A stretch of DNA of 58,531 bases from a virus, in the IMG/VR virus record IMGVR_UViG_3300007760_000015, positions 1 to 58,531 of that record; one strand, 5' to 3'. Both the position numbers and the translations under genes were made by a program. This document shows, in pieces, positions 1 to 58,531 of this stretch. How positions within the stretch are numbered: the first letter of the stretch is position 1; each line of letters begins with the position of its first letter. The notes beneath the pieces are model-generated. The model ran no database searches. It had not been told where the DNA came from and saw only the letters and a list, made by a program, of their open reading frames with translations.

Positions 1-176
1 ATAATTTTGTAGATAATGAATTTTTATCGAGAGATTCAATAGCTTTTAGAGAATATTTAAATAAAATATCGCCAGATGTGGATATGACATCTACATACAT
101 AGATTCAGATGGAATTGAGAAGGAGTTTACGGTCCCTATGACCGTTACGTTTCTTTGGCCTGCCGCCGGAGTATAA
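1..176 (+). CDS. C-terminal end of a tail/baseplate protein (partial)
   Basis: The reading frame is open from the left edge (first full codon at 3) and stops with TAA at 174-176. About 57 residues are visible, ending MTVTFLWPAAGV. Its place just before the tape-measure gene and the FLWP ending resemble the C-terminus of gp26-type baseplate hub proteins of T4-like phages; this is recall of the family, not a search. The next frame overlaps its end and seems to continue it after a +1 shift (next entry). The start lies outside the window. Confidence 0.6.
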   Translation, partial: NFVDNEFLSRDSIAFREYLNKISPDVDMTSTYIDSDGIEKEFTVPMTVTFLWPAAGV

Positions 177-375
177 ACCACAACTACACGAAGAAATATT
201 TCAAATAAGCTTTAACTCACAGAGTATGTTCTCATTTTCTGAGGTATACAACATGCCTATATATCTTAGAAAGTTTTACTTTAAAAGGTTACAAAAACAT
301 TACAAAGAACAAGCTGAAGAGATAAAAAAAGCTAACCAAAAAAATAAAAGTAAGCACCCAAATTTCAGAAAATAA
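157..375 (+). CDS. Possible +1-frameshifted extension or gp51-like/tail-chaperone ORF before the tape measure
   Basis: The frame is open from 142 to the TAA at 373-375. It encodes GLPPEYKPQLHEEIFQ followed by a region with FSEVYNMPIYLRKFYFK and a lysine-rich tail. The conserved-looking part begins upstream of the first ATG (226), and no ATG, GTG or TTG lies in frame before it. The upstream gene runs through CTT TGG at 153-158; a +1 slip of the CTT codon to TTT would join it to this frame. A short pair joined by frameshift just before the tape measure is the arrangement of tail-assembly chaperones (lambda G/GT type) in many phages, and T4 has gp26/gp51 at this place. Alternatively translation starts at 226 and gives 49 residues. 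Confidence 0.45.
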   Translation, partial: GLPPEYKPQLHEEIFQISFNSQSMFSFSEVYNMPIYLRKFYFKRLQKHYKEQAEEIKKANQKNKSKHPNFRK

Positions 376-381
376 CATAGT

Positions 382-396
382 TTGATATTTATTATT
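382..396 (+). promoter_or_regulatory. AT-rich TTGATATTTATTATT motif upstream of the tape-measure pair
   Basis: This 15-nt string is identical to 34150-34164, and both copies lie 18-40 nt upstream of a start codon. Related strings (ATATTTATATATGAA) precede genes at 33083, 49537 and 56760. It could be a phage-specific (late or middle) promoter element; its function is inferred only from recurrence and position. Confidence 0.35.
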
Positions 397-433
397 GAAC
401 CAATCCACACAAAAAACCTTATGGAGAATCGAA

Positions 434-625
434 ATGGGTTTATTAGATAAACTTGTAGATAAAATTATCGACAGTGCTAAAAAGAAAAAACAAAGCGCTT
501 CTGTAAAGAGGGCTATTAAAAATAATCCTGCATTAAAAAAAGCTATGGACAATCATCAAAAAGCAGTTGATGTATTAAAAGTCAAAGTAGCTCAAATGGC
601 AAAAGAAAAAGGTATAAAACTCTAA
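434..625 (+). CDS. Small basic protein before the tape measure
   Basis: A 63-residue protein beginning MGLLDKLVDKII. The ATG at 434 is preferred over the upstream ATG at 395 because GGAG at 422-425 is well placed and the hydrophobic/amphipathic start looks native. It is lysine-rich (KKKK, KRAIKNN) and predicted helical. It ends two bases before the tape-measure ATG, so the two are probably translationally coupled. T4 has small baseplate-hub assembly genes (27/28) in this interval, but I do not recognise this sequence. Confidence 0.6.
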   Translation: MGLLDKLVDKIIDSAKKKKQSASVKRAIKNNPALKKAMDNHQKAVDVLKVKVAQMAKEKGIKL

Positions 626-626
626 A

Positions 627-2699
627 ATGGCTACCAAAAAAGATGTAGATAATGCAAAAGCGATAGCAGCTGCTAATAAGGCTGCAGCACAAACAGCCAA
701 AGAACAAGCGGCTCACGAAAAAGACATCGCTAATTATAAAGATAAAACTCTAAGAGCTTCTCTTTCCGCTCGTGGTATTTCCAAAGAAGAATATCTAAAT
801 GCACAAAAAAGAGCTAGAGATGAAGCACTAGTAACCAAACAAAAACAAGACCAAGCTAAGATTGGAAAGACTACAGCAAGTTTAACTCAAAAAATAAATA
901 AGTTATTAGATTCTGGTGCTGGTGCTATATTAAAATCATATAATTTAACTGAACAATTAGAACAATCGCAACAAGCTGCAGTTCTATCTACAGGAGATCT
1001 TCAAAAAGGTTACAATTTAGTTAATGACGCACAACTAGCAGCTGTTGATACAATAAAAGCTGGAACATTTGATGCTAATGGTTTTATGGAGGATTTGGAA
1101 GAACAATTTGAAGGTATGAGTGATGAAGCAAAAGAAGCTTTAGATACTATGAGAGATAGCTTAAAAAGTTTTTCTAAAACAGCAGAAGAGGCTGGAAAGG
1201 GTTTAGAAAATGCTCTAAACATAGACGCAAAAACATTAGATGGTTTAGAGGGTGCAAGGGATAAATTAAAAGAATATTCTGCTATAGCATCAAGCCCAAA
1301 ATTAATGGGCGCTTTTGCTATTGGACTAGCAGTAAAATTTATGACAGATTTTGTTGGGAAAGCCTTAGAGGTTAAACAAAGTTTAGGTGTATCTGCAGTA
1401 GAATCTGCAAGAATAGCTACCAACCTTAAAGCTGCTAGTGTTTCAGCTAAATTATTTGGTGGTAGTGCTGAACAAGCAGAAGCTGCTGTATTCAGTTTAG
1501 AAGAAAATTTTGGTTCACTTGATAATATATCATTAGGTGTATCTACTAAGGTTGGTGCTTTAACAGGACAATTTGGATTGGCTGGTGATAGCGCTGGTAA
1601 ACTTTTAAAATCTTTAGAGGGTGTAAGTGGTGCTTCTTTAGAAACAAATATTGAATTAACAAAAGCTATTGGACAATTAGCTAGGGCTGAGGGTGTATCA
1701 CCAGCAAAAGTATTAAATGATATTGCCGAAGATACAGAAACATTTGCTAAATTCGGAAAAGATGGTGGAAGAAACATAGGACAGGCTGCTGTTCAAGCAA
1801 GAAAGCTCGGTGTTAATATGGCAACTGTTGCTGGTATAGCCGAATCACTACTAAGTTTTGAAGAATCTATAGAAAAACAAATGGAAGCGTCAGTATTACT
1901 TGGTAGACAATTAAATTTAGATAAAGCTAGAGAATTAGCACTTTCAGGTGATTTGGATGGGTTACAAAAAGAGATAGTAAATCAAGTAGGTAGTCAAGCA
2001 GACTTTGAGGCTATGAATGTTGTTCAGAGACAAGCTTTGGCTGATGCTGTAGGAGTTCAAGTTGGTGATTTAGCAAAGATAGTAGCTGGTGATAAGACAT
2101 CTGCTGAATTAGCAAAAGATGCTGCTGCAGAAGAAGAAAAAAGAGTTAGTCTGATGACAAGATTAGCTGAACAAACAGCAAATCTTAATGTTGCTAGTTT
2201 GATAGGACAGGGAATAAATACTGCTATTGCTGCTGTAACTATGACAAGATTGGGAACTGAAGAAGCTATAAATAAGACAAAAGGAAAAGGTATATTATTA
2301 GGTGCAAAAGATTTAGCAAAAAATGCTGGAGGAGCAATTGCCACACTAGCTAAAGGTGCTGGTTCTATATTTTCTTCATTTGGTATGATTCCTTTTGGAA
2401 TTGGTATACCACTTGCTATAGCAGCTGTTGCTAGTATGTACGCATTAGCTAAAAAAGCTAAAGGTAGTGTTCCAAAATTAGAAACTGGTGGTGTTGTTAA
2501 AAAGACTGGTATGGCTGAAGTACATAAAGGTGAAGCATTTTCAGGTACTAAAAACGAAATGGGCTTTGGTGGTACTGATATGACAGCCACCAATAATAAA
2601 ATAAATGAAACCAATAGAAAACTTGGTGTATTAACAGAAAAAATGGAATTTTTATTAACTAAACAAATCAGAGCAACTCAAGATGTTCAAATGGGGTAG
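627..2699 (+). CDS. Tape-measure protein (gp29-like)
   Basis: A 690-residue, alanine-rich, largely helical protein with an N-terminal coiled-coil (residues about 1-110), a long helical body, and glycine/alanine-rich hydrophobic segments near residues 220-245 and 565-620, as in tape-measure proteins that fix tail length and are ejected ahead of the DNA. It lies between chaperone-like small ORFs and baseplate genes, the usual place for gene 29. It is close in size to T4 gp29. Catalytic domains such as lysozyme or peptidase are not evident. The frame is chosen over long antisense ORFs because the neighbours are collinear and codon usage matches. Confidence 0.8.
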   Translation: MATKKDVDNAKAIAAANKAAAQTAKEQAAHEKDIANYKDKTLRASLSARGISKEEYLNAQKRARDEALVTKQKQDQAKIGKTTASLTQKINKLLDSGAGAILKSYNLTEQLEQSQQAAVLSTGDLQKGYNLVNDAQLAAVDTIKAGTFDANGFMEDLEEQFEGMSDEAKEALDTMRDSLKSFSKTAEEAGKGLENALNIDAKTLDGLEGARDKLKEYSAIASSPKLMGAFAIGLAVKFMTDFVGKALEVKQSLGVSAVESARIATNLKAASVSAKLFGGSAEQAEAAVFSLEENFGSLDNISLGVSTKVGALTGQFGLAGDSAGKLLKSLEGVSGASLETNIELTKAIGQLARAEGVSPAKVLNDIAEDTETFAKFGKDGGRNIGQAAVQARKLGVNMATVAGIAESLLSFEESIEKQMEASVLLGRQLNLDKARELALSGDLDGLQKEIVNQVGSQADFEAMNVVQRQALADAVGVQVGDLAKIVAGDKTSAELAKDAAAEEEKRVSLMTRLAEQTANLNVASLIGQGINTAIAAVTMTRLGTEEAINKTKGKGILLGAKDLAKNAGGAIATLAKGAGSIFSSFGMIPFGIGIPLAIAAVASMYALAKKAKGSVPKLETGGVVKKTGMAEVHKGEAFSGTKNEMGFGGTDMTATNNKINETNRKLGVLTEKMEFLLTKQIRATQDVQMG

Positions 2700-2709
2700 G
2701 AGAAAGTAA

Positions 2710-5505
2710 ATGTCATTGGTAGATTTATTATCAGATCTTGAAAAATTTAAGTATAATCAAACATCTCCAGATAAGATAGATTCACAAATTGAAAAGGGAG
2801 TAGATAATTTCCCAAATACTGATGCGTCAGGTTTTACACCTAAAACTGATTTAGAATCTTTATACCATAAAGTAAAGGAAGGTAATGTTGGAGATAAATG
2901 GCCAGGAGCAGCTCCGTCTTATGAGAAGAATAGATTTGAAACCTTTGATCATTATGAAATTCCAAAAAAATATAAATCAAAATTAGTATTAAAGGGTGAT
3001 GGGTTTTATAGTACTTGGGAAGATACTCCTCAATTTACAAGTCCGTTTATGGAGACGCCATCCGACTATATTAGTAAATATTCTCAACCACATACGCCAA
3101 GTTTAACGTTTACAGTACCATCAGTTAAATCTAGTATGGATGGTGGACTAACTAATGTAGGAGATATACCAGAACAAACTTTTGGGGGTCCGCCACCATT
3201 AGGAAATAGAGATGCACTTGGCGCACATGGTTATCCATTTATGATTGTACCGATTAGTACTTTTACAAGTAGATATTCAACAAAATATAATTCATTAACA
3301 TTTAAAGTTAAACAATTTTCTATAAATGATCAATTCGGATACTCATTTAAGAACGAGCATATTCCACGTGCACATAATTTCAAAGACGCAATTACAAAAT
3401 TGAATCACGATACTCATTATTCAAAAATTTCTATAACTTGGGATTTGGATAATGGGATTACTTCAAACCATATACCTAATTATGTGAATAGAAATGGTGC
3501 GATTGGTGAAATAGATGGGAAATGGCCCAATATAATTAAACCGGCTAATATATTTCCAAATCATCAATTAACTACAAATTTTTCATCTGAATCACAAACT
3601 CATCAAATACCAACTAATGTTTGGGATACAAAAAATGAAATGCCGGTGAGGGGCGGTAACTCATATTCATTTATAGATGATTTTAGCACCGCTGAATTAA
3701 AATCTGATAAGTATCTAGATACGATAAATGAGAAATTTAAATTCGGAAAATCCATAGATGGGAAAACATTTCTGAAAGTTCCTGGTGGAATTAGTGAAAA
3801 TGGTGTTCTAATAGAGAAATCTTTCAGAGAAGTTTCAGATCCACATAATATCGCAAGCTTTAGGCAACCATTTATATTAAGACCAATTCCAACTGAAGAT
3901 AAAGATATTCCTGGAAACGGTAGATGGGGATTTGATCCAACGCCCGTCCCTCCGGAAAACGGTGGATTTTTAGGTGAAGCTGCTTCTGAATTCATAGGTG
4001 GGTTCTTTAGAGGCGCTCCTACATTTACTGGGTTGGTTGAAAGAAATTTAGTAGATAAAGTAAGGATTGGTAAATTCTTATTAACTCCTGCTGGTATAGG
4101 GTTTATTGGAAAACAATTTGTTTTGCAAGCGCTTAATCCTACATTAGAAAGTAAGATTTATAATCCACTGTCATCTTTAAGTTTAGTTGGAGGTGGAGAT
4201 GTATTTAACTCAATCGGCGATATGGTTAGAGGTGATGGATTTGATGCAAGTGGAATTGCTAGTGCGTTAGGTGAGATGATTGCAACAGCTGCTCTACCAA
4301 TAGGACATCCAGAACGCCATTTTGGTGGTGGTAGATATGAAGATTTTGTTCCACTTAAAACTTTACCGGACTTTATTAAGGATAAGTTTCCAGGTGACAT
4401 GCAATCGATATTAGGAGGACTAGATTTTTCAAAACCTAATTTAGCTTTTGGTAGTAGAATAGGGATGCAGAGTAATCCTGAAATCATAAAGAAAACTACA
4501 ATAAATTTAGGTTGGGCTGGAAGTTATACAGTAGGAGGATCAGATTTAAAAACAAGCCTCTTAGTTACCAATCCAAATAAGTATCTATTTCCAATATCAT
4601 CTGCTCCTAAATCAATACATAAGGGAACACCATCCTTTACAGGAACAGTGGATTTAGCTGATACAAACGCTACTAATATTACGACTAAAAAGGGCGGAAC
4701 ATTTAATAAGGAAACATCTGTAGGTGGATTGGTAACAAAACATGCAACTTTAAGTTATGCTGAATTGAATAAAATCAATGTATATGATGATAGGACTGGA
4801 AAACACATCCAAACACCACATGAATTAAATCATCGGAAAACTGTAAATGGGGAATCCACTTTGGAAGGTGATGATATAATAGAGAAGAGAAGCTCGGGTT
4901 GGAGTATAAATGCTGGTATAAACGGAAAAGATAAAATAAACTCATTAAAGTATGGAAATGATTACGATGATATTTCAGGACACGACTTCATAAAATTCAG
5001 ATTCAAAGATGTAATAAATAATAAATACATTATATTCAGAGCCATCATAGAAGGAATTTCAGATAGTATTAATCCTGAATATGGTGAGGAAAAGTATGTT
5101 GGTCGTCCTGATAAAGTGTATGTATATCAAGGCGCAAGTAGAGAAATAAGTTTTACATTTAAAATATTTCCTAAATCAAAGCAAGAACTTCCAATACTAA
5201 TTGAAAAAATGAATTATTTAATTGGATTATGTTATCCTACATATACGGAATCAGAGCGAATGGTAACACCATTTATAGAATTAACAATAGGTGATATGTT
5301 TGTTAATACTCCTGGATTACTTTCTTCTTTATCAATGACTGTTGAAGATACATCTCCGTGGGAAATAGAAGAAGAAAAACAATTTCCACATTACATAACT
5401 GCACAATGTTCATTTAAACATATTGGTCAATATAAATTACATAGCCTTGGAAAACATTATGATTATAAAGATATACCTGATCAACTTACAATTGAGGGTC
5501 AATAA
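2710..5505 (+). CDS. Large baseplate protein with gp48/gp54-like C-terminal domain
   Basis: A 931-residue protein with a clear ribosome site (GTAGGAGAAAGTAA before ATG 2710). The C-terminal ~200 residues contain FKDVINNKYIIFRAII, YVGRPDKVYVYQG, REISFTFKIFPKSKQEL, GLCYPTY and GDMFVNTPGLLSSLS. This pattern is shared, as far as I recall, by the baseplate proteins that start the tail tube in T4-like phages (gp48/gp54). The N-terminal 600 residues are rich in G, P, N and S and have no motif I recognise. The position right after the tape measure matches T4 order 29-48-54. Family assignment is moderate; a structural role is likely. It overlaps the next gene by one base (TAATG). Confidence 0.6.
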   Translation: MSLVDLLSDLEKFKYNQTSPDKIDSQIEKGVDNFPNTDASGFTPKTDLESLYHKVKEGNVGDKWPGAAPSYEKNRFETFDHYEIPKKYKSKLVLKGDGFYSTWEDTPQFTSPFMETPSDYISKYSQPHTPSLTFTVPSVKSSMDGGLTNVGDIPEQTFGGPPPLGNRDALGAHGYPFMIVPISTFTSRYSTKYNSLTFKVKQFSINDQFGYSFKNEHIPRAHNFKDAITKLNHDTHYSKISITWDLDNGITSNHIPNYVNRNGAIGEIDGKWPNIIKPANIFPNHQLTTNFSSESQTHQIPTNVWDTKNEMPVRGGNSYSFIDDFSTAELKSDKYLDTINEKFKFGKSIDGKTFLKVPGGISENGVLIEKSFREVSDPHNIASFRQPFILRPIPTEDKDIPGNGRWGFDPTPVPPENGGFLGEAASEFIGGFFRGAPTFTGLVERNLVDKVRIGKFLLTPAGIGFIGKQFVLQALNPTLESKIYNPLSSLSLVGGGDVFNSIGDMVRGDGFDASGIASALGEMIATAALPIGHPERHFGGGRYEDFVPLKTLPDFIKDKFPGDMQSILGGLDFSKPNLAFGSRIGMQSNPEIIKKTTINLGWAGSYTVGGSDLKTSLLVTNPNKYLFPISSAPKSIHKGTPSFTGTVDLADTNATNITTKKGGTFNKETSVGGLVTKHATLSYAELNKINVYDDRTGKHIQTPHELNHRKTVNGESTLEGDDIIEKRSSGWSINAGINGKDKINSLKYGNDYDDISGHDFIKFRFKDVINNKYIIFRAIIEGISDSINPEYGEEKYVGRPDKVYVYQGASREISFTFKIFPKSKQELPILIEKMNYLIGLCYPTYTESERMVTPFIELTIGDMFVNTPGLLSSLSMTVEDTSPWEIEEEKQFPHYITAQCSFKHIGQYKLHSLGKHYDYKDIPDQLTIEGQ

Positions 5506-5798
5506 TGAGATATAAAACTGCAAAACAAAAACGTGACAATAATGGTAATAGATATTTTGCACCAACTACTGTTCCAAATATACCAATAAAGGATAGTGAT
5601 ATATTTGTTTATCCGATTTATGGTGATAGGTTTGATACTCTTGCTCAAAGATATTATAATGATTCTAACCTTTGGTGGATAATTGCAAAGGCTAATGAAA
5701 TTGGTAAAGGTCAAATAGGTTTATCACCTGATAAAAAAGTAAGAATACCTACAGTTATAGAAGATATATTGGAATCTGTTAATAGAAGTAATAGTTAA
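5505..5798 (+). CDS. Baseplate wedge gp53-like protein with LysM-type fold
   Basis: A 97-residue protein. The core YGDRFDTLAQRYYNDSNLWW followed by IIAKANEI is the classic LysM-like phage module found in T4 gp53 and tail protein X, which binds the tail tube or baseplate rather than peptidoglycan in assembled tails. The start overlaps the stop of the upstream baseplate gene, so coupled translation is likely. The length is shorter than T4 gp53 (about 196 residues), so only the LysM core is kept. Confidence 0.7.
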   Translation: MRYKTAKQKRDNNGNRYFAPTTVPNIPIKDSDIFVYPIYGDRFDTLAQRYYNDSNLWWIIAKANEIGKGQIGLSPDKKVRIPTVIEDILESVNRSNS

Positions 5799-5800
5799 AA

Positions 5801-8800
5801 ATGATAGTAAGTTATATAGATAAAAAAATTCAAGAAACTTTGAAAGCTAGAGAACGTGCATTTGCTCGTAAGGGTCAAAGTAGCGGAGAAGCTAAATCTG
5901 ATGATATATCATTTTCGGATATAATGTCACGTACTGTTTATATTAGAATGGCGTCTAATAAAGAGAATAGTGAATTTAATGTTATGTTAGATGGGGGTAC
6001 GGAAGTTTCAGCTAATGTAAGATATAGAATAAATGAAAAAGGTGATGTAGAAGCTTATACAAATACTCCATCTACCAGAAAAGGTTATGGTTTTAAAGAT
6101 GATGGAACAGGAGCTTATCGTGGAACTCAAAGTATGGGAATTAGACCAATAGCAGGAATAAAAGATATTTCAGTTGAATATAAAGGTGGTTATAAAGCGA
6201 TTAGAAAGGCTACAATTAATTGGTCTGTTGGATCCATTGAAGATTTGGATAGACTTACACCACACTTTTTAACCATTGGTCAAACTATAGCATTAGAGTG
6301 GGGATGGCAAAAATCTAATAAAAAAGATACTAATGTGGGTAATTTTATTACAATTAAAAATGTAGATGGTAATAATGTAATAGATGTAAATAGTGACTTA
6401 TTTGATAATCCAATACCAACTCTTATTTCAAAGGGTGGTGATTATGATGCAATGGGTGGAATAATATCCAATTTTGAATATAAATTAAGAGAAGATGGTG
6501 GATTTGATTGTGTTACTTATATAACTTCTTTAGGGGGTAGTTTATTTAAAAAATCTATGGATAAAGAGGGGGAAATTGGATTAGGCGCTGTATATGATAA
6601 AGATGCAATAGTTTTACAAGATGAAGAAGATATTGAGAATATGGGCGGATTTAAAAAATCAGATTTTGATGGTCTCTTACATGGAATTCTAAATTTGAAA
6701 AATATAGTTTCAGATTCATTTGCTCGACATTCTGGTAGTAAAGAAATGGGAGGTACATTAATACATTCAAGTGAAAAAGATAAATATAGTATAAGAACAA
6801 AATATAATCATAATTTAATTAGAATCGCAGTAAATTATACAAATGTTCATTATTTTGTAAGATGGGGTTGGTTTGAGGATAATATTTTAACGAAGTATTT
6901 ATCTTTAATTGATGATAAAAAATTGACATTGACATTTAGAAGTATAGAGTTAGATGAATCAGGTAAATATAAATCCTGTTATATTTCAAATAATAAAAAG
7001 AATTTAGTTCCTATCGACCCACTTAAATTTATTTTGTTTGGTCAAAATCCGTCTGGTGGTAATTTAGCTTTTACAGGTGAAATTAAAAAGGAGGAAAAGA
7101 AAAATATAATTAAAATATTTGATAAGCTTGCGACATCAAAAGAGTTTCATAAGTTTTCTGTTGAAGAAAATGATAACATAGGACAGATCAGAAACATATA
7201 TGTTAATATAACAGAAATTCAGAAAGCGTTTGGTATAGAGAAAAATATATCCAATGAAAAATATGGATATGTTGATCAAAATAAAGTTAAACCTCCATCA
7301 ACAATAGAGGCTGGATTGAATAGTTTGTTGAAATCAATTGAATCAAATTTTTATAATCAATGGAAGTTTAATATAGTTTTAGATACAAATAATACTAAAA
7401 ATTTAAAGATAGTTGATGAAAACTATGTATCTCCTGGAGATGAAAATAATGGTGAAATAATTTATAGTAAGTTTGATGATGTTGGGAAAATGTCGTCCAA
7501 TGGAATTTATAAATTTCCATCGTTTAATGTTGGTAGTATAGTGAAAGGTCAAGATTTATCATTTAAAATTCCAGACTCAATGGCTGTTACTGCTATGTAT
7601 GGTTCATCTAATGAAAAAAGTTTCGCATCTGAAGAATACTCTAAATACAATAAATTAATGTTAATAAATAAGAAATTTGATTCAACTAAAGACAATGAGA
7701 TGGATAATTTATCTGTAGCTTATTTAAAACATAATGAGATTGGAAATATTCGAGCGGAAGAGAATAAAAAAATTACTGCCGAAGGTGGTTGGAGAAGGGG
7801 TAGGAGTTGGTTAAGATATATTAAAACATCTATAAAGAAAAATGAATCTGATGCTGTAAAAATGAGTCTTAAAGATGATAGAAATTGGTCTTATGAAAAT
7901 GGAACATTTACTCTAACGTCTGATAACAGTGATGCTGTTATGACAAGCGATAACTATTATATTTATGATGAAGATAATTTTCATATTGTAATGAAACCAA
8001 AAGCTGCTCAAGCAGTTCGTGACTTTTTTAACTCACCAAAGGAAGGATCTAAATATTTAAGTACTTTTTTTTTAATTCCAGCTGAACTTTCTTTAGAAGT
8101 TGATGGTATAGGTGGAATTCAACCTGGAAATATATGCCAAACTGATTATATCCAAAAAAAGTATAATGAAAATGTGGAAGTTGATGGAAATTCATACGGT
8201 CCTTTAACATTTTTCCAAATATTTGGTATAGATCAAAAAGTAGATGGTTCAGGCTGGACTACATCATTGAGTACAAAGATGAGAGTGAATACACATTCGA
8301 TGGGAAAAGTAGAAGAATTTTTTATTTTAGAATATTTAAGTACATTAAGCGATAGATCTTTTGATCAAAGCGGTGATACTTCTGTAGAAGTGGATTATAA
8401 CGAATTAGATGAAGAAGAGAAAGAAGAATATAAAATAGTTGTAGGCGCGGCGGCAGGGTTTTCTGGTGAAACAGAAACTTTTGTGATACCTCAAACGGGG
8501 GAAAAAGTTGAGATTGAACCATTATTAAAAAGTGATGCAGATGTAAATGCTGTTATAAATGAAGAATCAAAGGGTGAAGTAAGCAATGTTCAAAGTGATG
8601 TTGAACGTAAAAAGGATGTTCAAAAAGAAAAGGTGGTAAATACGATAACGGATGATGAAGTAGAATATATAACAGATGAAATCTTTGAAGCGATAGATTA
8701 TTGGATGGGGACAGATGAGAAAAGATTATGGGCCGCGTTAGATAAGATAGGAGATAATAGAGATATGGCAAATGCAGTTAATTCCAAATTTGATGAGAAG

Positions 8801-8899
8801 TATAATATTGATAATAAGGAAGATTTAAGAGAGTTTCTTGCTGATGATTTGTCAGGTGATGATGAAGAAAAAGCTTTTGCATATTTTGGGTTTAAATAA
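5801..8899 (+). CDS. Large baseplate hub-like structural protein with annexin-like C-terminus
   Basis: A 1032-residue protein. The segment IKDISVEYKGGYKAIRKATI followed by NW, DRLTPHFLTIGQTIALEWGW (around residues 115-170) resembles the tail-tube-like domains of baseplate hub proteins (gp27-type), where an LxWGW motif is common. The middle has long beta-rich stretches. The final ~75 residues (WMGTDEKRLWAALDKIGDN ... LREFLADDLSGDDEEKAF) look like one annexin-type repeat (GTDE...AL ... LSGD), a module seen in some bacterial surface and contractile-system proteins. A hub role is inferred from position and the WGW segment; the annexin comparison is by eye. Confidence 0.55.
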   Translation: MIVSYIDKKIQETLKARERAFARKGQSSGEAKSDDISFSDIMSRTVYIRMASNKENSEFNVMLDGGTEVSANVRYRINEKGDVEAYTNTPSTRKGYGFKDDGTGAYRGTQSMGIRPIAGIKDISVEYKGGYKAIRKATINWSVGSIEDLDRLTPHFLTIGQTIALEWGWQKSNKKDTNVGNFITIKNVDGNNVIDVNSDLFDNPIPTLISKGGDYDAMGGIISNFEYKLREDGGFDCVTYITSLGGSLFKKSMDKEGEIGLGAVYDKDAIVLQDEEDIENMGGFKKSDFDGLLHGILNLKNIVSDSFARHSGSKEMGGTLIHSSEKDKYSIRTKYNHNLIRIAVNYTNVHYFVRWGWFEDNILTKYLSLIDDKKLTLTFRSIELDESGKYKSCYISNNKKNLVPIDPLKFILFGQNPSGGNLAFTGEIKKEEKKNIIKIFDKLATSKEFHKFSVEENDNIGQIRNIYVNITEIQKAFGIEKNISNEKYGYVDQNKVKPPSTIEAGLNSLLKSIESNFYNQWKFNIVLDTNNTKNLKIVDENYVSPGDENNGEIIYSKFDDVGKMSSNGIYKFPSFNVGSIVKGQDLSFKIPDSMAVTAMYGSSNEKSFASEEYSKYNKLMLINKKFDSTKDNEMDNLSVAYLKHNEIGNIRAEENKKITAEGGWRRGRSWLRYIKTSIKKNESDAVKMSLKDDRNWSYENGTFTLTSDNSDAVMTSDNYYIYDEDNFHIVMKPKAAQAVRDFFNSPKEGSKYLSTFFLIPAELSLEVDGIGGIQPGNICQTDYIQKKYNENVEVDGNSYGPLTFFQIFGIDQKVDGSGWTTSLSTKMRVNTHSMGKVEEFFILEYLSTLSDRSFDQSGDTSVEVDYNELDEEEKEEYKIVVGAAAGFSGETETFVIPQTGEKVEIEPLLKSDADVNAVINEESKGEVSNVQSDVERKKDVQKEKVVNTITDDEVEYITDEIFEAIDYWMGTDEKRLWAALDKIGDNRDMANAVNSKFDEKYNIDNKEDLREFLADDLSGDDEEKAFAYFGFK

Positions 8900-8910
8900 G
8901 AGAAAGTAAG

Positions 8911-9573
8911 ATGCCAAAAGATACAATAAACGAACAAAAATTAGATAAAATAATGGAAGCCCGTAGGACTAACCAACCTGTTTTTAATTATAGAATTAAA
9001 AATATAGTTGAGCGGACTGATAGAGTAGTGAAGAATCAAATTGTTTCCAAAGGAGAGTTTAAAGATGAGAGAGGTCGGTTGGTCAAAGATGGTACTGTTT
9101 ATCATATTCATTATACAAAAGATTTGAAAGAATACTTTATGACTGGTGAGAAGCATGGATTCTTGAGCAAACTTATTTATCCAATAAAGAAGATTACAGA
9201 GTTTGGTTTGTATAATAAATTAAATGGTCAACAGCCACTTACTCTTAAAGGAGAAACAATAAAGCCTACAGAAGAAGATTATAAGAGAGGATTTTATAAA
9301 CGACATTTTGTGATAAAGGCAAACGATGATTCATCAATACCATTTGAAATAAATCGTGGTCATCTTGATACATCACCATTGTATAAGTATGTATCTTTAA
9401 AGTGGTATATTAAAGGGAATAAGGATAAAATTAAAGAACAAAATAATAGCCAAAAGAAAATTGCAAGTAAAGTAATTTCCAATGTTGGTAAGTTATTACC
9501 AGATTTTCAGTTTTTTAAATTTGAAGAAAATTTATCACCTAAAGAATTAGTTGAAAAAAAATTGGGTTTATGA
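8911..9573 (+). CDS. Conserved-looking structural protein of unknown function
   Basis: A 220-residue soluble protein beginning MPKDTINEQKLDKIMEARRT, with SD GAGAAAG just upstream. It closes the baseplate block, 11 nt after the hub-like gene, so it is probably co-transcribed and virion-associated. There is a basic C-terminus and no signal peptide, transmembrane segment or catalytic motif that I can recognise. Confidence 0.6.
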   Translation: MPKDTINEQKLDKIMEARRTNQPVFNYRIKNIVERTDRVVKNQIVSKGEFKDERGRLVKDGTVYHIHYTKDLKEYFMTGEKHGFLSKLIYPIKKITEFGLYNKLNGQQPLTLKGETIKPTEEDYKRGFYKRHFVIKANDDSSIPFEINRGHLDTSPLYKYVSLKWYIKGNKDKIKEQNNSQKKIASKVISNVGKLLPDFQFFKFEENLSPKELVEKKLGL

Positions 9574-9615
9574 GATTTAATTAGATATATATAATAAATA
9601 AAGAGGTTATAAAAT

Positions 9616-10320
9616 ATGAAGGTTTTAGATAAAGGTTTTATAGAGGTTATAGATACATTAGGAAATGATCTAACAGTTGTAAATTCAGCAAGAGTATCAT
9701 TCGGTAATAGAAAAGAAAAGTGGGATGTGAGTGATGAAAAACTTGTTAGATATTTAGCAAAGAACAAACATTTCAGTCCATTTAGGCATTTACAAGTTCA
9801 ATTCCACATTAAGGCCCCGGAGGTAGTTCTCCGCCAACTCTTTAAACATTTGGTGGGAATAGAATCCACATCACATTATGCAACCAAAGATATGCCATTC
9901 AATGAAATATCTGGTAGATACACAAAGGTTACTGAATTTTATATTCCAGAAGTTTGGAGGGCACAATCAGACGATAATAAACAAGCAAGTGATGGTGAAT
10001 TAGATGACTTACAACAGAAACGAATGAATCAGATATACAGAGAATTTTTAAGTAATGTAGAACGGACTTATGATTCAATGTTAGATACAGGAATGGCAAG
10101 AGAGCAAGCGAGAATAATAATGCCACTTTCACAATATACTGAAGTGTATTGGACCATGTCGTTTCAATCTATTGCAAATTTTATAGAACTACGAGATCAT
10201 GACCACGCCCAATGGGAAATTAGGGAATACGCAAAAGTGATGAAAGAGATGATGATGGATATTTACCCAGAAACAATGAAAATTTGGTCAGAAGTATATT
10301 GGGATGATAATAGAGGATAG
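9616..10320 (+). CDS. thyX: Flavin-dependent thymidylate synthase ThyX
   Basis: A 234-residue ThyX, making dTMP from dUMP with FAD, NADPH and methylene-tetrahydrofolate. Signature parts are ARVSFGNR near the N-terminus, FNEISGRY (ThyX motif tail), and the C-terminal ARIIMPLSQYTEVYWTMSFQ then ELRDHDHAQWEIREYA. In the usual motif RHR is followed closely by S..E.SxRY; here the first part reads RQLFKH, and about 15 residues separate it from NEISGRY, so the motif is stretched and its first Arg-His is altered. SD GAGG at 9602-9605. It supplies thymidine nucleotides together with the ribonucleotide reductase at 21296. Confidence 0.9.
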   Translation: MKVLDKGFIEVIDTLGNDLTVVNSARVSFGNRKEKWDVSDEKLVRYLAKNKHFSPFRHLQVQFHIKAPEVVLRQLFKHLVGIESTSHYATKDMPFNEISGRYTKVTEFYIPEVWRAQSDDNKQASDGELDDLQQKRMNQIYREFLSNVERTYDSMLDTGMAREQARIIMPLSQYTEVYWTMSFQSIANFIELRDHDHAQWEIREYAKVMKEMMMDIYPETMKIWSEVYWDDNRG

Positions 10321-10339
10321 AAAGTCTTGGAGAAACTTT

Positions 10340-11587
10340 ATGATAGAGTTTGAAGAAAATGACTCTATCGTAATTCCAATCCAATGTGATGATAATAAAC
10401 ATCCGTGGGAAACTGAATTATGTGTATTGTATGTACAGTTTCTTAACGGTGTAGAATATGTTTTACCCTTTAGACATTCAGATGCGCTGAATCTAAATTC
10501 TAAATACATTCCATTAACACAAACTCCAAAGAATACTTATGTGTATGATAAGAAGAAATTACTACATTTTTTTAAGTGGGATAATGTATTTGATGTTCAG
10601 TTAAGTCATTATATGAAAACGAATGAGCCGCTGATAATAGAAGATTTAATAACATCCGCACATGAACATTTTTATAGAGATTACTATGATATTCCAAATA
10701 TAAATTGCGTAATTCCATTGATGAAACATATAGAATGGTGTAGGGAATTGGTCAAAATATTAAAAAGTGCGTCAGATACGGATAAAGATAATAAATCGTA
10801 TAATGTGTATAACAATGATGTATTAGAGAACTTAAATTATATAGAATCAAGTGGGTTACAAACAACAGATGGTATGGTATATTCAGAATACAATCCATAC
10901 ACTTTAACTGGACGACCATCTAATAGATTCGGTGGTATTAACTTTGCCGCTCTTAATAAGAAAGATGGAAGTCGTGAGAAGTTCGTAAGTAGGTTTGGTA
11001 AAGATGGAATGTTAGTGGAGATGGATTATGATGCTTACCATCCATCTATAATTGCAGATATAGTAGGATATAAATTTGATGGTGATGTATATGTACAATT
11101 AGGGAAATATTATGGTACTGCTAGAGAAGAAAGTAAAATTTTAACCTTTCAATATTTGTATGGTCATATACCCGATGATGTATTGAGAGTTATTCCATTT
11201 TTTGTTAGTGTGGATAATTATATAAATGACATGTGGCGTGAATATAATCACAATGGTTATACTGAAACAGCTCTTTTTAAAAGGAAAATATATAAACAAA
11301 ATTTAACAAATATGAATAAGAATAAATTATTTAATTATTTTTTACAGTCAGCAGAATTTGAGTATAGTGTTACAACCATGACTAAGTTACGTGAGTTTAT
11401 TGGCTCGGGTAACTGTAAAAGTAAATTTATATTATATACATACGATTCTTTTTTATTTGATATGCACTTATCTGATGGCAAGGATTTTATTTTAACCATT
11501 AAAGATATATTAGAGGATGAGAAGTTTAAAGTTAAAGTAAAATATGGATTCAACTATCATAATATGAGTGATTTTATTAAAATATGA
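10340..11587 (+). CDS. Divergent family A-like DNA polymerase, no obvious exonuclease motifs
   Basis: A 415-residue protein. ATG 10340 is chosen over 10304 because GGAG at 10329-10332 is ideally spaced. Visible motifs: a TGRPSNRFGGINFAALNK segment like the TGR...NLQNIP region of Pol I; motif A-like VEMDYDAYHPSIIADI; motif B REESKILTFQYLYG, which fits Rx3Kx7YG exactly; and motif C-like LYTYDSFLFD in place of the usual HDE. The N-terminal ~180 residues sit where the 3'-5' exonuclease would be but lack its acidic motifs. It is much shorter than Pol I (about 600-900). It probably synthesises DNA in repair or replication beside the split family B polymerase. Motif A reads partly like family B (YPSII). 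Family call is moderate to good. Confidence 0.65.
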   Translation: MIEFEENDSIVIPIQCDDNKHPWETELCVLYVQFLNGVEYVLPFRHSDALNLNSKYIPLTQTPKNTYVYDKKKLLHFFKWDNVFDVQLSHYMKTNEPLIIEDLITSAHEHFYRDYYDIPNINCVIPLMKHIEWCRELVKILKSASDTDKDNKSYNVYNNDVLENLNYIESSGLQTTDGMVYSEYNPYTLTGRPSNRFGGINFAALNKKDGSREKFVSRFGKDGMLVEMDYDAYHPSIIADIVGYKFDGDVYVQLGKYYGTAREESKILTFQYLYGHIPDDVLRVIPFFVSVDNYINDMWREYNHNGYTETALFKRKIYKQNLTNMNKNKLFNYFLQSAEFEYSVTTMTKLREFIGSGNCKSKFILYTYDSFLFDMHLSDGKDFILTIKDILEDEKFKVKVKYGFNYHNMSDFIKI

Positions 11588-11632
11588 TACTTATCAATAG
11601 ATGGAATCTGAAAATAATATGGAAATAAAGTG

Positions 11633-12550
11633 ATGAAAAATGTAGAATATTATGTATATATATTAAAAAACAGTGAAACTGACAATCCTTTTTATGTTGG
11701 GAAGGGCAATGGTAGTAGAATGTATTATCATGAAAATACTGTTAAAACTGGTAAAGAGTTAAAGAATAAACATCTATATTATAAAATAGTAAAAATTTTA
11801 GAATCTGGATATAAAATTAAATATGAAATATTATATAAAACAACTGATGAAGAACTCGCGTATAAAGTGGAAGAGAAGAAAATTGAAGAACTGGGAATCG
11901 ATAATTTATGTAATTTAACTTATGGTGGTAATGGATGTAGGTCAACAGATGAAATTAGAAAAAAACAATCCATCGCAATGACAAATAGGCATAAAAATGA
12001 TGTTAATATTGTTAACGGGCTGAAGAATTATATGAAGAATATTACTGGTAAAACTTATGATGAAATACATGGTAGTAATAAGGCTAAACTTATAAAGGAT
12101 AAACAATCATTAAAAAAGAAGGGTAAAACTTATGAAGAAATGTATGGTGTTGACGTTGCTAAAAAAGTTAAATTGCAACATTCAAAGTCAATGACCGGCA
12201 GAATATTGTCTGATGAAACTAAGAAAAAAATAAGTATTGCTAATACTGGAAATTTACCGACTACCGGGTTTACCAATAGGACTCATTCTAAAGAAACTAA
12301 GGAGTTGTTAAGAAAAAGATTTATGAATTCCAATAATCATAATTTTAGAAAATATATTATTGAATCTCCACAAAGTGATATTTATGAATTTAATGGACAG
12401 TATGAAATTGTTAATTTTTTTGATAAATATAATGATGATAATAATTTAGCAGGAAACCGTAGAGTCAGTCCACATAATTTAATTAGAAAGAAAAAAAATA
12501 AGGGGTGGAGAGTGATAGATTCTTACAGACCTTATTATATAGATAAATAA
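11633..12550 (+). CDS. GIY-YIG homing endonuclease with NUMOD3-type repeats
   Basis: A 305-residue protein. The N-terminal nuclease domain shows YYVYILKN (GIY equivalent) and FYVGKG (YIG equivalent). Then come DNA-binding repeats of NUMOD3 type, for example SDETKKKISIANTGN and HSKETKELLRKRF. Repeated KxYEEMYG/KTYDEIHG segments with lysine-rich spacers lie in between. Such free-standing enzymes (Seg family of T4) cut recipient phage DNA and copy themselves into it. It is inserted between the family A-like polymerase and the 686-residue gene, 42 nt after the former, and is a candidate source of homing events elsewhere in the genome. GTG at 11630 precedes the ATG; ATG is preferred. Confidence 0.85.
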   Translation: MKNVEYYVYILKNSETDNPFYVGKGNGSRMYYHENTVKTGKELKNKHLYYKIVKILESGYKIKYEILYKTTDEELAYKVEEKKIEELGIDNLCNLTYGGNGCRSTDEIRKKQSIAMTNRHKNDVNIVNGLKNYMKNITGKTYDEIHGSNKAKLIKDKQSLKKKGKTYEEMYGVDVAKKVKLQHSKSMTGRILSDETKKKISIANTGNLPTTGFTNRTHSKETKELLRKRFMNSNNHNFRKYIIESPQSDIYEFNGQYEIVNFFDKYNDDNNLAGNRRVSPHNLIRKKKNKGWRVIDSYRPYYIDK

Positions 12551-12558
12551 CGAACCGT

Positions 12559-12580
12559 GATATTTATAGTTATAAATACA
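12559..12580 (+). promoter_or_regulatory. Late-promoter-like TATAAATA with adjoining TGATATTTATA
   Basis: TATAAATA at 12571-12578 matches the T4 late-promoter octamer exactly and lies 19 nt before the ATG at 12597, in a 46-nt intergenic gap. It is partly palindromic with the preceding TATTTATA, and TGATATTTAT is the element that recurs at other gene starts. Function as a late promoter is inferred. Confidence 0.45.
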
Positions 12581-12596
12581 CTACAGGAAAGTTTAT

Positions 12597-14657
12597 ATGA
12601 TTACAGACATTAAAAAGATATTAGTAGAGTGGGCTTATCGTACTAATGATGGTAAACCTAATCCAAAGAGTATGGGACATCAAATTTTATTAGATGAAGT
12701 TTTAAAAGATTTTGGGTGGAATTTAGAACAGAGATCTGAATTAATGAATAATTTGATGGAACAGCCATCGGATAGAGAAAAATTGATGAAGAAGGTTATT
12801 AAGTATAAAAATGATGATGGTGAAGATAAAGAGATAACAGTTGGTGGTGCATTAAAGCAGGGTGAAGAACATCCGGCTTATGATAAAGCAAAACAAATTA
12901 CGGATACAGGTGATGATAAACAACAATCCAAAGGATTAGAACCAGATGATTTTGAAAGATTTTCAGATAAGAATAAACCAGATGAAAAAGAAAAAGGAGA
13001 TGAACAACCAAAAGATGATGAAGAAGGTGAGGGAATAAAATCTGGAGAGCCAAATCAAAAAGATAAATCTCTAAAGGATGTAAACACATCCGAATCAGAA
13101 GTATATTCTAATCCTGATACTGGTATTTCGGATGAAGAGTTTTCAGAAAAAGGTATAGAATCAAATTTTGAAAATGAAGAAGATGAATTACAAGAATCTG
13201 CATTAGATGAATATTTTGCAAGTGGTAAGATACCAAAAAAATATCAAAAAGTAATCACTCGATTAATGAACTCAAAACTCGGTAAACAAAGTATTACAGA
13301 TTATATGACAGGAGTAGGTGCCGGTAAAATACAATCTCAGGCAGGTGAAATACTTACGATGGCAAGTGTTGGAATGAATGATGAAGAATTTGATGGTTTT
13401 ATGGAAACATTGAATAAACAAGTTGGTAAGTATCCAAAAGGTAGTAAACCGGTTGTGACAAAAGATTGGTTAGAATCAGTAAAACATGTAAGAACTGTTA
13501 CTATGAAAAGATATAATTCAGAGTTTGGTAAAGGTAATTGGAGTATTAGTAATAGTGCATGGGATGTACAGAATGAGTTTGAAGCATTAGGTAATGATGA
13601 TTATAATGCAAACAAAGGATTTTCATCTGATATGTATGTTAAGTTAGAAGTAAATGGTGAACCTGTATTAGATGAAATATCACTTAAAAAAGATTCAACA
13701 GCTAATATATACAACGGAGTTGTTACTGATATAAATAATTGGTCTGATAAAGTACCACCACAGGCAGATATAAAAGAATATAAAAAAGGTGAGATACAAA
13801 GACCTATTGAATATGGAACTAAAGCAAAAACATTAAAATATACCTCAGATGATTTGCTTAACGAAAATGTAATCAAAAATAAAAATTTGAAAATAACACT
13901 TGCATCATTAGGAGTAATTAAAGGTGATGCTAAAAAAGGATATACTATAGACTCAAAAGCACAAGAAATATTAGACGAATTATCATCTATGGAAATTCCA
14001 CCACCAATAGATAGAGCTAGATTTAAAGAAGTTATGGGTACAGGCGACACGACTAGATTTAAAAAGTATATGATTATGCATGCTGCAGTACAAAGAGCAA
14101 ATGAAATTGCAAATGGTAATGATGGGGAATCAGAGGCAAGTAAATTTTTAAATAATCATTTGGGTTATGAAAAAGGTGAAGACGGAAAGTTTCCTAAAGG
14201 TTCAATAAAAAGATATGAGAATGATACTATACAATTTTTAGTTGAAGATGAAGAAGCTAAAGAGGGGTGTTTAAATGCATTAGCAGAAAAGTTACCTATG
14301 AAATCTTTATTAGAGGGTGAAGAAAAAATGGCAATAGGTGGATTATCCGCAGATCCTAAAACATTAAAAAGAATGTTTGGTATAGATAATTATGATGACT
14401 TTAAAGCTGGATTAACTATGAAAGATGATGATTTAGGTCAAAATTACTTGGTCTATCGTTCACAAAAACCAGCTAAAGAAGTTTCCATAGCAGAAGTTCA
14501 AGTAAGACAAAAAGGAAAAGGTTACGCGTCAAGTGTTGGTTTAGAGTTCGCTATTGCAACAGATTTTGCAAAAGAGTTGTATGATGCTAATAAAGAGGAA
14601 TATCCACCTGAACCAGAAATAAGTTCCAAAGAACGAAATAAGCTAGGAGTTGGTTAA
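12597..14657 (+). CDS. Large protein of unknown function, possible structural or nuclease-fold protein
   Basis: A 686-residue protein starting MITDIKKILVEWAYRTNDGK. Residues about 75-200 are a highly charged, low-complexity linker rich in D, E, K and Q. The central part has a KGFSSDMYVKLEVNGE ... LDEISLKKDS segment; the D...ExSxKK arrangement with flanking beta strands resembles a PD-(D/E)xK nuclease core, but this is only a motif by eye. The end has VSIAEVQVRQKGKGYASSVG. Proteins with a similar N-terminus occur in marine T4-like phages as putative virion proteins, from memory. A TATAAATA element lies directly upstream, which fits late expression. Confidence 0.55.
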   Translation: MITDIKKILVEWAYRTNDGKPNPKSMGHQILLDEVLKDFGWNLEQRSELMNNLMEQPSDREKLMKKVIKYKNDDGEDKEITVGGALKQGEEHPAYDKAKQITDTGDDKQQSKGLEPDDFERFSDKNKPDEKEKGDEQPKDDEEGEGIKSGEPNQKDKSLKDVNTSESEVYSNPDTGISDEEFSEKGIESNFENEEDELQESALDEYFASGKIPKKYQKVITRLMNSKLGKQSITDYMTGVGAGKIQSQAGEILTMASVGMNDEEFDGFMETLNKQVGKYPKGSKPVVTKDWLESVKHVRTVTMKRYNSEFGKGNWSISNSAWDVQNEFEALGNDDYNANKGFSSDMYVKLEVNGEPVLDEISLKKDSTANIYNGVVTDINNWSDKVPPQADIKEYKKGEIQRPIEYGTKAKTLKYTSDDLLNENVIKNKNLKITLASLGVIKGDAKKGYTIDSKAQEILDELSSMEIPPPIDRARFKEVMGTGDTTRFKKYMIMHAAVQRANEIANGNDGESEASKFLNNHLGYEKGEDGKFPKGSIKRYENDTIQFLVEDEEAKEGCLNALAEKLPMKSLLEGEEKMAIGGLSADPKTLKRMFGIDNYDDFKAGLTMKDDDLGQNYLVYRSQKPAKEVSIAEVQVRQKGKGYASSVGLEFAIATDFAKELYDANKEEYPPEPEISSKERNKLGVG

Positions 14658-15070
14658 TGAAATCACAACTTCTCTGCACTTTCACTGCTAAACATCAACT
14701 TGATGATATTTTTGAACTCATTATAGAATGTAACGATATTCTATACAATAAGATATATGTATTCCAAAATCTTAATGATTCATCACAATTAATTTGTACA
14801 TATAATATTGAATACGATGAAGAAAATTATATGGAAAATATTCCAAATACTATTTCATTGCACCGTAAGAAACAAAGTAATACATTATATACTATAAATG
14901 CTCTTAATGAGGTAATTAGGTCATTAAATAATGGGGTATTAGATAAAAGGTTTCCAGTACCTTGGGAAGAATATCAAAATAGTTTATTGCTTACCAATGA
15001 TATGGGACTTAATAAAATACCAACAAAAATACACAGTATCGTGGATACAAAAAAATCTGAAAAAGAGTAA
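14657..15070 (+). CDS. Conserved hypothetical protein upstream of gp32
   Basis: A 137-residue protein, MKSQLLCTFTAKHQLDDIFE, with a YNKIYVFQNLNDSSQL segment and RKKQSNTLYTINALNEVI. It overlaps the preceding gene by one base (TAATGA), so it is coupled to it. I recall similar short proteins in marine T4-like phages without known function. There is no enzymatic motif. Confidence 0.6.
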   Translation: MKSQLLCTFTAKHQLDDIFELIIECNDILYNKIYVFQNLNDSSQLICTYNIEYDEENYMENIPNTISLHRKKQSNTLYTINALNEVIRSLNNGVLDKRFPVPWEEYQNSLLLTNDMGLNKIPTKIHSIVDTKKSEKE

Positions 15071-15092
15071 AAAAATAATTGTATTTAGCCTT

Positions 15093-15108
15093 TTTGGTTG
15101 ATATATAT
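15093..15108 (+). promoter_or_regulatory. TTTGGTTGATATATAT element upstream of the gp32-like gene
   Basis: These 16 bases are identical to 26103-26118, upstream of the sliding-clamp gene. Both genes are highly expressed replication genes with leaders of 38-68 nt after the element. The 3' part (GATATATAT) could act as a -10 and the 5' part as an activator box, by analogy with T4 middle promoters. The role is inferred from recurrence. Confidence 0.4.
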
Positions 15109-15117
15109 TATCAAATG

Positions 15118-15135
15118 GTTACTGATGGTAGTAAC
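15118..15135 (+). promoter_or_regulatory. Leader hairpin of the gp32-like gene
   Basis: GTTACT/AGTAAC form a 6-bp stem with loop GATGGT. It is followed by about 40 nt of A/U-rich unstructured RNA up to the ribosome site ACAGGAG. T4 gp32 represses its own translation by binding an unstructured leader next to a folded element; the same layout is visible here. Autoregulation is inferred. Confidence 0.4.
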
Positions 15136-15175
15136 TGACAAATGAAAAATAACTAATAATACAGGAGAATAACAA

Positions 15176-15931
15176 ATGGATATTAATTCGATTCGTAAGC
15201 GTCTTAACCAACTTCAGACAACAAATAACAGAACTTCAAACTTATGGAAACCACAGCCTGGTAAACAGGTAATTCGTGTGTTACCATATAAACATAATAA
15301 GGACAATCCTTTCATTGAATTGTTCTTCCATTTTGGTTTGAATAATAAAACATATCTTTCACCAATTACATTTGGTCGCCCCGACCCGATTGAAGAGTTT
15401 GCACAAAAACTTAAAACAAGCGGAAATCGTGAGGAATATCAGATGGCTCGTAAATTGGAAGCAAAAATGAGAACCTTTGCTCCAGTTATCGTTCGTGGTG
15501 AAGAAACTCAAGGAGTTCGTTTCTGGGGATTTGGTAAAACTGTTTATCAAGAATTACTCGGTGTAATTGCCGACCCAGATTATGGTGATATTACAGACGC
15601 TGTTAGTGGTCGTGATGTTTCCGTAGAATTCATTACTGCTGAAGAAAGTGGTGCTTCATTTCCAAAGACGAATGTTCGTGTGAAACCTAATCAAACACCT
15701 ATCGTGGAGGATAAAGCTCAAATGGAAGCTCTCTTGGAAAATCAAAAAGATATTACTGAATTATATCAGGAACTATCCTATGATGAATTAACCGGCGTTC
15801 TAAACGAATGGTTAAACCCAGATGGTGAAGCAGAAACAACTGAAAAGGAAACCGCTCCAACTTCAGTTGTTGCTAGTGAAACAAAAGTAGAAGATGCCAG
15901 TGCGGCATTTGATGACTTATTTAATAAGTAA
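15176..15931 (+). CDS. 32: Single-stranded DNA-binding protein, gp32-like
   Basis: A 251-residue protein with MDINSIRKRLNQLQ at the N-terminus (basic, like the cooperativity region of gp32), an OB-fold core including FIELFFHFGLNNKTYLSP and GVRFWGFGKTVYQELL, and an acidic, serine/threonine-rich tail ending AAFDDLFNK, the typical partner-binding tip of phage SSBs. The whole sequence contains no cysteine, so the zinc site of T4 gp32 (three Cys and one His) is absent. It is followed by the UvsX-like recombinase. SD CAGGAG is well spaced. Confidence 0.85.
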   Translation: MDINSIRKRLNQLQTTNNRTSNLWKPQPGKQVIRVLPYKHNKDNPFIELFFHFGLNNKTYLSPITFGRPDPIEEFAQKLKTSGNREEYQMARKLEAKMRTFAPVIVRGEETQGVRFWGFGKTVYQELLGVIADPDYGDITDAVSGRDVSVEFITAEESGASFPKTNVRVKPNQTPIVEDKAQMEALLENQKDITELYQELSYDELTGVLNEWLNPDGEAETTEKETAPTSVVASETKVEDASAAFDDLFNK

Positions 15932-15946
15932 GTAGGGTTATAAACT

Positions 15947-16025
15947 ATGGTGGTTGTTGAAGCCAACAACTAATAAAACCGATTGTGTGCGACGCATCGT
16001 CTATAAAGCCGGACACAACCACCAT
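15947..16025 (+). promoter_or_regulatory. Intergenic element with two competing stems between gp32 and RecA genes
   Basis: An 11-bp perfect stem joins 15947-15957 to 16015-16025 and is followed by TTTT. A competing 7-bp hairpin (15953-15959 with 15964-15970, loop AAGC) uses five bases of the outer 5' arm. Inside lie a GACG-CAT-CGTC mini-hairpin (15991-16001) and a GTGT/ACAC pairing. The outer stem resembles a long-loop terminator; the alternative hairpin would prevent it. It may set the ratio of gp32-like to RecA-like protein, or be a processing site. Function inferred. Confidence 0.45.
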
Positions 16026-16043
16026 TTTAATTAGGAGAATTAT

Positions 16044-17141
16044 ATGTCGATACAAGACGACTTGGCTAACACATTAGCCACTTCCTTGAATAAGAAATTT
16101 AAGGATTACAAAGTCGCCCACTTCTTGGGTGGCGCAAACGCAACGCCAACAGATATTAAAGAATTTATTTCAACTGGATCAACAATGTTAGATTTGGCAA
16201 TTTCTAATAGACCAGATGGTGGAATCGCAGTAGGTAGAATCACAGAATTAAATGGACTTGAAAGTAGTGGGAAATCATTAGTTGGTGCACACCTACTTGC
16301 TGAAACTCAAAAGAAGGGTGGAGTTGCTGTTTATATAGATACTGAAACTGCTGTAAGTGAGGATTTCTTAGAGGTGATTGGAGTGGATATAAGTAATATG
16401 TTATATTTACATTTAGAAACTACAGAAGATATATTTGAAGCCATTGAAGAAATCATAACGAAAGTTAGGGAATCAGATAAAGATAGATTAGTAACTATAT
16501 TAGTTGATTCACTGGCGGCTGCTTCTACCAAGGTGGAATTAAATGCTGACTTTGATAAAGATGGTTGGGCTACAAGTAAGGCAATCATCATTTCTAAAGC
16601 TATGAGAAAGATTACTCAAATGATTGGTAGGCAGAGGGTTGCTCTTGTATTTACTAATCAATTAAGAGTAAAATTAGGAGCTATGTTTGGAGATCCATAT
16701 ACTACTTCAGGCGGTAAGGCTCTTCCATTTCACGCTTCAACTCGTATTAGATTAAAGAATAAAGGTCAAATTAAAGATAAGAAAAAGAATGTAATTGGTA
16801 TGACCATTTTGGCTCAAGTTGTTAAAAATAGATTGGGTCCACCTTTGAGGAAAGCAGAGTTTCCATTATACTTTGAGAGTGGTGTAGATGATGATGGCAG
16901 CTGGTTAGTAGTAATGAAAGAGCATGGTATAGTAAAAACCAGCGGCGCTTGGTATTCTATGACAGACCACAATGGTGATGAAGTTAAGTTCCAGTCGAAG
17001 GAATGGGCTGATAAATTAAAAGATGAAGATTTTAAAGCTCATTGTTATAAACTAATTTGTGATAAAGTGATATTGAAGTATGAAAAGGCTGACTTGGGTA
17101 TAGATGATGTAATCCAAACTGATGAGGTTTTGGGTGACTAA
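16044..17141 (+). CDS. uvsX: RecA/UvsX-family recombinase
   Basis: A 365-residue strand-exchange ATPase. Walker A GLESSGKS (near residue 75), VYIDTETAV, Walker B-like VTILVDSLAAAS and a RecA-type loop FTNQLRVKLGAMFGDPYTTSGG-like region (shown in parts: LRVKLGAMFGD, TTSGGKALPFH). In T4-like phages UvsX drives recombination-dependent replication and acts on gp32-coated ssDNA, fitting its place right after the gp32-like gene. SD TTAGGAG is strong. The next gene starts inside its last codons. Confidence 0.9.
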   Translation: MSIQDDLANTLATSLNKKFKDYKVAHFLGGANATPTDIKEFISTGSTMLDLAISNRPDGGIAVGRITELNGLESSGKSLVGAHLLAETQKKGGVAVYIDTETAVSEDFLEVIGVDISNMLYLHLETTEDIFEAIEEIITKVRESDKDRLVTILVDSLAAASTKVELNADFDKDGWATSKAIIISKAMRKITQMIGRQRVALVFTNQLRVKLGAMFGDPYTTSGGKALPFHASTRIRLKNKGQIKDKKKNVIGMTILAQVVKNRLGPPLRKAEFPLYFESGVDDDGSWLVVMKEHGIVKTSGAWYSMTDHNGDEVKFQSKEWADKLKDEDFKAHCYKLICDKVILKYEKADLGIDDVIQTDEVLGD

Positions 17142-18174
17142 TGAAAGATATTTATCTATACTTAATGAGATTACTAAGAATGGTGGTCAGATAGAAGATA
17201 GTGAACCTGATGATAAGGTATTGATAATAGATGGACTAAACACCTTTATAAGATCGTTTAGTATCGTACCAACTCTCAATGATGACGGCGCTCACGTTGG
17301 GGGAATAGTTGGTTTTCTAAGATCAATCGGTTATGCTATCAAAACAATAAGACCCACCCGATGTATTATTACATTTGATGGAAAGGGTGGGTCTGACCGC
17401 CGGAAGAAAATATTTCCAGAGTATAAGGCTGGTCGTAAAATGTCCAAAAGATTAAATCGGGCATACGATTTCAATTCGAGAGATGATGAAAAACACTCGA
17501 TGATTTCTCAATTAACGAGAGTCATTGATTATTTGGATTATCTTCCTGTAACTACAATTACGATTGAAAGTATAGAGGCTGATGATACGATGGCTTACAT
17601 CACAAAACAACTTCTTACCACATCTAAAGTGGTACTAATGTCTACGGATAAAGATTTTCTACAACTTGTAAATTCAAGAGTTTCAGTATGGTCTCCCACT
17701 AAAAAGAAGTTATATGGTGCACCAGAAGTATTAGAAGATTACGGAATACCATCACATAACTTTGCAGTATATAGGGCTATCGACGGAGATAAATCTGATA
17801 ATATAGATGGTGTCCGTGGTTGGGGATTAAAAACAATACAAAAAAAATTACCACTTTTACTCGAAGATAAGATACTTACTATTGATGACATTATTGAAGA
17901 AGATGAAAAGTTAAAAGAGAGTGAAGAATTATTAAAAAGAAATTACTCATTAATGCAATTAGATGAAGTAGATATTAGTGCTTCTGCTAAAACTAAGATA
18001 ATGGATAAAGTAAGAGAACCAATAAACAAATTAAACAAAATGCAGTTTCAGAAAAGATTTATAGAAGATAGGTTGTTTGCATCACTTCCAAATATGGATA
18101 GCTGGATGGTACAATGTTTTACAAAACTCAATCAAATGGCGGAAAAAACGCATGGGTCGTCAAACGAAATATAA
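17122..18174 (+). CDS. rnh: RNase H / 5'-3' exonuclease (FEN1-like, T4 rnh type)
   Basis: A 350-residue PIN/FEN-family nuclease that removes RNA primers and flaps. Acidic motifs are visible: VLIIDGLNTFIRS (D1), CIITFDGKGGSDRR, then IESIEADDTMAY and MSTDKDFLQLV, and the helix-hairpin-helix IDGDKSDNIDGVRGWG. The domain begins near residue 32, so the first ~30 residues are extra; GTG 17134 is an alternative start. It overlaps the recombinase by 20 nt. Length and motifs are close to T4 RNase H (305 residues). Confidence 0.85.
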   Translation: MRFWVTNERYLSILNEITKNGGQIEDSEPDDKVLIIDGLNTFIRSFSIVPTLNDDGAHVGGIVGFLRSIGYAIKTIRPTRCIITFDGKGGSDRRKKIFPEYKAGRKMSKRLNRAYDFNSRDDEKHSMISQLTRVIDYLDYLPVTTITIESIEADDTMAYITKQLLTTSKVVLMSTDKDFLQLVNSRVSVWSPTKKKLYGAPEVLEDYGIPSHNFAVYRAIDGDKSDNIDGVRGWGLKTIQKKLPLLLEDKILTIDDIIEEDEKLKESEELLKRNYSLMQLDEVDISASAKTKIMDKVREPINKLNKMQFQKRFIEDRLFASLPNMDSWMVQCFTKLNQMAEKTHGSSNEI

Positions 18175-18331
18175 CTCAAAAGAAGAAAAGAAGATAGCCC
18201 AGAGAAAATGGTCTATGGAATACTATTATAGAAACAGAGCAGTATTACAAGCAAAGGCTCGTGAAAGATACAGAAGAAAAAAGATGATGGAATTAAAGGA
18301 AAAGCAAAGAAAAGAGTTATATGGTGAGTGA
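18152..18331 (+). CDS. Small, very basic protein between RNase H and helicase genes
   Basis: A 59-residue protein starting MGRQTKYNSKEEKKIAQRKW, with about 40 % Lys/Arg and a long predicted helix. ATG 18152 is preferred to the upstream ATG because it lies next to the RNase H stop and the longer form would lie wholly inside RNase H. It overlaps RNase H by 23 nt and the helicase by 11 nt, so it is part of a tightly packed replication operon. A nucleic-acid-binding role is likely but not shown; helicase-loader function (gp59) cannot be claimed from sequence. Confidence 0.55.
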   Translation: MGRQTKYNSKEEKKIAQRKWSMEYYYRNRAVLQAKARERYRRKKMMELKEKQRKELYGE

Positions 18332-19679
18332 AAATTTCAACTCTTTTGGTCCGACGTTCCAGGCAAAGATAATATCATCATTATTATCAGATAATAAATT
18401 TATACAAACTATTAGTGATATATTAGAGCCACAATACTTTGATTCTGATGCTAATGCCTGGTTAGTTAAACAGATAAGCGAATACTTCATAGAGTTTAGA
18501 AAAGCTCCTACACTTGAAGTATTGAAGATTAAAATTACTCAATTAGAAAATGAGATTCTAAAAGTGTCTGTTATAGAAAATCTTAAAGATGCTTGGAGAA
18601 ACATCGAAGCTACTGATTTAGAATTCGTAAAGCAGGAAACGTTAGGATTCTGTAAGAACCAGGTACTTAAAGGCGCTATCGTAGATGCTGTAGATTTACT
18701 TGAACAGAAAAAGTATGATGAGATAAAAGTTATTATTGATAATGCTATGAAAGCTGGCAGTGAAAGAGATTTGGGTCATGATTACATCATATCATTAGAA
18801 GATAGGCTTACTGGTTCGGTAAGAGAAACATTGGGAACTCCGTGGGATGCTGTGAATGGGGTAATGGATGGTGGATTGGCTGGTGGAGAATTAGGAGTAT
18901 TAGTCGCGCCTGCTGGAATTGGTAAGACATGGGCATTACAATCATTAGGTGCGCATGCTGTAAAATGTGGAAAAACAGTAGTACATTATACATTGGAATT
19001 GAACGCAAATTATGTTGGGTTAAGATACGATACAGTATTTAGTGGAATTACTACATCGAATATAAAATTTTATCAAGATGACGTTCAATCAGTAATTGAT
19101 AAACTTACAGGCAAATTAATTATTAAGTATTATCCAACTCGGTCTGCTACTGTAAATACAATAGCGGCTCACTTAAAACAGATGGAATTGCAAGAGATTA
19201 AGCCTGATATAGTAATAGTGGATTATGCTGATATTCTGAAACCTACTGCGTTCTATAAAGAGAAGAGGCATGCAACTGGAGAAACGTATGAGAATTTACG
19301 TGGTGTTGCAGGAGAATTCGATATTCCAATTTGGACTGCTAGCCAAGCAAACAGATCCAGCTTGGAGGAAGAAGTAATTGATGCAAGCAAAGTTGCTGAA
19401 GATTATTCCAAAGTAATGACGGCAGATTTTGTAATGAGTATAAGTCGTAAGGTAGAAGATAAGATAGCTAACACGGGCAGATTTCATGTCATTAAAAATA
19501 GATTTGGAATTGATGGAATTACATTTCCTGCGAGTATTAATACAAATACAGGGTTAATACAAGTACATGATGCTTCAACTGTTGATGGGAAGGACGCTCA
19601 AGGAAAAATGGATAATTCAGAAGAATATTTAAGAAAAACTTTGTCGAAAAAGTATAATGATATGGGAGGATTTGAATAA
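18321..19679 (+). CDS. 41: Replicative DNA helicase, DnaB/gp41-like
   Basis: A 452-residue RecA-fold helicase that unwinds at the fork, hexameric in the family. Walker A APAGIGKT near residue 198, ELNANYVGLRYDTVFSG after it, Walker B IVIVDYADIL, and SQANRSS (H3/H4 region with arginine). The N-terminal ~150 residues are the helical DnaB-type N-domain (NFNSFGPTFQAKIISSLLSD). There is no intein. The start overlaps the small basic gene and the stop abuts the methyltransferase. Confidence 0.9.
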   Translation: MVSENFNSFGPTFQAKIISSLLSDNKFIQTISDILEPQYFDSDANAWLVKQISEYFIEFRKAPTLEVLKIKITQLENEILKVSVIENLKDAWRNIEATDLEFVKQETLGFCKNQVLKGAIVDAVDLLEQKKYDEIKVIIDNAMKAGSERDLGHDYIISLEDRLTGSVRETLGTPWDAVNGVMDGGLAGGELGVLVAPAGIGKTWALQSLGAHAVKCGKTVVHYTLELNANYVGLRYDTVFSGITTSNIKFYQDDVQSVIDKLTGKLIIKYYPTRSATVNTIAAHLKQMELQEIKPDIVIVDYADILKPTAFYKEKRHATGETYENLRGVAGEFDIPIWTASQANRSSLEEEVIDASKVAEDYSKVMTADFVMSISRKVEDKIANTGRFHVIKNRFGIDGITFPASINTNTGLIQVHDASTVDGKDAQGKMDNSEEYLRKTLSKKYNDMGGFE

Positions 19680-19680
19680 T

Positions 19681-21246
19681 ATGAATGAATACACAACAAA
19701 AAATAAATGTATTCTTGGTGACAGTTTAGATAAACTAAAAGAATTAGATGATAATTCAGTAGATAGTATCGTAACTGACCCGCCATACGGATTGAGTGCT
19801 GCTAAGAATAGTGGGAATAAATCTACTGGTGGTTTCATGGGCAAAAAGTGGGATTATGATGTGCCTTCTGTTGAGATGTGGGAAGAATGTTTAAGAGTAT
19901 TGAAACCAGGTGGTTACTTGCTATCCTTTGCAGGAACAAGAACTCAACATAGAATGGCTGTTAATATTGAAGATGCAGGCTTTGAGATTAGGGATATGAT
20001 TGCTTGGGTTTATGGTTCGGGCTTTCCTAAGAGTCATAATATTGGTAAGGCGATTGATAAAATGGGAGGTGTTTGCCCTAATTGGAAACCATTAAAATAC
20101 GAGGACGCAGTTAAAAAGAGTCCTTATACCCATAATGATATTGATAAACATTTAGGATTAAAAGCGTCATCTTGCTATTGGTCAAGAACTGATGATAGAG
20201 CTTGTATCCCTTTAGAGAAGTATTGGGTAAAGATTAAAGAGTTTTTACAATTACCAGATGATTTTTCTGCTATTAAACCAGAAGCAGAACGTGAGGTGAT
20301 AGGGAAAAGAATAAGTAATGCACAAGACCAGCATAAATGGCTTGGAGAAAAATATAATAAACATAAAAGCAACGAAATAAACATAACAGCACCAGCAACC
20401 GAAGAAGCCAAGAAATGGGAAGGCTGGGGAACAGCCCTAAAACCTGCACTTGAGCCTATAACAGTAGCAAGGAAACCATTTAAGGGTACAGTTGCTAATA
20501 ATGTATTGAAGTGGGGAACAGGTGGGATTAATATTGATGGGTGTAGGGTTGAGACTGAAGACAATCTTAATGGTGGTGCTTATTCTTTGAATGGTGGAAG
20601 AAAATCACTTATTGGAGATAGCAGAACAGGAAAGGCAAAGGGGATGTTTCAAGATGGTAAAACATCAGAGAGCAACTATAAACAACCACAAGGCAGATTC
20701 CCTGCAAACCTAATACATGATGGTAGTGATGAGGTTGTGGAGTTGTTTCCTGACAGTAAAGGAGGTGGATTTCCTAAGAAAATAAATGGTAATAGTCCAA
20801 TATCTTTTAGAACAAATGAAGAAAAAGAAGAAAGAATAAATCTAAATGATTCTGGCTCTGCTGCTCGTTTCTTTTATTGTGCAAAGGCAAGTAAAAAAGA
20901 AAGGAACGAGGGGTGTGAGGAGTTGGAACACAGGAGACATTCAGATAGAAAAAAAGAAGATGGAGTTGGTGGAGATAACCCAAGAAACAGGACTAACACA
21001 TTAAAACAAAATTTCCATCCAACAGTAAAACCAATCAAACTAATGCAATACCTTGTCAGATTGGTAACGCCAAAAGGTGGAACAGTTTTAGACCCATTCG
21101 CAGGAAGTGGAACAACAGGAATTGCAGCAGTAATGAGTGAAAGAAACTACATTATGATAGAAAGAGAAAAAGAGTATTTTGAAATAATGGAAGCAAGAAT
21201 TGAGAAAGTTGAAAATCCTACTAAACAATGGGAAAAGTTTATGTGA
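19681..21246 (+). CDS. DNA methyltransferase (N6-adenine/N4-cytosine type)
   Basis: A 521-residue enzyme. Start ATG 19681 is chosen over 19657, which lies within the helicase; GGAGG at 19664-19668 serves it. Motif IV TDPPYG (near residue 33) precedes motif I DPFAGSGTTG (near residue 476), the beta-class order for S-adenosylmethionine-dependent amino-methyltransferases. A long insert (about residues 100-420) lies between them and likely carries target recognition. No restriction partner is visible, so it probably protects phage DNA or works with the Mom-like proteins. It may recognise host restriction sites. Confidence 0.85.
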   Translation: MNEYTTKNKCILGDSLDKLKELDDNSVDSIVTDPPYGLSAAKNSGNKSTGGFMGKKWDYDVPSVEMWEECLRVLKPGGYLLSFAGTRTQHRMAVNIEDAGFEIRDMIAWVYGSGFPKSHNIGKAIDKMGGVCPNWKPLKYEDAVKKSPYTHNDIDKHLGLKASSCYWSRTDDRACIPLEKYWVKIKEFLQLPDDFSAIKPEAEREVIGKRISNAQDQHKWLGEKYNKHKSNEINITAPATEEAKKWEGWGTALKPALEPITVARKPFKGTVANNVLKWGTGGINIDGCRVETEDNLNGGAYSLNGGRKSLIGDSRTGKAKGMFQDGKTSESNYKQPQGRFPANLIHDGSDEVVELFPDSKGGGFPKKINGNSPISFRTNEEKEERINLNDSGSAARFFYCAKASKKERNEGCEELEHRRHSDRKKEDGVGGDNPRNRTNTLKQNFHPTVKPIKLMQYLVRLVTPKGGTVLDPFAGSGTTGIAAVMSERNYIMIEREKEYFEIMEARIEKVENPTKQWEKFM

Positions 21247-21295
21247 TGGTGTATATTTATGGATACAACAATGATTATAGTATAAGGAATTAGTT

Positions 21296-23305
21296 ATGGA
21301 AAAATTCGTTTTAAGTGAAAACTTTATAAACAAATACAAAAGAAAAAAACCACCATTTGGCTTCAACGGACTTGGGGAATTAGTGTATATGAGAACCTAT
21401 TCCCGTATCAAACAGAATGGTAAAAATGAGAGATGGTGGGAAACAGTCAGACGAGTAGTTGAAGGTACATATAATATGCAGAAACAATGGATTGAACAAC
21501 ATCAATTAGGTTGGAATCCATGGCAAGCTCAAAGAAGTGCTCAAGAAATGTACGATAGAATGTGGAGTATGAAATTTCTCCCACCAGGTCGCGGATTATG
21601 GGCTATGGGAACAGCAATCACAGAGGAAAAGAAGTTATATGCAGCACTAAATAATTGCGCATTCGTATCTACTAAAACTTTGAAGGAAGATGGCGCAAAA
21701 CCGTTCACATTTCTTATGGACGCTTCTATGTTAGGAGTTGGAGTAGGATTTGATGTAAAGGGAGCAGGAGAAATTATAGTAAAGGGTGTGAATAGAGATA
21801 GAACTGAAGAAATATATATGATACCCGATACAAGAGAGGGTTGGGTAGAATCATTGAGATTATTATTGGAAAGTTATTTTCATGGAACTGCTCCAATGGA
21901 ATTCGACTACAACCAAATAAGACCATCGGGTGCACCTATTCATGGATTTGGTGGAGTGAGTAGTGGTCATGAACCATTAAAAGAAGTACATGATGAAATC
22001 AGAAATATATTAGATGATAATAGTGAAGCTCCAATCACATCAACAACAATCGTAGATATTATGAATTTGATTGGAAAGTGTGTAGTTGCCGGCAATGTCA
22101 GGAGGACTGCAGAAATTGTATTCGGTGACCCAAACGATGAAGAATATTTAGATTTAAAAAACTATAAGAAAAATCCACATAGAGAACAATTCGGTTGGAC
22201 ATCCAATAATTCAGTATTTGCAGAAGTGGGAATGGATTATACTGATATATGTAAAAGAATTGTAGATAATGGTGAACCGGGAATTGCTTGGTTAGAGAAT
22301 ATGAGAAAGTATTCTCGTATGAAAAATGGTGGTGATGATAAAGATCATAGAGTTGCAGGTGGAAATCCTTGCCTGGAACAAAGCTTGGAATCCTACGAAT
22401 TATGCTGCCTTGTAGAAACATTTCCACATCACCACGACGACTTAGAAGATTACAAAAAGACATTGAAGTATGCATATTTATATGCTAAAACAGTTACACT
22501 TGGCAAAACTCATTGGCCAGATACTAATAGAGTGATGTTAAGAAATAGACGCATAGGAACTTCAGTAAGTGGTGTAGCACAATTTATTACAGCCAACGGA
22601 CTTGATGAATTGAGAAATTGGTTAGAAAGTGGATATGATATTATTCAAGAGTATGATAAAATGTATTCAGATTGGCTTGCCGTTCCACGTTCAATTAAAA
22701 CAACAAGTGTAAAGCCCAGTGGAACGGTAAGTTTATTAGTTGGTTCAACACCAGGAATACATTATCCTGAAAGTAGATTCTATATTAGAAGAATGAGATT
22801 ATCTAAACATTCAGAGTTAATTGAACCATTGAAGAAAGCTAATTATCATATTGAACCTGCCTTCGGTAGTGAAAAAACTACTATGGTGGTGGAAGTGCCG
22901 GTAGATGTTGGTGAGGGTATTAGAACAGTAGGCGATTTATCAATATGGGAACAGTTTAGTTTAGCTGCTTTCATGCAAAGACATTGGGCTGATAATCAAG
23001 TTAGTTGTACTGCAACATTTAACCCTGATACAGAGGCAGACCAATTACCACACGTACTAAATCATTTTCAATATAGGTTGAAGGGAATTTCAATGTTACC
23101 ACGGCATGAGCTTGGTGCATATAAACAAATGCCGTATGAGGCTATTGATGAAACGACATATAACAAAATGGTAAAGAAATTAGGGAAATTGTCATTTGTT
23201 GGTGTGGAAGGTGAAGAAGCGGATGTAGAAAAATTCTGTAATTCTGACTATTGTGAGATAATACCACATACTGGAGACAATGACGATCAAGAATATTCAA
23301 ATTAG
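21296..23305 (+). CDS. nrdJ: Adenosylcobalamin-dependent ribonucleotide reductase (class II, monomeric RTPR type)
   Basis: A 669-residue enzyme reducing ribonucleotides to deoxyribonucleotides with vitamin B12 coenzyme. Key parts: NNCAFVST (active-site Cys), GNPCLEQSLESYELCCLVE (NPCxE with the thiyl Cys), KPSGTVSLLVGSTPGIH, and the C-terminal redox pair FCNSDYC. The order is that of the Lactobacillus-type monomeric RTPR, which acts on triphosphates. There is no radical-generating subunit nearby, as expected for class II. It depends on host or environmental B12. SD is weak (AAGGA at 21285). Confidence 0.92.
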   Translation: MEKFVLSENFINKYKRKKPPFGFNGLGELVYMRTYSRIKQNGKNERWWETVRRVVEGTYNMQKQWIEQHQLGWNPWQAQRSAQEMYDRMWSMKFLPPGRGLWAMGTAITEEKKLYAALNNCAFVSTKTLKEDGAKPFTFLMDASMLGVGVGFDVKGAGEIIVKGVNRDRTEEIYMIPDTREGWVESLRLLLESYFHGTAPMEFDYNQIRPSGAPIHGFGGVSSGHEPLKEVHDEIRNILDDNSEAPITSTTIVDIMNLIGKCVVAGNVRRTAEIVFGDPNDEEYLDLKNYKKNPHREQFGWTSNNSVFAEVGMDYTDICKRIVDNGEPGIAWLENMRKYSRMKNGGDDKDHRVAGGNPCLEQSLESYELCCLVETFPHHHDDLEDYKKTLKYAYLYAKTVTLGKTHWPDTNRVMLRNRRIGTSVSGVAQFITANGLDELRNWLESGYDIIQEYDKMYSDWLAVPRSIKTTSVKPSGTVSLLVGSTPGIHYPESRFYIRRMRLSKHSELIEPLKKANYHIEPAFGSEKTTMVVEVPVDVGEGIRTVGDLSIWEQFSLAAFMQRHWADNQVSCTATFNPDTEADQLPHVLNHFQYRLKGISMLPRHELGAYKQMPYEAIDETTYNKMVKKLGKLSFVGVEGEEADVEKFCNSDYCEIIPHTGDNDDQEYSN

Positions 23306-23308
23306 TTC

Positions 23309-23337
23309 TTGACTTTTACGATTTTCTTTCGTAAATT
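23309..23337 (+). promoter_or_regulatory. Sigma70-type promoter of the DNA polymerase gene
   Basis: TTGACT at 23309-23314, 17-bp spacer, TAAATT at 23332-23337. It belongs to the same family as seven further promoters of this window (cTTGAC-N17-TAwrTT). It lies after the reductase stop and 51 nt before the proposed polymerase start. Confidence 0.75.
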
Positions 23338-23387
23338 CATATGGAAATTGGGGAGTATATTCCTTTACAAAAATAAGAGGTGAAGTT

Positions 23388-25163
23388 ATTTATCAGAATT
23401 TATATTATGATCAAAGAAACCGGAAAGTCCATATATGGGATGATGAAAATGGGTATTTCACTATGCCTTATAAACGGTATGCTTATGTAAAGGATAGAAG
23501 TGGAACTCATGTATCTTTATATGGTGATAAATTAAAGAAGGTATTTAGATATGAGCCAGACACACCTAATTTATTTGAATCTGATGTACCACCTGAAACT
23601 CGTGTATTAGTAGATCAATATAAAGATTCAGATGATATGTCCACCGGTCATAGAATTATGACTATTGATATTGAGGTGGAAGTTACAGATGGGTTTCCAG
23701 AACCAAAGCAAGCAAAAGATAGAATAACGTCAATCGCTGTGTACAATTCAGCTGACGATACATATTACGCATTTGCATTAGATGAGGATAAAAGATTGAC
23801 TCTTGAGTCAAAAGGTAACGTTGTAATTGAATCTTTTGATGATGAGTACTCTTTATTGCAGAGATTCCTTGTTAAGTATATGGAATTTAAACCCACAATT
23901 ATTACTGGGTGGAATATAGATACATTTGATATGCCGTACTTGTACAATAGAATGAGTAAAGTTGTAGGTAGTAATATAGCAGATGTCCTTTCACCCATAA
24001 GAGAAGTTAAATGGAATAAGCACAGAAAAAGATACTTGTTTGGTGGAGTAAGTTGTTTAGATTATTATGCATTATACAGATTATTTACTTACACTCAATT
24101 ATCATCTTACAGATTGGATGCTGTTGCTGAGCATGAGTTAAGTGAGAATAAACTTGAATACGAAGGTACGCTTACAGATTTATATGAAAAGGATTTAAAT
24201 AGATATGTGGAATATAATATTCATGATGTTAGACTTGTAAAACGATTAAATGATAAATTAGATTTTATTGACATGGCACGTGGTGTATGTCATGTTGGTC
24301 ATGTTCCTTATGAAGATGTATTTTTCTCATCAAGATATTTAGAAGGTGCTATTTTAACATATCTAAAAAAGATGGGAATTGTTGCACCAAATAAACCACC
24401 TCGGCCAGAAAAAATGAGTGATGATAAGTTTATAGGGGCGTATGTAAAACACCCACAGAAAGGGAAGCACGATTGGGTATTTGATTTGGATTTAGTGAGT
24501 TTATATCCCAGCATTATACGGAGTTTGAATATAAGCCCTGAAACAAAGATAGGTAAGTTAAGTGGTTGGGATGCAGAGGAATTTATTAAAGGAGTGAAGA
24601 AAACATACACTCTAACATCAAATGATAAAGAAATAGGGAAGCTTACTGAAACAGAACTAAAAGATTTCTTTGATAAAAATAAAGTTTCAATATCTTCTAA
24701 TGGTGTATTATATAGAAGTGATAAACAGGGACTAATTCCTGCTTTATTATCTAAATGGTTTGATACTCGAGTAGAGTATAGGAAACTGATGAAGAAGTTT
24801 GGTGATGCCGGTGATAATGAAAAATATACATACTTTAAGAGTCGTCAGTTAATTCAGAAAGTGGTGCTTAATTCAATGTATGGTTGTTTGGGCTTAAAGA
24901 GTTGGCGATTTTATGATCTCGATAACGCAACTGCGACTACAATTACTGGTCAGGAACTTATTAAATTTACATCAAAAATGGCTAGTTATAAATATAATTC
25001 TATATTAGGTTATCCGATTGAAATTGAACTGGAAAATGGTGATGTTAAAAAGTTATATGAGAACTCTATGGTATATGTAATTAGAAATCATAAAAAAATA
25101 AAAGTATTAGTAAAAGATATAATTAAATCGGATGATTTTTTATATGAAGTATATTTTAAGTAA
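23388..25163 (+). CDS. 43: Family B DNA polymerase, N-terminal fragment (gp43A-like), apparent AUU start
   Basis: 591 residues. The frame encodes polymerase-like sequence (YYDQRNRKVHIWDDENGYF) upstream of the first ATG (23463) and has no ATG, GTG or TTG there; AGAGGTG at 23376-23382 is spaced for ATT 23388 (I/M-YQNLYYD). Exonuclease motifs: TIDIEVE, TGWNIDTFDMPYL, EYNIHDVRLV. Polymerase motif A DLVSLYPSII and motif B KVVLNSMYG follow. The native sequence runs to about KYNSILG and then continues as a ~50-residue Hint/intein-like tail (IELENGDVKKLYEN, YVIRNHKKIKVLVKD, SDDFLYE) before TAA. Motif C and the thumb are in the next fragment. Both pieces must associate to form the enzyme. Confidence 0.85.
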   Translation: MYQNLYYDQRNRKVHIWDDENGYFTMPYKRYAYVKDRSGTHVSLYGDKLKKVFRYEPDTPNLFESDVPPETRVLVDQYKDSDDMSTGHRIMTIDIEVEVTDGFPEPKQAKDRITSIAVYNSADDTYYAFALDEDKRLTLESKGNVVIESFDDEYSLLQRFLVKYMEFKPTIITGWNIDTFDMPYLYNRMSKVVGSNIADVLSPIREVKWNKHRKRYLFGGVSCLDYYALYRLFTYTQLSSYRLDAVAEHELSENKLEYEGTLTDLYEKDLNRYVEYNIHDVRLVKRLNDKLDFIDMARGVCHVGHVPYEDVFFSSRYLEGAILTYLKKMGIVAPNKPPRPEKMSDDKFIGAYVKHPQKGKHDWVFDLDLVSLYPSIIRSLNISPETKIGKLSGWDAEEFIKGVKKTYTLTSNDKEIGKLTETELKDFFDKNKVSISSNGVLYRSDKQGLIPALLSKWFDTRVEYRKLMKKFGDAGDNEKYTYFKSRQLIQKVVLNSMYGCLGLKSWRFYDLDNATATTITGQELIKFTSKMASYKYNSILGYPIEIELENGDVKKLYENSMVYVIRNHKKIKVLVKDIIKSDDFLYEVYFK

Positions 25164-25181
25164 CATAACAGAGATAATAAA

Positions 25182-26092
25182 ATGAAAATTAAAAGTATAA
25201 GGAGGCTGCCCAACGTCGATGTGGATCATGTGATCTACATCGATACTTAACTGATTCAATCTTCATGACTGCACTCCCAATAATTAAAAAGAGATTCCCT
25301 ACAATGGACTTCGATAGTGAAACTTTAATGAGTAAAAGAATATTGGATGTGGCTGATGAAATGCAGACATTTTTAAATAGTTCTTATGATTATTTCGCAA
25401 AGAATTTTCTTAATTTAGATAACCATAGATTTGAGATTAAACAGGAGCTGATTGCAAAGTCGGGATTGTTTATTGTAAAGAAAAGATATGGGATGAAAAT
25501 TATTAACGATAATGGAGTAAAAGTAAATAAGCTTCATGTTAAAGGATTAGATTTAGTTAGAAGTAATTTTCCAAAAGCTATGGGTGAATTATTGAAAAAT
25601 GTATTAGAAGATATATTAGCAACAGTACCTAAAGATAAAATAGATGAAAGAATTATTAACTTTAAGGAATCAATGAAGTTAGTTGATTTTGATAGAATTT
25701 CAATGCCGACTGGAGTAAAGGGGCTGGAGAAATACTCAGCCGGTAAGAAAGGAAACTTTACAGAGTTTGCTAAGGGATCTCCAGCGCACGTGAAAGCTGC
25801 TATCACTTACAATGATTTATTGAAGCATTATGGGCTTACAGGTAAATACCAATTAATATCTGAATCGGAAAAGATTAAATGGGTTTATTTAAAACAGAAT
25901 GAGCTCGGATTAGTATCGTGTGGGTACAAAGGATATGAAGACCCACCTGAAATTATTAACTTCATTAAAAAGAATTTGGACTATAAGAAGATGTATAGTC
26001 AAATGTTGGAAAAGAAAATCTTATTGTTTTACGAAACATTGAAGTGGGGGCAGCCAGTAAATAAAAAGGCTTCCATTGAAAGATTTTTTTGA
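25182..26092 (+). CDS. 43: Family B DNA polymerase, C-terminal fragment (gp43B-like), read through a 5-nt ribosome hop
   Basis: Proposed join 25182-25247 plus 25253-26092, 301 residues. The first 22 codons (MKIKSIRRLPNVDVDHVIYI then DT) end at stop TAA 25248; the rest, in another frame, begins T-DSIFMTALPIIKK. The codon ACT before the stop recurs at 25250; joining them gives YIDTDSIF, the catalytic motif C with both aspartates. Without the join the second ORF would start at ATG 25265, have no ribosome site and lack motif C. The rest has the thumb signature KKRYG and ends KASIERFF, a PIP-like clamp-binding tail. An indel error is the main alternative. Confidence 0.7.
25199..25205 (+). promoter_or_regulatory. 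Internal AAGGAGG before the polymerase hop hairpin
   Basis: A perfect Shine-Dalgarno-like heptamer inside the short reading frame, 9 nt before the hairpin. It has no productive start codon of its own: the ATG at 25219 gives four codons only. If the hairpin is folded, the heptamer lies 14 nt from the landing ACT. A matching AAGGAGG lies at 33571. It could tether the ribosome during bypass. Confidence 0.5.
25215..25252 (+). promoter_or_regulatory. Hairpin and ACT-TA-ACT hop site in the polymerase gene
   Basis: The stem pairs 25215-25227 with 25232-25244 (13 bp, two G-U, loop ATGT) and its 3' arm encodes VIYID of motif C. Take-off ACT 25245-25247 directly follows the stem; stop TAA is 25248-25250; landing ACT is 25250-25252. 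Matched take-off and landing codons with an immediate stop are the features of the T4 gene 60 bypass. There is no T-run, so it is not a terminator. Confidence 0.6.
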
Positions 26093-26102
26093 TTTTGGTT
26101 AA

Positions 26103-26128
26103 TTTGGTTGATATATATGTATATACAA
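26103..26128 (+). promoter_or_regulatory. TTTGGTTGATATATAT element and hairpin upstream of the clamp gene
   Basis: The 16-mer at 26103-26118 is identical to the one upstream of gp32. Here it also forms part of a GGTTG...CAACC hairpin (26104-26128). It lies 28 nt before the clamp ATG. It is probably a phage-regulated promoter or translation element; inference only. Confidence 0.4.
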
Positions 26129-26155
26129 CCTAACATTAAGTAAGGAGATGGTTAC

Positions 26156-26872
26156 ATGAATAAACATTCATTAAATAGATTCATTGATAAATACTACCTT
26201 GGTGGTAATTGTTCATCGGTGGTAATAAACAGTAAGGGAGATAATCTCTCTACTCGTTTCATCACAGGAGACAAAAACCTATTAGGTGAATTATCTATGA
26301 CTGGATGGAGCTTTGAAGATGCTGAGCTTGGAGTGTACAACACAGAACAGTTGGTAAAACTCTTATCAGTACTATCAGAGAACATCAGCCTTAATCTAAT
26401 GAAAGCTGGTGATAAAGCTGTATCATTAAAAATATCAGATAGTAAATCTGATGTGAATTATATGTTATCGGATTTATCAGTTATCAGTTCGCCACCAAAC
26501 TTAAAGCAGCTGCCGGAGTTTGAGGTAAAGATTAAAGTTGATAAGTCATTTATGACGAAGTTTGTTGCTGGTAAATCAGCGCTTCCAGATACAGATAATT
26601 TTACTGTATTGACGAATGATGATGGAGTTAAAGTTGTGATTGGTTATGCTGAAATCAACACAAACCGAGTTACTCTACCAGTTGAAACTGAATCTTACGA
26701 CGTTATAGATAATGTATCTTTCAATGCTAACTTATTTAGAGACGTATTAGTCGCTAATAAAGAATGTGAAAGTGCTACATTAGAAGTAAGTTCAGGTGGT
26801 TTGGCTCGAATCAATTTTAAGATTGATGAGTATGATGCTACATATTACCTCGTCGCAGATACAGATGTGTAG
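26156..26872 (+). CDS. 45: Sliding clamp (gp45-like)
   Basis: A 238-residue processivity clamp that rings DNA and holds the polymerase. The length is close to T4 gp45 (228). There are two clamp-like halves, with IKVDKSFMTKFVAGKSALPD in the middle and a NFTVLTNDDGVKVVIGYAEI strand pattern typical of gp45. It follows the polymerase as in the T4 replication cluster, and the polymerase fragment just upstream ends in a clamp-binding-like peptide. In T4 the clamp also activates late transcription. SD AAGGAG is strong. Confidence 0.88.
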   Translation: MNKHSLNRFIDKYYLGGNCSSVVINSKGDNLSTRFITGDKNLLGELSMTGWSFEDAELGVYNTEQLVKLLSVLSENISLNLMKAGDKAVSLKISDSKSDVNYMLSDLSVISSPPNLKQLPEFEVKIKVDKSFMTKFVAGKSALPDTDNFTVLTNDDGVKVVIGYAEINTNRVTLPVETESYDVIDNVSFNANLFRDVLVANKECESATLEVSSGGLARINFKIDEYDATYYLVADTDV

Positions 26873-26875
26873 TTA

Positions 26876-27640
26876 ATGGAAACGTATGTAGATACATCGA
26901 AAATATCTATTAGACCAATACATAAACCATTGGCTAAGGATATGATTGAGAAGAACCATTATAGCGGAAGATTATCTTCTTGTAGATACCCACTTGGAGT
27001 ATTTTATAGAGATGATGAAAGTGAACATCAATTTTTTGATGTTGATGAAAAGCTCATTGGTGTAGCTACATATGGATTTCCAGTAGGGCGAAGGGTTATC
27101 GGATCAATATTCAAAGAAGATATATTAGAGAATAGAAATATATTGGAACTTACGAGATTATTTATACACGATGGTTACGGAAAGAATATTGAGTCGCATG
27201 TTATATCAAGCACATTTAAGTGGTTGAAGAAATATGCACGTGAGATTAAGGTACTAATATCCTATGCTGACCCAGAGCAGAATCACGATGGTGCTATCTA
27301 TCAAGCCACAAATTGGATTTATCAAGGATGTGGTGATTTTCAGATGGCACCAACTTATTCATTAAAATTGAATGAGGATGATGATTGGATGCACAGTAGA
27401 AGTGTGTATTCAAAGTTTGGGTCAGCAGCACCCGACAACTTAAAGAAAGCCATAGGTCATGACTTTTGGTTAAAGAAGGAGGCTTCCAAGCACAGATACA
27501 TTTACTTTCTTGGTAGTAAATCAGAGAATAGAAAATTTAGAAAAATGATGAAACATCCTGAAATGAAATATCCAAAGGATTATAATCATGATGTTGAAAT
27601 AACAAAAATTGAGGTAGAAAATAAAAAATGGGAAAGTTAG
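26876..27640 (+). CDS. Mom-like DNA-modification protein 1
   Basis: A 254-residue member of the phage Mu Mom-like family (GNAT-related fold), which in Mu converts adenines in DNA to N6-carbamoylmethyladenine. Motifs: NHYSGRLSSCRYPLGVFY, ELTRLFIHDGYGKNIESH, and SYADPEQNHDGAIYQATNW; the last matches the SYADxxxGHxGxIYqAtN signature. It lies inside the replication cluster between clamp and clamp loader, three bases after the clamp stop. It is closest to the copy at 47876 (shared HDGYGKNIES). The substrate is not known. Confidence 0.75.
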   Translation: METYVDTSKISIRPIHKPLAKDMIEKNHYSGRLSSCRYPLGVFYRDDESEHQFFDVDEKLIGVATYGFPVGRRVIGSIFKEDILENRNILELTRLFIHDGYGKNIESHVISSTFKWLKKYAREIKVLISYADPEQNHDGAIYQATNWIYQGCGDFQMAPTYSLKLNEDDDWMHSRSVYSKFGSAAPDNLKKAIGHDFWLKKEASKHRYIYFLGSKSENRKFRKMMKHPEMKYPKDYNHDVEITKIEVENKKWES

Positions 27641-27672
27641 TGTAAAACTGTAATGATAAGAAAAAAGAAAAA

Positions 27673-27759
27673 ATGGTGAATTCAACTTCTTATAAATTAA
27701 AACGGATATGGGAAGATGAAATAACAAAAAATAAACTCAAGGAAATGTTATATGACTGA
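27673..27759 (+). CDS. Possible short leader ORF before the clamp-loader gene
   Basis: A 28-residue ORF (MVNSTSYKLKRIWEDEITKN...) ending in ATGACTGA, so its stop overlaps the clamp-loader start by 8 nt. This fits translational coupling, but no good ribosome site is seen and the peptide is too short to judge. Low confidence that it is made. Confidence 0.25.
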   Translation: MVNSTSYKLKRIWEDEITKNKLKEMLYD

Positions 27760-28675
27760 AAGTAGAAATTCATTGTGGTGTGAACACTATCGGCCGGATT
27801 CATTAGAAAATTATATCGGGAACGATCATATTAAAACCAAACTTTCAATGTATATTGAAGATAATGATATTCCACATTTACTTTTTTACGGTAGAGCCGG
27901 TACGGGAAAAACCACCGCTGCTAAAATATTAGTTAAAAATATAGAGTGTGATTATCTTTATATCAACGCGTCGGATATACGGAGAGTTGATGAACTGATA
28001 CCCAAGGTTCGTGGATTTGCTTCTACTATTGGTTTTAAGGATAAAAAAATAATTATATTAGACGAAGTGGATTTTATATCTCCACACTCACAAGCAGCTC
28101 TACGAAACTTAATGGAAACCTTCTCAAAACACACTCGGTTCATTCTAACTTGTAACTTTGTAGAGAGAATCATTGATCCAATTCAAAGTAGATGCCAATC
28201 ATTTCAAGTGATTCCACCATCTAAAAAAGAGGTGGCTGTTCATATGACGAACATTCTTAATGATGAAGAAGCAGAATATGAAATGGATGATATAGTAAAT
28301 TTGGTTAATGCTGGGTATCCAGACATTCGTAGGGTAATCAATTCAGCGCAACGCCAAGTAGTTGATGGAAAGTTAATGGTAGATAAACAAGCTATTATTG
28401 AGAATGATTATAAATTAACTTTATTAGATATATTAAAAACACATAATAAAAAGGACGCATTTAAGAATATTAGAAAATTATTAGCTAACAGTCAAGTAAC
28501 AGATTTCGCTGAATTATTTAAGTTATTATATGATGAAGTTGATACTTATGGAACAGGTCATATTGCAGAGTGTATATTAACAATAGCTAAATACCAACTA
28601 TCAGATACGCAAGTAGTTGATAAGGAAATAAATGCGATGGCTATGGTAATTGAAATATTAAACATTATTAAATAG
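27752..28675 (+). CDS. 44: Clamp-loader large subunit (gp44/RFC-like AAA+ ATPase)
   Basis: A 307-residue AAA+ protein that opens the sliding clamp and places it on primed DNA. It starts SLWCEHYRPDSLENYIGND, as in RFC/gp44. Walker A YGRAGTGKTTAAKIL, Walker B IILDEVDF, sensor 1 LTCNF, and the SRC motif IDPIQSRCQSF. The C-terminal collar domain is complete; the length is close to T4 gp44 (319). SD AAGGAAATG is moderate. Confidence 0.92.
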   Translation: MTESRNSLWCEHYRPDSLENYIGNDHIKTKLSMYIEDNDIPHLLFYGRAGTGKTTAAKILVKNIECDYLYINASDIRRVDELIPKVRGFASTIGFKDKKIIILDEVDFISPHSQAALRNLMETFSKHTRFILTCNFVERIIDPIQSRCQSFQVIPPSKKEVAVHMTNILNDEEAEYEMDDIVNLVNAGYPDIRRVINSAQRQVVDGKLMVDKQAIIENDYKLTLLDILKTHNKKDAFKNIRKLLANSQVTDFAELFKLLYDEVDTYGTGHIAECILTIAKYQLSDTQVVDKEINAMAMVIEILNIIK

Positions 28676-28685
28676 GAGTTAGAAT

Positions 28686-28892
28686 ATGTATTATGAAGTA
28701 CAGGTATTATTTATTGAAGAAGTTCAGACAAAAAATGGTGTGAAGGAAAAGAAAGTTCGCCGTTATTATTTGGTAGAATGTGATTCAGTTAGTGTAGCTG
28801 AAGCGAGAGTAAACGAGTGGTTAAAAGATTCACCGTATGTTTTTGAGGTGAAATCTGCTAAGGAATCACGAATAGTGGAGGTGGTACAATGA
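28686..28892 (+). CDS. DUF4494-like small protein
   Basis: A 68-residue protein: MYYEVQVLFIEEVQTKNGVK, then KKVRRYYLVECDSVSVAEAR. The pattern (YYEV..., YLVE..S..EAEAR) fits the DUF4494 family seen in phages and Bacteroidetes. Function unknown. SD TAGGAG. It overlaps the zinc-ribbon gene by four bases (ATGA). Confidence 0.6.
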   Translation: MYYEVQVLFIEEVQTKNGVKEKKVRRYYLVECDSVSVAEARVNEWLKDSPYVFEVKSAKESRIVEVVQ

Positions 28893-29155
28893 GTACAAAA
28901 CCAATGAAACCATTAGCTAATGGTAAACAACAAGTGCAAGTGGATTTATCTAAAGCTGATACTGTTAAATGTGAAAAGTGTGGAAATTATTCGTTTATAG
29001 AAACATATTTCATAAAGAGAATTTCAGCAATTATGTCACCTACTGGTCAGGAGATGATTGCTCCCGTACAGGTATTTTCGTGCGGAAACTGTGGGGAAGT
29101 TGAGAAGTCTATGATGCGGGGAATTGAGAATGTCGGACCAGAAGAAAACCAATAA
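28889..29155 (+). CDS. Zinc-ribbon protein
   Basis: An 88-residue protein with two CxxC knuckles, KCEKCGN and SCGNCGE, about 40 residues apart, a zinc-ribbon arrangement. A hydrophobic strand between them contains a conserved-looking PTGQEMIAPVQVF. Similar small zinc ribbons sit near clamp-loader genes in marine T4-like phages, as I recall. GGAGGTGG directly upstream gives strong initiation. It is likely a nucleic-acid or polymerase accessory; unproven. Confidence 0.6.
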   Translation: MSTKPMKPLANGKQQVQVDLSKADTVKCEKCGNYSFIETYFIKRISAIMSPTGQEMIAPVQVFSCGNCGEVEKSMMRGIENVGPEENQ

Positions 29156-29300
29156 TGCCGGTAAAGGTGATAAATTACGAAGGGGCGTAACGCAAGATGA
29201 GTGGGAAGAAAAATGGGAAAGAATCTTTGGTAAAAAAGAAAAGCCTATTCGATCACATCCAACACATAACAGCGGTTCAAAGTCCGACGTACTGGACTGA
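29130..29300 (+). CDS. Small GKGDK-type phage protein
   Basis: A 56-residue ORF, MSDQKKTNNAGKGDKLRRGV then TQDEWEEKWERIFGKK. The GKGDK(x)R...W...RIFGKK pattern is one I recall from many short phage proteins of unknown role, which supports it as a real gene despite overlapping the zinc-ribbon gene by 26 nt and the clamp-loader small subunit by 104 nt. No ribosome site stands out; coupling from upstream is likely. Confidence 0.5.
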   Translation: MSDQKKTNNAGKGDKLRRGVTQDEWEEKWERIFGKKEKPIRSHPTHNSGSKSDVLD

Positions 29301-29676
29301 CATTTCTGATGATGATAAGAAGTCATTTTCAAATTATATGATAAATAGATTTTTAAGTATGAAGGGATCGGGAGATTGGATAGATTTAGTAAATGAAATA
29401 CAAAAATATCCATTACAATCAAAAGAGTTATACAAATTATATATTAATATACTACCAAAAGGTAAACAATGGTTAAAGTATGTTAAGGGAGATAAGAAAA
29501 TGAAATATCCAAAATGGGTTTATGAAATGGTAGCCAAATACTTACAATGTAGTTTAAGAGAAGCTGAAGATGCTGTGGAGATGTATGAATTATCCTATGG
29601 CGGTCAAGCTGAACTTAAAGATATTTTAATGAAATATGGCAAAACAGAGAATGAATGTCGTAAAATAGGATTATGA
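29197..29676 (+). CDS. 62: Clamp-loader small subunit (gp62-like)
   Basis: A 159-residue protein. The segment SLFDHIQHITAVQSPTYWTD followed by NYMINRFLSM and ILPKGKQWLKYVKGDK matches the small clamp-loader subunit of marine T4-like phages as I recall it. It forms the loader with gp44, which lies 0.5 kb upstream, as in T4 order 44-62. The N-terminal KKNGKESLVKKK is lysine-rich. The start is uncertain because it overlaps the small ORF at 29130-29300; ATG 29197 is the only in-frame candidate before the conserved part. Confidence 0.65.
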   Translation: MSGKKNGKESLVKKKSLFDHIQHITAVQSPTYWTDISDDDKKSFSNYMINRFLSMKGSGDWIDLVNEIQKYPLQSKELYKLYINILPKGKQWLKYVKGDKKMKYPKWVYEMVAKYLQCSLREAEDAVEMYELSYGGQAELKDILMKYGKTENECRKIGL

Positions 29677-30305
29677 GCGTAACTGATTTTACAATTGAAG
29701 AAATACCACGTAAATTCGTAGATCCTTTTATAAGAAAACACCATTATTCTGCTAGTACAAATGGCATTCAACAAAAAGAATGTTTCGGTTTATATACAGA
29801 AGGCAACTTTGGATTACCTAAAATGATTGGTGCTATGATGTATGCTATACCATCAATGCCACACACAGCAAAGAGATATAATCCAATCAATCCTGATAGG
29901 TGTATTGAGTTGAGAAGGATGTGTTGTATTGATGAGACACCCAAAAATACTGAGAGCTATTTTATAGGTAAAACTTTAAGATGGTTAAAGAGAAATACAA
30001 ATTATGAAGTAGTAGTTTCTTTTGCAGATCAACATTATGGTCATTCGGGAATAATTTATAAGGCTTCAAACTTTGAATCTTTGGGAATGACTGGTCAGGC
30101 AAGAATATTGATGGTAGATGGAAAAGAATACCATTCTCGATCTTTAAGTCAACCAATAAAACCTTATAGTGTTGAAATTCGGAGAAGATGGAAAGCTAAA
30201 GATCCAAATGTATTTTTTGTTAAGAGAAAACCCAAGCATATTTATGTATACTATCTCAACAAAAAAATCAAAAGAAAAATAAAAAAGTTAAATGATAACA
30301 ATTGA
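29673..30305 (+). CDS. Mom-like DNA-modification protein 2
   Basis: A 210-residue protein of the Mom-like family: RKHHYSAS near residue 22, ELRRMCCIDETPKNTESYFI, and SFADQHYGHSGIIYKASNFE, matching the family signature S(Y/F)AD..YGHxGxIYkAsNF. It is followed by a basic C-terminal tail (KRKPKHIYVYYLNKKIKRK). It overlaps the clamp-loader subunit by four bases. It is divergent from copies 1 and 4 and nearer to classical Mom in length (Mu Mom is about 240). Confidence 0.75.
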   Translation: MSVTDFTIEEIPRKFVDPFIRKHHYSASTNGIQQKECFGLYTEGNFGLPKMIGAMMYAIPSMPHTAKRYNPINPDRCIELRRMCCIDETPKNTESYFIGKTLRWLKRNTNYEVVVSFADQHYGHSGIIYKASNFESLGMTGQARILMVDGKEYHSRSLSQPIKPYSVEIRRRWKAKDPNVFFVKRKPKHIYVYYLNKKIKRKIKKLNDNN

Positions 30306-30888
30306 ATTAGTAGAGGATAGAAGTCAAAAACAAGCAGTAAAAAATATCATAGAAAATCATCATAGTTATGTAGCATCTAATGACTCAGTAGGTAGAAGAA
30401 TAGATTGGTTAGTTTATCATTCGGATTATACAAATGTGTTGGGGCTTGAAAAGCCCGTTGGTATGATTGGTATAGGCTCTTCAGTTTATCCACCACCAAA
30501 AGATATTTTAAGATATGCTGGGATGAAGAAGGATGAGTATAAAGAAAAATTTAATGAGTTTGGAAATAATTGGAGATTCTGTATGACTACATATATTAAG
30601 AATGCAGGAACACAGATATTGAAACAACTTAGAAAACAAGCACCTATAGAGTGGAAGAAAAAGTATGGAGATGATTTGAAGTGGTTAATTACTTTTGTCG
30701 CTGGTGGTAATAATGGTGCTGTTTATAAAGCAGATAATTGGAAACAGATTGGTGAAACTGCTGGATTACCAAAACATAAAGCAGTATCTATGAAGTGGCA
30801 TAAAGATAACTTAGATACTATGTTTGTGAAACCAACTGGTGAAAATAAGAAAATAATTTTTATAAAAAAGCTTGACTTGTATAGGTAA
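30292..30888 (+). CDS. Mom-like DNA-modification protein 3 (divergent)
   Basis: A 198-residue protein, ENHHSYVASNDSVGRRIDWL near the N-terminus and FVAGGNNGAVYKADNW near the C-terminus, which line up with NHYS and with the (D)xxxGHxGxIYKAxN motif of the other copies; the aspartate and histidine of that motif are replaced (AGGNNGAVYKADN). A PVGMIGIGSSVY strand fits the GNAT-like core. It overlaps copy 2 by 14 nt, so they form a pair. It may act on another substrate or be a partner subunit. Confidence 0.55.
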   Translation: MITIELVEDRSQKQAVKNIIENHHSYVASNDSVGRRIDWLVYHSDYTNVLGLEKPVGMIGIGSSVYPPPKDILRYAGMKKDEYKEKFNEFGNNWRFCMTTYIKNAGTQILKQLRKQAPIEWKKKYGDDLKWLITFVAGGNNGAVYKADNWKQIGETAGLPKHKAVSMKWHKDNLDTMFVKPTGENKKIIFIKKLDLYR

Positions 30889-30901
30889 AAATTCGTATAT
30901 T
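30872..30901 (+). promoter_or_regulatory. Sigma70-type promoter upstream of the Nmad1-like gene
   Basis: TTGACT at 30872-30877, 18-bp spacer, TATATT at 30896-30901. The -35 lies inside the end of the Mom-like gene 3. It drives the Nmad1/RecB-like/SLOG group. Confidence 0.65.
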
Positions 30902-30926
30902 TAATCGTTAAATCAAGGAGTATAAT

Positions 30927-31352
30927 TTGGAGCAATCTTTATTAGATATTAAAAGAGGTGTAGCTATGAAAAATAAAACAATAAAAGAATCTAAAACAGT
31001 AACTTATACAGATGATGTTCATCCTGTAGTTGAACAGATGGAATCAGAATGGCCTGAAATGACCAAAGAGTTTAAGAAGATTCAACAAGAACAATATGAG
31101 TTGTTTTTAATTAAACAACGAGCGTACGGCCCAAGTAATATAAGTGTTGGGACACAACTAAAAACTGATGCTGATATTAAATTATCATTAACTGGACTGT
31201 TTTTTAGGATCAATGATAAAATAGAACGAATAAAAAATATGATAATGAATGATATAGAGAATAATGACGAACCATTAGAAGATAGTTTTTTGGACTTATC
31301 AACTTATGGAATTATTGCAGAAGTAGTTCGTAGAAGACGGTGGGGAAAATGA
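30927..31352 (+). CDS. Nucleotide-modification-associated protein (Nmad1/DUF1599-like), TTG start
   Basis: A 141-residue protein. LIKQRAYGPSNISVGTQL, LSLTGLFFRINDKIERIKN, then EDSFLDLSTYGIIAEVVRRR fit DUF1599, named nucleotide modification associated domain 1 because it occurs beside DNA base-modification genes in phages. TTG 30927 follows AAGGAG with 6-nt spacing; ATG 30966 (AGAGG) is a second option. Next to two Mom-like genes, it supports a base-modification pathway. It overlaps the next gene by 13 nt. Confidence 0.7.
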   Translation: MEQSLLDIKRGVAMKNKTIKESKTVTYTDDVHPVVEQMESEWPEMTKEFKKIQQEQYELFLIKQRAYGPSNISVGTQLKTDADIKLSLTGLFFRINDKIERIKNMIMNDIENNDEPLEDSFLDLSTYGIIAEVVRRRRWGK

Positions 31353-32227
31353 AATATATGTCTAAAACAGTATCGTATTCATCATACTCAAACTGGGCTT
31401 CCTGCCCATATAAATGGAAGTTAAGTTACATTGATAATCTACGGACATTCAGCGGTAATATTTTTACTATATTCGGTTCGGCACTTCACGAAGTATTGCA
31501 GACATACCTCACAGTAATGTATAACGATACTGTAAAAATCGCAGACGCACTTCCACTTGATGAAATGTTATTACATAGAATGAAACATCATTATACCGAA
31601 ACTATGGAGAATAATGGTGGAGAAGTTATATGTGAACAATCTGATATGGAAGAGTTCTTTACGCAGGGTGTGACTATATTAGAATGGTTTAAGAAACGCC
31701 GTGGTGAATATTTTAGTAAAAGAGGATATGAGTTAGTAGGTATTGAAGTTGAATTAGATTATGAGTTACCTAATAATATTAACTTTATTGGTTTTCTGGA
31801 TGTGGTTATTAAAGACACTGTAAGAGATGTTATAAAGATTTATGACATTAAAACATCTACGATGGGATGGAATAAATATATGAAGGCTGATAAACTAAAA
31901 AGTGATCAGTTATTACTTTATAAACAATTCTATTCTAAACAATATAATCATCCGATAGATAAAATTGAAGTTGAATTTTTTATTGTGAAACGAAAGTTAT
32001 ATGAGAATGTAGATTTCCCACAGAGGAGAGTTCAGAAATTTGTGCCCGCTAGTGGAACACCTTCGGTAAATCAAACTATAAGTAGATTGAATGAATTTAT
32101 AGAAGAATGCTTCACAAATGATGGAGAATATAACATTGAACATACTTATAGAAAAGAGGCTTCTAAAAAAGTTTGTAGGTTTTGTGAATTTAATCAAACG
32201 GAGTTATGTGATGCCGGAGTTAAATAA
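31340..32227 (+). CDS. RecB/Cas4-like PD-(D/E)xK nuclease with probable iron-sulfur cluster
   Basis: A 295-residue protein. An N-terminal WASCPYKWKLSYIDNL carries one Cys, FGSALHEVLQTYL has the motif I His, GFLDVVIKD and IYDIKTS give the D...DxK core, and CRFCEFNQTELC supplies three more Cys. One Cys at the N-terminus and three at the C-terminus around the nuclease core are the 4Fe-4S pattern of Cas4/AddB-type exonucleases. It probably resects DNA ends in recombination or packaging. MSKTVSYS (M6) may be the true start. Confidence 0.75.
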   Translation: MGKMKYMSKTVSYSSYSNWASCPYKWKLSYIDNLRTFSGNIFTIFGSALHEVLQTYLTVMYNDTVKIADALPLDEMLLHRMKHHYTETMENNGGEVICEQSDMEEFFTQGVTILEWFKKRRGEYFSKRGYELVGIEVELDYELPNNINFIGFLDVVIKDTVRDVIKIYDIKTSTMGWNKYMKADKLKSDQLLLYKQFYSKQYNHPIDKIEVEFFIVKRKLYENVDFPQRRVQKFVPASGTPSVNQTISRLNEFIEECFTNDGEYNIEHTYRKEASKKVCRFCEFNQTELCDAGVK

Positions 32228-32671
32228 GTGAAGAATATAAATTTGAGGTTGAATTTATCTCATTTCTTCAATAAAGAATGGGAGAGTGATGTAATGGAAA
32301 AGTTGAAAGTTATTCACTCTAAACGAATTACATTCTTTTTATACTTATGGTATGAGGATGGATCACTTTCCCCTGATGATTTGAAAGATTTTTTGGTTAA
32401 GTATGAAAGCAGTTTAGAATTTAAAACGAATATTAGGAGTGGGAATAAATTGAAACTTGATGAATTTATTTGGTTTGATATAATTGAAGATAAATTTGCA
32501 GGTCAATCAAATCAAATTAGGTTTGAGTATATTTATGATAAAGAAGAACAGCTATTAGATGGCTTAGAAGAATTTGATAAGTGTGCTATATTCTGTACAT
32601 CAGAAAAACCATCTAAACAAATAAGAAAGCAGAAGAGGAATGACTATGAGAGTAGCGATAGTAGGGAGTAG
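32228..32671 (+). CDS. Hypothetical protein, GTG start
   Basis: A 147-residue soluble, acidic protein with a GTG start directly after the TAA of the nuclease gene, so probably translationally coupled. A segment RITFFLYLWYEDGSLSPDDL is predicted helix-strand. No family recognised. It overlaps the SLOG-family gene by 26 nt. Confidence 0.5.
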   Translation: MKNINLRLNLSHFFNKEWESDVMEKLKVIHSKRITFFLYLWYEDGSLSPDDLKDFLVKYESSLEFKTNIRSGNKLKLDEFIWFDIIEDKFAGQSNQIRFEYIYDKEEQLLDGLEEFDKCAIFCTSEKPSKQIRKQKRNDYESSDSRE

Positions 32672-33047
32672 AAAATATACCAACAAACGACGTATTCAAG
32701 AGTTCATATTTAAACTTAAAGAAAAGTTTGGGGAAACACTTGAAATCGTAAGTGGTGGTCAAAAGCAAGGAGCTGATGGGTATGCTAAAAAGTACGCTTT
32801 AGAATTTGATATAAATTATTCAGAGTTTCCACCAGCTCACTATCCATATAATCAACATTGTGTAAATGAAAGTTTTAATTATGGGAAGAATTATGCTGTA
32901 TGGAATTACCATAAAAGGAATAAACAGATAGCTGAATACTCTGATGTAGTAGCGGCTTTTATACCTGATGGTCATATATCAAATGGAACGAACAATACAT
33001 TGGAGAATGCTAAAAATTTAGATAAAAAAATTGTTATAATAAAATAA
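32646..33047 (+). CDS. SLOG-family (DUF2493/YspA-like) nucleotide-binding protein
   Basis: A 133-residue protein with MRVAIVGSRKYTNKRRIQEF and VSGGQKQGADGYAKKYALE, the GSR and SGG..GAD signatures of SLOG/DUF2493 proteins, Rossmann-like proteins that bind nucleotide-derived ligands. ATG 32646 is preferred (GAGGAATGACT upstream; AGGA); 32640 adds two residues. The phage role is unknown: it could bind a signalling nucleotide or a modified base precursor. It ends the operon. Confidence 0.75.
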   Translation: MRVAIVGSRKYTNKRRIQEFIFKLKEKFGETLEIVSGGQKQGADGYAKKYALEFDINYSEFPPAHYPYNQHCVNESFNYGKNYAVWNYHKRNKQIAEYSDVVAAFIPDGHISNGTNNTLENAKNLDKKIVIIK

Positions 33048-33052
33048 TTATA

Positions 33053-33071
33053 TATATTTATATATGAAGTA
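33053..33071 (+). promoter_or_regulatory. Repeated TATATTTATATATGAAGTA element
   Basis: These 19 bases are identical to 56716-56734; the 15-nt core also occurs at 49424-49438. It lies 12 nt before the ATG at 33083 with CGGAG between. It is a likely phage-specific promoter element, inferred from recurrence upstream of genes. Confidence 0.4.
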
Positions 33072-33082
33072 CGGAGATAGTT

Positions 33083-33271
33083 ATGTTAAAATTAACAACT
33101 GTAAAGTTATTAGAAGAGTTATATAAGAAATTCAAAATTAAAACTTTAGATGATGAATTTACTTTACAAAAATTAGTAAATAGATCTATGGATTTATATG
33201 TTCATAATGAAGAATTTAGAGAACAAATAAATGAATGGAAAAATCTTAAACCAAGCGGGAGTAAGTTATGA
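33083..33271 (+). CDS. Small hypothetical protein (helical)
   Basis: A 62-residue protein, MLKLTTVKLLEELYKKFKIK, with ACGGAG ribosome site. It has ribbon-helix-helix-like proportions (strand, then two helices: LQKLVNRSMDLYVHNEEFRE). A regulator is possible, unproven. It overlaps the next start (ATGA). Confidence 0.5.
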   Translation: MLKLTTVKLLEELYKKFKIKTLDDEFTLQKLVNRSMDLYVHNEEFREQINEWKNLKPSGSKL

Positions 33272-33441
33272 TGCCAATGAATCAAACGGATTTGGTTCTT
33301 AGAAGTATATATGAACTGTTATTGAAGATGGAACAGCGATTAAAAGCTATTGAAGAAGCGATAACGAAAAAGGGTGAATCCCAGAAACAATTATTAATAG
33401 ATGAAAAATATAAACAGATTAGTGGAAGTATAAAATGGTAG
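33268..33441 (+). CDS. Small coiled-coil hypothetical protein
   Basis: A 57-residue ORF, MMPMNQTDLVLRSIYELLLK then MEQRLKAIEEAITKKGES, one long amphipathic helix. It overlaps the previous stop and the next start (ATGGTAG) and so lies in a coupled string of small genes. Function unknown. Confidence 0.5.
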   Translation: MMPMNQTDLVLRSIYELLLKMEQRLKAIEEAITKKGESQKQLLIDEKYKQISGSIKW

Positions 33442-33566
33442 TTTGTGAAACAAATGAAAATACAATTAAATTAAAGTGTAAATCGGTTACAGATAAATCT
33501 TACAAGATTGATGTGTGGGTATTACATGAAAATGGTAAATTATTACAGGAATATAAATATGAATAA
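33435..33566 (+). CDS. Small hypothetical protein directly before the bypass gene
   Basis: A 43-residue ORF, MVVCETNENTIKLKCKSVTD then KSYKIDVWVLHENGK, beta-rich. Its last codons contain the ATG (33559) of the glycosyltransferase N-terminal ORF, so translation of the two is probably coupled. Function unknown. Confidence 0.5.
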   Translation: MVVCETNENTIKLKCKSVTDKSYKIDVWVLHENGKLLQEYKYE

Positions 33567-34123
33567 AATTAAGGAGGTATCCACAGATCATCTGATTAGT
33601 AAGAAGAAAAAAATCTTACTTTTATCGGATGATCTGTGAAAAGTCGCTGAGAATGAGTAGTGGCGTTGGTACAATGTCTAAAGAGTTGGTTATTAATACG
33701 ATACATAAATTTGATTGGGTTCAGTTAGGCGGCGCAATTAAACATCCTGAAGAGGGTAAGGTAATTGATATGAATGAATCAATTAGGAAGGAAGTTGGAG
33801 TTGAAGATGCATATCTTAAAATATATCCTGTTAGTGGATATGGAAATCAAGATTTACTCCGTCAATTGATTGATATAGAAAAGCCTGATGCTATACTACA
33901 TTTTACAGACCCAAGATTTTGGGGATTTTTATATCAAATGGAGCATGAAATAAGACAGAATATTCCTATTCTATACTTGAATTTATGGGACTCACTTCCC
34001 GATCCAATGTGGAACGCACCATTTTATGAGAGCTGTGATGCGTTGTATGCTATTTCTAAACAATCATATGGGATTAACAAACGAGTATTAGAAAAAGTTG
34101 GTGTGATGGTTGAAGAACTTTAA
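33559..34123 (+). CDS. Glycosyltransferase N-terminal fragment, read through a 13-nt ribosome hop
   Basis: Proposed join 33559-33636 plus 33650-34123, 183 residues. The first frame gives MNKIKEVSTDHLIS then KKKKILLLSDDL and stops at TGA 33637. The second frame, one shift away, gives (L)RMSSGVGTMSKELVINTIHK. CTG before the stop recurs at 33647; joining them restores SDDLRMSSGVGTM, the N-terminal strand and sugar-binding loop of a GT-B enzyme common in marine T4-like phages (from memory), as are WVQLGGAIKHPEEGK and HFTDPRFWGF. The ATG at 33629 would omit the first strand. AGGA at 33547 serves ATG 33559. The second Rossmann domain is encoded at 34463. Confidence 0.7.
33571..33577 (+). promoter_or_regulatory. 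Internal AAGGAGG before the glycosyltransferase hop hairpin
   Basis: An SD-like heptamer inside the short frame, 4 nt before the hairpin. No ATG, GTG or TTG follows at initiation distance. With the hairpin folded it lies 12 nt from the landing CTG, close to the 14 nt of the polymerase site. Confidence 0.5.
33582..33649 (+). promoter_or_regulatory. Long hairpin and CTG...CTG hop site in the glycosyltransferase gene
   Basis: 33582-33596 pairs with 33624-33638 (15 bp, one G-U); after a small internal loop, 33598-33604 pairs with 33614-33620 (7 bp) around an A-rich 9-nt loop. The 3' arm encodes ILLLSDDL and includes take-off CTG 33634-33636 and part of stop TGA 33637-33639. Landing CTG is 33647-33649. 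There is no T-run after it. Confidence 0.6.
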
Positions 34124-34149
34124 TTATTTTGTGTTATTTTTTGTTATTA

Positions 34150-34164
34150 TTGATATTTATTATT
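34150..34164 (+). promoter_or_regulatory. TTGATATTTATTATT element upstream of the zinc-finger remnant
   Basis: Identical to 382-396; 18 nt before the ATG at 34183, with CGGAG in between. A promoter role is inferred from recurrence. Confidence 0.35.
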
Positions 34165-34182
34165 AGATAACGGAGAAATAAT

Positions 34183-34317
34183 ATGAAAAAATATAGTAGA
34201 AAATGTCCAGAATGTAAAATGAATATATATTATACAAATAAATATAATTTGAAAAATGCAGATTTGAATGATACTCACTGTTTAAGTTGTTGCTCGCTTG
34301 GAAAATGCTGGGTATAA
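34183..34317 (+). pseudogene. Zinc-finger remnant of a homing endonuclease
   Basis: A 44-residue ORF, MKKYSRKCPECKMNIYYTNK then YNLKNADLNDTHCLSCC. CPEC...CLSC with the intervening Y-N-L-K-N-A pattern is the N-terminal zinc module I recall from phage HNH-type homing endonucleases; the nuclease domain is missing. It sits between the two halves of the split glycosyltransferase, as expected of a decayed homing element. SD CGGAG. It may still be expressed. Confidence 0.55.
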
Positions 34318-34334
34318 AGTTATTAGGGTGAAAA

Positions 34335-34479
34335 TATGAAATATAAAACAATAAATATTCCAATAGATGAATACGAAAAAATAAAGATTTTTTGTGATAA
34401 AAATGCGTTAAAGATTACAAAATGGATAAGTAAAGTTGTATTAGAAAAAATTAGGAGTGAAAATGAACGAAAAAAATAA
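34335..34479 (+). pseudogene. Ribbon-helix-helix-like ORF with a frameshift in an A7 run
   Basis: ATG 34335 encodes MKYKTINIPIDEYEK and then breaks at seven A (34374-34381 region). Removing one A would continue KIFCDKNALKITKWISKVVL, giving a 47-residue ribbon-helix-helix-like protein ending at 34479. This may be a real frameshift, slippage at the homopolymer, or an assembly error. It lies between the zinc-finger remnant and the C-terminal glycosyltransferase half. Confidence 0.45.
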
Positions 34480-35371
34480 AGTTGTGCTTTCTTATATTCC
34501 ACATGGAGTGAATGATAAGATGTATTATCCAATCAATGATAATCATACAGATTATAAAAATTTTGTTGAATTTAGAAATGCTATTTTTAATAATAAAGAA
34601 TATGAGTTTGTTGTGTTTTGGAATAATAGAAACATTCGTAGAAAATTACCAGGTGATATTATACTTGCTTATAAAACATTTTGTGATACATTACCCCAAG
34701 AGAAATCAGAAAAATGTGTATTAATTATGCATACTCAACCGATTGATCAAAATGGTACAGATTTACCAGCGGTAGTAGAAAATGTTTGTCCTGATTATGA
34801 TGTGGTATTTTCACATAAAAAGTTGAATGAAAGGGAGTTAAACTTTCTATATAATGTTGCAGATGTTACTATAAATGCAGCATCAAATGAAGGTTTCGGA
34901 TTGGGGACTTGTGAGTCGTTAATGGCAGGAACTTCAATTTCAGTAAATGTTACTGGTGGATTACAAGATCAATGTGGGTTTAGGTATAAGGGTGAACTAT
35001 TGACAGCGCATGATTATTTAGAAATTGGATCTTTACATAATGATAAAGAATGGAAAGATAATCCTGATTTAACTTGGGGAGAATGGGTAAAACCAATCTG
35101 GCCTGCTTGTCGGTCATTACAAGGTTCAGTACAAACACCATATATTTTTGATGATAGACCAAGATTTGATGATTTTGCAGTTGTATTAAAAGAATGGTAT
35201 GATATGGGCAATGAAGAGAGAGAACGGTGTGGGATGCTGGGTCATGACTTTGTAAATAGTGATGATGCTATGATGTCCGGAAAAGCTATGGGTGAAAATT
35301 TGATAAAGTATGTAGAACAAACTTTAGAAAAGTGGATTCCCCGAAAACGATATACAATTTATAAAGGATAA
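34463..35371 (+). CDS. Glycosyltransferase C-terminal fragment (GT4-like donor-binding domain)
   Basis: A 302-residue protein starting MNEKNKVVLSYIPHGVNDKM; ATG 34463 has AGGAG 5 nt upstream. It holds the second Rossmann domain of a GT-B enzyme: EFVVFWNNRNIRRKLPGDII, VIFS-like VVFSHKKLNERELNFLYNVA, and NAASNEGFGLGTCESLMAGT (E-x7-E type donor loop). The N-domain is encoded at 33559-34123. The split falls between the two domains of the GT-B fold, so the halves could assemble into one enzyme. Confidence 0.75.
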   Translation: MNEKNKVVLSYIPHGVNDKMYYPINDNHTDYKNFVEFRNAIFNNKEYEFVVFWNNRNIRRKLPGDIILAYKTFCDTLPQEKSEKCVLIMHTQPIDQNGTDLPAVVENVCPDYDVVFSHKKLNERELNFLYNVADVTINAASNEGFGLGTCESLMAGTSISVNVTGGLQDQCGFRYKGELLTAHDYLEIGSLHNDKEWKDNPDLTWGEWVKPIWPACRSLQGSVQTPYIFDDRPRFDDFAVVLKEWYDMGNEERERCGMLGHDFVNSDDAMMSGKAMGENLIKYVEQTLEKWIPRKRYTIYKG

Positions 35372-35375
35372 TAAT

Positions 35376-36689
35376 ATGAAACCGTTAATGTTAATTACAG
35401 GGCCAGTAGCTACTCGTTCAGGGTATGGAGCACATTCAAGAGATTTAGTTCGATCATTGATTGCTATGGATAAGTTTGATATTAAAATAAATTCACTGCG
35501 TTGGGGTGGAACGCCTATGAATGCTTTGAATGATCAAGATCCAAATGATAAAGAAATTATAGATAGAATACTTACAGATAATAATTTACCACGGCAACCA
35601 GAGGTTCACATTCAAATTAGTGTTCCAAATGAGTTTACACCGATTGCTAAATATAACATTGGTGTGACCGCCGGTATGGAAAATACTGCACCTAAACCTG
35701 AATGGATTGAAGGTATGAATAGAATGGATATGAATATAGTTCCATCTAATTTTGTTAAAGATGTATTTGAGAATGTTGTATATCAAAGAACAAATAAACA
35801 TACAGGTCAGCCAGAGGGAACGTTAAAGATTGAAAAGCCAATAGAAGTTTTGTTTGAGGGTGTGGATACCACAATATTTAAGAAAACTAATGAATTTAGT
35901 GAGGAGTTTGTAAATGAATTGAAACAAATTCCGGAGAAATTTCTGTTCTTATATGTAGGACATTGGTTACAGGGAGATTTAGGTCAAGATAGAAAAGATA
36001 CAGGTATGCTTGTAAAAACTTTTTTAGAAACATTTAAGGATAAGCCAAATCCACCAGCTTTACTAATGAAAACGAGTGGGGCTACATTTTCAATTATAGA
36101 TAGAAATGAAATATTGAGAAAGCTTGATGATATAAAGAAAACAGTGAATGGTAAATTACCTAATATTTATGTACTGCATGGTGATTTAGAAGATGATGAA
36201 GTTAATGGTCTATACAATCATCCAAAGGTAAAAGCTCATATTACATTCACTCATGGTGAAGGTTATGGTAGACCATTATTAGAAGCTAGTATATCAGGTA
36301 AGCCAGTTATTGCTTCAGATTGGAGTGGTCATAAAGATTTCCTTTCTAAAGATTTATCTGTATTATTACCGGGTGTAATGACACCAGTACATCCATCAGC
36401 ACTTCCAAAGGAAATGTTAATGGAAGGAGCTCAATGGTTTACTGTAAATTATCAATACGCTTCACAAATTATGATGAATGTATTTAAGAAGTATAGAAGT
36501 TATACATTAAATGCTAAGAAATTGAGTACTGTAAATAAGAGTAGATTTTCACTTAAACGAATGACTTTAGAATTTGATAAAATATTAAATAGATATTTAC
36601 CAGACTTTCCTAAACAAGTGAATTTGAAACTTCCAAAGTTGAAAAAAGCTGGAGATTCTAAATTAAAGTCAATGAAATTGCCTAACTAA
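35376..36689 (+). CDS. Glycosyltransferase, GT4-like
   Basis: A 437-residue GT-B enzyme. It starts MKPLMLITGPVATRSGYGAH (glycine-rich acceptor loop), then VTAGMENTAPKPEW, EVLFEGVDTTIF, FLYVGHWLQGD, and HGEGYGRPLLEASISGKPVI, the EGxGxPxLEA donor motif of GT4 enzymes. It is complete, unlike its upstream neighbour. It lies in the same operon. The acceptor (DNA base, virion protein or cell surface glycan) cannot be told. Confidence 0.8.
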   Translation: MKPLMLITGPVATRSGYGAHSRDLVRSLIAMDKFDIKINSLRWGGTPMNALNDQDPNDKEIIDRILTDNNLPRQPEVHIQISVPNEFTPIAKYNIGVTAGMENTAPKPEWIEGMNRMDMNIVPSNFVKDVFENVVYQRTNKHTGQPEGTLKIEKPIEVLFEGVDTTIFKKTNEFSEEFVNELKQIPEKFLFLYVGHWLQGDLGQDRKDTGMLVKTFLETFKDKPNPPALLMKTSGATFSIIDRNEILRKLDDIKKTVNGKLPNIYVLHGDLEDDEVNGLYNHPKVKAHITFTHGEGYGRPLLEASISGKPVIASDWSGHKDFLSKDLSVLLPGVMTPVHPSALPKEMLMEGAQWFTVNYQYASQIMMNVFKKYRSYTLNAKKLSTVNKSRFSLKRMTLEFDKILNRYLPDFPKQVNLKLPKLKKAGDSKLKSMKLPN

Positions 36690-36702
36690 AGAAGGTATAA
36701 TT

Positions 36703-37158
36703 ATGGAACAGAAAACGCAATGTCCTGTATGTCAGGGATTAAATGATAATTGTTTTGTAGAAAAAACAGAAGTAGATGGAAAACCCTTTGAGTCATATTT
36801 ATGTTTTCAATGTGGGATGACCACAAATTCCTTTTTCGCTTTGGATAGTGATAGATTGGAAGAGATGGTATCTAATAATACTGAACTTATGAATGATTTA
36901 AAAGTAATTGATGAAGATAGAAATTTAGTATGGTTTCCGTCGGTAATTAATATGGGTGAGTTGGGTATAATTTATCCTGACGGGCAACCACATGATTGGT
37001 TTTGGAGATATGCTAAGGTAGTAGATATACCGGAGGAAGAAAGAGATCAATATGATGGTCATGAAAAACGTTTGGATGTGGAGAATGCACAGAAATTTGG
37101 TCAATTTGAATTTACTGAAGCTTGTGAAGCTATGGGAGTGATAAAAGATAATGGCTAA
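36703..37158 (+). CDS. Zinc-ribbon hypothetical protein
   Basis: A 151-residue protein with CPVCQGLNDNCF and LCFQCGMTT (two CxxC), then WFPSVINMGELGIIYPDGQP and DWFWRYAKVVDIPEEERDQY. I recall this architecture from marine T4-like phages but not a function. It overlaps the following gene by 8 nt. SD AGAAGG. Confidence 0.6.
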   Translation: MEQKTQCPVCQGLNDNCFVEKTEVDGKPFESYLCFQCGMTTNSFFALDSDRLEEMVSNNTELMNDLKVIDEDRNLVWFPSVINMGELGIIYPDGQPHDWFWRYAKVVDIPEEERDQYDGHEKRLDVENAQKFGQFEFTEACEAMGVIKDNG

Positions 37159-37591
37159 AATTGCATATAATTGGAGTAAAGTCAATGCGGGTGATATAGT
37201 ATCTTTTATTTATGAGAATAAAGATGGTAGAAAGCTCCGTAGAACAATACTTGTAATAGAGCCAAAGTTTAAAAATAGGTCTAAGAATAAATCCAGTCAA
37301 TATTTAATCCACGGAATCCAATTAGAAATATCTAATATAAGAACTAACCCAGAGATTAAAAAAATATTAGAAACTGCCGGACAAGTAGAAATTGTAGATG
37401 AAGCTAAAAAAATATTTAGAGTTAATTTAGATGGTACTGGAAAAGTAACCTATAAGAAGTTAAAGACACTAATAGAACGACATGGTGTTTATAGAACTTT
37501 TAATTACGATAAAGCTAAAAAGAGTCGAATATTTTTAGAAGATTTAAAATTACCACCATCATTTATCAATGAGTTATCAAATGAAGATTAG
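37151..37591 (+). CDS. Conserved hypothetical protein
   Basis: A 146-residue protein, MAKIAYNWSKVNAGDIVSFI then YENKDGRKLRRTILVIEPKF. The first half is beta-rich like an SH3 or toxin-like beta barrel. There is no catalytic motif. It is coupled to both neighbours by overlaps. Confidence 0.5.
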   Translation: MAKIAYNWSKVNAGDIVSFIYENKDGRKLRRTILVIEPKFKNRSKNKSSQYLIHGIQLEISNIRTNPEIKKILETAGQVEIVDEAKKIFRVNLDGTGKVTYKKLKTLIERHGVYRTFNYDKAKKSRIFLEDLKLPPSFINELSNED

Positions 37592-38210
37592 TCATGGAAT
37601 AACAGTATGTAATGAAGCTGATGAACTAAATAGATTATTGGAAATGCTCATACATAAAACAGATGAAGAGGATGAGATAGTAATTTGTGTAGATGGTGAA
37701 GATGACGGAGTAAGATTTGTATTGGATAGTTGGACACAACAATATGGTCATTTAAAAATGATAAAGGTTTATCAGAGAAAACTTGATGGTGATTTTTCAG
37801 CTCAAAAGAATTCAGTTATAGAAAACGCATCGGGAGATTATATTATCCATTATGACGCTGACGAGCACCCGAATGAAATATTGTTACAACAAATCAAACA
37901 GATATTAGAAATAAACGAAGTCGAGTTGTTATGGATTCCCAGAGTAAATACTGTCGATGGAATTACAGATGAACACATACAAAAATGGGGATGGCAAGTT
38001 AATGAAAAAGGTTGGGTGAATTTCCCTGACTATCAAAGTAGGGTATTTAAACGTTCTGGTCATATAAGATGGCAAGGTAAAGTTCATGAACGGATAGTGG
38101 GGGCTGAAACATATGCTCATCTTCCACCAAATGAAGAATTATCTTTGTATCATCCGAAAACTATTGATAAACAAGAACAACAAAATGAATTTTATGAAAA
38201 TATTACATAA
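37581..38210 (+). CDS. Family 2 glycosyltransferase
   Basis: A 209-residue GT-A enzyme starting MKISHGITVCNEADELNRLL; ATG 37581 is preferred to 37569. IVICVDGEDDG and YIIHYDADEHPNE (DxD metal site) are the family 2 motifs; GKVHERIVG near the end is typical of short phage and bacterial GT2 proteins. It overlaps the preceding gene by 11 nt and the next by one base. Confidence 0.8.
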   Translation: MKISHGITVCNEADELNRLLEMLIHKTDEEDEIVICVDGEDDGVRFVLDSWTQQYGHLKMIKVYQRKLDGDFSAQKNSVIENASGDYIIHYDADEHPNEILLQQIKQILEINEVELLWIPRVNTVDGITDEHIQKWGWQVNEKGWVNFPDYQSRVFKRSGHIRWQGKVHERIVGAETYAHLPPNEELSLYHPKTIDKQEQQNEFYENIT

Positions 38211-38965
38211 TGAAGAATAAATTTATAATAATAATCCCATTATATAATGCAGCTAAGTGGATTAAACTAAGTTTGGAAACTATTAAATTACAAAGTTTTG
38301 AAAACTTTGAATGTGTCATTATTGATGATAAATCAACGGATGATTCAATAGATGTGATCAGTACAATAATAGGCGATGATGATAGATTCCATTTAATTAC
38401 AAACAATGTAAACGTTGGAAGCTCTCTTGAAAATTTTATTAAAGGGTTTGATTATATAAATCCAGCGGATGATGATATTATAGTTAGGTTGGATGGTGAT
38501 GATTGGTTATCGTCTGTATTTGTATTAGAATATTTAAGTCAAATATATGATGATTCGGGGTGTTGGGTGACATACGGTACATATCAGAGCTATCCCGATG
38601 GACTGTTGGGAGATCATCAATGCGTTGAGATTCCAGATGAAGTTCATGAAAATAATAGTTATAGAGATGGTCCTCATGTTTATTCTCATTTAAGAACTCA
38701 TAAATCATTTTTATTAAAAAATGTGAATCGTGACAGTTTGAAATATCCCGGCAGCGATAACTATTTTCGTGAGGCTGAGGACATCGCACATATGTTTCCA
38801 CTCATAGAAATGTCAGGAAAAGATAGAATTTATAGAGTGGATGATATATTACTAATACTTAATAGAGATAATCCAAATAGTGTAGCATCTAAAGGAATTA
38901 ATAAACAAAAGGAAACGGAAAATATAATAAGAAGTATGGGTAAATATAAACGGTTAATAAAATAA
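38210..38965 (+). CDS. Family 2 glycosyltransferase
   Basis: A 251-residue GT-A enzyme. FIIIIPLYNAAKWIKLSLET at the N-terminus, CVIIDDKSTDDS, and DIIVRLDGDDWLSS (DxD) are classical GT2 motifs. The C-terminal HTHKSFLLKN and LIEMSGKDRIYRVDDILLIL follow. Part of the contiguous glycan operon. Confidence 0.85.
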   Translation: MKNKFIIIIPLYNAAKWIKLSLETIKLQSFENFECVIIDDKSTDDSIDVISTIIGDDDRFHLITNNVNVGSSLENFIKGFDYINPADDDIIVRLDGDDWLSSVFVLEYLSQIYDDSGCWVTYGTYQSYPDGLLGDHQCVEIPDEVHENNSYRDGPHVYSHLRTHKSFLLKNVNRDSLKYPGSDNYFREAEDIAHMFPLIEMSGKDRIYRVDDILLILNRDNPNSVASKGINKQKETENIIRSMGKYKRLIK

Positions 38966-39708
38966 TGATTTCATTAATAAATTACATAAAGCCTACTGAT
39001 GATATTAAAATGTTCATTAAAACTGTAAATGCTACGATGAAACTATCGAACATATCAGGATTTAATTTACTATTTAAGAATAAATTATCAGAAGAGTATG
39101 TTCAGATATTAAATGAGAATGGCATTTACTGGGATGATGAAATTGATGGTAATTGGGCTGATAAAATATTGTGGCTGATGAAAGAGACACCATCCGATTA
39201 TTATTTATTATGGGAAGAGGATTGTTATTTATTTAATCATACGTTGTTTAATGAAACATTTAGTAAAATGGTAGATACTAATGTTGATTATATGTTCATA
39301 CAAGACCAAAAATGGATAAAGAGAGCAGAGTTTTTGAATGATAATGGTTATGCTATTGAAGATGATAACTTTTTCTTTTTTAATTGGGGAACGTATTATG
39401 CTAAATATTGTAGAGAAAATTCTAATAATTATTTAATAAATGGTGCGTATCCAGTAGTAGTGGGTGGTGTTTATAAAAGAGAATTATTACATAATTTATT
39501 AATTACATTAACATCATCCGATTATTGGGAAAGGATAGTAAATGGGAAATATAACCACTTTCATCAGAATCCTCAATTACCACATAGTTTTGAGGTATGT
39601 GATCAATTTTGGTGGCCGCCAAAGGGGGATGGTGATGTTGAATATTCTGTGATAGTAAATAAAATACAGTTCGGAGAAGAGCTTGGTGGTAGATTGAATG
39701 AAAAATAA
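38965..39708 (+). CDS. Putative glycosyltransferase-like protein
   Basis: A 247-residue protein: SDYYLLWEEDCYLFN (EED in place of DxD), FFFFNWGTYYAKYC, and DQFWWPPKGDGDVEYS. The W-E-E-D arrangement after a strand is what I recall from family 2-like or family 25-like phage proteins. Enzyme identity is uncertain. Overlaps the preceding stop. Confidence 0.5.
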   Translation: MISLINYIKPTDDIKMFIKTVNATMKLSNISGFNLLFKNKLSEEYVQILNENGIYWDDEIDGNWADKILWLMKETPSDYYLLWEEDCYLFNHTLFNETFSKMVDTNVDYMFIQDQKWIKRAEFLNDNGYAIEDDNFFFFNWGTYYAKYCRENSNNYLINGAYPVVVGGVYKRELLHNLLITLTSSDYWERIVNGKYNHFHQNPQLPHSFEVCDQFWWPPKGDGDVEYSVIVNKIQFGEELGGRLNEK

Positions 39709-40576
39709 ACATGAGGTCACAATTAATATTGTAGGGTATGATGATTGGTATTTAGAAAAGCCTTGGAGTAGATATGGTACTATTATGAGAGATTTTGATG
39801 TTGTATTCAATACAAAAGACATTGAAATCAGTTATTTTATTAAGGATGGTATTTTTAAAATAAATAATGGGTATAACTCTGAAATGAATGTGGCTTTATT
39901 GACCGAATGTAGATTGATGGATCCGGTGAGGTATAACTTTTTAGAAGAGAATCACCACCTTTTCGATTATGTGGTAACTTATGATGATAAATTGATAGAT
40001 ATGTGTGGTGAAAAGGCTGTGATCGTACCTTATGGTGGAACTTGGATATGGCCGATAGAAAAACAGTTAGTTTATGATAAGATTAAGTTATGTTCATTTA
40101 TAACATCAAAAAAAGCACAAACAGAGAATCAGAAAATGAGAGTGCGGTTACTTGAACACTTCTATAACAGCAATGTGGATATAGAATTATTTGGGAGAGA
40201 TCACAATCCATTACCTGAAAATCATAGTATTGATTATGATGGTAAACTTGCTGGACTGAAGGATTTTGCTTTTTCATTAATAATCGAAAATCACATACAG
40301 AGCAACTATTTTTCAGAGAAGTTAATGGATTGTTTTATGACAGGGACTATTCCTATATATTATGGTTGTGGTGAGTTAGAAAAATATTTCAATATGGATG
40401 GGGTAATACTCTTTGATAGTGAAGATGATGTTAAAACTATAATACAAAAATTAACTATGGGAAGATATAACAATATGATAGATGCGGTTAATGAGAACTA
40501 TGAGTTGGCTAAAAAATTTGTAGATTCGTTAAGCTACTCTTATCATTTAATTAGAGATAAGGTGAGAAAATTATGA
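39698..40576 (+). CDS. GT10-like (fucosyltransferase-type) glycosyltransferase
   Basis: A 292-residue protein. The C-terminal SNYFSEKLMDCFMTGTIPIY followed by YGCGELEKYF is the donor-site motif of family 10 fucosyltransferases (xYxxEKLxxxxxxGxxPxYxG). GDP-fucose could derive from the GDP-mannose dehydratase product made at 42771, which fits. A downstream GDP-fucose synthase is not seen in the window. Confidence 0.7.
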   Translation: MKNKHEVTINIVGYDDWYLEKPWSRYGTIMRDFDVVFNTKDIEISYFIKDGIFKINNGYNSEMNVALLTECRLMDPVRYNFLEENHHLFDYVVTYDDKLIDMCGEKAVIVPYGGTWIWPIEKQLVYDKIKLCSFITSKKAQTENQKMRVRLLEHFYNSNVDIELFGRDHNPLPENHSIDYDGKLAGLKDFAFSLIIENHIQSNYFSEKLMDCFMTGTIPIYYGCGELEKYFNMDGVILFDSEDDVKTIIQKLTMGRYNNMIDAVNENYELAKKFVDSLSYSYHLIRDKVRKL

Positions 40577-41229
40577 TACTTAAAAAATATGGTACATATG
40601 AGGTTAAAGAGCTTGAAAAAGATGAATATGATGATTACGTTCTTTGGCAAAGTAGAGAAAGTGGGGCTGATAAATGTGCTAATTTAGTTTTAGATGATCT
40701 AAAAAAGTATAATAATCATACAAACTTTCAATTGAATTTTAATGATAAAATCGTAGATGTGGGATGTAGAGGGAATGCTTGGATTGTTCGTAAATTCCAT
40801 GAGATGGGATATAACCAGTCATATGGGATTGATATAGGATATGATGCAGAGGAACTGTGGTTGATGTTACCAGATGAAATCCAGCACAAATTAAAGCGAG
40901 TTGACGTGCAAAATGGATTACATTTTGATTTGAAATTTGATTTTATCACTTGTTCTCATGTACTGGAACATTGTCCAAATCCTGTAAAAGTGATGGAAGT
41001 GTTTAATGAAGCATTAACTGACGATGGAGTTATACACATACAAATCCCATTATCTACTTATGATGAATATATCAATCATTATCCACATTTTGCATATTGG
41101 GAAAATAAAGAAGCATTTTTTAATTTTATTTCTGAATCTGGGTTTACTGTGGAATATTGGCAATATGGTACAGCCGATAATCGAGAACCATTTGATGATT
41201 TAATGGTTTTTATTAAAAAGATTAATTAG
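40573..41229 (+). CDS. SAM-dependent methyltransferase
   Basis: A 218-residue class I methyltransferase: VDVGCRGNAWIVRKFHEMG (motif I), YGIDIGYDAEEL, FDFITCSHVLEHCPNP (motif IV-like) and ALTDDGVIHIQIPL. Probably methylates a sugar or sugar-modified product of this cluster. Confidence 0.75.
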   Translation: MILKKYGTYEVKELEKDEYDDYVLWQSRESGADKCANLVLDDLKKYNNHTNFQLNFNDKIVDVGCRGNAWIVRKFHEMGYNQSYGIDIGYDAEELWLMLPDEIQHKLKRVDVQNGLHFDLKFDFITCSHVLEHCPNPVKVMEVFNEALTDDGVIHIQIPLSTYDEYINHYPHFAYWENKEAFFNFISESGFTVEYWQYGTADNREPFDDLMVFIKKIN

Positions 41230-41661
41230 ATGAAATTGATATATTCAAAAGTAGAATCGGATAAATTATTACATATAATACATAAAGTTGATGAATTTTA
41301 TACAATTAATGAAGGTCATCGTCGAGATATAGTCGGTGAAAAGGAATTTATCCAATTATCAGCTCTTAATATGGATGATGGACATACATTTAGACCACAT
41401 CAACATATTTGGAAACCTGGTGAAGAATATTGTATAGCTCAAGAATCTTGGGTAGTGATAAAGGGTAGTGTAGAATGTAATTTGATGGACACAGATGGAG
41501 TTACATTATATAAGCCCATACTAAAACAGGGTGATTGTTCTGTGACTTTAGGTGGTGGTCATAATTATTTAATTTTAGAGGATGACACATTAGTTTATGA
41601 ATATAAAACTGGTCCCTATAAAGGACAAAAAATGGATAAGGAGTTTTTAGATGAAATTTAA
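41230..41661 (+). CDS. Cupin-fold protein (WbuC-like)
   Basis: A 143-residue protein with HTFRPHQHIWKPGEEYCIAQ and ESWVVIKGSVECNLMDTDG, a cupin motif 1 with PHxH, then GGGHNYLILEDDTLVYEYK as motif 2. WbuC-type cupins act in O-antigen sugar synthesis. The metal ligands are mostly present. It starts directly after the upstream stop. Confidence 0.65.
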   Translation: MKLIYSKVESDKLLHIIHKVDEFYTINEGHRRDIVGEKEFIQLSALNMDDGHTFRPHQHIWKPGEEYCIAQESWVVIKGSVECNLMDTDGVTLYKPILKQGDCSVTLGGGHNYLILEDDTLVYEYKTGPYKGQKMDKEFLDEI

Positions 41662-42187
41662 TATAGGTTGTGGTTGGAGAAATTTTGGGAGTGAATGGGT
41701 TCATATTGATGGTGGAGATTATAATCATGTTGATTCAAAGGATATATTTTTATATGATTATGATTCTAATTCCGCTGATTTAATTTACGCTTCACATCTG
41801 ATTGAATATTTTGATAGAGAAGAGATAATTACTCTGTTAAATAGATGGATGGATATATTAAAACCAGATGGAATAATGAGAATAGCGGTACCTGACTTTG
41901 AATCCATGACTAATTTATATATGAATGGTGATATTTTACTTGAGGATATATTAGGTCCTTTATATGGTAAAATGTTAATGGATGATAAAGTTATATATCA
42001 TAAAACTACATATGATTTTCATAGCTTAAAGATGTTATTGGAAAAATTGGGAATGAAAAATATAAAAAGGTATGACTGGAGAGATGTGGATCATTCTATC
42101 TTTGATGATCACTCACAAGCATATATTCCTCATATGGATAAAGATAATGGTACATTGATAAGTTTAAATGTAGAGTGTATGAAATGA
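41651..42187 (+). CDS. SAM-dependent methyltransferase (short)
   Basis: A 178-residue protein: MKFNIGCGWRNFGSEWVHID, SADLIYASHLIEYFDREEI and LKPDGIMRIAVPDFESMT, a truncated class I methyltransferase pattern as in many sugar-cluster genes. It overlaps the cupin gene by 11 nt. Confidence 0.7.
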   Translation: MKFNIGCGWRNFGSEWVHIDGGDYNHVDSKDIFLYDYDSNSADLIYASHLIEYFDREEIITLLNRWMDILKPDGIMRIAVPDFESMTNLYMNGDILLEDILGPLYGKMLMDDKVIYHKTTYDFHSLKMLLEKLGMKNIKRYDWRDVDHSIFDDHSQAYIPHMDKDNGTLISLNVECMK

Positions 42188-42774
42188 GTTTCCAAGTTAT
42201 TGCAGACTTTGAAAATAAAATAGCTGAGTTTTATGGATCACCATACGCTGTAGCTATTGATTGTTGTACTCACGGAATAGAATTATGTTTACGATATAAT
42301 GAGATAGAATACTTTACTGTACCTAAACGTACCTATTTATCAGTTCCATTTTTAGGTGATAAGATTGGCATTGAATGGGATTGGAAAAATGAAGATTGGG
42401 ATGATTATTATTATTTGGGTGAAACAAATATAATTGATGCTGCTGTATTGTGGAAAGAAAATAGTTATATACCAAATACTTTTATGTGTTTGAGTTTCCA
42501 ATTTCAAAAACATTTAAGTTTAGGCAGGGGTGGAATGATATTAACAGATAACAAAGAAGCAAGAGATGAACTTAAACGAATGTCTTATGATGGTAGAGAG
42601 CCGAATATTCCTTGGCGAGAACAAAATATTAAGTCATTTGGATACCATTATTATATGACGCCGGAAACAGCGCAGAATGGGTTAAATAAATTACATACAG
42701 CGATTAAAACTAAACCAAAAAAATGGTCAATTAAAGATTGGCCCGATTTAACAAAGATGGAGGTATTTAAATGA
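42184..42774 (+). CDS. DegT/DnrJ-type sugar aminotransferase-like protein, short form
   Basis: A 196-residue protein, FENKIAEFYGSPYAVAIDCC, then FMCLSFQFQKHLSLGRGGMI, where the Lys stands at the PLP position of DegT family enzymes. The usual length is about 370 residues, so roughly half of the fold, including much of the small domain, is missing. It may be an inactive or minimal form. ATG 42184 is preferred over GTG 42175. Overlaps its neighbours by four bases. Confidence 0.6.
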   Translation: MSFQVIADFENKIAEFYGSPYAVAIDCCTHGIELCLRYNEIEYFTVPKRTYLSVPFLGDKIGIEWDWKNEDWDDYYYLGETNIIDAAVLWKENSYIPNTFMCLSFQFQKHLSLGRGGMILTDNKEARDELKRMSYDGREPNIPWREQNIKSFGYHYYMTPETAQNGLNKLHTAIKTKPKKWSIKDWPDLTKMEVFK

Positions 42775-43751
42775 AGAGAAAAGCATTTATAACAGGAATT
42801 AACGGTCAGGATGGAAGTTATCTTGCTGAGTTATTACTTGAAAAAGATTATGACGTTTATGGAATAGTCAGAAGAAATTCTATCGCAGAACATCAAGAAA
42901 GTAGAATTGATCATTTAACTGGCAATGGAGTTAATACTGAATATGGAGATTTACTTGATGTAAGTTCATTGGAAAGACTTTTAGGAACTGTAAAGCCGGA
43001 TGAAATTTATAATATTGGCGCACAATCTCATGTTAGAATTAGTTTTGATGTACCTCAATTTACAGTACAAACGAATGCTTTAGGTGTATTGAATATGTTA
43101 GAGGCGTATAAATATCATTGTCCAAATGCCAGGTTTTACCAAGCATCATCATCAGAAATGTTTGGTCGTTCAGTAGAAGAAGATGGTTTTCAGAGAGAAA
43201 CTACAAAAATGGAGCCTACTAGCCCATATGGGTGTGCTAAGGTGTTTGGGTATAATATAGTTAGACATTATAGATTTGCACATAATCTATTTGCCGTAAA
43301 TGGTATTTTATTCAATCACGAATCTCCCAGAAGAGGATCGAATTTTGTAACTAATAAAGTTGTAAAAGCGGCAGTTAAGATTAAATTGGGATTACAAGAC
43401 AAATTGGAGCTTGGAAATATGGATGCATACCGAGATTGGGGACATTCAAAAGATTATGTAAAGGCTATGAATATGATAGTAAACCATTCGGAGCCAGATG
43501 ATTTTGTAGTAGCTACAGGAGTTACTCACTCTGTTCGTGAAATGTGTGAGTATGTATTTAATTACTTAGGATTGGATTATAAAGAATATGTAATGCAAAA
43601 TCCTAAATTTTTAAGAGCAGAAGAGTTAAAATATCTCAAAGGTGATTCTACTAAAATTAGAAAAACTTTAGGGTGGAATCCTGAATATACTTTTGAAAAA
43701 ATGATGAGTGAGATGGTAGATCATTGGTTAGAAATTTATAGGAATAACTAA
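42771..43751 (+). CDS. gmd: GDP-mannose 4,6-dehydratase
   Basis: A 326-residue short-chain dehydrogenase/reductase: ITGINGQDGSYLAELLLEKD (NAD(P) site), YNIGAQSHVRISFDVP, QASSSEMFGRS and the catalytic SPYGCAKVFGYNIVRHYR (YxxxK). The sequence HESPRRGSNFVTNKV is characteristic of Gmd. It makes GDP-4-keto-6-deoxy-mannose, the precursor of GDP-fucose, rhamnose or perosamine. The length matches the family (about 340). Confidence 0.92.
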   Translation: MKRKAFITGINGQDGSYLAELLLEKDYDVYGIVRRNSIAEHQESRIDHLTGNGVNTEYGDLLDVSSLERLLGTVKPDEIYNIGAQSHVRISFDVPQFTVQTNALGVLNMLEAYKYHCPNARFYQASSSEMFGRSVEEDGFQRETTKMEPTSPYGCAKVFGYNIVRHYRFAHNLFAVNGILFNHESPRRGSNFVTNKVVKAAVKIKLGLQDKLELGNMDAYRDWGHSKDYVKAMNMIVNHSEPDDFVVATGVTHSVREMCEYVFNYLGLDYKEYVMQNPKFLRAEELKYLKGDSTKIRKTLGWNPEYTFEKMMSEMVDHWLEIYRNN

Positions 43752-44390
43752 ATGAAAAAAGAATACTTTAGAGGAACTAATATAAAAAATAGATGGGAAC
43801 AAAAACACATCAATGAGTATAATATTGATAAGCCATATGATTTTTCACCGTATATTAATGGGGATATGTCAGGTTATGGTCCAGTCGCAGCAAAGATTAT
43901 TGAAGAAAATGAGGATGCTTTTAGTAGAAAATCCCTTCATGAACTTGGATGCGCTGGTGGAAATTTTGTAGCTTATTTGAAGCGGAATGTTATATCGGAT
44001 TGGGAAATAAGTGCTGAAGATTTTTCATCAACTGCGATTGAAGCCGCAAAGAAACGTCAGCCAGATATTAATTTTTATGAGAATGATTTTTTATTGAATA
44101 GAATTGATAAAGATTATGGTTGCATTTGTATGTTTGAAACGATAGAACATATTGAAGAGGGTACTAACTATGAAATACTTGATAATATATTAGAACATTG
44201 TGAGTATGCAATAATATCAACAGTAGATACAGAAGATGATTGCTTTGGAGAACATATTTCACATTATAAAATTAATACTTTTGAAGAAAGAGGATATAAT
44301 GTAGAATGGAAAAGTTTCTTGGGTGAAATAAATATGCCTGATGGTATATATCATTATATGATATTTTTATTGAGAGGAGAATTAAAATGA
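43752..44390 (+). CDS. SAM-dependent methyltransferase
   Basis: A 212-residue protein: SLHELGCAGGNFVAYLKRN (motif I), AEDFSSTAIEAAKKRQPDIN and CICMFETIEHIEEG. A class I methyltransferase, probably acting on a sugar. It begins directly after the gmd stop and overlaps the next gene by four bases. Confidence 0.75.
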   Translation: MKKEYFRGTNIKNRWEQKHINEYNIDKPYDFSPYINGDMSGYGPVAAKIIEENEDAFSRKSLHELGCAGGNFVAYLKRNVISDWEISAEDFSSTAIEAAKKRQPDINFYENDFLLNRIDKDYGCICMFETIEHIEEGTNYEILDNILEHCEYAIISTVDTEDDCFGEHISHYKINTFEERGYNVEWKSFLGEINMPDGIYHYMIFLLRGELK

Positions 44391-45307
44391 AAACAGCCTT
44401 CTTTTCTGAAACAGGTACTAATCAAAAGTATCCAAGAAATTTCCCAAATGCAAGGACTGAAGTTGGTTGGGCAGTCGCTCTTGACGCTCCAATGTGTAAC
44501 CTTAATTTCAGACCAAATGAAACATTTGATTTGGGGATTGTTATTATACCAAAAAATAATCCTAACATTGATTTAGATTTTATTAGAAGGTCATGTGATA
44601 AAGTTGCTATAATGCAGGAAGGACCACATTGGTTTTTTCAGGATTATGATGTTACCAATCAATTTCATTATTATAATACTTTAATGGAAGCCGATTGGGT
44701 GTATTGTCATAATGAAAGTGATGTGAAATACTATAAAGGACTCGGTTGTAAAGATGTTAGAGTAATGAGAAGTTTAATGATTCCAGAAGGATTAGAACCT
44801 CGTATTGAACGGAATAGGGATAATGTTATTATTGGTGGTAATTTCGTATCGTGGTATGGTGGGTTCGATAGTTATATAGTTGCAAGGGAATTAGATAGAG
44901 ATATATGGGCACCATCAATGGGTAGAAAACAACAACAAGAAGATGCTATTGAAGATATAAATTATCTACCATATATGAGTTGGAGAGAATGGATAGATGA
45001 ATTAAAGAATTTTGATATTGGTATTCATTTAATGAGAACACATGCTGCTGGAACATTTGCTATGAATCTGGCATATCATAAGATTCCGTGTGTAGGTTAT
45101 AGAGGATTAGATACTCAAGAGAAAATACATTTAAATACAACGGTAGAAGTTGGTGATTTAGAACACGCAAAAGAAATAACCTTACGATTGCAAAATGATG
45201 AGAGTTTTTATAATGAATGTAGTGAAATTGTAGGTGAGAGATTTAAACAACTTTATACTGAAGAAAAATGGTTGCAAAATTGGAGGCGGACAAATGAAAT
45301 TAATTAG
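44387..45307 (+). CDS. Putative glycosyltransferase (GT-B like)
   Basis: A 306-residue protein, MKTAFFSETGTNQKYPRNFP, with VAIMQEGPHWFFQDYDVTNQ, ADWVYCHNESDVKYYKGLGC and NFDIGIHLMRTHAAGTFAMN (donor-side loop). I recall similar proteins in marine phages and glycan clusters. Enzyme class is by pattern only. Confidence 0.6.
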   Translation: MKTAFFSETGTNQKYPRNFPNARTEVGWAVALDAPMCNLNFRPNETFDLGIVIIPKNNPNIDLDFIRRSCDKVAIMQEGPHWFFQDYDVTNQFHYYNTLMEADWVYCHNESDVKYYKGLGCKDVRVMRSLMIPEGLEPRIERNRDNVIIGGNFVSWYGGFDSYIVARELDRDIWAPSMGRKQQQEDAIEDINYLPYMSWREWIDELKNFDIGIHLMRTHAAGTFAMNLAYHKIPCVGYRGLDTQEKIHLNTTVEVGDLEHAKEITLRLQNDESFYNECSEIVGERFKQLYTEEKWLQNWRRTNEIN

Positions 45308-46508
45308 CTTCATTATTCCATCACGGAATAACTTAAAATATCTAAAACAAGCATATAATAGTATTAGAAAGAATACTTTATATCCACATGAAATTTGTAT
45401 TGCCGATGATGCAAGTACAGATGGAACAAAAGAGTGGGTACAATCAGTAATAGATTCAGGTGAAGATGCTAACTTAAAGTTATATGTAAATGAAGGACCT
45501 GAACGATTGGGTCATACCATTTTATATGATACACTAATCAATGAAGTTTCTACACACGAAAGAGTTATGATTTTCCATGCAGACATGTACTTTTGCCCAA
45601 AGGCAGATGAAGAAATAGATAAATATTTGAAACCAGGAGTAGTTGTATCACTTACGAGGATTGAACCTCCACTTCACCCTGACGGCCCTGAGAAGGTACT
45701 TGAAGATTTTGGTATTGAGCCGGAGGAATTCAAAGAAGAAGCTTTATTGGCTTTTGCTGATTTTTATGGTTCAACAAAAACAACAGAAGGTATATTCGCA
45801 CCTTGGGCTATTATGAAAGATGACTTCCAATCAATAGGAGGGCATGACCCACTTTACGCTCCACAATCAAAAGAGGATTCAGATATATTCAATAGATTTC
45901 AGTTGAATGGATATAAATTTATACAAACTTGGAAAGGATTTGTATATCATATGACTTGCCGTGGGAGTAGATTCAAAGATGGAGCTTTAAGAAATCCCGC
46001 GGGGCAAGTATTTATGAAGGGTCGTGAAAGCAGTGAATGGTTGGCACAAAATCTACGGAGTACTCGTAACTTTATTCGTAAGTGGGGACATATGGTACAA
46101 CACGATGAATTATTGAAACCAATTATACCACCAAAGTACGACATTGGATTCAAAGTATATAATTGTGATATAAACTTACTTAAAGAGTTAGAACCTTGGT
46201 GTAGTACGATATATCTTGACTACGCTTCAGATTTTATGCATGATTACATAATAGAAGAACAGCCGAATACTCAATTTGATTTGAATGAGAGAGTTAAAAT
46301 GTATGGAAATGCTGATTTAACTAAATACCATGACATAATAGTTGAGTTTGATGCACAGAAGCTCACACCTCAAAACTTTCAAATAATAATCAATCTATCA
46401 GAGATACTACAAGAAAGTGGTGAGTTAGGTGAGATGGAACTGGAATTTTTTAAACTCCACATCCAGTCGTTAGACACCTATGAAAAAGATTTGATTTTGG
46501 TGGATTAG
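45294..46508 (+). CDS. Family 2 glycosyltransferase with C-terminal extension
   Basis: A 404-residue protein starting MKLISFIIPSRNNLKYLKQA. ATG 45294 has GGAGG 7 nt upstream and is chosen over 45234. EICIADDASTDGTKEWV and MIFHADMYFCP (DxD as HAD) are family 2 motifs, then YAPQSKEDSDIFNRFQLNGY. A C-terminal ~130-residue domain of unknown role follows. It ends the glycan operon. Confidence 0.8.
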   Translation: MKLISFIIPSRNNLKYLKQAYNSIRKNTLYPHEICIADDASTDGTKEWVQSVIDSGEDANLKLYVNEGPERLGHTILYDTLINEVSTHERVMIFHADMYFCPKADEEIDKYLKPGVVVSLTRIEPPLHPDGPEKVLEDFGIEPEEFKEEALLAFADFYGSTKTTEGIFAPWAIMKDDFQSIGGHDPLYAPQSKEDSDIFNRFQLNGYKFIQTWKGFVYHMTCRGSRFKDGALRNPAGQVFMKGRESSEWLAQNLRSTRNFIRKWGHMVQHDELLKPIIPPKYDIGFKVYNCDINLLKELEPWCSTIYLDYASDFMHDYIIEEQPNTQFDLNERVKMYGNADLTKYHDIIVEFDAQKLTPQNFQIIINLSEILQESGELGEMELEFFKLHIQSLDTYEKDLILVD

Positions 46509-46527
46509 TGTTATATATATTATTAAG

Positions 46528-46764
46528 ATGATTTATTATATATTGTTAGAGAATGAGAAGCCTGAAGACCTTTGGGATGAGAATATATTGGGAGAAGAAT
46601 CATTTGGAGTGTTTTATCCAGGCAATGGGTTAGTTGCCTTTAATAATATAGTTTTTCATCATCCAGACTTAATGGAAACAATAGCTATCATAGACGAACA
46701 ATCAAAACCATATTCAGTAGAAGAATTTATGCAGTTATTAGAAGGTTGGAAAATAAAGTCTTGA
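46528..46764 (+). CDS. Small acidic hypothetical protein
   Basis: A 78-residue protein, MIYYILLENEKPEDLWDENI then LGEESFGVFYPGNG, acidic and soluble. No family recognised. It overlaps the following promoter. Confidence 0.5.
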   Translation: MIYYILLENEKPEDLWDENILGEESFGVFYPGNGLVAFNNIVFHHPDLMETIAIIDEQSKPYSVEEFMQLLEGWKIKS

Positions 46765-46789
46765 CATTGATAAAAGAATGTTGTATATT
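46761..46789 (+). promoter_or_regulatory. Sigma70-type promoter upstream of the lipoprotein pair
   Basis: TTGACA at 46761-46766, 17-bp spacer, TATATT at 46784-46789, followed by TAGGAG before ATG 46804. Confidence 0.7.
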
Positions 46790-46803
46790 TAGGAGAAGTT
46801 AAA

Positions 46804-46974
46804 ATGAAGGATTACAGGTATTACGATGAGCTTGAGGAAGATGCTTTTCGTGAATCTATTGGTGTAAAGAAGAACCCTAAAAAGAAAAAGAAAAAATGGA
46901 AAGAATTAAAGGTAAGAAATGAAAAGGATAATCATAGAGATAAAAAGAATAGCAAATCTTCTAATAGCGATTAG
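46804..46974 (+). CDS. Small lysine-rich protein
   Basis: A 56-residue ORF, MKDYRYYDELEEDAFRESIG, followed by KKNPKKKKKKWKELK. Acidic head and strongly basic middle. It has its own promoter and AGGAG. It overlaps the lipoprotein start by 56 nt. Unknown function. Confidence 0.5.
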   Translation: MKDYRYYDELEEDAFRESIGVKKNPKKKKKKWKELKVRNEKDNHRDKKNSKSSNSD

Positions 46975-47461
46975 TTTATTTGTTGTTGGTTGCGAATCAA
47001 CAACAGAGCCAATATCGCCAGTTATATTTGAACTACAATTAGAATCAGAATTTGATATTAACGGTTATTATCATATAACTATTGATACTACAAAATGGCA
47101 GACTACACACAGAATAACTGGGTATGTACATAGAGATAATGAACCAGTTGATGTAGTAAAGTTTGCATGGGGGAGTTCTCACTATTGGTATATTGGTGAT
47201 ACGCTTGGGTATATAGTAAAGGAAGGTTTAACGGAAAATTTAGAGTATGTGGCATATGATACAAGTTATGTTACATGGTTTAATGGATTTGAGGTTCCTG
47301 TTGTTAATTCGGCGAGTTATAGTAATTCAGATGGAGAAGTAAATACAATGATGGGAATACCAAAAATAATGAGAGGTGATACTATAACAGTATATTATGG
47401 TTATCACGATAATTGGTTATATGAAGAGGTATATGGAGAATTTTACATTGTATTAGATTAG
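46919..47461 (+). CDS. Phage-encoded lipoprotein
   Basis: A 180-residue protein with signal peptide IANLLIAISLFVVGC and lipobox VVGC followed by ESTTEP; the mature protein is beta-rich (ITIDTTKWQTTHRITG). Acylation and outer-membrane or periplasmic location are predicted. Early phage lipoproteins often block receptors or superinfection. The host origin of the gene is possible because it looks unlike phage proteins. No family is assigned. Confidence 0.7.
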   Translation: MKRIIIEIKRIANLLIAISLFVVGCESTTEPISPVIFELQLESEFDINGYYHITIDTTKWQTTHRITGYVHRDNEPVDVVKFAWGSSHYWYIGDTLGYIVKEGLTENLEYVAYDTSYVTWFNGFEVPVVNSASYSNSDGEVNTMMGIPKIMRGDTITVYYGYHDNWLYEEVYGEFYIVLD

Positions 47462-47473
47462 GAGTAAGTTATT

Positions 47474-47719
47474 ATGATATTTGTGTTGGTAGATAGGACA
47501 GACAGCATAGCTGATAGAGTAGAGTTAGGTCCCCACGTTGGATTATCAGAAGCAAAGAGGTATTTTATGAAACGTAAAATGCTGGAAGAAAAAAGATTTG
47601 ATGAACTTTGGAGAGTTATGTATGAGACAACTTGGCAAAGAAATTTTGATGTGGGTCATAGAAAGTCATCATCATTTCAATGGTGGGAAGATGATGATTA
47701 TTTGGATATAGATAAATGA
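47474..47719 (+). CDS. Small hypothetical protein
   Basis: An 81-residue protein, MIFVLVDRTDSIADRVELGP then HVGLSEAKRYFMKRKMLEEK; alpha/beta, soluble. SD TTAGGAG with spacing of 9. Overlaps the next ATG. Confidence 0.5.
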   Translation: MIFVLVDRTDSIADRVELGPHVGLSEAKRYFMKRKMLEEKRFDELWRVMYETTWQRNFDVGHRKSSSFQWWEDDDYLDIDK

Positions 47720-47889
47720 GTAAAGAATTAACAAAAGAGCAAATGCAAGAGTTAGAGATAATCGCAACTGAAATAGAAATTGAGGCTCGTAAGTTACGAT
47801 TGGAATATGAGAAGAATCCATCGGAAGAGAGTGGATCTGTAGTTGTAATCCATCAATACAGTGAGTTTATAGAGGATGAAGAAGAATAA
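47716..47889 (+). CDS. Small acidic helical protein
   Basis: A 57-residue ORF, MSKELTKEQMQELEIIATEI then EIEARKLRLEYEKN, one long helix with acidic tail EFIEDEEE. Overlaps the Mom-like gene 4 by 14 nt, consistent with co-translation. Confidence 0.5.
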   Translation: MSKELTKEQMQELEIIATEIEIEARKLRLEYEKNPSEESGSVVVIHQYSEFIEDEEE

Positions 47890-48637
47890 ATATGTAGATA
47901 CATCTAACTTAATTGTTCGTGAAATAGATAGAAGGGTTGCAAGAGATATGGTGGTTAAATACCACTACTCAAAACAATGGACTAAATGTAGTGTTGCTCT
48001 CGGGTTATTTTATATGACAGGGAATGAACATAAGTTTTTTGATGAACCAGAAGAGAAGTTAATCGGTACGATATGTTATGGTGATCCAATAGGTAGGCTT
48101 ACTGGTGCTTCTATATCGGATATTATACCGAGGGAATCTGTTTTTGAGTTGGTAAGGTTATTTGTTCATGATGGTTATGGTAAAAATATTGAATCTTGGT
48201 TTATTTCAAAGAGTTTTGATTGGTTAAAGAAGAATAGAAAAGATATTAAAGCTTTGATATCATATTCAGATCCACAACAAGGTCATGTCGGAACTATATA
48301 TCAGGCAACAAATTGGTTGTATCAGGGTAACAAAATAAGACCATCGGATAGTTGGTTATTTAAATGGGAAGAGGATGGTAAGTGGCAACATCCACGAACT
48401 ATATTCCCTTATTATGGTACAACCGATATAGAGAAGATTAGTACCTTAGTTGAGAAAGATTTTTGGATAAAAAAGGAATTGAGAAAACATAGGTATGTTT
48501 ATTTGTTAGGTAGTAAAAAACAAAAGAGGAAAATACTAAAAAACTTAAAACATCCTATCTTACCTTATCCGAAGACTGCTGCCATAGAGGAAGCGGAAAT
48601 AAAAAAAATAAAAGTTATAGGAGTCAAACATGGCTAA
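47876..48637 (+). CDS. Mom-like DNA-modification protein 4
   Basis: A 253-residue close paralogue of copy 1: KYHYSKQWTKCSVALGLFY, ELVRLFVHDGYGKNIESWFI, SYSDPQQGHVGTIYQATNWL and the shared C-terminal KHRYVYLLGSKKQKRKIL. The aspartate in SYSD is kept. It lies 20 kb away from the other three, in the accessory region, so it may derive from duplication or exchange. It overlaps the next gene by 8 nt. Confidence 0.72.
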   Translation: MKKNKYVDTSNLIVREIDRRVARDMVVKYHYSKQWTKCSVALGLFYMTGNEHKFFDEPEEKLIGTICYGDPIGRLTGASISDIIPRESVFELVRLFVHDGYGKNIESWFISKSFDWLKKNRKDIKALISYSDPQQGHVGTIYQATNWLYQGNKIRPSDSWLFKWEEDGKWQHPRTIFPYYGTTDIEKISTLVEKDFWIKKELRKHRYVYLLGSKKQKRKILKNLKHPILPYPKTAAIEEAEIKKIKVIGVKHG

Positions 48638-49166
48638 TTATGTATATACCCGTGTGAGAATAGAATCTAATGAAGATAAATTACACACATGGTTACAAGA
48701 ATCATTCAGAGAAAAAAATACTGGACTTACCAATGATGGAGTTAGAAATACTATTGAAAATGTATTTGGTGAGTATGAAGAATATCCTTGGGATGAAGTA
48801 GGGTCAAAATGGATATATGTTGAAGATGCTCCATGGATTCGAGATAATGACATAGAAATGACATTTGTTTCAGCTTGGTCATTTCCAAGCGGATACGTTG
48901 AAAAATTTATTTCTAAATTGATTGAATATGATGAAAATGTAAAAGTGTGGGTAGAAGCTGATGAAGAATCACTTGATTTCTTGGTAGGTGGATATGGTAA
49001 TAAGAACGGATTTATATTTCATGATACCGATGTATTACCGGATTATCCAGAAGATTTAGAAGATGAAGGATATGAGGATTTACAGAGTGAATTTTGGGAA
49101 CGATGCGGTGAAGAGATTGTACTAATGCAAGGACAATCAGAACGAGAATTAAATACAGGAGAATAA
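48630..49166 (+). CDS. DUF1281/Api92-like ferredoxin-fold protein
   Basis: A 178-residue protein: MANYVYTRVRIESNEDKLHT, then EMTFVSAWSFPSGYVEKFIS. The N-terminal NYVYxRVxI with later WxxPxxxxEKLxxK is the pattern of phage and plasmid Api92-like proteins. Function unknown. Confidence 0.55.
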   Translation: MANYVYTRVRIESNEDKLHTWLQESFREKNTGLTNDGVRNTIENVFGEYEEYPWDEVGSKWIYVEDAPWIRDNDIEMTFVSAWSFPSGYVEKFISKLIEYDENVKVWVEADEESLDFLVGGYGNKNGFIFHDTDVLPDYPEDLEDEGYEDLQSEFWERCGEEIVLMQGQSERELNTGE

Positions 49167-49170
49167 GAAT

Positions 49171-49392
49171 ATGTTAATAACATTAGGTTGGATATGGTTA
49201 GGAATTATTATAGGATTCTTGCTAGGTGCATTTGTAATAAGTATGTTAGCTAGTGGAAAACAAGCGGACTTGGAATCAGAGTTATTACATCTTAAATTCG
49301 TGAGAGATTCACTTAAAGATGAGATATTTAAGATAGATAATAGGGCTAAACCTAAACCCCGAAAAAAACGAAAAAACCCTACAAAAAAATAA
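49171..49392 (+). CDS. Single-pass membrane protein
   Basis: A 73-residue protein with a transmembrane segment LGWIWLGIIIGFLLGAFVIS (residues about 4-26), a coiled-coil and a basic KPRKKRKNPTKK tail, so cytoplasmic C-terminus. Possibly a lysis or host-membrane protein paired with the next gene. SD GGAG. Confidence 0.55.
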   Translation: MLITLGWIWLGIIIGFLLGAFVISMLASGKQADLESELLHLKFVRDSLKDEIFKIDNRAKPKPRKKRKNPTKK

Positions 49393-49422
49393 CACCAATT
49401 TCTCCAATTACTTTATATATAT

Positions 49423-49438
49423 GATATTTATATATGAA
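49423..49438 (+). promoter_or_regulatory. GATATTTATATATGAA element
   Basis: Shares its 15-nt core with 33053 and 56716 and lies about 100 nt upstream of the gene at 49537. Confidence 0.35.
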
Positions 49439-49536
49439 TGAAAATTAACTATTGAATCTTGTAAATTGGACTGTTTATATTAGTATTAAAGGTGATGCTA
49501 ATTATTTTTCAACTTGTAATAGATGGAAGTACAGTA

Positions 49537-49821
49537 ATGAATAAAAATGAAAAGCAGGATTTAGAACTCGTCTTATATCGTCTTGATGAACAAGATGAAA
49601 AAAGAGTACAATTGGAGACAGATATGGATAAGAAACTGAATGATATTCATGAGGACATTCGTTTCATTAAAGAAAGCTTATTCAATCCTAATGATGGATT
49701 ATGGGCTGAGGTACGTCAGAATACAAGGTTTCGTGAAAGTAGTGATAAATGGAGAACAATGACAGGCGCAGGTCTGATTACTTTAATAGGTAAGGCTATT
49801 TATGACTTCTTCATACATTAA
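49537..49821 (+). CDS. Coiled-coil protein with C-terminal hydrophobic segment (XhlA-like?)
   Basis: A 94-residue protein, MNKNEKQDLELVLYRLDEQD then a coiled-coil and a weak hydrophobic end GAGLITLIGKAIYDFFIH. ATG 49537 with GGAAG is preferred over GTG/ATG upstream. The layout resembles XhlA-type holin accessory proteins; call is weak. It is followed by a strong terminator. Confidence 0.5.
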   Translation: MNKNEKQDLELVLYRLDEQDEKRVQLETDMDKKLNDIHEDIRFIKESLFNPNDGLWAEVRQNTRFRESSDKWRTMTGAGLITLIGKAIYDFFIH

Positions 49822-49845
49822 ATCGGAATAGTTAAAAAATAAAAT

Positions 49846-49875
49846 AACCCTCACTGTAAAAGGTGGGGGTTTTTT
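49846..49875 (+). terminator. Rho-independent terminator
   Basis: AACCCTCAC pairs with GTGGGGGTT (9 bp, one G-U, 8-nt loop) and runs into TTTTTT at 49870-49875. It closes the accessory operon. Confidence 0.85.
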
Positions 49876-49898
49876 GTTATATATAAGAAGGGGGAAAC

Positions 49899-49958
49899 CG
49901 AATACGTGTATCGAATACGTGTGACACCAACACACCCGATAGGTGAATACGTGTATCG
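49899..49958 (+). repeat. Three copies of a GAATACGTGTATCG-type repeat
   Basis: GAATACGTGT occurs at 49900, 49913 and 49945, the first two in direct tandem. No ORF of substance covers them. They could be iterons or protein-binding sites. Confidence 0.6.
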
Positions 49959-50005
49959 CTTATTCAATTCACATAAATGGGTAAAATCTTCTAATGAAGA
50001 TTTCA

Positions 50006-50090
50006 CCAGAAAAGTTTCAGCCTTCAGCCTTCACTTTTTGCCAGAAAAGTTTCAGCCTTCACTTTTTGCCAGAAAAGTTTCAGCCTATTG
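50006..50090 (+). repeat. Tandem 28-bp repeat, three copies
   Basis: CCAGAAAAGTTTCAGCCTTC with ACTTTTTG appears at 50041-50068 in full, at 50006-50040 with an internal AGCCTTC duplication, and at 50069-50090 truncated. No spacers, so not CRISPR. Confidence 0.7.
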
Positions 50091-50506
50091 CTCTATTGAC
50101 TCTCATTGAGCTACTTTGTTGTTGTTTTAATTGGCTGGCTGTTAATTAGTTGGGATAATTCACAATGTTGGACACCTTAAACCAAAGGAGCTTCTAAATT
50201 AACTGACTTCTAATTAGCTGCTGTTAATTAAACTGTTTGTTGTCCAGAGAGTAGTGTTACTTCCCCCAGCTTGTTTAATTTCCCAAAGTAGCTTTTAATT
50301 AATTGTCATAGTTACTGAAATTCAATAGGGAATTCAATTAATTACAGAATTGGATGATGGCTGAGGGCTGTATTGTCCAATTTTCAACACTTCGTACTAC
50401 TTATTGATGATTGGAAGTTATATGAAAAGTGTTACATTAAAGCATCTATGTCTTTATGTCATACTTTTTATAGTATAAGAATTTTATAACACAAAAGTAT
50501 CATTGT
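50091..50506 (+). other. AT-rich non-coding stretch with many TTAATTA motifs
   Basis: No credible ORF. TTAATTA or AATTAATT occurs many times between 50128 and 50345, next to the two repeat arrays and a terminator. This is the largest gene-free tract and could be a replication origin or recombination region; nothing more specific is seen. Confidence 0.4.
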
Positions 50507-50578
50507 ATGTCATTTTGTCAAATTAGCCTACTCCAATCAGCTATATGTCAGCTTGTCATACCACAGGGAGAAATACAA

Positions 50579-51106
50579 GTGGCATTACCTAAAGTAAGTA
50601 GAAGTGAAATGATTTGGGCGATAAATGAAACTCAATCTATGAAGCAAGCCGCTAGATTGTTAGGTCTAGCGTATAATACATTTAAAAAGTACGCTAAGAT
50701 GTGGAATTTATGGCAACCTAAATCTGGTAAAGGAGTATCCAAGCGGGGTACTTTATGGCGTAAACCGTTGGAGCTTGAAGAGATATTTGCGGGCAAGAGT
50801 CCGAATTATAGTAATACTAAGCTTCTACATAACTTATTCAGAGAGAAATACTTTAAGGAGGAGTGTTGTAATTGTGGATATGATACATACAGAGCCTCTG
50901 ATATGAGTAAGCCGCTGTTATTGGACTATCTGGATGATGATTCGACTAATAAGGAGCTTACTAACTTGAGGGTATTGTGTTTTAATTGTTTTTATGTCAT
51001 GAAAGGTATGCGGTTGAAGGTAAAAACTCCCAAGAATGTCCGGCAATTTAAGAATGCAGTAGCAGATTTATTTTCTCCAGCCCCAAACGACAAACAAATA
51101 GAGTAG
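50579..51106 (+). CDS. HTH plus degenerate HNH-type protein, GTG start
   Basis: A 176-residue protein. GTG 50579 follows GGGAG with 8-nt spacing; the ATG at 50507 has none. N-terminal helix-turn-helix MKQAARLLGLAYNTFKKYA, then a zinc-bound HNH scaffold: CCNCGY, LLLDYLDDDSTNKELTNLRV and LCFNCF. The usual catalytic LDH and NCH histidines are Y and F here, so nuclease activity is doubtful; it may be a DNA-binding regulator evolved from a homing enzyme. Confidence 0.6.
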   Translation: MALPKVSRSEMIWAINETQSMKQAARLLGLAYNTFKKYAKMWNLWQPKSGKGVSKRGTLWRKPLELEEIFAGKSPNYSNTKLLHNLFREKYFKEECCNCGYDTYRASDMSKPLLLDYLDDDSTNKELTNLRVLCFNCFYVMKGMRLKVKTPKNVRQFKNAVADLFSPAPNDKQIE

Positions 51107-51148
51107 TAAATCCTAACTAATCCGCTATCTGGAGCAGATCGCCACCCT

Positions 51149-51177
51149 AATTTACATCAAATATTTGAGAAAGTCAA
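51149..51177 (-). promoter_or_regulatory. Leftward sigma70-type promoter, antisense to the HNH-like gene
   Basis: On the minus strand TTGACT (51177-51172), 17-bp spacer, TAAATT (51154-51149). The sequence around the -35 (about 18 nt) is an exact inverted copy of the rightward promoter at 51336. Transcription would run through the HNH-like gene on the opposite strand, where no ORF of note exists. Confidence 0.55.
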
Positions 51178-51263
51178 GCCTTTTCGGACAAAAACTTACT
51201 TTTTATTAATTGATTGGAGGAAGTAATCCCAGTCAAATAGGCTTATATTACAAATAAACCTAT

Positions 51264-51292
51264 AATTTACCACCTTTTTTTGACAAATACAA
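51264..51292 (-). promoter_or_regulatory. Second leftward promoter candidate
   Basis: On the minus strand TTGTAT (51292-51287), 17-bp spacer, TAAATT (51269-51264), in the same aaaggcTTG context as the others. The -35 is weaker. Confidence 0.4.
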
Positions 51293-51335
51293 GCCTTTTT
51301 TTCAATTATTTTAGCTATTTTCTTAAAGAAAAGGC

Positions 51336-51364
51336 TTGACTTTCTCATATTTTTGTTGTAAGAT
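51336..51364 (+). promoter_or_regulatory. Rightward sigma70-type promoter
   Basis: TTGACT at 51336-51341, 17-bp spacer, TAAGAT at 51359-51364. There is no ORF in the next 170 nt, so it starts a leader or small RNA. Confidence 0.65.
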
Positions 51365-51370
51365 CAGTAT

Positions 51371-51488
51371 AGATAGAGTACAGAACATTTTGAAGTGAGT
51401 TGCTCTATTGAGTGGGGTTTGATGGTAAGACTACTCATTTGGAAACCATAGTTGTAAGGGTGGGTGGGCAAGCAATTAAAAAAAAAGC
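51371..51488 (+). ncRNA. Possible leader or small RNA from the 51336 promoter
   Basis: 118 nt between two promoters with no ORF. A short hairpin ATGGT...ACCAT with a flanking GGTTT/AAACC option, then a G-rich GGGTGGGTGGG run just before the next promoter. No known RNA family is recognised. Confidence 0.3.
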
Positions 51489-51517
51489 TTGACTTGTTCA
51501 GGTATTATGTGTATATT
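51489..51517 (+). promoter_or_regulatory. Sigma70-type promoter of the gene at 51544
   Basis: TTGACT at 51489-51494, 17-bp spacer, TATATT at 51512-51517. The leader (AAATGAGAAAGGA...) resembles that of the promoter at 53106. Confidence 0.7.
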
Positions 51518-51543
51518 TAGGTGAAATGAGAAAGGAATTAAAA

Positions 51544-51726
51544 ATGAAAAATCTTAAAGAACTTAAAAAGATGAAACCCAAGGCTCTCAAGAAGGAACTT
51601 AAGCAATATGGTGGTAGAGAGTTATTCGTAACGTATAATGAAATGAAATATACTGACCGGCATTCTAAGGTTGGTAAAGCTATGTTTAATGCTGTAATGG
51701 AAGCCTCTGGCAGTTATAGTAAATAA
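51544..51726 (+). CDS. Small basic protein
   Basis: A 60-residue protein, MKNLKELKKMKPKALKKELK, lysine-rich helical start, then RELFVTYNEMKYTDRHSKVG. ATG 51544 has AAGGA with 7-nt spacing; the ATG at 51526 would be nearly leaderless. Likely an early host-takeover protein; no family. Confidence 0.55.
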   Translation: MKNLKELKKMKPKALKKELKQYGGRELFVTYNEMKYTDRHSKVGKAMFNAVMEASGSYSK

Positions 51727-51779
51727 ACTATTGTATTTCAGAAATTTAGATACTATATATTACCGGAGAGAAGATTTTA

Positions 51780-51850
51780 AGGGCTGATTAGATACAGTAT
51801 ACCACATCCGTTTCCTCCTTTTTGGATGTCAATTGAGTATCATCAGCCCT
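51780..51850 (+). ncRNA. Nested hairpin RNA with an anti-Shine-Dalgarno loop
   Basis: AGGGCTGAT (51780-51788) pairs with ATCAGCCCT (51842-51850), GATAC (51791-51795) with GTATC (51837-51841), and ACATCC (51804-51809) with GGATGT (51824-51829). The 14-nt loop contains CCTCC followed by five T (51814-51823), the same as the 16S rRNA anti-SD core. No T-run follows the outer stem. It may titrate or mimic SD pairing, or be a regulatory 3'-UTR of the upstream gene. Confidence 0.55.
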
Positions 51851-52027
51851 ATATTTATGATCACCAATCGTGGGTCCCAGCCATGTAGGCATTAATTCAT
51901 GTGACTGGCAGAGCGCCCAAATAATCCAAACTAATTCCATCGTGTAATTAGAGGCTCTCCTGTCTGGTTCTCAAATAGACTGTTTCACGTGCCTGGGAAG
52001 CTAAAATACCGGCGGACTATCTTAAAA
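51851..52027 (+). other. Non-coding stretch with possible further structure
   Basis: No ORF of note. CCAGcCATG (about 51878-51886) can pair with CATGtgaCTGG; GTCT/AGAC flank a GTTCTCAAAT loop near 51962, reminiscent of a T-arm, but no acceptor stem or CCA can be drawn, so no tRNA is called. Confidence 0.3.
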
Positions 52028-52114
52028 ATGGCTAAAATTAAATCAGCGCAAGCTGCTCAAAAACATTTCGGACTATACTATTTATTATTATACTCAGAGG
52101 GAAAGCTAACGTGA
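52028..52114 (+). CDS. Possible small coupled ORF
   Basis: A 28-residue ORF, MAKIKSAQAAQKHFGLYYLL, whose stop TGA overlaps the GTG start of the next gene. No clear ribosome site. May be a leader peptide. Confidence 0.3.
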   Translation: MAKIKSAQAAQKHFGLYYLLLYSEGKLT

Positions 52115-52308
52115 AAGAAAAAGAAGAATACCTACCATACATACTTGCTAAATTAGAAGATGATGTTATACTACTATGGAACACCGGTCAAGTAGTAGAG
52201 GTAATTAATAATGACCTTGAGTATATCACACTAATACTATTAGCCGTTTACCACGAAAGAGATTACTGGCAATCCATAGGGCTTACCATCGGCGAAGCCT
52301 CAAATTAA
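52111..52308 (+). CDS. Small acidic protein, GTG start
   Basis: A 65-residue protein, MKEKEEYLPYILAKLEDDVI then LLWNTGQVVEVINN. GAGGG at 52097 serves the GTG. Predicted helical, acidic, no family. Confidence 0.45.
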   Translation: MKEKEEYLPYILAKLEDDVILLWNTGQVVEVINNDLEYITLILLAVYHERDYWQSIGLTIGEASN

Positions 52309-52438
52309 GAGTTAGGGTGGCTTGTAACAAGAAAGCTACAGGAAAGGAAGCCTGGACAGGTAGAATGGGGGGGATGGCTAACTATACAATACAGGTGGGG
52401 GGCATTTAATCGTTAATCGCAAAAGTATGACAATATGA
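52309..52438 (+). other. Non-coding stretch with G-rich runs
   Basis: Runs of six to seven G at about 52368 and 52398 are unusual in this AT-rich sequence. No credible ORF; a short frame at 52374 is only 11 codons. It precedes a terminator. Confidence 0.35.
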
Positions 52439-52480
52439 CAGGCTCGCCATACCTGTTTTCATATCGAGCCTGGTTTTTTT
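52439..52480 (+). terminator. Rho-independent terminator
   Basis: CAGGCTCG (52439-52446) pairs with CGAGCCTG (52465-52472), followed by seven T at 52474-52480. Confidence 0.88.
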
Positions 52481-52550
52481 CTCTATAGAAAATGATACTT
52501 TCCCTATATCACTTCGTGATAAAAATAAAAGAGCGTAATTAATTAATGTA

Positions 52551-52618
52551 ATTCACTTATAGCCTATTCACTTATAGCCTATTCACTTATTAAGAGCCTA
52601 TTCATTTATTGAGAGCCT
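52551..52618 (+). repeat. Degenerate tandem repeat ATTCACTTATAGCCT
   Basis: Two perfect 15-bp copies (52551-52580) and two longer variants (52581-52599, 52600-52618) with inserted GA-rich bases before GCCT. They lie just upstream of a promoter and could be regulator-binding sites. Confidence 0.65.
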
Positions 52619-52637
52619 AAATTATTTAAAATAGTTC

Positions 52638-52666
52638 TTGACTTTATCATATATTATATGTAAGTT
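52638..52666 (+). promoter_or_regulatory. Sigma70-type promoter of the gene at 52693
   Basis: TTGACT at 52638-52643, 17-bp spacer, TAAGTT at 52661-52666. Confidence 0.65.
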
Positions 52667-52692
52667 CGGGTGTTATGAGAAAGGATATGTCA

Positions 52693-53109
52693 GTGAAAAC
52701 AGTTAAACAGTTAAATCATATTTATAATGACCTCGATTATCTGGAGGTTAATAATAGTTATAGAGAGTTTATTGGTAGTATGCATTCCGCATTAGTTAAT
52801 GGTAGGAAGGTTACTCCTAAGATGTCAAGTGCTATTAATGGTGTTATAGAAAGGTATAAGAAGTATCTGTATAAGATAAATAATTCTGATTATATAAAGA
52901 ACCGAACTGCATTAGTCGAGAAGGTTGATAAAGTTATTTATTATTTAGATACCGCAGAATACTCAAGTAATTTCAAGTATGAAAGGGAATCTTTTTTAAG
53001 TTCGTTACGGAAGCAAGCTTATAGAAATGGTACTCTTTCTCCCAAGCAAAAGAAAGCGTTGAATAAGATGTATAAACAGTTTAAGAAAAAAGTTGAAAAT
53101 AAGTCTTGA
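52693..53109 (+). CDS. Helical protein with two internal repeats, GTG start
   Basis: A 138-residue protein. GTG 52693 is chosen because AAAGGA lies 7 nt upstream, exactly as at 51544 and 53162; ATG 52675 is nearly leaderless. Two ~35-residue repeats, YREFIGSMHSALVNGRKVTP and YERESFLSSLRKQAYRNGTL (then SPKQKKAL), each end in a helix of K and Y. I recall such FxxSLxxQ...LSxKQ modules in phage proteins of unknown function. Confidence 0.55.
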   Translation: MKTVKQLNHIYNDLDYLEVNNSYREFIGSMHSALVNGRKVTPKMSSAINGVIERYKKYLYKINNSDYIKNRTALVEKVDKVIYYLDTAEYSSNFKYERESFLSSLRKQAYRNGTLSPKQKKALNKMYKQFKKKVENKS

Positions 53110-53134
53110 CTTTATCAATTATTGTTTGTATATT
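53106..53134 (+). promoter_or_regulatory. Sigma70-type promoter of the gene at 53162
   Basis: TTGACT at 53106-53111, 17-bp spacer, TATATT at 53129-53134. Confidence 0.7.
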
Positions 53135-53161
53135 TAGTCGAAATGAAAAAAGGAAATAAAA

Positions 53162-53638
53162 ATGAGATTTACCGAAATAGATAGAACATTTGAAGGAACT
53201 GTTCCAGAAGGAACAGATTTAATCGTAGTAGAAAAAGTTGATGTAGATAATGGAACATTCAAATCAGCAATGGCGTTATACGGATTTGATGAAGTTGGAA
53301 TGTTCACAGAAACTACAATGCAATACGTTTATCCAGTTTACGGATTTTTAAAAATAGAAACAAAAGAGGAAAATGAAATGAATGCACTTTCAGTATCAAT
53401 ACACAATAATGAATTAGAAGTAATACCATCAAACGATAATGGGTTTGATTTTCTATATGATGAGGAGTTTGAATACTTTGATGAAGATAGTAATCAAGAA
53501 TTAGATGTCCATTGGAATATCAAGTTAGGTGATGTGATAATCACAAATGTAAATGGAATGAGTGGAGATGAGTTCTATCACGACTTTACAGATACGGCTG
53601 TTGAAATTATTGATTATATTAATACAGAGTTTTTTTAA
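53162..53638 (+). CDS. Acidic hypothetical protein
   Basis: A 158-residue protein, MRFTEIDRTFEGTVPEGTDL, acidic, with two apparent halves joined near residue 70 (internal Met at EENEMNALSVSIHNNELEVI). The second half may also be translated alone. Own promoter and AAAGGA. No family recognised. Confidence 0.55.
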   Translation: MRFTEIDRTFEGTVPEGTDLIVVEKVDVDNGTFKSAMALYGFDEVGMFTETTMQYVYPVYGFLKIETKEENEMNALSVSIHNNELEVIPSNDNGFDFLYDEEFEYFDEDSNQELDVHWNIKLGDVIITNVNGMSGDEFYHDFTDTAVEIIDYINTEFF

Positions 53639-53646
53639 AAAAAGAC

Positions 53647-53675
53647 TTGACATTAACAAATATTATTCGTAAGAT
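53647..53675 (+). promoter_or_regulatory. Sigma70-type promoter of the LPD29-like gene
   Basis: TTGACA at 53647-53652, 17-bp spacer, TAAGAT at 53670-53675. Confidence 0.7.
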
Positions 53676-53704
53676 CAGTTGTAACAAAAAAGGAAACTAA
53701 ACAA

Positions 53705-54112
53705 ATGGCATATTACTCACAAGATAGAAAAAAATCAGTTGCTCCAAAGGTGAGAACATTACTTAAAGAATACGGACTTAAAGGTTCATTGTCTGTTGAT
53801 AATTATTCCACAGTTGTATTAACTATTAGAGAAGGAAAGTTAGACTTCATTCGTAACTATAACGAAATGGTAGAAACTCCAAACTCAATGAATAGCAATC
53901 CAATACACACAGATGGTTATATGAATGTAAATGTATATTGGTATAAAGACCACTTCTCCGGTAAAGTTAAAGAATTCTTTACTAAAATATTAAGAGTTCT
54001 TAATGAGGGAAACCATAACAATTCAGATGCAATGACTGACTACTTTGATGTGGGTTGGTATGTTGATGTTAATGTTGGTCGTTGGGATAAAAATTATAAG
54101 TTGGTTAGATAA
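53705..54112 (+). CDS. LPD29-like polyvalent-protein domain
   Basis: A 135-residue protein: KVRTLLKEYGLKGSLSVDNY, STVVLTIREGKLDFIRN, VNVYWYKDHFSGKVKEFFTK, NHNNSDAMTDYFDVGWYVDV. The pattern matches the LPD29 domain found in phage and plasmid polyvalent proteins, which are thought to enter the cell with the DNA or act early. AAGGAAAC ribosome site. Followed after one base by the next gene. Confidence 0.7.
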   Translation: MAYYSQDRKKSVAPKVRTLLKEYGLKGSLSVDNYSTVVLTIREGKLDFIRNYNEMVETPNSMNSNPIHTDGYMNVNVYWYKDHFSGKVKEFFTKILRVLNEGNHNNSDAMTDYFDVGWYVDVNVGRWDKNYKLVR

Positions 54113-54113
54113 A

Positions 54114-54446
54114 ATGAGTGATAAAAAAGAAGCAGGTAAAACATTAGCTAAAAAGTTCCGTAAAGAATTATCTACTATTATGAGTAAAATGGGATTTAAA
54201 ATATCCGTTACTACCAAATATAAATATTGGGAAACTGACATTAATGTTACTATTAAAGAAGTACCCAAAAATTTTCCAGTTTGGGAAAGAGAATATAGTA
54301 CATGGGATAAAACTGAAAAGGCTAAACGATTACGGGAAACCATTGAAAGTAGATTTGAATCTATTAAAGAGAATCATGAATTTCAAATTTATATGAATTT
54401 AAATGTAATGTTTGATAGTAACATTCCTTATATAGAAATTTCTTAG
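54114..54446 (+). CDS. Hypothetical protein paired with the LPD29-like gene
   Basis: A 110-residue protein starting MSDKKEAGKTLAKKFRKELS; ATG 54114 is preferred over 54045. TTKYKYWETDINVTIKEVPK and FQIYMNLNVMFDSNIPYIEI suggest a small alpha/beta fold similar in layout to its neighbour (both have W-x-x-D/N-V-N strands), so possibly a divergent duplicate. Function unknown. Confidence 0.5.
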   Translation: MSDKKEAGKTLAKKFRKELSTIMSKMGFKISVTTKYKYWETDINVTIKEVPKNFPVWEREYSTWDKTEKAKRLRETIESRFESIKENHEFQIYMNLNVMFDSNIPYIEIS

Positions 54447-54518
54447 AAAATCCAAAATAAAAAAAATACTTTCAGTATAATAAGAGATACTTATATATTA
54501 GATAAACGAAAGATAATT

Positions 54519-55505
54519 ATGGCAAAGAAAAAAAATAAACTTGAAGAATTAAGGAGTAATTTACGAATGAAAGAACTGCAAGAATTACCTTATTATGAGG
54601 GCCCAGATGATCATTACGCTACAAGAGCTGATGAAGAATATGAAAATTTTTATACTCAATATTCATCAGAGGGTTCTACACTATATAGACCTGTACCGGC
54701 TACGAGGCCTGTACTACCACCTGGCTTTTATGAAGCTGGGGCTGATAATATGGGTATTTATGTAGATAAGAAAGACCATAACAGTAATGAGTTAATTAGA
54801 TTTCCAGATAGTGTAGCTGATTCTGTTATTGGAGAGTTTGAAAAATTTTGGTCAATGCATGATGAATATATTCGCCGTGGTGAACATCATAAACGTGGGT
54901 TTTTATTGTGGGGTCCTCCTGGCGGAGGAAAAACATCTACTGTATCTTTTATTATTCAAGACTTTATTAAATCGGGAAACATTGTATTAGATTTCAGTTA
55001 TCATATAATAGAAACGCTCCGTCAAATTAGAATGGTAGAACCACATAGAAAAGTATTAGTGGTAATGGAAGATATAGATAGTATTATCAGAAGCGCAGAT
55101 ATGGAACAAATAGTACTTCAGTTTTTGGATGGCGCTGTACCACATAAGAATACTATTGTGATAGCTACAACAAACTACCCCGAACAGTTACCGGACCGGA
55201 TAATTAATAGACCCTCTCGTTTTGATAGAGTAAGTTATATTGGCGTTCCAACTAAACTGCATAGGGAAATATATATCAAGGAGAAATCCAAAGCAAAAAG
55301 ATCGCAGAAGGCTTTGAATAAAATGATTAAAGATACCGATGGTTTTACGTTAGCACATATCAAGGAACTTATCTTAGCCGTTGAAGTGTTCGGGTTGGCG
55401 TATGACGAAACTTTAGAACGTCTTAACAAAATGAGAAAGCGTACCGAACATAGTAACGATTATGAAGATGATTTAAGGGGGAAACATGACTCACTCGGAT
55501 TCTAA
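54519..55505 (+). CDS. AAA+ ATPase
   Basis: A 328-residue AAA+ protein: Walker A LLWGPPGGGKTSTVSFI (near residue 135), Walker B VLVVMEDIDSI, sensor ATTNYPEQLP and arginine finger NRPSRFDRVSYIG. The N-terminal ~90 residues are low-complexity and may bind a partner. It resembles BCS1/FtsH-type AAA domains without a protease. Possible roles are chaperone or remodelling of host or head proteins. It overlaps the next gene by 20 nt. Confidence 0.8.
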   Translation: MAKKKNKLEELRSNLRMKELQELPYYEGPDDHYATRADEEYENFYTQYSSEGSTLYRPVPATRPVLPPGFYEAGADNMGIYVDKKDHNSNELIRFPDSVADSVIGEFEKFWSMHDEYIRRGEHHKRGFLLWGPPGGGKTSTVSFIIQDFIKSGNIVLDFSYHIIETLRQIRMVEPHRKVLVVMEDIDSIIRSADMEQIVLQFLDGAVPHKNTIVIATTNYPEQLPDRIINRPSRFDRVSYIGVPTKLHREIYIKEKSKAKRSQKALNKMIKDTDGFTLAHIKELILAVEVFGLAYDETLERLNKMRKRTEHSNDYEDDLRGKHDSLGF

Positions 55506-55764
55506 AGGAAGTTGGGGAAGAGTTGTAGCGACAAATTCTGATGGTACACCGTTTGTCCGTATCAAGAATGAACATCTAATTAAGAAACGAAAAACTATTA
55601 AACGACACAAGTCAATTAAAATATTACTGTTATCCATACCATGGTTTATATTTACTATTGCATGGAATTACATATTTCCAGAAGCGTCACCATTTGATGA
55701 TGTCTTTATGGCGACTTGCCTTTATTTTTTTAGTAGAAGCTTTATTGGAAGATTTTTCGATTGA
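55486..55764 (+). CDS. Membrane protein
   Basis: A 92-residue protein with a basic stretch KKRKTIKRHKSIKILLLSIP, a transmembrane segment WFIFTIAWNYIF and a second hydrophobic segment near the end. The basic residues suggest a cytoplasmic N-terminus. Coupled to the AAA+ gene by overlap, so it could anchor the ATPase. Confidence 0.5.
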   Translation: MTHSDSKGSWGRVVATNSDGTPFVRIKNEHLIKKRKTIKRHKSIKILLLSIPWFIFTIAWNYIFPEASPFDDVFMATCLYFFSRSFIGRFFD

Positions 55765-55805
55765 AGGAGATAATCAAATAACAATAAACATATAGGAGAA
55801 ATAAT

Positions 55806-56048
55806 ATGTTAAGTTACTTAAACAACAAATACAAAACAAAACAACAAAGAGAAACTCTATTTGATAGAATAGTGGGAACTCTTGCACTCATCGGATTTAC
55901 GTCTTATATTATATTTGAATTTAGATTGGATATAGTACACTTTATTCCAATAACCATTATAATATACCTACTTTGGCGTGGTATGATAAACGTAGTAAAG
56001 AGTGTAGTAAGTTGGGTGCATGATGGAACAGATGAATTCAGTATATAG
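55806..56048 (+). CDS. Small membrane protein
   Basis: An 80-residue protein with two transmembrane segments (IVGTLALIGFTSYIIFEF and VHFIPITIIIYLLWRGMINV). SD TAGGAG. Unknown function; possibly membrane remodelling or lysis-related. Confidence 0.5.
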   Translation: MLSYLNNKYKTKQQRETLFDRIVGTLALIGFTSYIIFEFRLDIVHFIPITIIIYLLWRGMINVVKSVVSWVHDGTDEFSI

Positions 56049-56286
56049 TATTACAATTACGGTTACTAATGTTCGGCGTGCTGTTAAGTGGTACGCTGAA
56101 CATTTTGATTGTAAAGTTATAGATGAAGAAAATGGGATACTAGAGTTTGATAATATTAAGTTAGTATTATCTAAACTACAAGATAATCCACCACATTTAA
56201 CATTTGTTAGTGATACAATAGAAGATGAAAAATTTGATCACGATACATTTGGAAATATAATTAAATATATAGGAGAAAAAAAATGA
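56032..56286 (+). CDS. VOC/glyoxalase-fold small protein
   Basis: An 84-residue protein, MNSVYSITITVTNVRRAVKW YAEHF, the start of the vicinal-oxygen-chelate fold, followed by IDEENGILEFDNIKLVLSKL. Only half of a two-module VOC protein, so it would dimerise. ATG 56032 is preferred. Overlaps both neighbours. Confidence 0.55.
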   Translation: MNSVYSITITVTNVRRAVKWYAEHFDCKVIDEENGILEFDNIKLVLSKLQDNPPHLTFVSDTIEDEKFDHDTFGNIIKYIGEKK

Positions 56287-56483
56287 AAGTAAGAACAGAT
56301 GATGCGCCTGTTATGGATTTAGGTACAATGCTTGAAATCGTCAATAGCGCACAATTAGCAGTTGGTGAAACAAAACAATTTAAACTTGATGATGAGTTTT
56401 TTGATATGATTTCAATAGAGTTACAAAATTGGGAATATCTAATGGGGTTAATTCCAATACCAATGAAATTAGCAAAGGCATAA
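56283..56483 (+). CDS. Small acidic hypothetical protein
   Basis: A 66-residue protein, MKVRTDDAPVMDLGTMLEIV, acidic; coupled to the VOC-fold gene (ATGA) with TAGGAG. No family. Confidence 0.5.
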   Translation: MKVRTDDAPVMDLGTMLEIVNSAQLAVGETKQFKLDDEFFDMISIELQNWEYLMGLIPIPMKLAKA

Positions 56484-56485
56484 TC

Positions 56486-56698
56486 ATGAAAGAGATACAG
56501 AAGAATAGTAGAGAGGTCATACGGATAAGTGAATCCGAATATGAAGGTCATAAGTTTGTAGACTTGAGAATATGGTATAGTGATAATGGTGAATATAAAC
56601 CCACTAAGAAAGGTATATCATTTAACCCGACATTAGCTAAAGAAGTAGTTGAAGGAATTTTAGATGTAGTTGAAAAATTTAATTGGGATAACTTTTAA
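56486..56698 (+). CDS. PC4/p15-like single-stranded DNA-binding protein
   Basis: A 70-residue protein: REVIRISESEYEGHKFVDLR, IWYSDNGEYKPTKKGISFNP. This is the PC4 (transcriptional coactivator p15) pattern VDIRxWY..G...PTKKGIxF, an ssDNA-binding dimer known in some phages and bacteria. ATG 56486 is preferred. It may take part in replication or transcription. Confidence 0.7.
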   Translation: MKEIQKNSREVIRISESEYEGHKFVDLRIWYSDNGEYKPTKKGISFNPTLAKEVVEGILDVVEKFNWDNF

Positions 56699-56715
56699 AG
56701 AAAATTTTTAAATTG

Positions 56716-56734
56716 TATATTTATATATGAAGTA
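56716..56734 (+). promoter_or_regulatory. Repeated TATATTTATATATGAAGTA element
   Basis: Identical to 33053-33071; 26 nt before the ATG at 56760 with CGGAG between. Likely promoter of the internal-head-protein group. Confidence 0.4.
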
Positions 56735-56759
56735 TACTATAATTTCGGAGAACAGTTCC

Positions 56760-57512
56760 ATGACAGATAAAATTAAGGAAGTAATTAAAGAGTTACAACT
56801 TAACGAAAACCCAGCGGCTATGGCAGCAGCATCAATGGCATCTATTAAAATAAAGAATCCAAAGACAGGCAAAGAGAATTCTGCGGTTACAGCTCTCCGT
56901 GATAAAGATCACCCCAATCATAAAAAAGCAAAAGGTATATTTTCTCGTTTAAAAGATAAGTTTTCCAAAAAGAAAAAAGATACTCCAAAAAAACAATCTA
57001 AAGCTGATGGTGATTTTTATGCAAAGCAAATGGGATTTAAAAGAGAATCCATAGAATCTAAACTCCGTAATATGATTAGAAAAGAGTTACAATCCATAAA
57101 CGAAGCCACCGGCAAAGAAAAGGTATTTATGCAAAATGGATTTTTATGGATTTCGTGGTCAACTGGAAGTGGTTCAACTACCAGAATGAGAGGTAGAGGA
57201 TTTGTTACCGATAAAAAAGGTGATAAAAATTTTGATTCTGATGCTACACAATTTGCACAATGGGCAAAGAAAAATAAACCAATTAAAAAACAGAAACAAC
57301 ATAATGGTAGTATTATGTATTTATTCAAAATACCAGAATACATTAGAGGAATTGATAGTAGAGATTTAAGTGTTTGGGGTGGTGAAGTTAAGCCAAATAA
57401 ATGGGTATATTTAATGGTATCGTCAGGTAAAATAAATGTAATTACTGTATTTCACTCAAAAGCTGAGGCGATGTCTTGGTTTAATACTACGAGTAGTGCC
57501 GATGATAAATAG
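56760..57512 (+). CDS. Putative internal head protein with prohead-protease sites
   Basis: A 250-residue protein. MTDKIKEVIKELQLNE followed by NPAA is an amphipathic segment ending in L-N-E; a second, KLRNMIRKELQSINE then ATGKEK, ends in I-N-E|A. T4 gp21 protease cuts after (I/L)-x-E, so both look like cleavage sites. Between them is a very basic, Lys-rich linker. The C-terminal ~130 residues (VFMQNGFLWISWSTGSGS) form a folded domain that would be released in the head. ATG 56760 has CGGAG. Confidence 0.55.
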   Translation: MTDKIKEVIKELQLNENPAAMAAASMASIKIKNPKTGKENSAVTALRDKDHPNHKKAKGIFSRLKDKFSKKKKDTPKKQSKADGDFYAKQMGFKRESIESKLRNMIRKELQSINEATGKEKVFMQNGFLWISWSTGSGSTTRMRGRGFVTDKKGDKNFDSDATQFAQWAKKNKPIKKQKQHNGSIMYLFKIPEYIRGIDSRDLSVWGGEVKPNKWVYLMVSSGKINVITVFHSKAEAMSWFNTTSSADDK

Positions 57513-57522
57513 GAGTAACAAA

Positions 57523-57810
57523 ATGAAAATAACTAAATCACAATTAAGAGAAATGATTAGAGAAGTTTTGAGTGAAGGTGAATTTGCATTTAAACAAGCA
57601 TTAAAGAAAGCCCCAAAAGTGGGTGAGTATTATGTTTTATCCAATCAATATGGCCGTCCAGCAAAAACTTATTATTACATAGTAGATAATGACGCAAAAA
57701 TTTTCCATCATAAAGATAAAAAATGGCGTAAGAAGGAATTAAGTCAGATGCGGACATACGCATTCGGTACAGAAAAATCTGCTGTTGATTACATTAAAAA
57801 GAATCTGTAA
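57523..57810 (+). CDS. Putative internal head protein with N-terminal targeting segment
   Basis: A 95-residue protein, MKITKSQLREMIREVLSE then GEFAFKQAL, an 18-residue amphipathic helix ending in L-S-E|G, similar to the capsid-targeting sequence of T4 internal proteins. The rest (VGEYYVLSNQYGRPAKTYYY) is a small folded domain. ATG 57523 with AGGAG. Confidence 0.55.
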   Translation: MKITKSQLREMIREVLSEGEFAFKQALKKAPKVGEYYVLSNQYGRPAKTYYYIVDNDAKIFHHKDKKWRKKELSQMRTYAFGTEKSAVDYIKKNL

Positions 57811-57866
57811 ACAGAGGTCGTAAAGAGAAATCACGATTGAAAAAGAAAACAACGGAGAATGTTGAT

Positions 57867-58531
57867 ATGAACGAACAAAAATTAAGAAGAGCTATCAGAG
57901 AAATGCTAAAGGAAGATTGGTGGAGTGATATGAGTTCATACGACCAACAAAAATATATTAAGGACCATCCCGGAAGTGATAAAGCCAAATCTTCAAAAAA
58001 ATCTAAAAAAGATAAAGAAGATAAGAGAAAGAAATTAACAAAGAAAGATTATGAAGTAGATGCTGCTACCGGCAAAGCTGTTAAGAAGAAAGAAAAGAAA
58101 AAGGAAGACCCAAAGAAAAAAGATAAACACGTACAAGCAATTAAGAAGGGAATGTTCCCCGGCTCTAAAGAATATAAGAAATTTATGGCTAAAAACGAAT
58201 CCATAAATGAAGATAAGTTTTCAAAACAACAACTGAATAAGTTAAAGTCGTCATATGGGTCACTTAAAACAATGAATCCATCATCACCTATCTATAAGAA
58301 ATTTATTAAGTTTTTAGAGAAGTTACCTAAAAACCAATTAAAACAATTAGCAGATGCAGATATAAAATTTATATCAATGTTAGCAAAGAACAGAATTAAA
58401 GAATCCATAAACGAAGCAACAGAATTTATCGCAATTTACAACAGAAAAAAGATTATAGTAAAAGGTGATAGCCTTTATGATGCTAAATTACAAGCTATTA
58501 AACAATTAAAAGTTCCAAAATCAAAACAAGG
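57867..58531 (+). CDS. Putative internal head polyprotein (3' end outside the window)
   Basis: At least 221 residues, open at the right edge. MNEQKLRRAIREMLKE resembles the N-termini of the two preceding genes. A long Lys-rich region follows, then NESINE|DKFSKQQL and KESINE|ATEFIAIY, two I-N-E sites that would separate a ~60-residue helical domain and a C-terminal domain (IIVKGDSLYDAKLQAIKQLK). It may be cut into several peptides inside the head. ACGGAGA ribosome site. Confidence 0.55.
   Translation, partial: MNEQKLRRAIREMLKEDWWSDMSSYDQQKYIKDHPGSDKAKSSKKSKKDKEDKRKKLTKKDYEVDAATGKAVKKKEKKKEDPKKKDKHVQAIKKGMFPGSKEYKKFMAKNESINEDKFSKQQLNKLKSSYGSLKTMNPSSPIYKKFIKFLEKLPKNQLKQLADADIKFISMLAKNRIKESINEATEFIAIYNRKKIIVKGDSLYDAKLQAIKQLKVPKSKQ

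Follow-up and report, generated by a model that had tools for sequence, protein, structure and literature searches.

A family A-type polymerase of the divPolA1 class, encoded in the replication operon of a phage with a family B polymerase

The divPolA1 locus and its neighbourhood

The window, i.e. the complete 58,531-nt stretch of viral DNA analysed here (IMG/VR record IMGVR_UViG_3300007760_000015), encodes a small polymerase of the divPolA1 class together with a set of replication genes:

9616..10320, + strand: thyX-like thymidylate synthase, upstream of divPolA1
10304..11587, + strand: divPolA1-type polymerase gene, 427 aa (open reading frame, homology, model)
11630..12550, + strand: free-standing GIY-YIG/NUMOD3 homing endonuclease, directly 3' of divPolA1
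14657..15070, + strand: 137-aa protein, candidate partner of divPolA1 (co-occurrence)
15176..15931, + strand: gp32-type single-strand DNA-binding protein
16044..17141, + strand: UvsX recombinase
17122..18174, + strand: 5'-3' exonuclease (Pfam 5_3_exonuc_N, E 1e-30)
18321..19679, + strand: DnaB-like replicative helicase
23463..26092, + strand: family B polymerase gp43 in two open reading frames, interrupted at motif C (DTDS)

The divPolA1 reading frame begins at 10304, where it overlaps the 3' end of thyX by 17 nt; the start at 10340 given by the first-pass annotation lies 36 nt too late. The motifs noted there (REESKILTFQYLYG, TGRPSN...NFAAL, DYDAYHPSII and TYDSF) are all found in this frame. 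In relatives, the upstream side consists of tail genes, a 220-aa gene and often thyX, followed by divPolA1; on its 3' side lie a variable large gene, the 137-aa gene, gp32, UvsX, the 5'-3' exonuclease and the helicase. The same replication core is retained in Flavobacterium phage immuto and in Microcystis phage Mel-JY01. The large gene of the window (12597-14657), located between divPolA1 and the 137-aa gene, encodes a 686-aa protein of unassigned function that is strongly variable among relatives and has no match in the phage collection. Two further observations concern immuto, which carries genes for queuosine/7-deazaguanine DNA modification alongside divPolA1, as well as a second, full-length PolA near GroEL/GroES (L092:24855-27188, corresponding to MW353176.1 37854-40187).

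The polymerase gp43 is also encoded in 9 of the 12 large contigs with divPolA1, that is, in all nine that extend far enough; in the remaining three, divPolA1 is located within about 2.2 kb of the contig end. Mel-JY01 likewise has a PolB. Immuto has no family B polymerase and instead a family A polymerase of 778 aa. divPolA1 therefore accompanies a regular polymerase, and the earlier description of a short, proofreading-dead family A-type polymerase beside a family B gp43 is supported.

We note that gp43 of the window is itself unusual. Its first reading frame, 566 aa long, runs out into a foreign tail (YPIEIELENGD...EVYFK), and stops together with a 5-nt offset disrupt motif C (GATACT-TAACT-GATTCA), whereas gp43 of relatives is intact with 831-855 aa. 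The identical interruption sequence is present in two other contigs, which argues against an assembly error. Searches of the interruption yielded no Rfam intron match and no Pfam intein domain; a split intein, an intron or a bypass are possible. A strong inverted repeat at 25215-25252, GTCGATGTGGATCA-TG-TGATCTACATCGATAC, is located just before the ACT-TAA-CT-GAT site and is preceded by the ribosome-binding-like sequence AAGGAGG. The triplet ACT occurs again 5 nt on, which resembles translational bypassing and may be a coincidence.

Family assignment, fold and active site

The window protein is a family A-type polymerase of the divPolA1 class, and its relation to family A is well beyond chance. 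The Pfam family DNA_pol_A matches residues 300-413 (E 2e-7) with 30.5 bits, slightly below the curated cut-off of 34.3 bits. PHROGs assigns the label 'DNA polymerase', and immuto QQO91919.1, annotated as 'DNA polymerase family A', is 30% identical over 92% of the length (E 2e-48). With the single protein as query, a search of PDB sequences gave no match; a search with its profile returned weak matches to Pol I, and a profile comparison with Pol I aligned residues 189-425 with a probability of 97%. The AlphaFold2 model, built from an alignment of 43 sequences, has a pLDDT of 89 and a pTM of 0.86. Its best match among solved structures (Foldseek) is the Klenow fragment (E 5e-20, TM 0.80), in an alignment that covers nearly the entire model and the entire target; the structural matches listed for the model are DNA polymerases only. 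The median omega between relatives is 0.09, hence the gene is retained for a function.

The elements recognised within the protein, all encoded on the + strand, are:

10304..10771, +: degenerate 3'-5' exonuclease-like domain, residues 1-156 (alignment, model, Foldseek to Klenow)
10907..10924, +: template-contact hairpin TGRPSN, R204 corresponding to R668 of Pol I
11024..11053, +: motif A, DYDAYHPSII, D241 corresponding to D705; PSI private to the window lineage
11042..11584, +: less conserved 3' part, residues 247-427, a possible converted tract
11123..11164, +: motif B (O-helix), REESKILTFQYLYG, with K278 (K758), F282 (F762) and Y286-G287 (Y766-G767)
11318..11371, +: helix with N344 and Q348 (N845 and Q849 of Pol I)
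11435..11452, +: motif C, YTYDSF, D381 corresponding to D882

Polymerases are usually described as a hand consisting of thumb, palm and fingers. The palm of the window protein, whose absence would have spoken against a polymerase, is present in the model and lies within the Klenow match, and both metal-binding aspartates are kept: D241 and D381 align with D705 and D882 and do not vary among 9 diverse and 43 close members. Together with R204, K278, F282, Y286, G287 and Q348 they are also invariant across four distant phage lineages, in line with the earlier assignment of TGRPSN to the template-contact region of Pol I. Two departures from Pol I are likewise invariant. H246 occupies the position of the steric gate E710 throughout the family, and the HDE of Pol I motif C, already reported as missing, is replaced by YDS or YDA in the entire family.

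The N-terminal region retains an exonuclease-like domain, as the full-span Foldseek match to Klenow indicates. The earlier statement that exonuclease motifs are lacking thus holds for the catalytic residues and not for the domain. Aligned by eye, D355, E357, D424 and D501 of Pol I pair with P25, Q27, L86 and L139; the acidic metal-binding residues are not conserved in divPolA1, and the aligned N-terminal region (replacements again read by eye) is without the DxE motif. The thumb is missing: divPolA1 has about 17 residues between the pre-thumb helix and TGR where E. coli Pol I has 122, which leaves about 105 thumb residues absent, and helices of four residues or longer do not occur in the model between 184 and 245. 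Superfamily A polymerases are characterised by palm aspartates, a template-contact Arg hairpin, an RxxxK/YG fingers helix and a coiled-coil thumb (Iyer et al. 2008, PMC2579912). The palm aspartates, the R204 hairpin and the overall fold are all present in the window protein, whereas the two-helix coiled-coil thumb is absent. Within the fingers helix, K278, F282, Y286 and G287 are invariant, and the Arg of RxxxK is found in the window protein, with Tyr in its relatives.

The last difference also bears on the proposal of a hybrid between families A and B, which had been based on the YPSII-like motif A. All 42 aligned relatives in the 43-sequence alignment read DYDAYHLRLI, a normal family A-like form without the PSI of the family B motif A (DxxSLYPSI). 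HPSII is confined to the window lineage, and the Pfam family DNA_pol_B (PF00136) does not match the window protein; the hybrid reading is therefore rejected. The exact fit of motif B to Rx3Kx7YG is correct for the window protein and does not extend to the family, in which the Arg position is occupied by Tyr in 88 of 91 sequences and by Arg in three, all of the window lineage. The hybrid impression thus arises from changes specific to this lineage.

Distribution, the linked 137-aa gene and the history of the window copy

Among 50,697 phage genome records, only six contain a full-length match (at least 80% of the length), namely a 484-kb uncultured phage, four Flavobacterium immuto records and Microcystis phage Mel-JY01. 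In IMG/VR, relatives are encoded on at least 118 stretches (169 when the C-terminal half is searched instead), and the number of marine viral stretches encoding divPolA1 exceeds 160. One scan of 84,980 bacterial species genomes returned no relatives. Many T4-like marine phages accordingly encode an additional polymerase, probably for gap filling, which is missing from nearly all sequenced isolates.

The occurrence of the 137-aa protein follows that of divPolA1. In the same 50,697 records it matches exactly the six that contain divPolA1. Its gene lies 3' of divPolA1 in 59 of 59 loci that extend 3.5 kb or more on the downstream side; these loci stem from two overlapping scans and hence represent fewer distinct contigs. 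Conversely, wherever at least 3.5 kb is available upstream of the 137-aa gene (28 loci), divPolA1 is found there. Between distant phages the 137-aa protein is 39-51% identical, compared to about 30% for divPolA1, and its family comprises at least 594 IMG/VR stretches. The predicted model has a pLDDT of 90; the protein has no Pfam family and no PHROG family, and a comparison of the model with PDB folds gave no match (best E 0.07). Common descent within a single phage clade may account for the linkage.

The two parts of the window copy differ in their conservation. Residues 1-246 are conserved as in other members (86 vs 87%, best block), whereas residues 247-427 fall about 30 points below relatives, the drop being abrupt at motif A. 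The window copy breaks 14 otherwise invariant positions, all past residue 246, compared to at most 8 in other members; changes private to it are HPSII in motif A, the Arg of motif B and a Tyr for His at 263. The GC content is 25.6% in the 3' part vs 31.2% in the 5' part. In a tree of the N-terminal half the window copy is placed inside a 99/99 clade; in the tree of the C-terminal half it is found on a long branch outside that clade. A homing endonuclease adjoins divPolA1 in the window lineage only, and its GC content is similarly low, which suggests that the 3' half may have been converted, by co-conversion during homing. We propose this as a hypothesis, since fast evolution of one branch under a single history survives an AU test (p 0.33), a search for a donor of the 3' half found none, and GC also varies among divPolA1 relatives.

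Predicted role and comparison with known systems

As alignments and model show, divPolA1 comprises palm and fingers together with an inactivated exonuclease domain, and the thumb is absent. We consider it moderately probable that the protein is a minimal family A polymerase that fills gaps without proofreading. The neighbourhood of gp32, UvsX, 5'-3' exonuclease and helicase points first to this role as the most likely one. The 5'-3' exonuclease of the operon and a non-proofreading polymerase resemble the two useful halves of Pol I, which makes the filling of gaps that primer removal and recombination leave behind the most economical role; operon position alone cannot separate it from other replication roles. 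The enzyme would be active and distributive and would fill short gaps as Okazaki fragments mature and in recombination-dependent replication or repair; the nuclease half of such a split 'Pol I' would come from the separate exonuclease. The His at the E710 position and YDS/YDA in place of HDE are invariant departures that may count against the predicted activity. A thumbless enzyme may bind DNA poorly, and because the thumb is missing divPolA1 would need a partner that keeps it on DNA, which could be the 137-aa protein, gp32 or a sliding clamp. The 137-aa protein is the best candidate for this stabilising function. A stronger version, in which divPolA1 is a two-piece enzyme whose thumb or processivity factor is supplied in trans by the 137-aa protein, is conceivable and in our view doubtful; with the always-linked protein named, such a two-protein model is directly testable.

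The same loss of thumb and proofreading, the altered active-site residues and the presence of UvsX in the neighbourhood would also suit a translesion, damage-tolerant or modified-base polymerase that is used when gp43 stalls. We regard this as unlikely: divPolA1 is located in the core replication operon and not in a variable region, it is under strong constraint, as its low median omega attests, and damage-specific features were not found in it. A role at the centre of replication, in which divPolA1 is the main replicative enzyme for one strand while gp43 serves the other strand or another task, would agree with the statement of Yutin et al. (PMC11348598) that its gene neighbourhood is better conserved than the one around the regular polymerase, and with the persistence of divPolA1 while the regular polymerase varies between the PolA of immuto and the PolB of Mel-JY01. 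The enzyme is, however, without proofreading and without thumb, and gp43 or a full PolA is present except in five fragment contigs, which leaves this role quite improbable.

The substitutions E710 to His and HDE to YDS or YDA in all relatives remove the steric gate and a glutamate, and would fit a maker of RNA or a template-free nucleotide adder, similar to a primase or RNA polymerase; the D-S-F of motif C presumably recalls T7 RNA polymerase. Such an activity appears very unlikely, as the residues that DNA polymerases have at F762 and Y766 are retained, His remains a bulky side chain, and only DNA polymerases are among the listed structural matches. Hardly to be expected is a catalytically dead structural part of the replisome or virion. 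The loss of thumb and proofreading and a gene position after tail and baseplate genes are compatible with it, but the metal-binding aspartates, K278, Y286 and Q348 are invariant in distant lineages.

For the gap-filling polymerase favoured here, several known systems provide a comparison. PolX of African swine fever virus is a thumbless viral DNA polymerase that fills gaps (PMC5330486); its family X fold is unrelated, and it serves as a precedent for thumbless gap filling by analogy only. E. coli Pol I (Klenow) has its exonuclease, palm and fingers in the same order and with the same fold as the window protein, and shares with it the catalytic aspartates, the K, F and YG of the O-helix, and N845 and Q849. 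In contrast to Pol I, the window protein lacks the thumb and the 3'-5' exonuclease residues and has H for E710 and YDS for HDE. divPolA2 of barbaviruses is, like divPolA1, a divergent PolA that occurs in addition to a PolB and has no normal thumb; it is set apart by its description, with its own N-terminal globular domain and a variable neighbourhood (PMC11348598).

The closest system is divPolA1 itself. Yutin et al. (2024, Virol J 21:200, PMC11348598) described it from 14 genomes, 155-190 kb in size, interpreted its palm, thumb and exonuclease as is done here, and suggested that it acts in replication; in the literature searched, the name occurs only in this paper and its preprint. The kind of polymerase is therefore not new. 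With immuto QQO91919.1 the window protein shares full-length homology, a truncated thumb and an inactivated exonuclease, and with the class its status as an extra to the regular polymerase and the replication genes downstream. The window copy differs from the published members by its private changes, its divergent 3' half and the adjoining homing endonuclease. New here are the abundance of divPolA1 in marine phages (more than 160 marine stretches, plus a phage of 484 kb, compared to the 14 genomes of the published set), the linked 137-aa gene and the odd history of the window copy. A thumbless class that is abundant in the sea and strongly selected raises the question of how a polymerase grips DNA without a thumb.

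Follow-up and report, generated by a model that had tools for sequence, protein, structure and literature searches.

Predicted capsid-cargo genes, in part putative polyproteins, behind a mobile leader in an uncultured T4-like phage

Three leader-bearing genes at a contig end

The window, by which we mean the whole stretch of DNA analysed, is a 58.5-kb virus record with 32% GC. At its 3′ end lie three genes whose products carry leader-like helices and predicted cut sites resembling those of gp21 of phage T4, which cuts after L/I-x-E (PMC9026906). Their parts are listed in Table 1.

Table 1. Parts of the three terminal genes of the window (a slash marks the predicted cut)
Feature	Position	Strand	Description
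Gene 1	56727..57512	+	261 aa; alternative ATG 56760; leader, module 1N, internal leader-like helix, module 1C
Gene 1 leader, MTDKIKEVIKELQLNE/	56760..56807	+	Capsid-targeting-like helix; cut after Glu (LQLNE/N) predicted from relatives
Gene 1 internal leader-like helix, RESIESKLRNMIRKELQSINE/	57042..57104	+	Separates modules 1N and 1C; KELQSINE/A after 57104
Module 1C	57105..57509	+	Present behind other leaders or linkers in L006, L065, L122 and L012
Gene 2	57526..57810	+	ATG 57526; 94 aa; leader and one module
Gene 2 leader, MKITKSQLREMIREVLSE/	57526..57576	+	Predicted cut site before G, after 57576
Gene 2 body	57577..57807	+	Relative in 469-kb contig L014
Broken out-of-frame remnant of another module's end, NRGRKEKSRLKKKTTENVD	57811..57866	+	Between genes 2 and 3
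Gene 3	57867..58531	+	ATG 57867; at least 221 aa, open at contig end; leader and three modules
Gene 3 leader, MNEQKLRRAIREMLKE/	57867..57914	+	MLKE/D after 57914
Module 3A (DWW...NESINE/)	57915..58211	+	NESINE/D after 58211
Module 3B (FSKQQ...KESINE/)	58212..58415	+	KESINE/A after 58415
Module 3C, incomplete	58416..58531	+	Runs to contig end

Scans of the three genes against Pfam, PHROG and NCBIfam returned weak matches alone (E 0.009 or worse). Among 50,697 phage records, genes 1 and 2 had no match, and gene 3 was matched through module 3B alone, in five Rhizobium phages. Searches of viral contigs gave relatives at 12 loci for gene 3 and at five for gene 2; the whole gene 1 protein found no relative there, and the relatives of module 1C surfaced only through those of gene 3. 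In L014 (9908-10264), the gene 2 body relative stands behind a Cys-rich, zinc-ribbon-like segment and the leader is absent.

AlphaFold2 predicts module 1C to be a folded alpha/beta domain (pLDDT 78.6, pTM 0.77), and fold searches with this model found no known fold at E ≤ 0.001. The cut sites lie outside the predicted fold, except for one I-P-E within the folded part. The structure prediction for gene 2 was poor (pLDDT 60.8) and was set aside.

The preliminary description, made from the letters of this DNA, had quoted five cut-site segments, all of which are present in the three genes at the positions given for them; MLKE/D of gene 3 is an additional site missing from that list. It had characterized the sites as I/L-x-E followed by A or G. 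The I/L-x-E part stands, strict forms of such sites being enriched beyond chance, whereas the residue after the cut (P1′) is N or D at several of them. Sought in the other genes of the window, as had been proposed, S[ILV]NE was found nowhere else: it occurs three times in the three ORFs (596 aa, extended starts) and not once in the 71 other plus-strand ORFs (17,552 aa). The pattern [LI]NE[AGSDN] occurs four times in the three ORFs and five times elsewhere; 0.17 occurrences would be expected in the three ORFs, and none of 2000 shuffles reached the observed number. The helix pattern LR..[IL][RK][EQKN] is absent from every other window ORF of at least 30 aa in six frames. At motif level, the genes have a predicted N-terminal propeptide ending in L/I-x-E.

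A T4-like phage fragment lacking its head region

Pfam and PHROG scans identified T4-type replication genes in the window, namely UvsX, a gp41-type helicase, a family B polymerase, a clamp loader and a single-strand binding protein. Microcystis phage Mel-JY01 is matched by 22 window ORFs in one largely colinear run, covering 37–87 kb of its genome, and by four further ORFs at other places; its UvsX is 52% identical to that of the window, the top match among 2064 phage records. The window polymerase is split into two ORFs (23463-25163 and 25265-26092), where Mel-JY01 has a single gene. The window also encodes three Mom-family DNA modification proteins (26876-27640, 29673-30305 and 47876-48637; Pfam Mom 7.8e-44, 2.2e-40 and 1.7e-45), and a fourth gene at 30292-30888 combines a DruA match (1.8e-7) with a weak Mom-like match.

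In Mel-JY01, which is cultured, the terminase, S77 protease and capsid genes lie at 15.8–26.6 kb, ahead of the colinear run, so the window is without its head region; its 3′ end, where the three genes sit, could continue into that region. The PF03420 protease and gp23 both gave no match in the window, a fragment that ends before any head gene. We infer that the window phage has the S77 protease. The Mel-JY01 genome contains the protease but no cargo-type gene cluster. A ribosomal protein S21 gene lies near its prohead protease gene (L099 15155-15382).

Gene 3 is a DNA patchwork

The DNA of gene 3 is assembled from stretches shared with different relatives. Positions 57909-58188, in module 3A, are 86% identical over 280 nt to ORF 9992 of L002–L004; 58191-58424, in module 3B, are 82–87% identical to modules in L005–L012; and 58410-58531 are 99% identical to L002–L004. 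Similar patches occur upstream: DNA at the gene 1 internal helix (57029-57085) is 84% identical to an internal leader of the L002 polyprotein, and 57772-57887, around the remnant between genes 2 and 3, is 86% identical to L012 9246-9355.

The last 119 nt (58413-58531) are identical to L002, L003 and L004, and the end base is the same as that of contig L004. A length of 119 nt is a common assembler word length, and the contig end is therefore probably a branch of the assembly graph. These last 119 nt may be assembler overlap, which makes the continuation of module 3C unsure.

The leader behaves as a mobile cassette

The leader follows the consensus MK[IL]TKxxLxx[MI]IREE...[LI]xE, a short N-terminal amphipathic helix. 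Its DNA pattern matched at least 120 stretches in IMG/VR; scrambling the order of its 15 degenerate codons left no match. Behind the leader, 80 sampled bodies fell into 76 unrelated families. Within each of five contigs, leaders share 78–89% DNA identity against 31–34% for the bodies, and shared residues use the same codon in 64–87% of cases, compared with 49–54% expected. Unrelated genes in L002, L008, L012, L018 and L067 have leaders that match the DNA of the gene 2 leader (about 57520-57565) at 93–98% identity. Contig L002 has nine leader genes by a strict pattern. Of 576 non-core proteins near the protease, 125 had a leader-like start; the counts for internal control windows and core proteins were 69 of 1630 and 14 of 195. 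These sequence comparisons support a leader that acts as a mobile head on unrelated bodies.

Leader genes lie in head clusters beside a gp21-family protease

In relatives, leader genes are often found in head clusters, flanked by a gp21-family prohead protease and the gp23 gene. PF03420 (Peptidase_S77, the gp21 family) was detected in 11 of the 16 records to which the window genes led (counting the window, which has none) and in 39 of 79 records picked by leader DNA alone. By size class, the raw counts for the latter were 9 of 9 at 100 kb or more, 10 of 13 at 40–100 kb and 20 of 57 below 40 kb; among leader-bearing records of at least 40 kb, 19 of 22 had the protease. The 40 negative records of the 79 are mostly short fragments but include 3 of the 13 at 40–100 kb. 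The L012 protease scores 108 bits (5.4e-31) against a Pfam cut-off of 27; its gene occupies 7824-8504, and the S77 gene of L002 occupies 10553-11164. H89 and S129/S130 are invariant in six S77 sequences, and we take the conserved His and Ser to be the catalytic residues.

Contig L012 illustrates the arrangement: terminase, portal, a 287-aa ORF, a leader-bearing ORF and the S77 protease are followed by a 630-aa polyprotein, several leader genes, a volactin-family actin, a scaffold-like acidic ORF and gp23 (terminase, portal and scaffold were identified by eye). The actin-like gene inside this head cluster lies at 15322-16356 (PF25216, 7.2e-74), and L010 has a volactin-like gene at 8519-9553, recognized by sequence likeness only. 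The portal gene of L002 (3617-7930) is a 1437-aa ORF that contains portal pieces and two HNH endonuclease stretches, possibly inteins. In the 37-kb contig G001, leader genes occupy 25.2–37.0 kb; in the 45-kb contig G009 they occupy 30.0–38.2 kb with protease and gp23 flanking, and one weaker match lies at 15.4 kb. Two larger contigs were dropped as complete models: G014 (206 kb) for its few, weak leaders, and L014, which is without PF03420 or gp23 and whose gene 2 relative is leaderless.

A protease, capsid, portal or terminase gene was near the leader in 40 of the 80 sampled loci, and the protease itself in 16, at a median distance of 878 nt. The capsid proteins of the same contigs carry QLI[SDN]E or QLLDE where the propeptide would be expected to end by analogy with T4 gp23.

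Module borders coincide with predicted cut sites

Polyproteins in relatives reach 941 aa (L002), with linkers of the form E-S-[IV]-N-E or E-G-K-L-[TN]-E. The same modules recur behind different leaders and linkers. Module 1C is preceded by MKLTKSKLREMIREELLVE/ in L006, MIKLRSLITE/ in L065, ESKLNE/ in the L012 polyprotein and ELQSINE/ in the window; in L122 it follows a leader and is itself followed by EGKLNE/ and another module. Module 3B, with different neighbours in L005, L007, L009, L010 and L012, is preceded by LLTE/, ESVNE/, KLKE/, KLND/ or ESINE/. The KLND linker is that of L005, and Asp at the Glu position of a site prevents cutting in T4 (PMC9026906). Module 3C is preceded by ESVNE/ in L002, TYLNE/ in L018 and ESINE/ in the window. 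A leader-like helix occurs mid-protein in gene 1 and in the L002 and L018 polyproteins, and a 668-aa ORF of L018 contains an intact leader including its Met; the polyproteins thus look like fused leader genes. PHROG families of about 50–100 aa (phrog_6437, 9437, 9411, 9544 and 7595) align with single modules along most of their length, as expected if modules stand as single genes elsewhere. By these comparisons, the polyproteins appear to contain at least two independent domains separated by protease motifs.

Among cultured phages, the L009 polyprotein had no match. The first module of the L012 polyprotein is DUF3008, a relative of which (SSCSM1_93) is annotated as 'virion protein' in cyanophage S-SCSM1; mass spectrometry identified 45 virion proteins in that phage, and the available passages on it do not name ORF 93. 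In the cultured Rhizobium phage RHph_N28_1 (L130), module 3B starts the gene (12840-14687) that directly follows the major head protein gene; this phage has no PF03420 match, and its module 3B gene has no leader.

Agreement between module borders and sites was quantified in 579 non-core proteins near the protease, drawn from 92 protease-bearing loci. Of the 1377 inner ends that shared segments have in this set, 676 had an [LIVMF]xE no more than 6 aa away; with shifted sites the figure was 419 ± 17. After removal of similar proteins (279 left), 293 of 645 borders, under half, lay at such a site against 177 ± 11, and T4's own [LI]xE was found at 181 against 107 ± 9. In this reduced set, the controls [LI]xD (68 vs 70) and [LI]xK (210 vs 191) were near flat, and [KRDNQST]xE was also raised (259 vs 200) because the linkers are Glu-rich. 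In initial tests on the full set of ORFs the relative effect was smaller, since core genes and low-complexity matches diluted the signal.

The initial proposal of capsid-targeting helices with gp21-type sites is thus borne out by the relatives, as far as sequence comparison reaches, through the S77 protease, the mobile leader and the borders at sites. The suggestion that the last gene has internal sites and may be a polyprotein gains support from the relatives' module borders; the gene itself is cut off by the contig end.

Cargo, core or docking helices

We consider it likely that all three genes encode capsid cargo, some of it as polyproteins that would be cut apart in the prohead. The basis is a leader conserved on unrelated bodies, a head-cluster location with a protease in relatives, and module borders that agree with the sites. 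In the proposed mechanism, the N-terminal amphipathic helix would bring the product into the assembling prohead, where a gp21-family serine protease would cut after the Glu of L/I-x-E and free the cargo. Gene 1 would be a polyprotein of two modules and gene 3 one of three or more, linked by cut sites, allowing several cargo proteins to share one targeting helix and be separated inside the head. New cargo would be acquired by recombination at leader and linker DNA. The freed proteins would probably remain with the packaged DNA, and some may enter the host at infection.

The products might instead be prohead core (scaffold) proteins like T4 gp22, gp67 and gp68, chopped at several L/I-x-E sites into pieces that leave the head, so that the multi-site proteins would be throw-away filler. 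T4 core proteins, gp22 and gp67 among them, are indeed cleaved into several pieces, most of which are lost (PMC9026906), the genes adjoin the protease and scaffold in relatives, and many modules are small and K/E-rich. Yet the sites concentrate at module borders, there are single-leader genes in which one of these modules stands by itself and would lose nothing but the leader, and cargo turnover is extreme at 76 families in 80 sampled bodies. The predicted compact fold of module 1C and the virion annotation of the DUF3008 relative also speak against filler, and we regard a core role as unlikely.

Less probable still, and in our view quite doubtful, is that the helices stay uncut and serve in docking or assembly with the portal, scaffold or capsid shell, with Glu merely part of the helix motif. 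In its favour, several sites have an unusual P1′ (N, D, R or E), and cleavage at the sites is itself a prediction. Against this, the borders track [LI]xE and neither [LI]xD nor [LI]xK, G or A occupies P1′ more often at border sites (34%) than elsewhere (18%), and in these contigs the capsid protein, too, carries the motif where its propeptide is expected to end.

That chance acidic/basic helices in the K/E-rich coding sequence of a 32% GC genome were over-read as motifs would fit the weak enrichment of the looser [LIF]xE[AGS] (4 occurrences, where the other ORFs predict 1.6; this number was reached in 34 of 2000 shuffles), but it is contradicted by the strict motif enrichment, the scrambled-pattern control and the recurrence across contigs, and is hardly credible.

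Comparison with known systems

The closest parallel to the proposed cargo genes is the set of T4 internal proteins IPI, IPII, IPIII and Alt, the model for phage proteins delivered with DNA. They likewise have a short N-terminal leader ending in L/I-x-E, with different bodies behind one kind of leader (PMC9026906; passages of PMC9958956). In IPIII, the first 10 residues are enough for head entry (PMC9026906), and IPI inhibits a host nuclease, according to passages of PMC9958956. Both systems are associated with head genes and a gp21-family protease, here in relatives. Unlike its T4 counterparts, the leader described here is 16–22 aa long with another consensus, and the Pfam, PHROG and NCBIfam scans matched no IPI, IPII, IPIII or Alt family; there are also up to nine leader genes per contig by the strict pattern, and multi-module polyproteins. 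Single-module genes would fit the T4 internal-protein picture, and the polyproteins would be a new mix: the way of working appears common to both, and what appears new is the fusion and shuffling.

With gp22, gp67 and gp68 of T4 the genes share several cut sites per protein, predicted ones here, and, in relatives, a neighbouring protease, but where the T4 fragments are mostly discarded, the sites here border exchangeable modules also found as single genes. The head and ejection proteins of phiKZ and SPN3US, cut by the prohead proteases gp175 and gp245, match what is proposed here in that many proteins inside the head are cleaved, with multiple propeptide cuts; they differ in an S/A-x-E motif and long propeptides, and the passages available from the two sources mention no shuffled modules (PMC9026906, PMC10052503).

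Viral polyproteins such as those of potyvirids are made as one chain and cut by their own protease at short sites between the products. One chain, a protease of the virus's own and short cut sites would be shared with the genes described here, where cutting would take place inside the capsid and the products would be accessory cargo. Our search of the open-access literature found no report of this arrangement.

Implications

A broader picture, which we put forward tentatively and at somewhat less than even odds, is of a group of uncultured T4-like phages with modular delivery. In such phages, the leader would stand on dozens of cargo genes, polyproteins of up to about ten modules would be fused via the cut site, and the head protease would dice them in the prohead for delivery with the DNA. 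Leader and linker would serve as recombination points, the cargo set turning over like interchangeable parts. If dozens of cargoes are carried in this way, some as polyproteins, the leader would mark delivered phage proteins directly and across whole genomes. Most of the proteins so marked are without a known family, and they would form a list of candidate early counter-defence or host-takeover proteins; a phage head protease would, moreover, be acting on accessory polyproteins.
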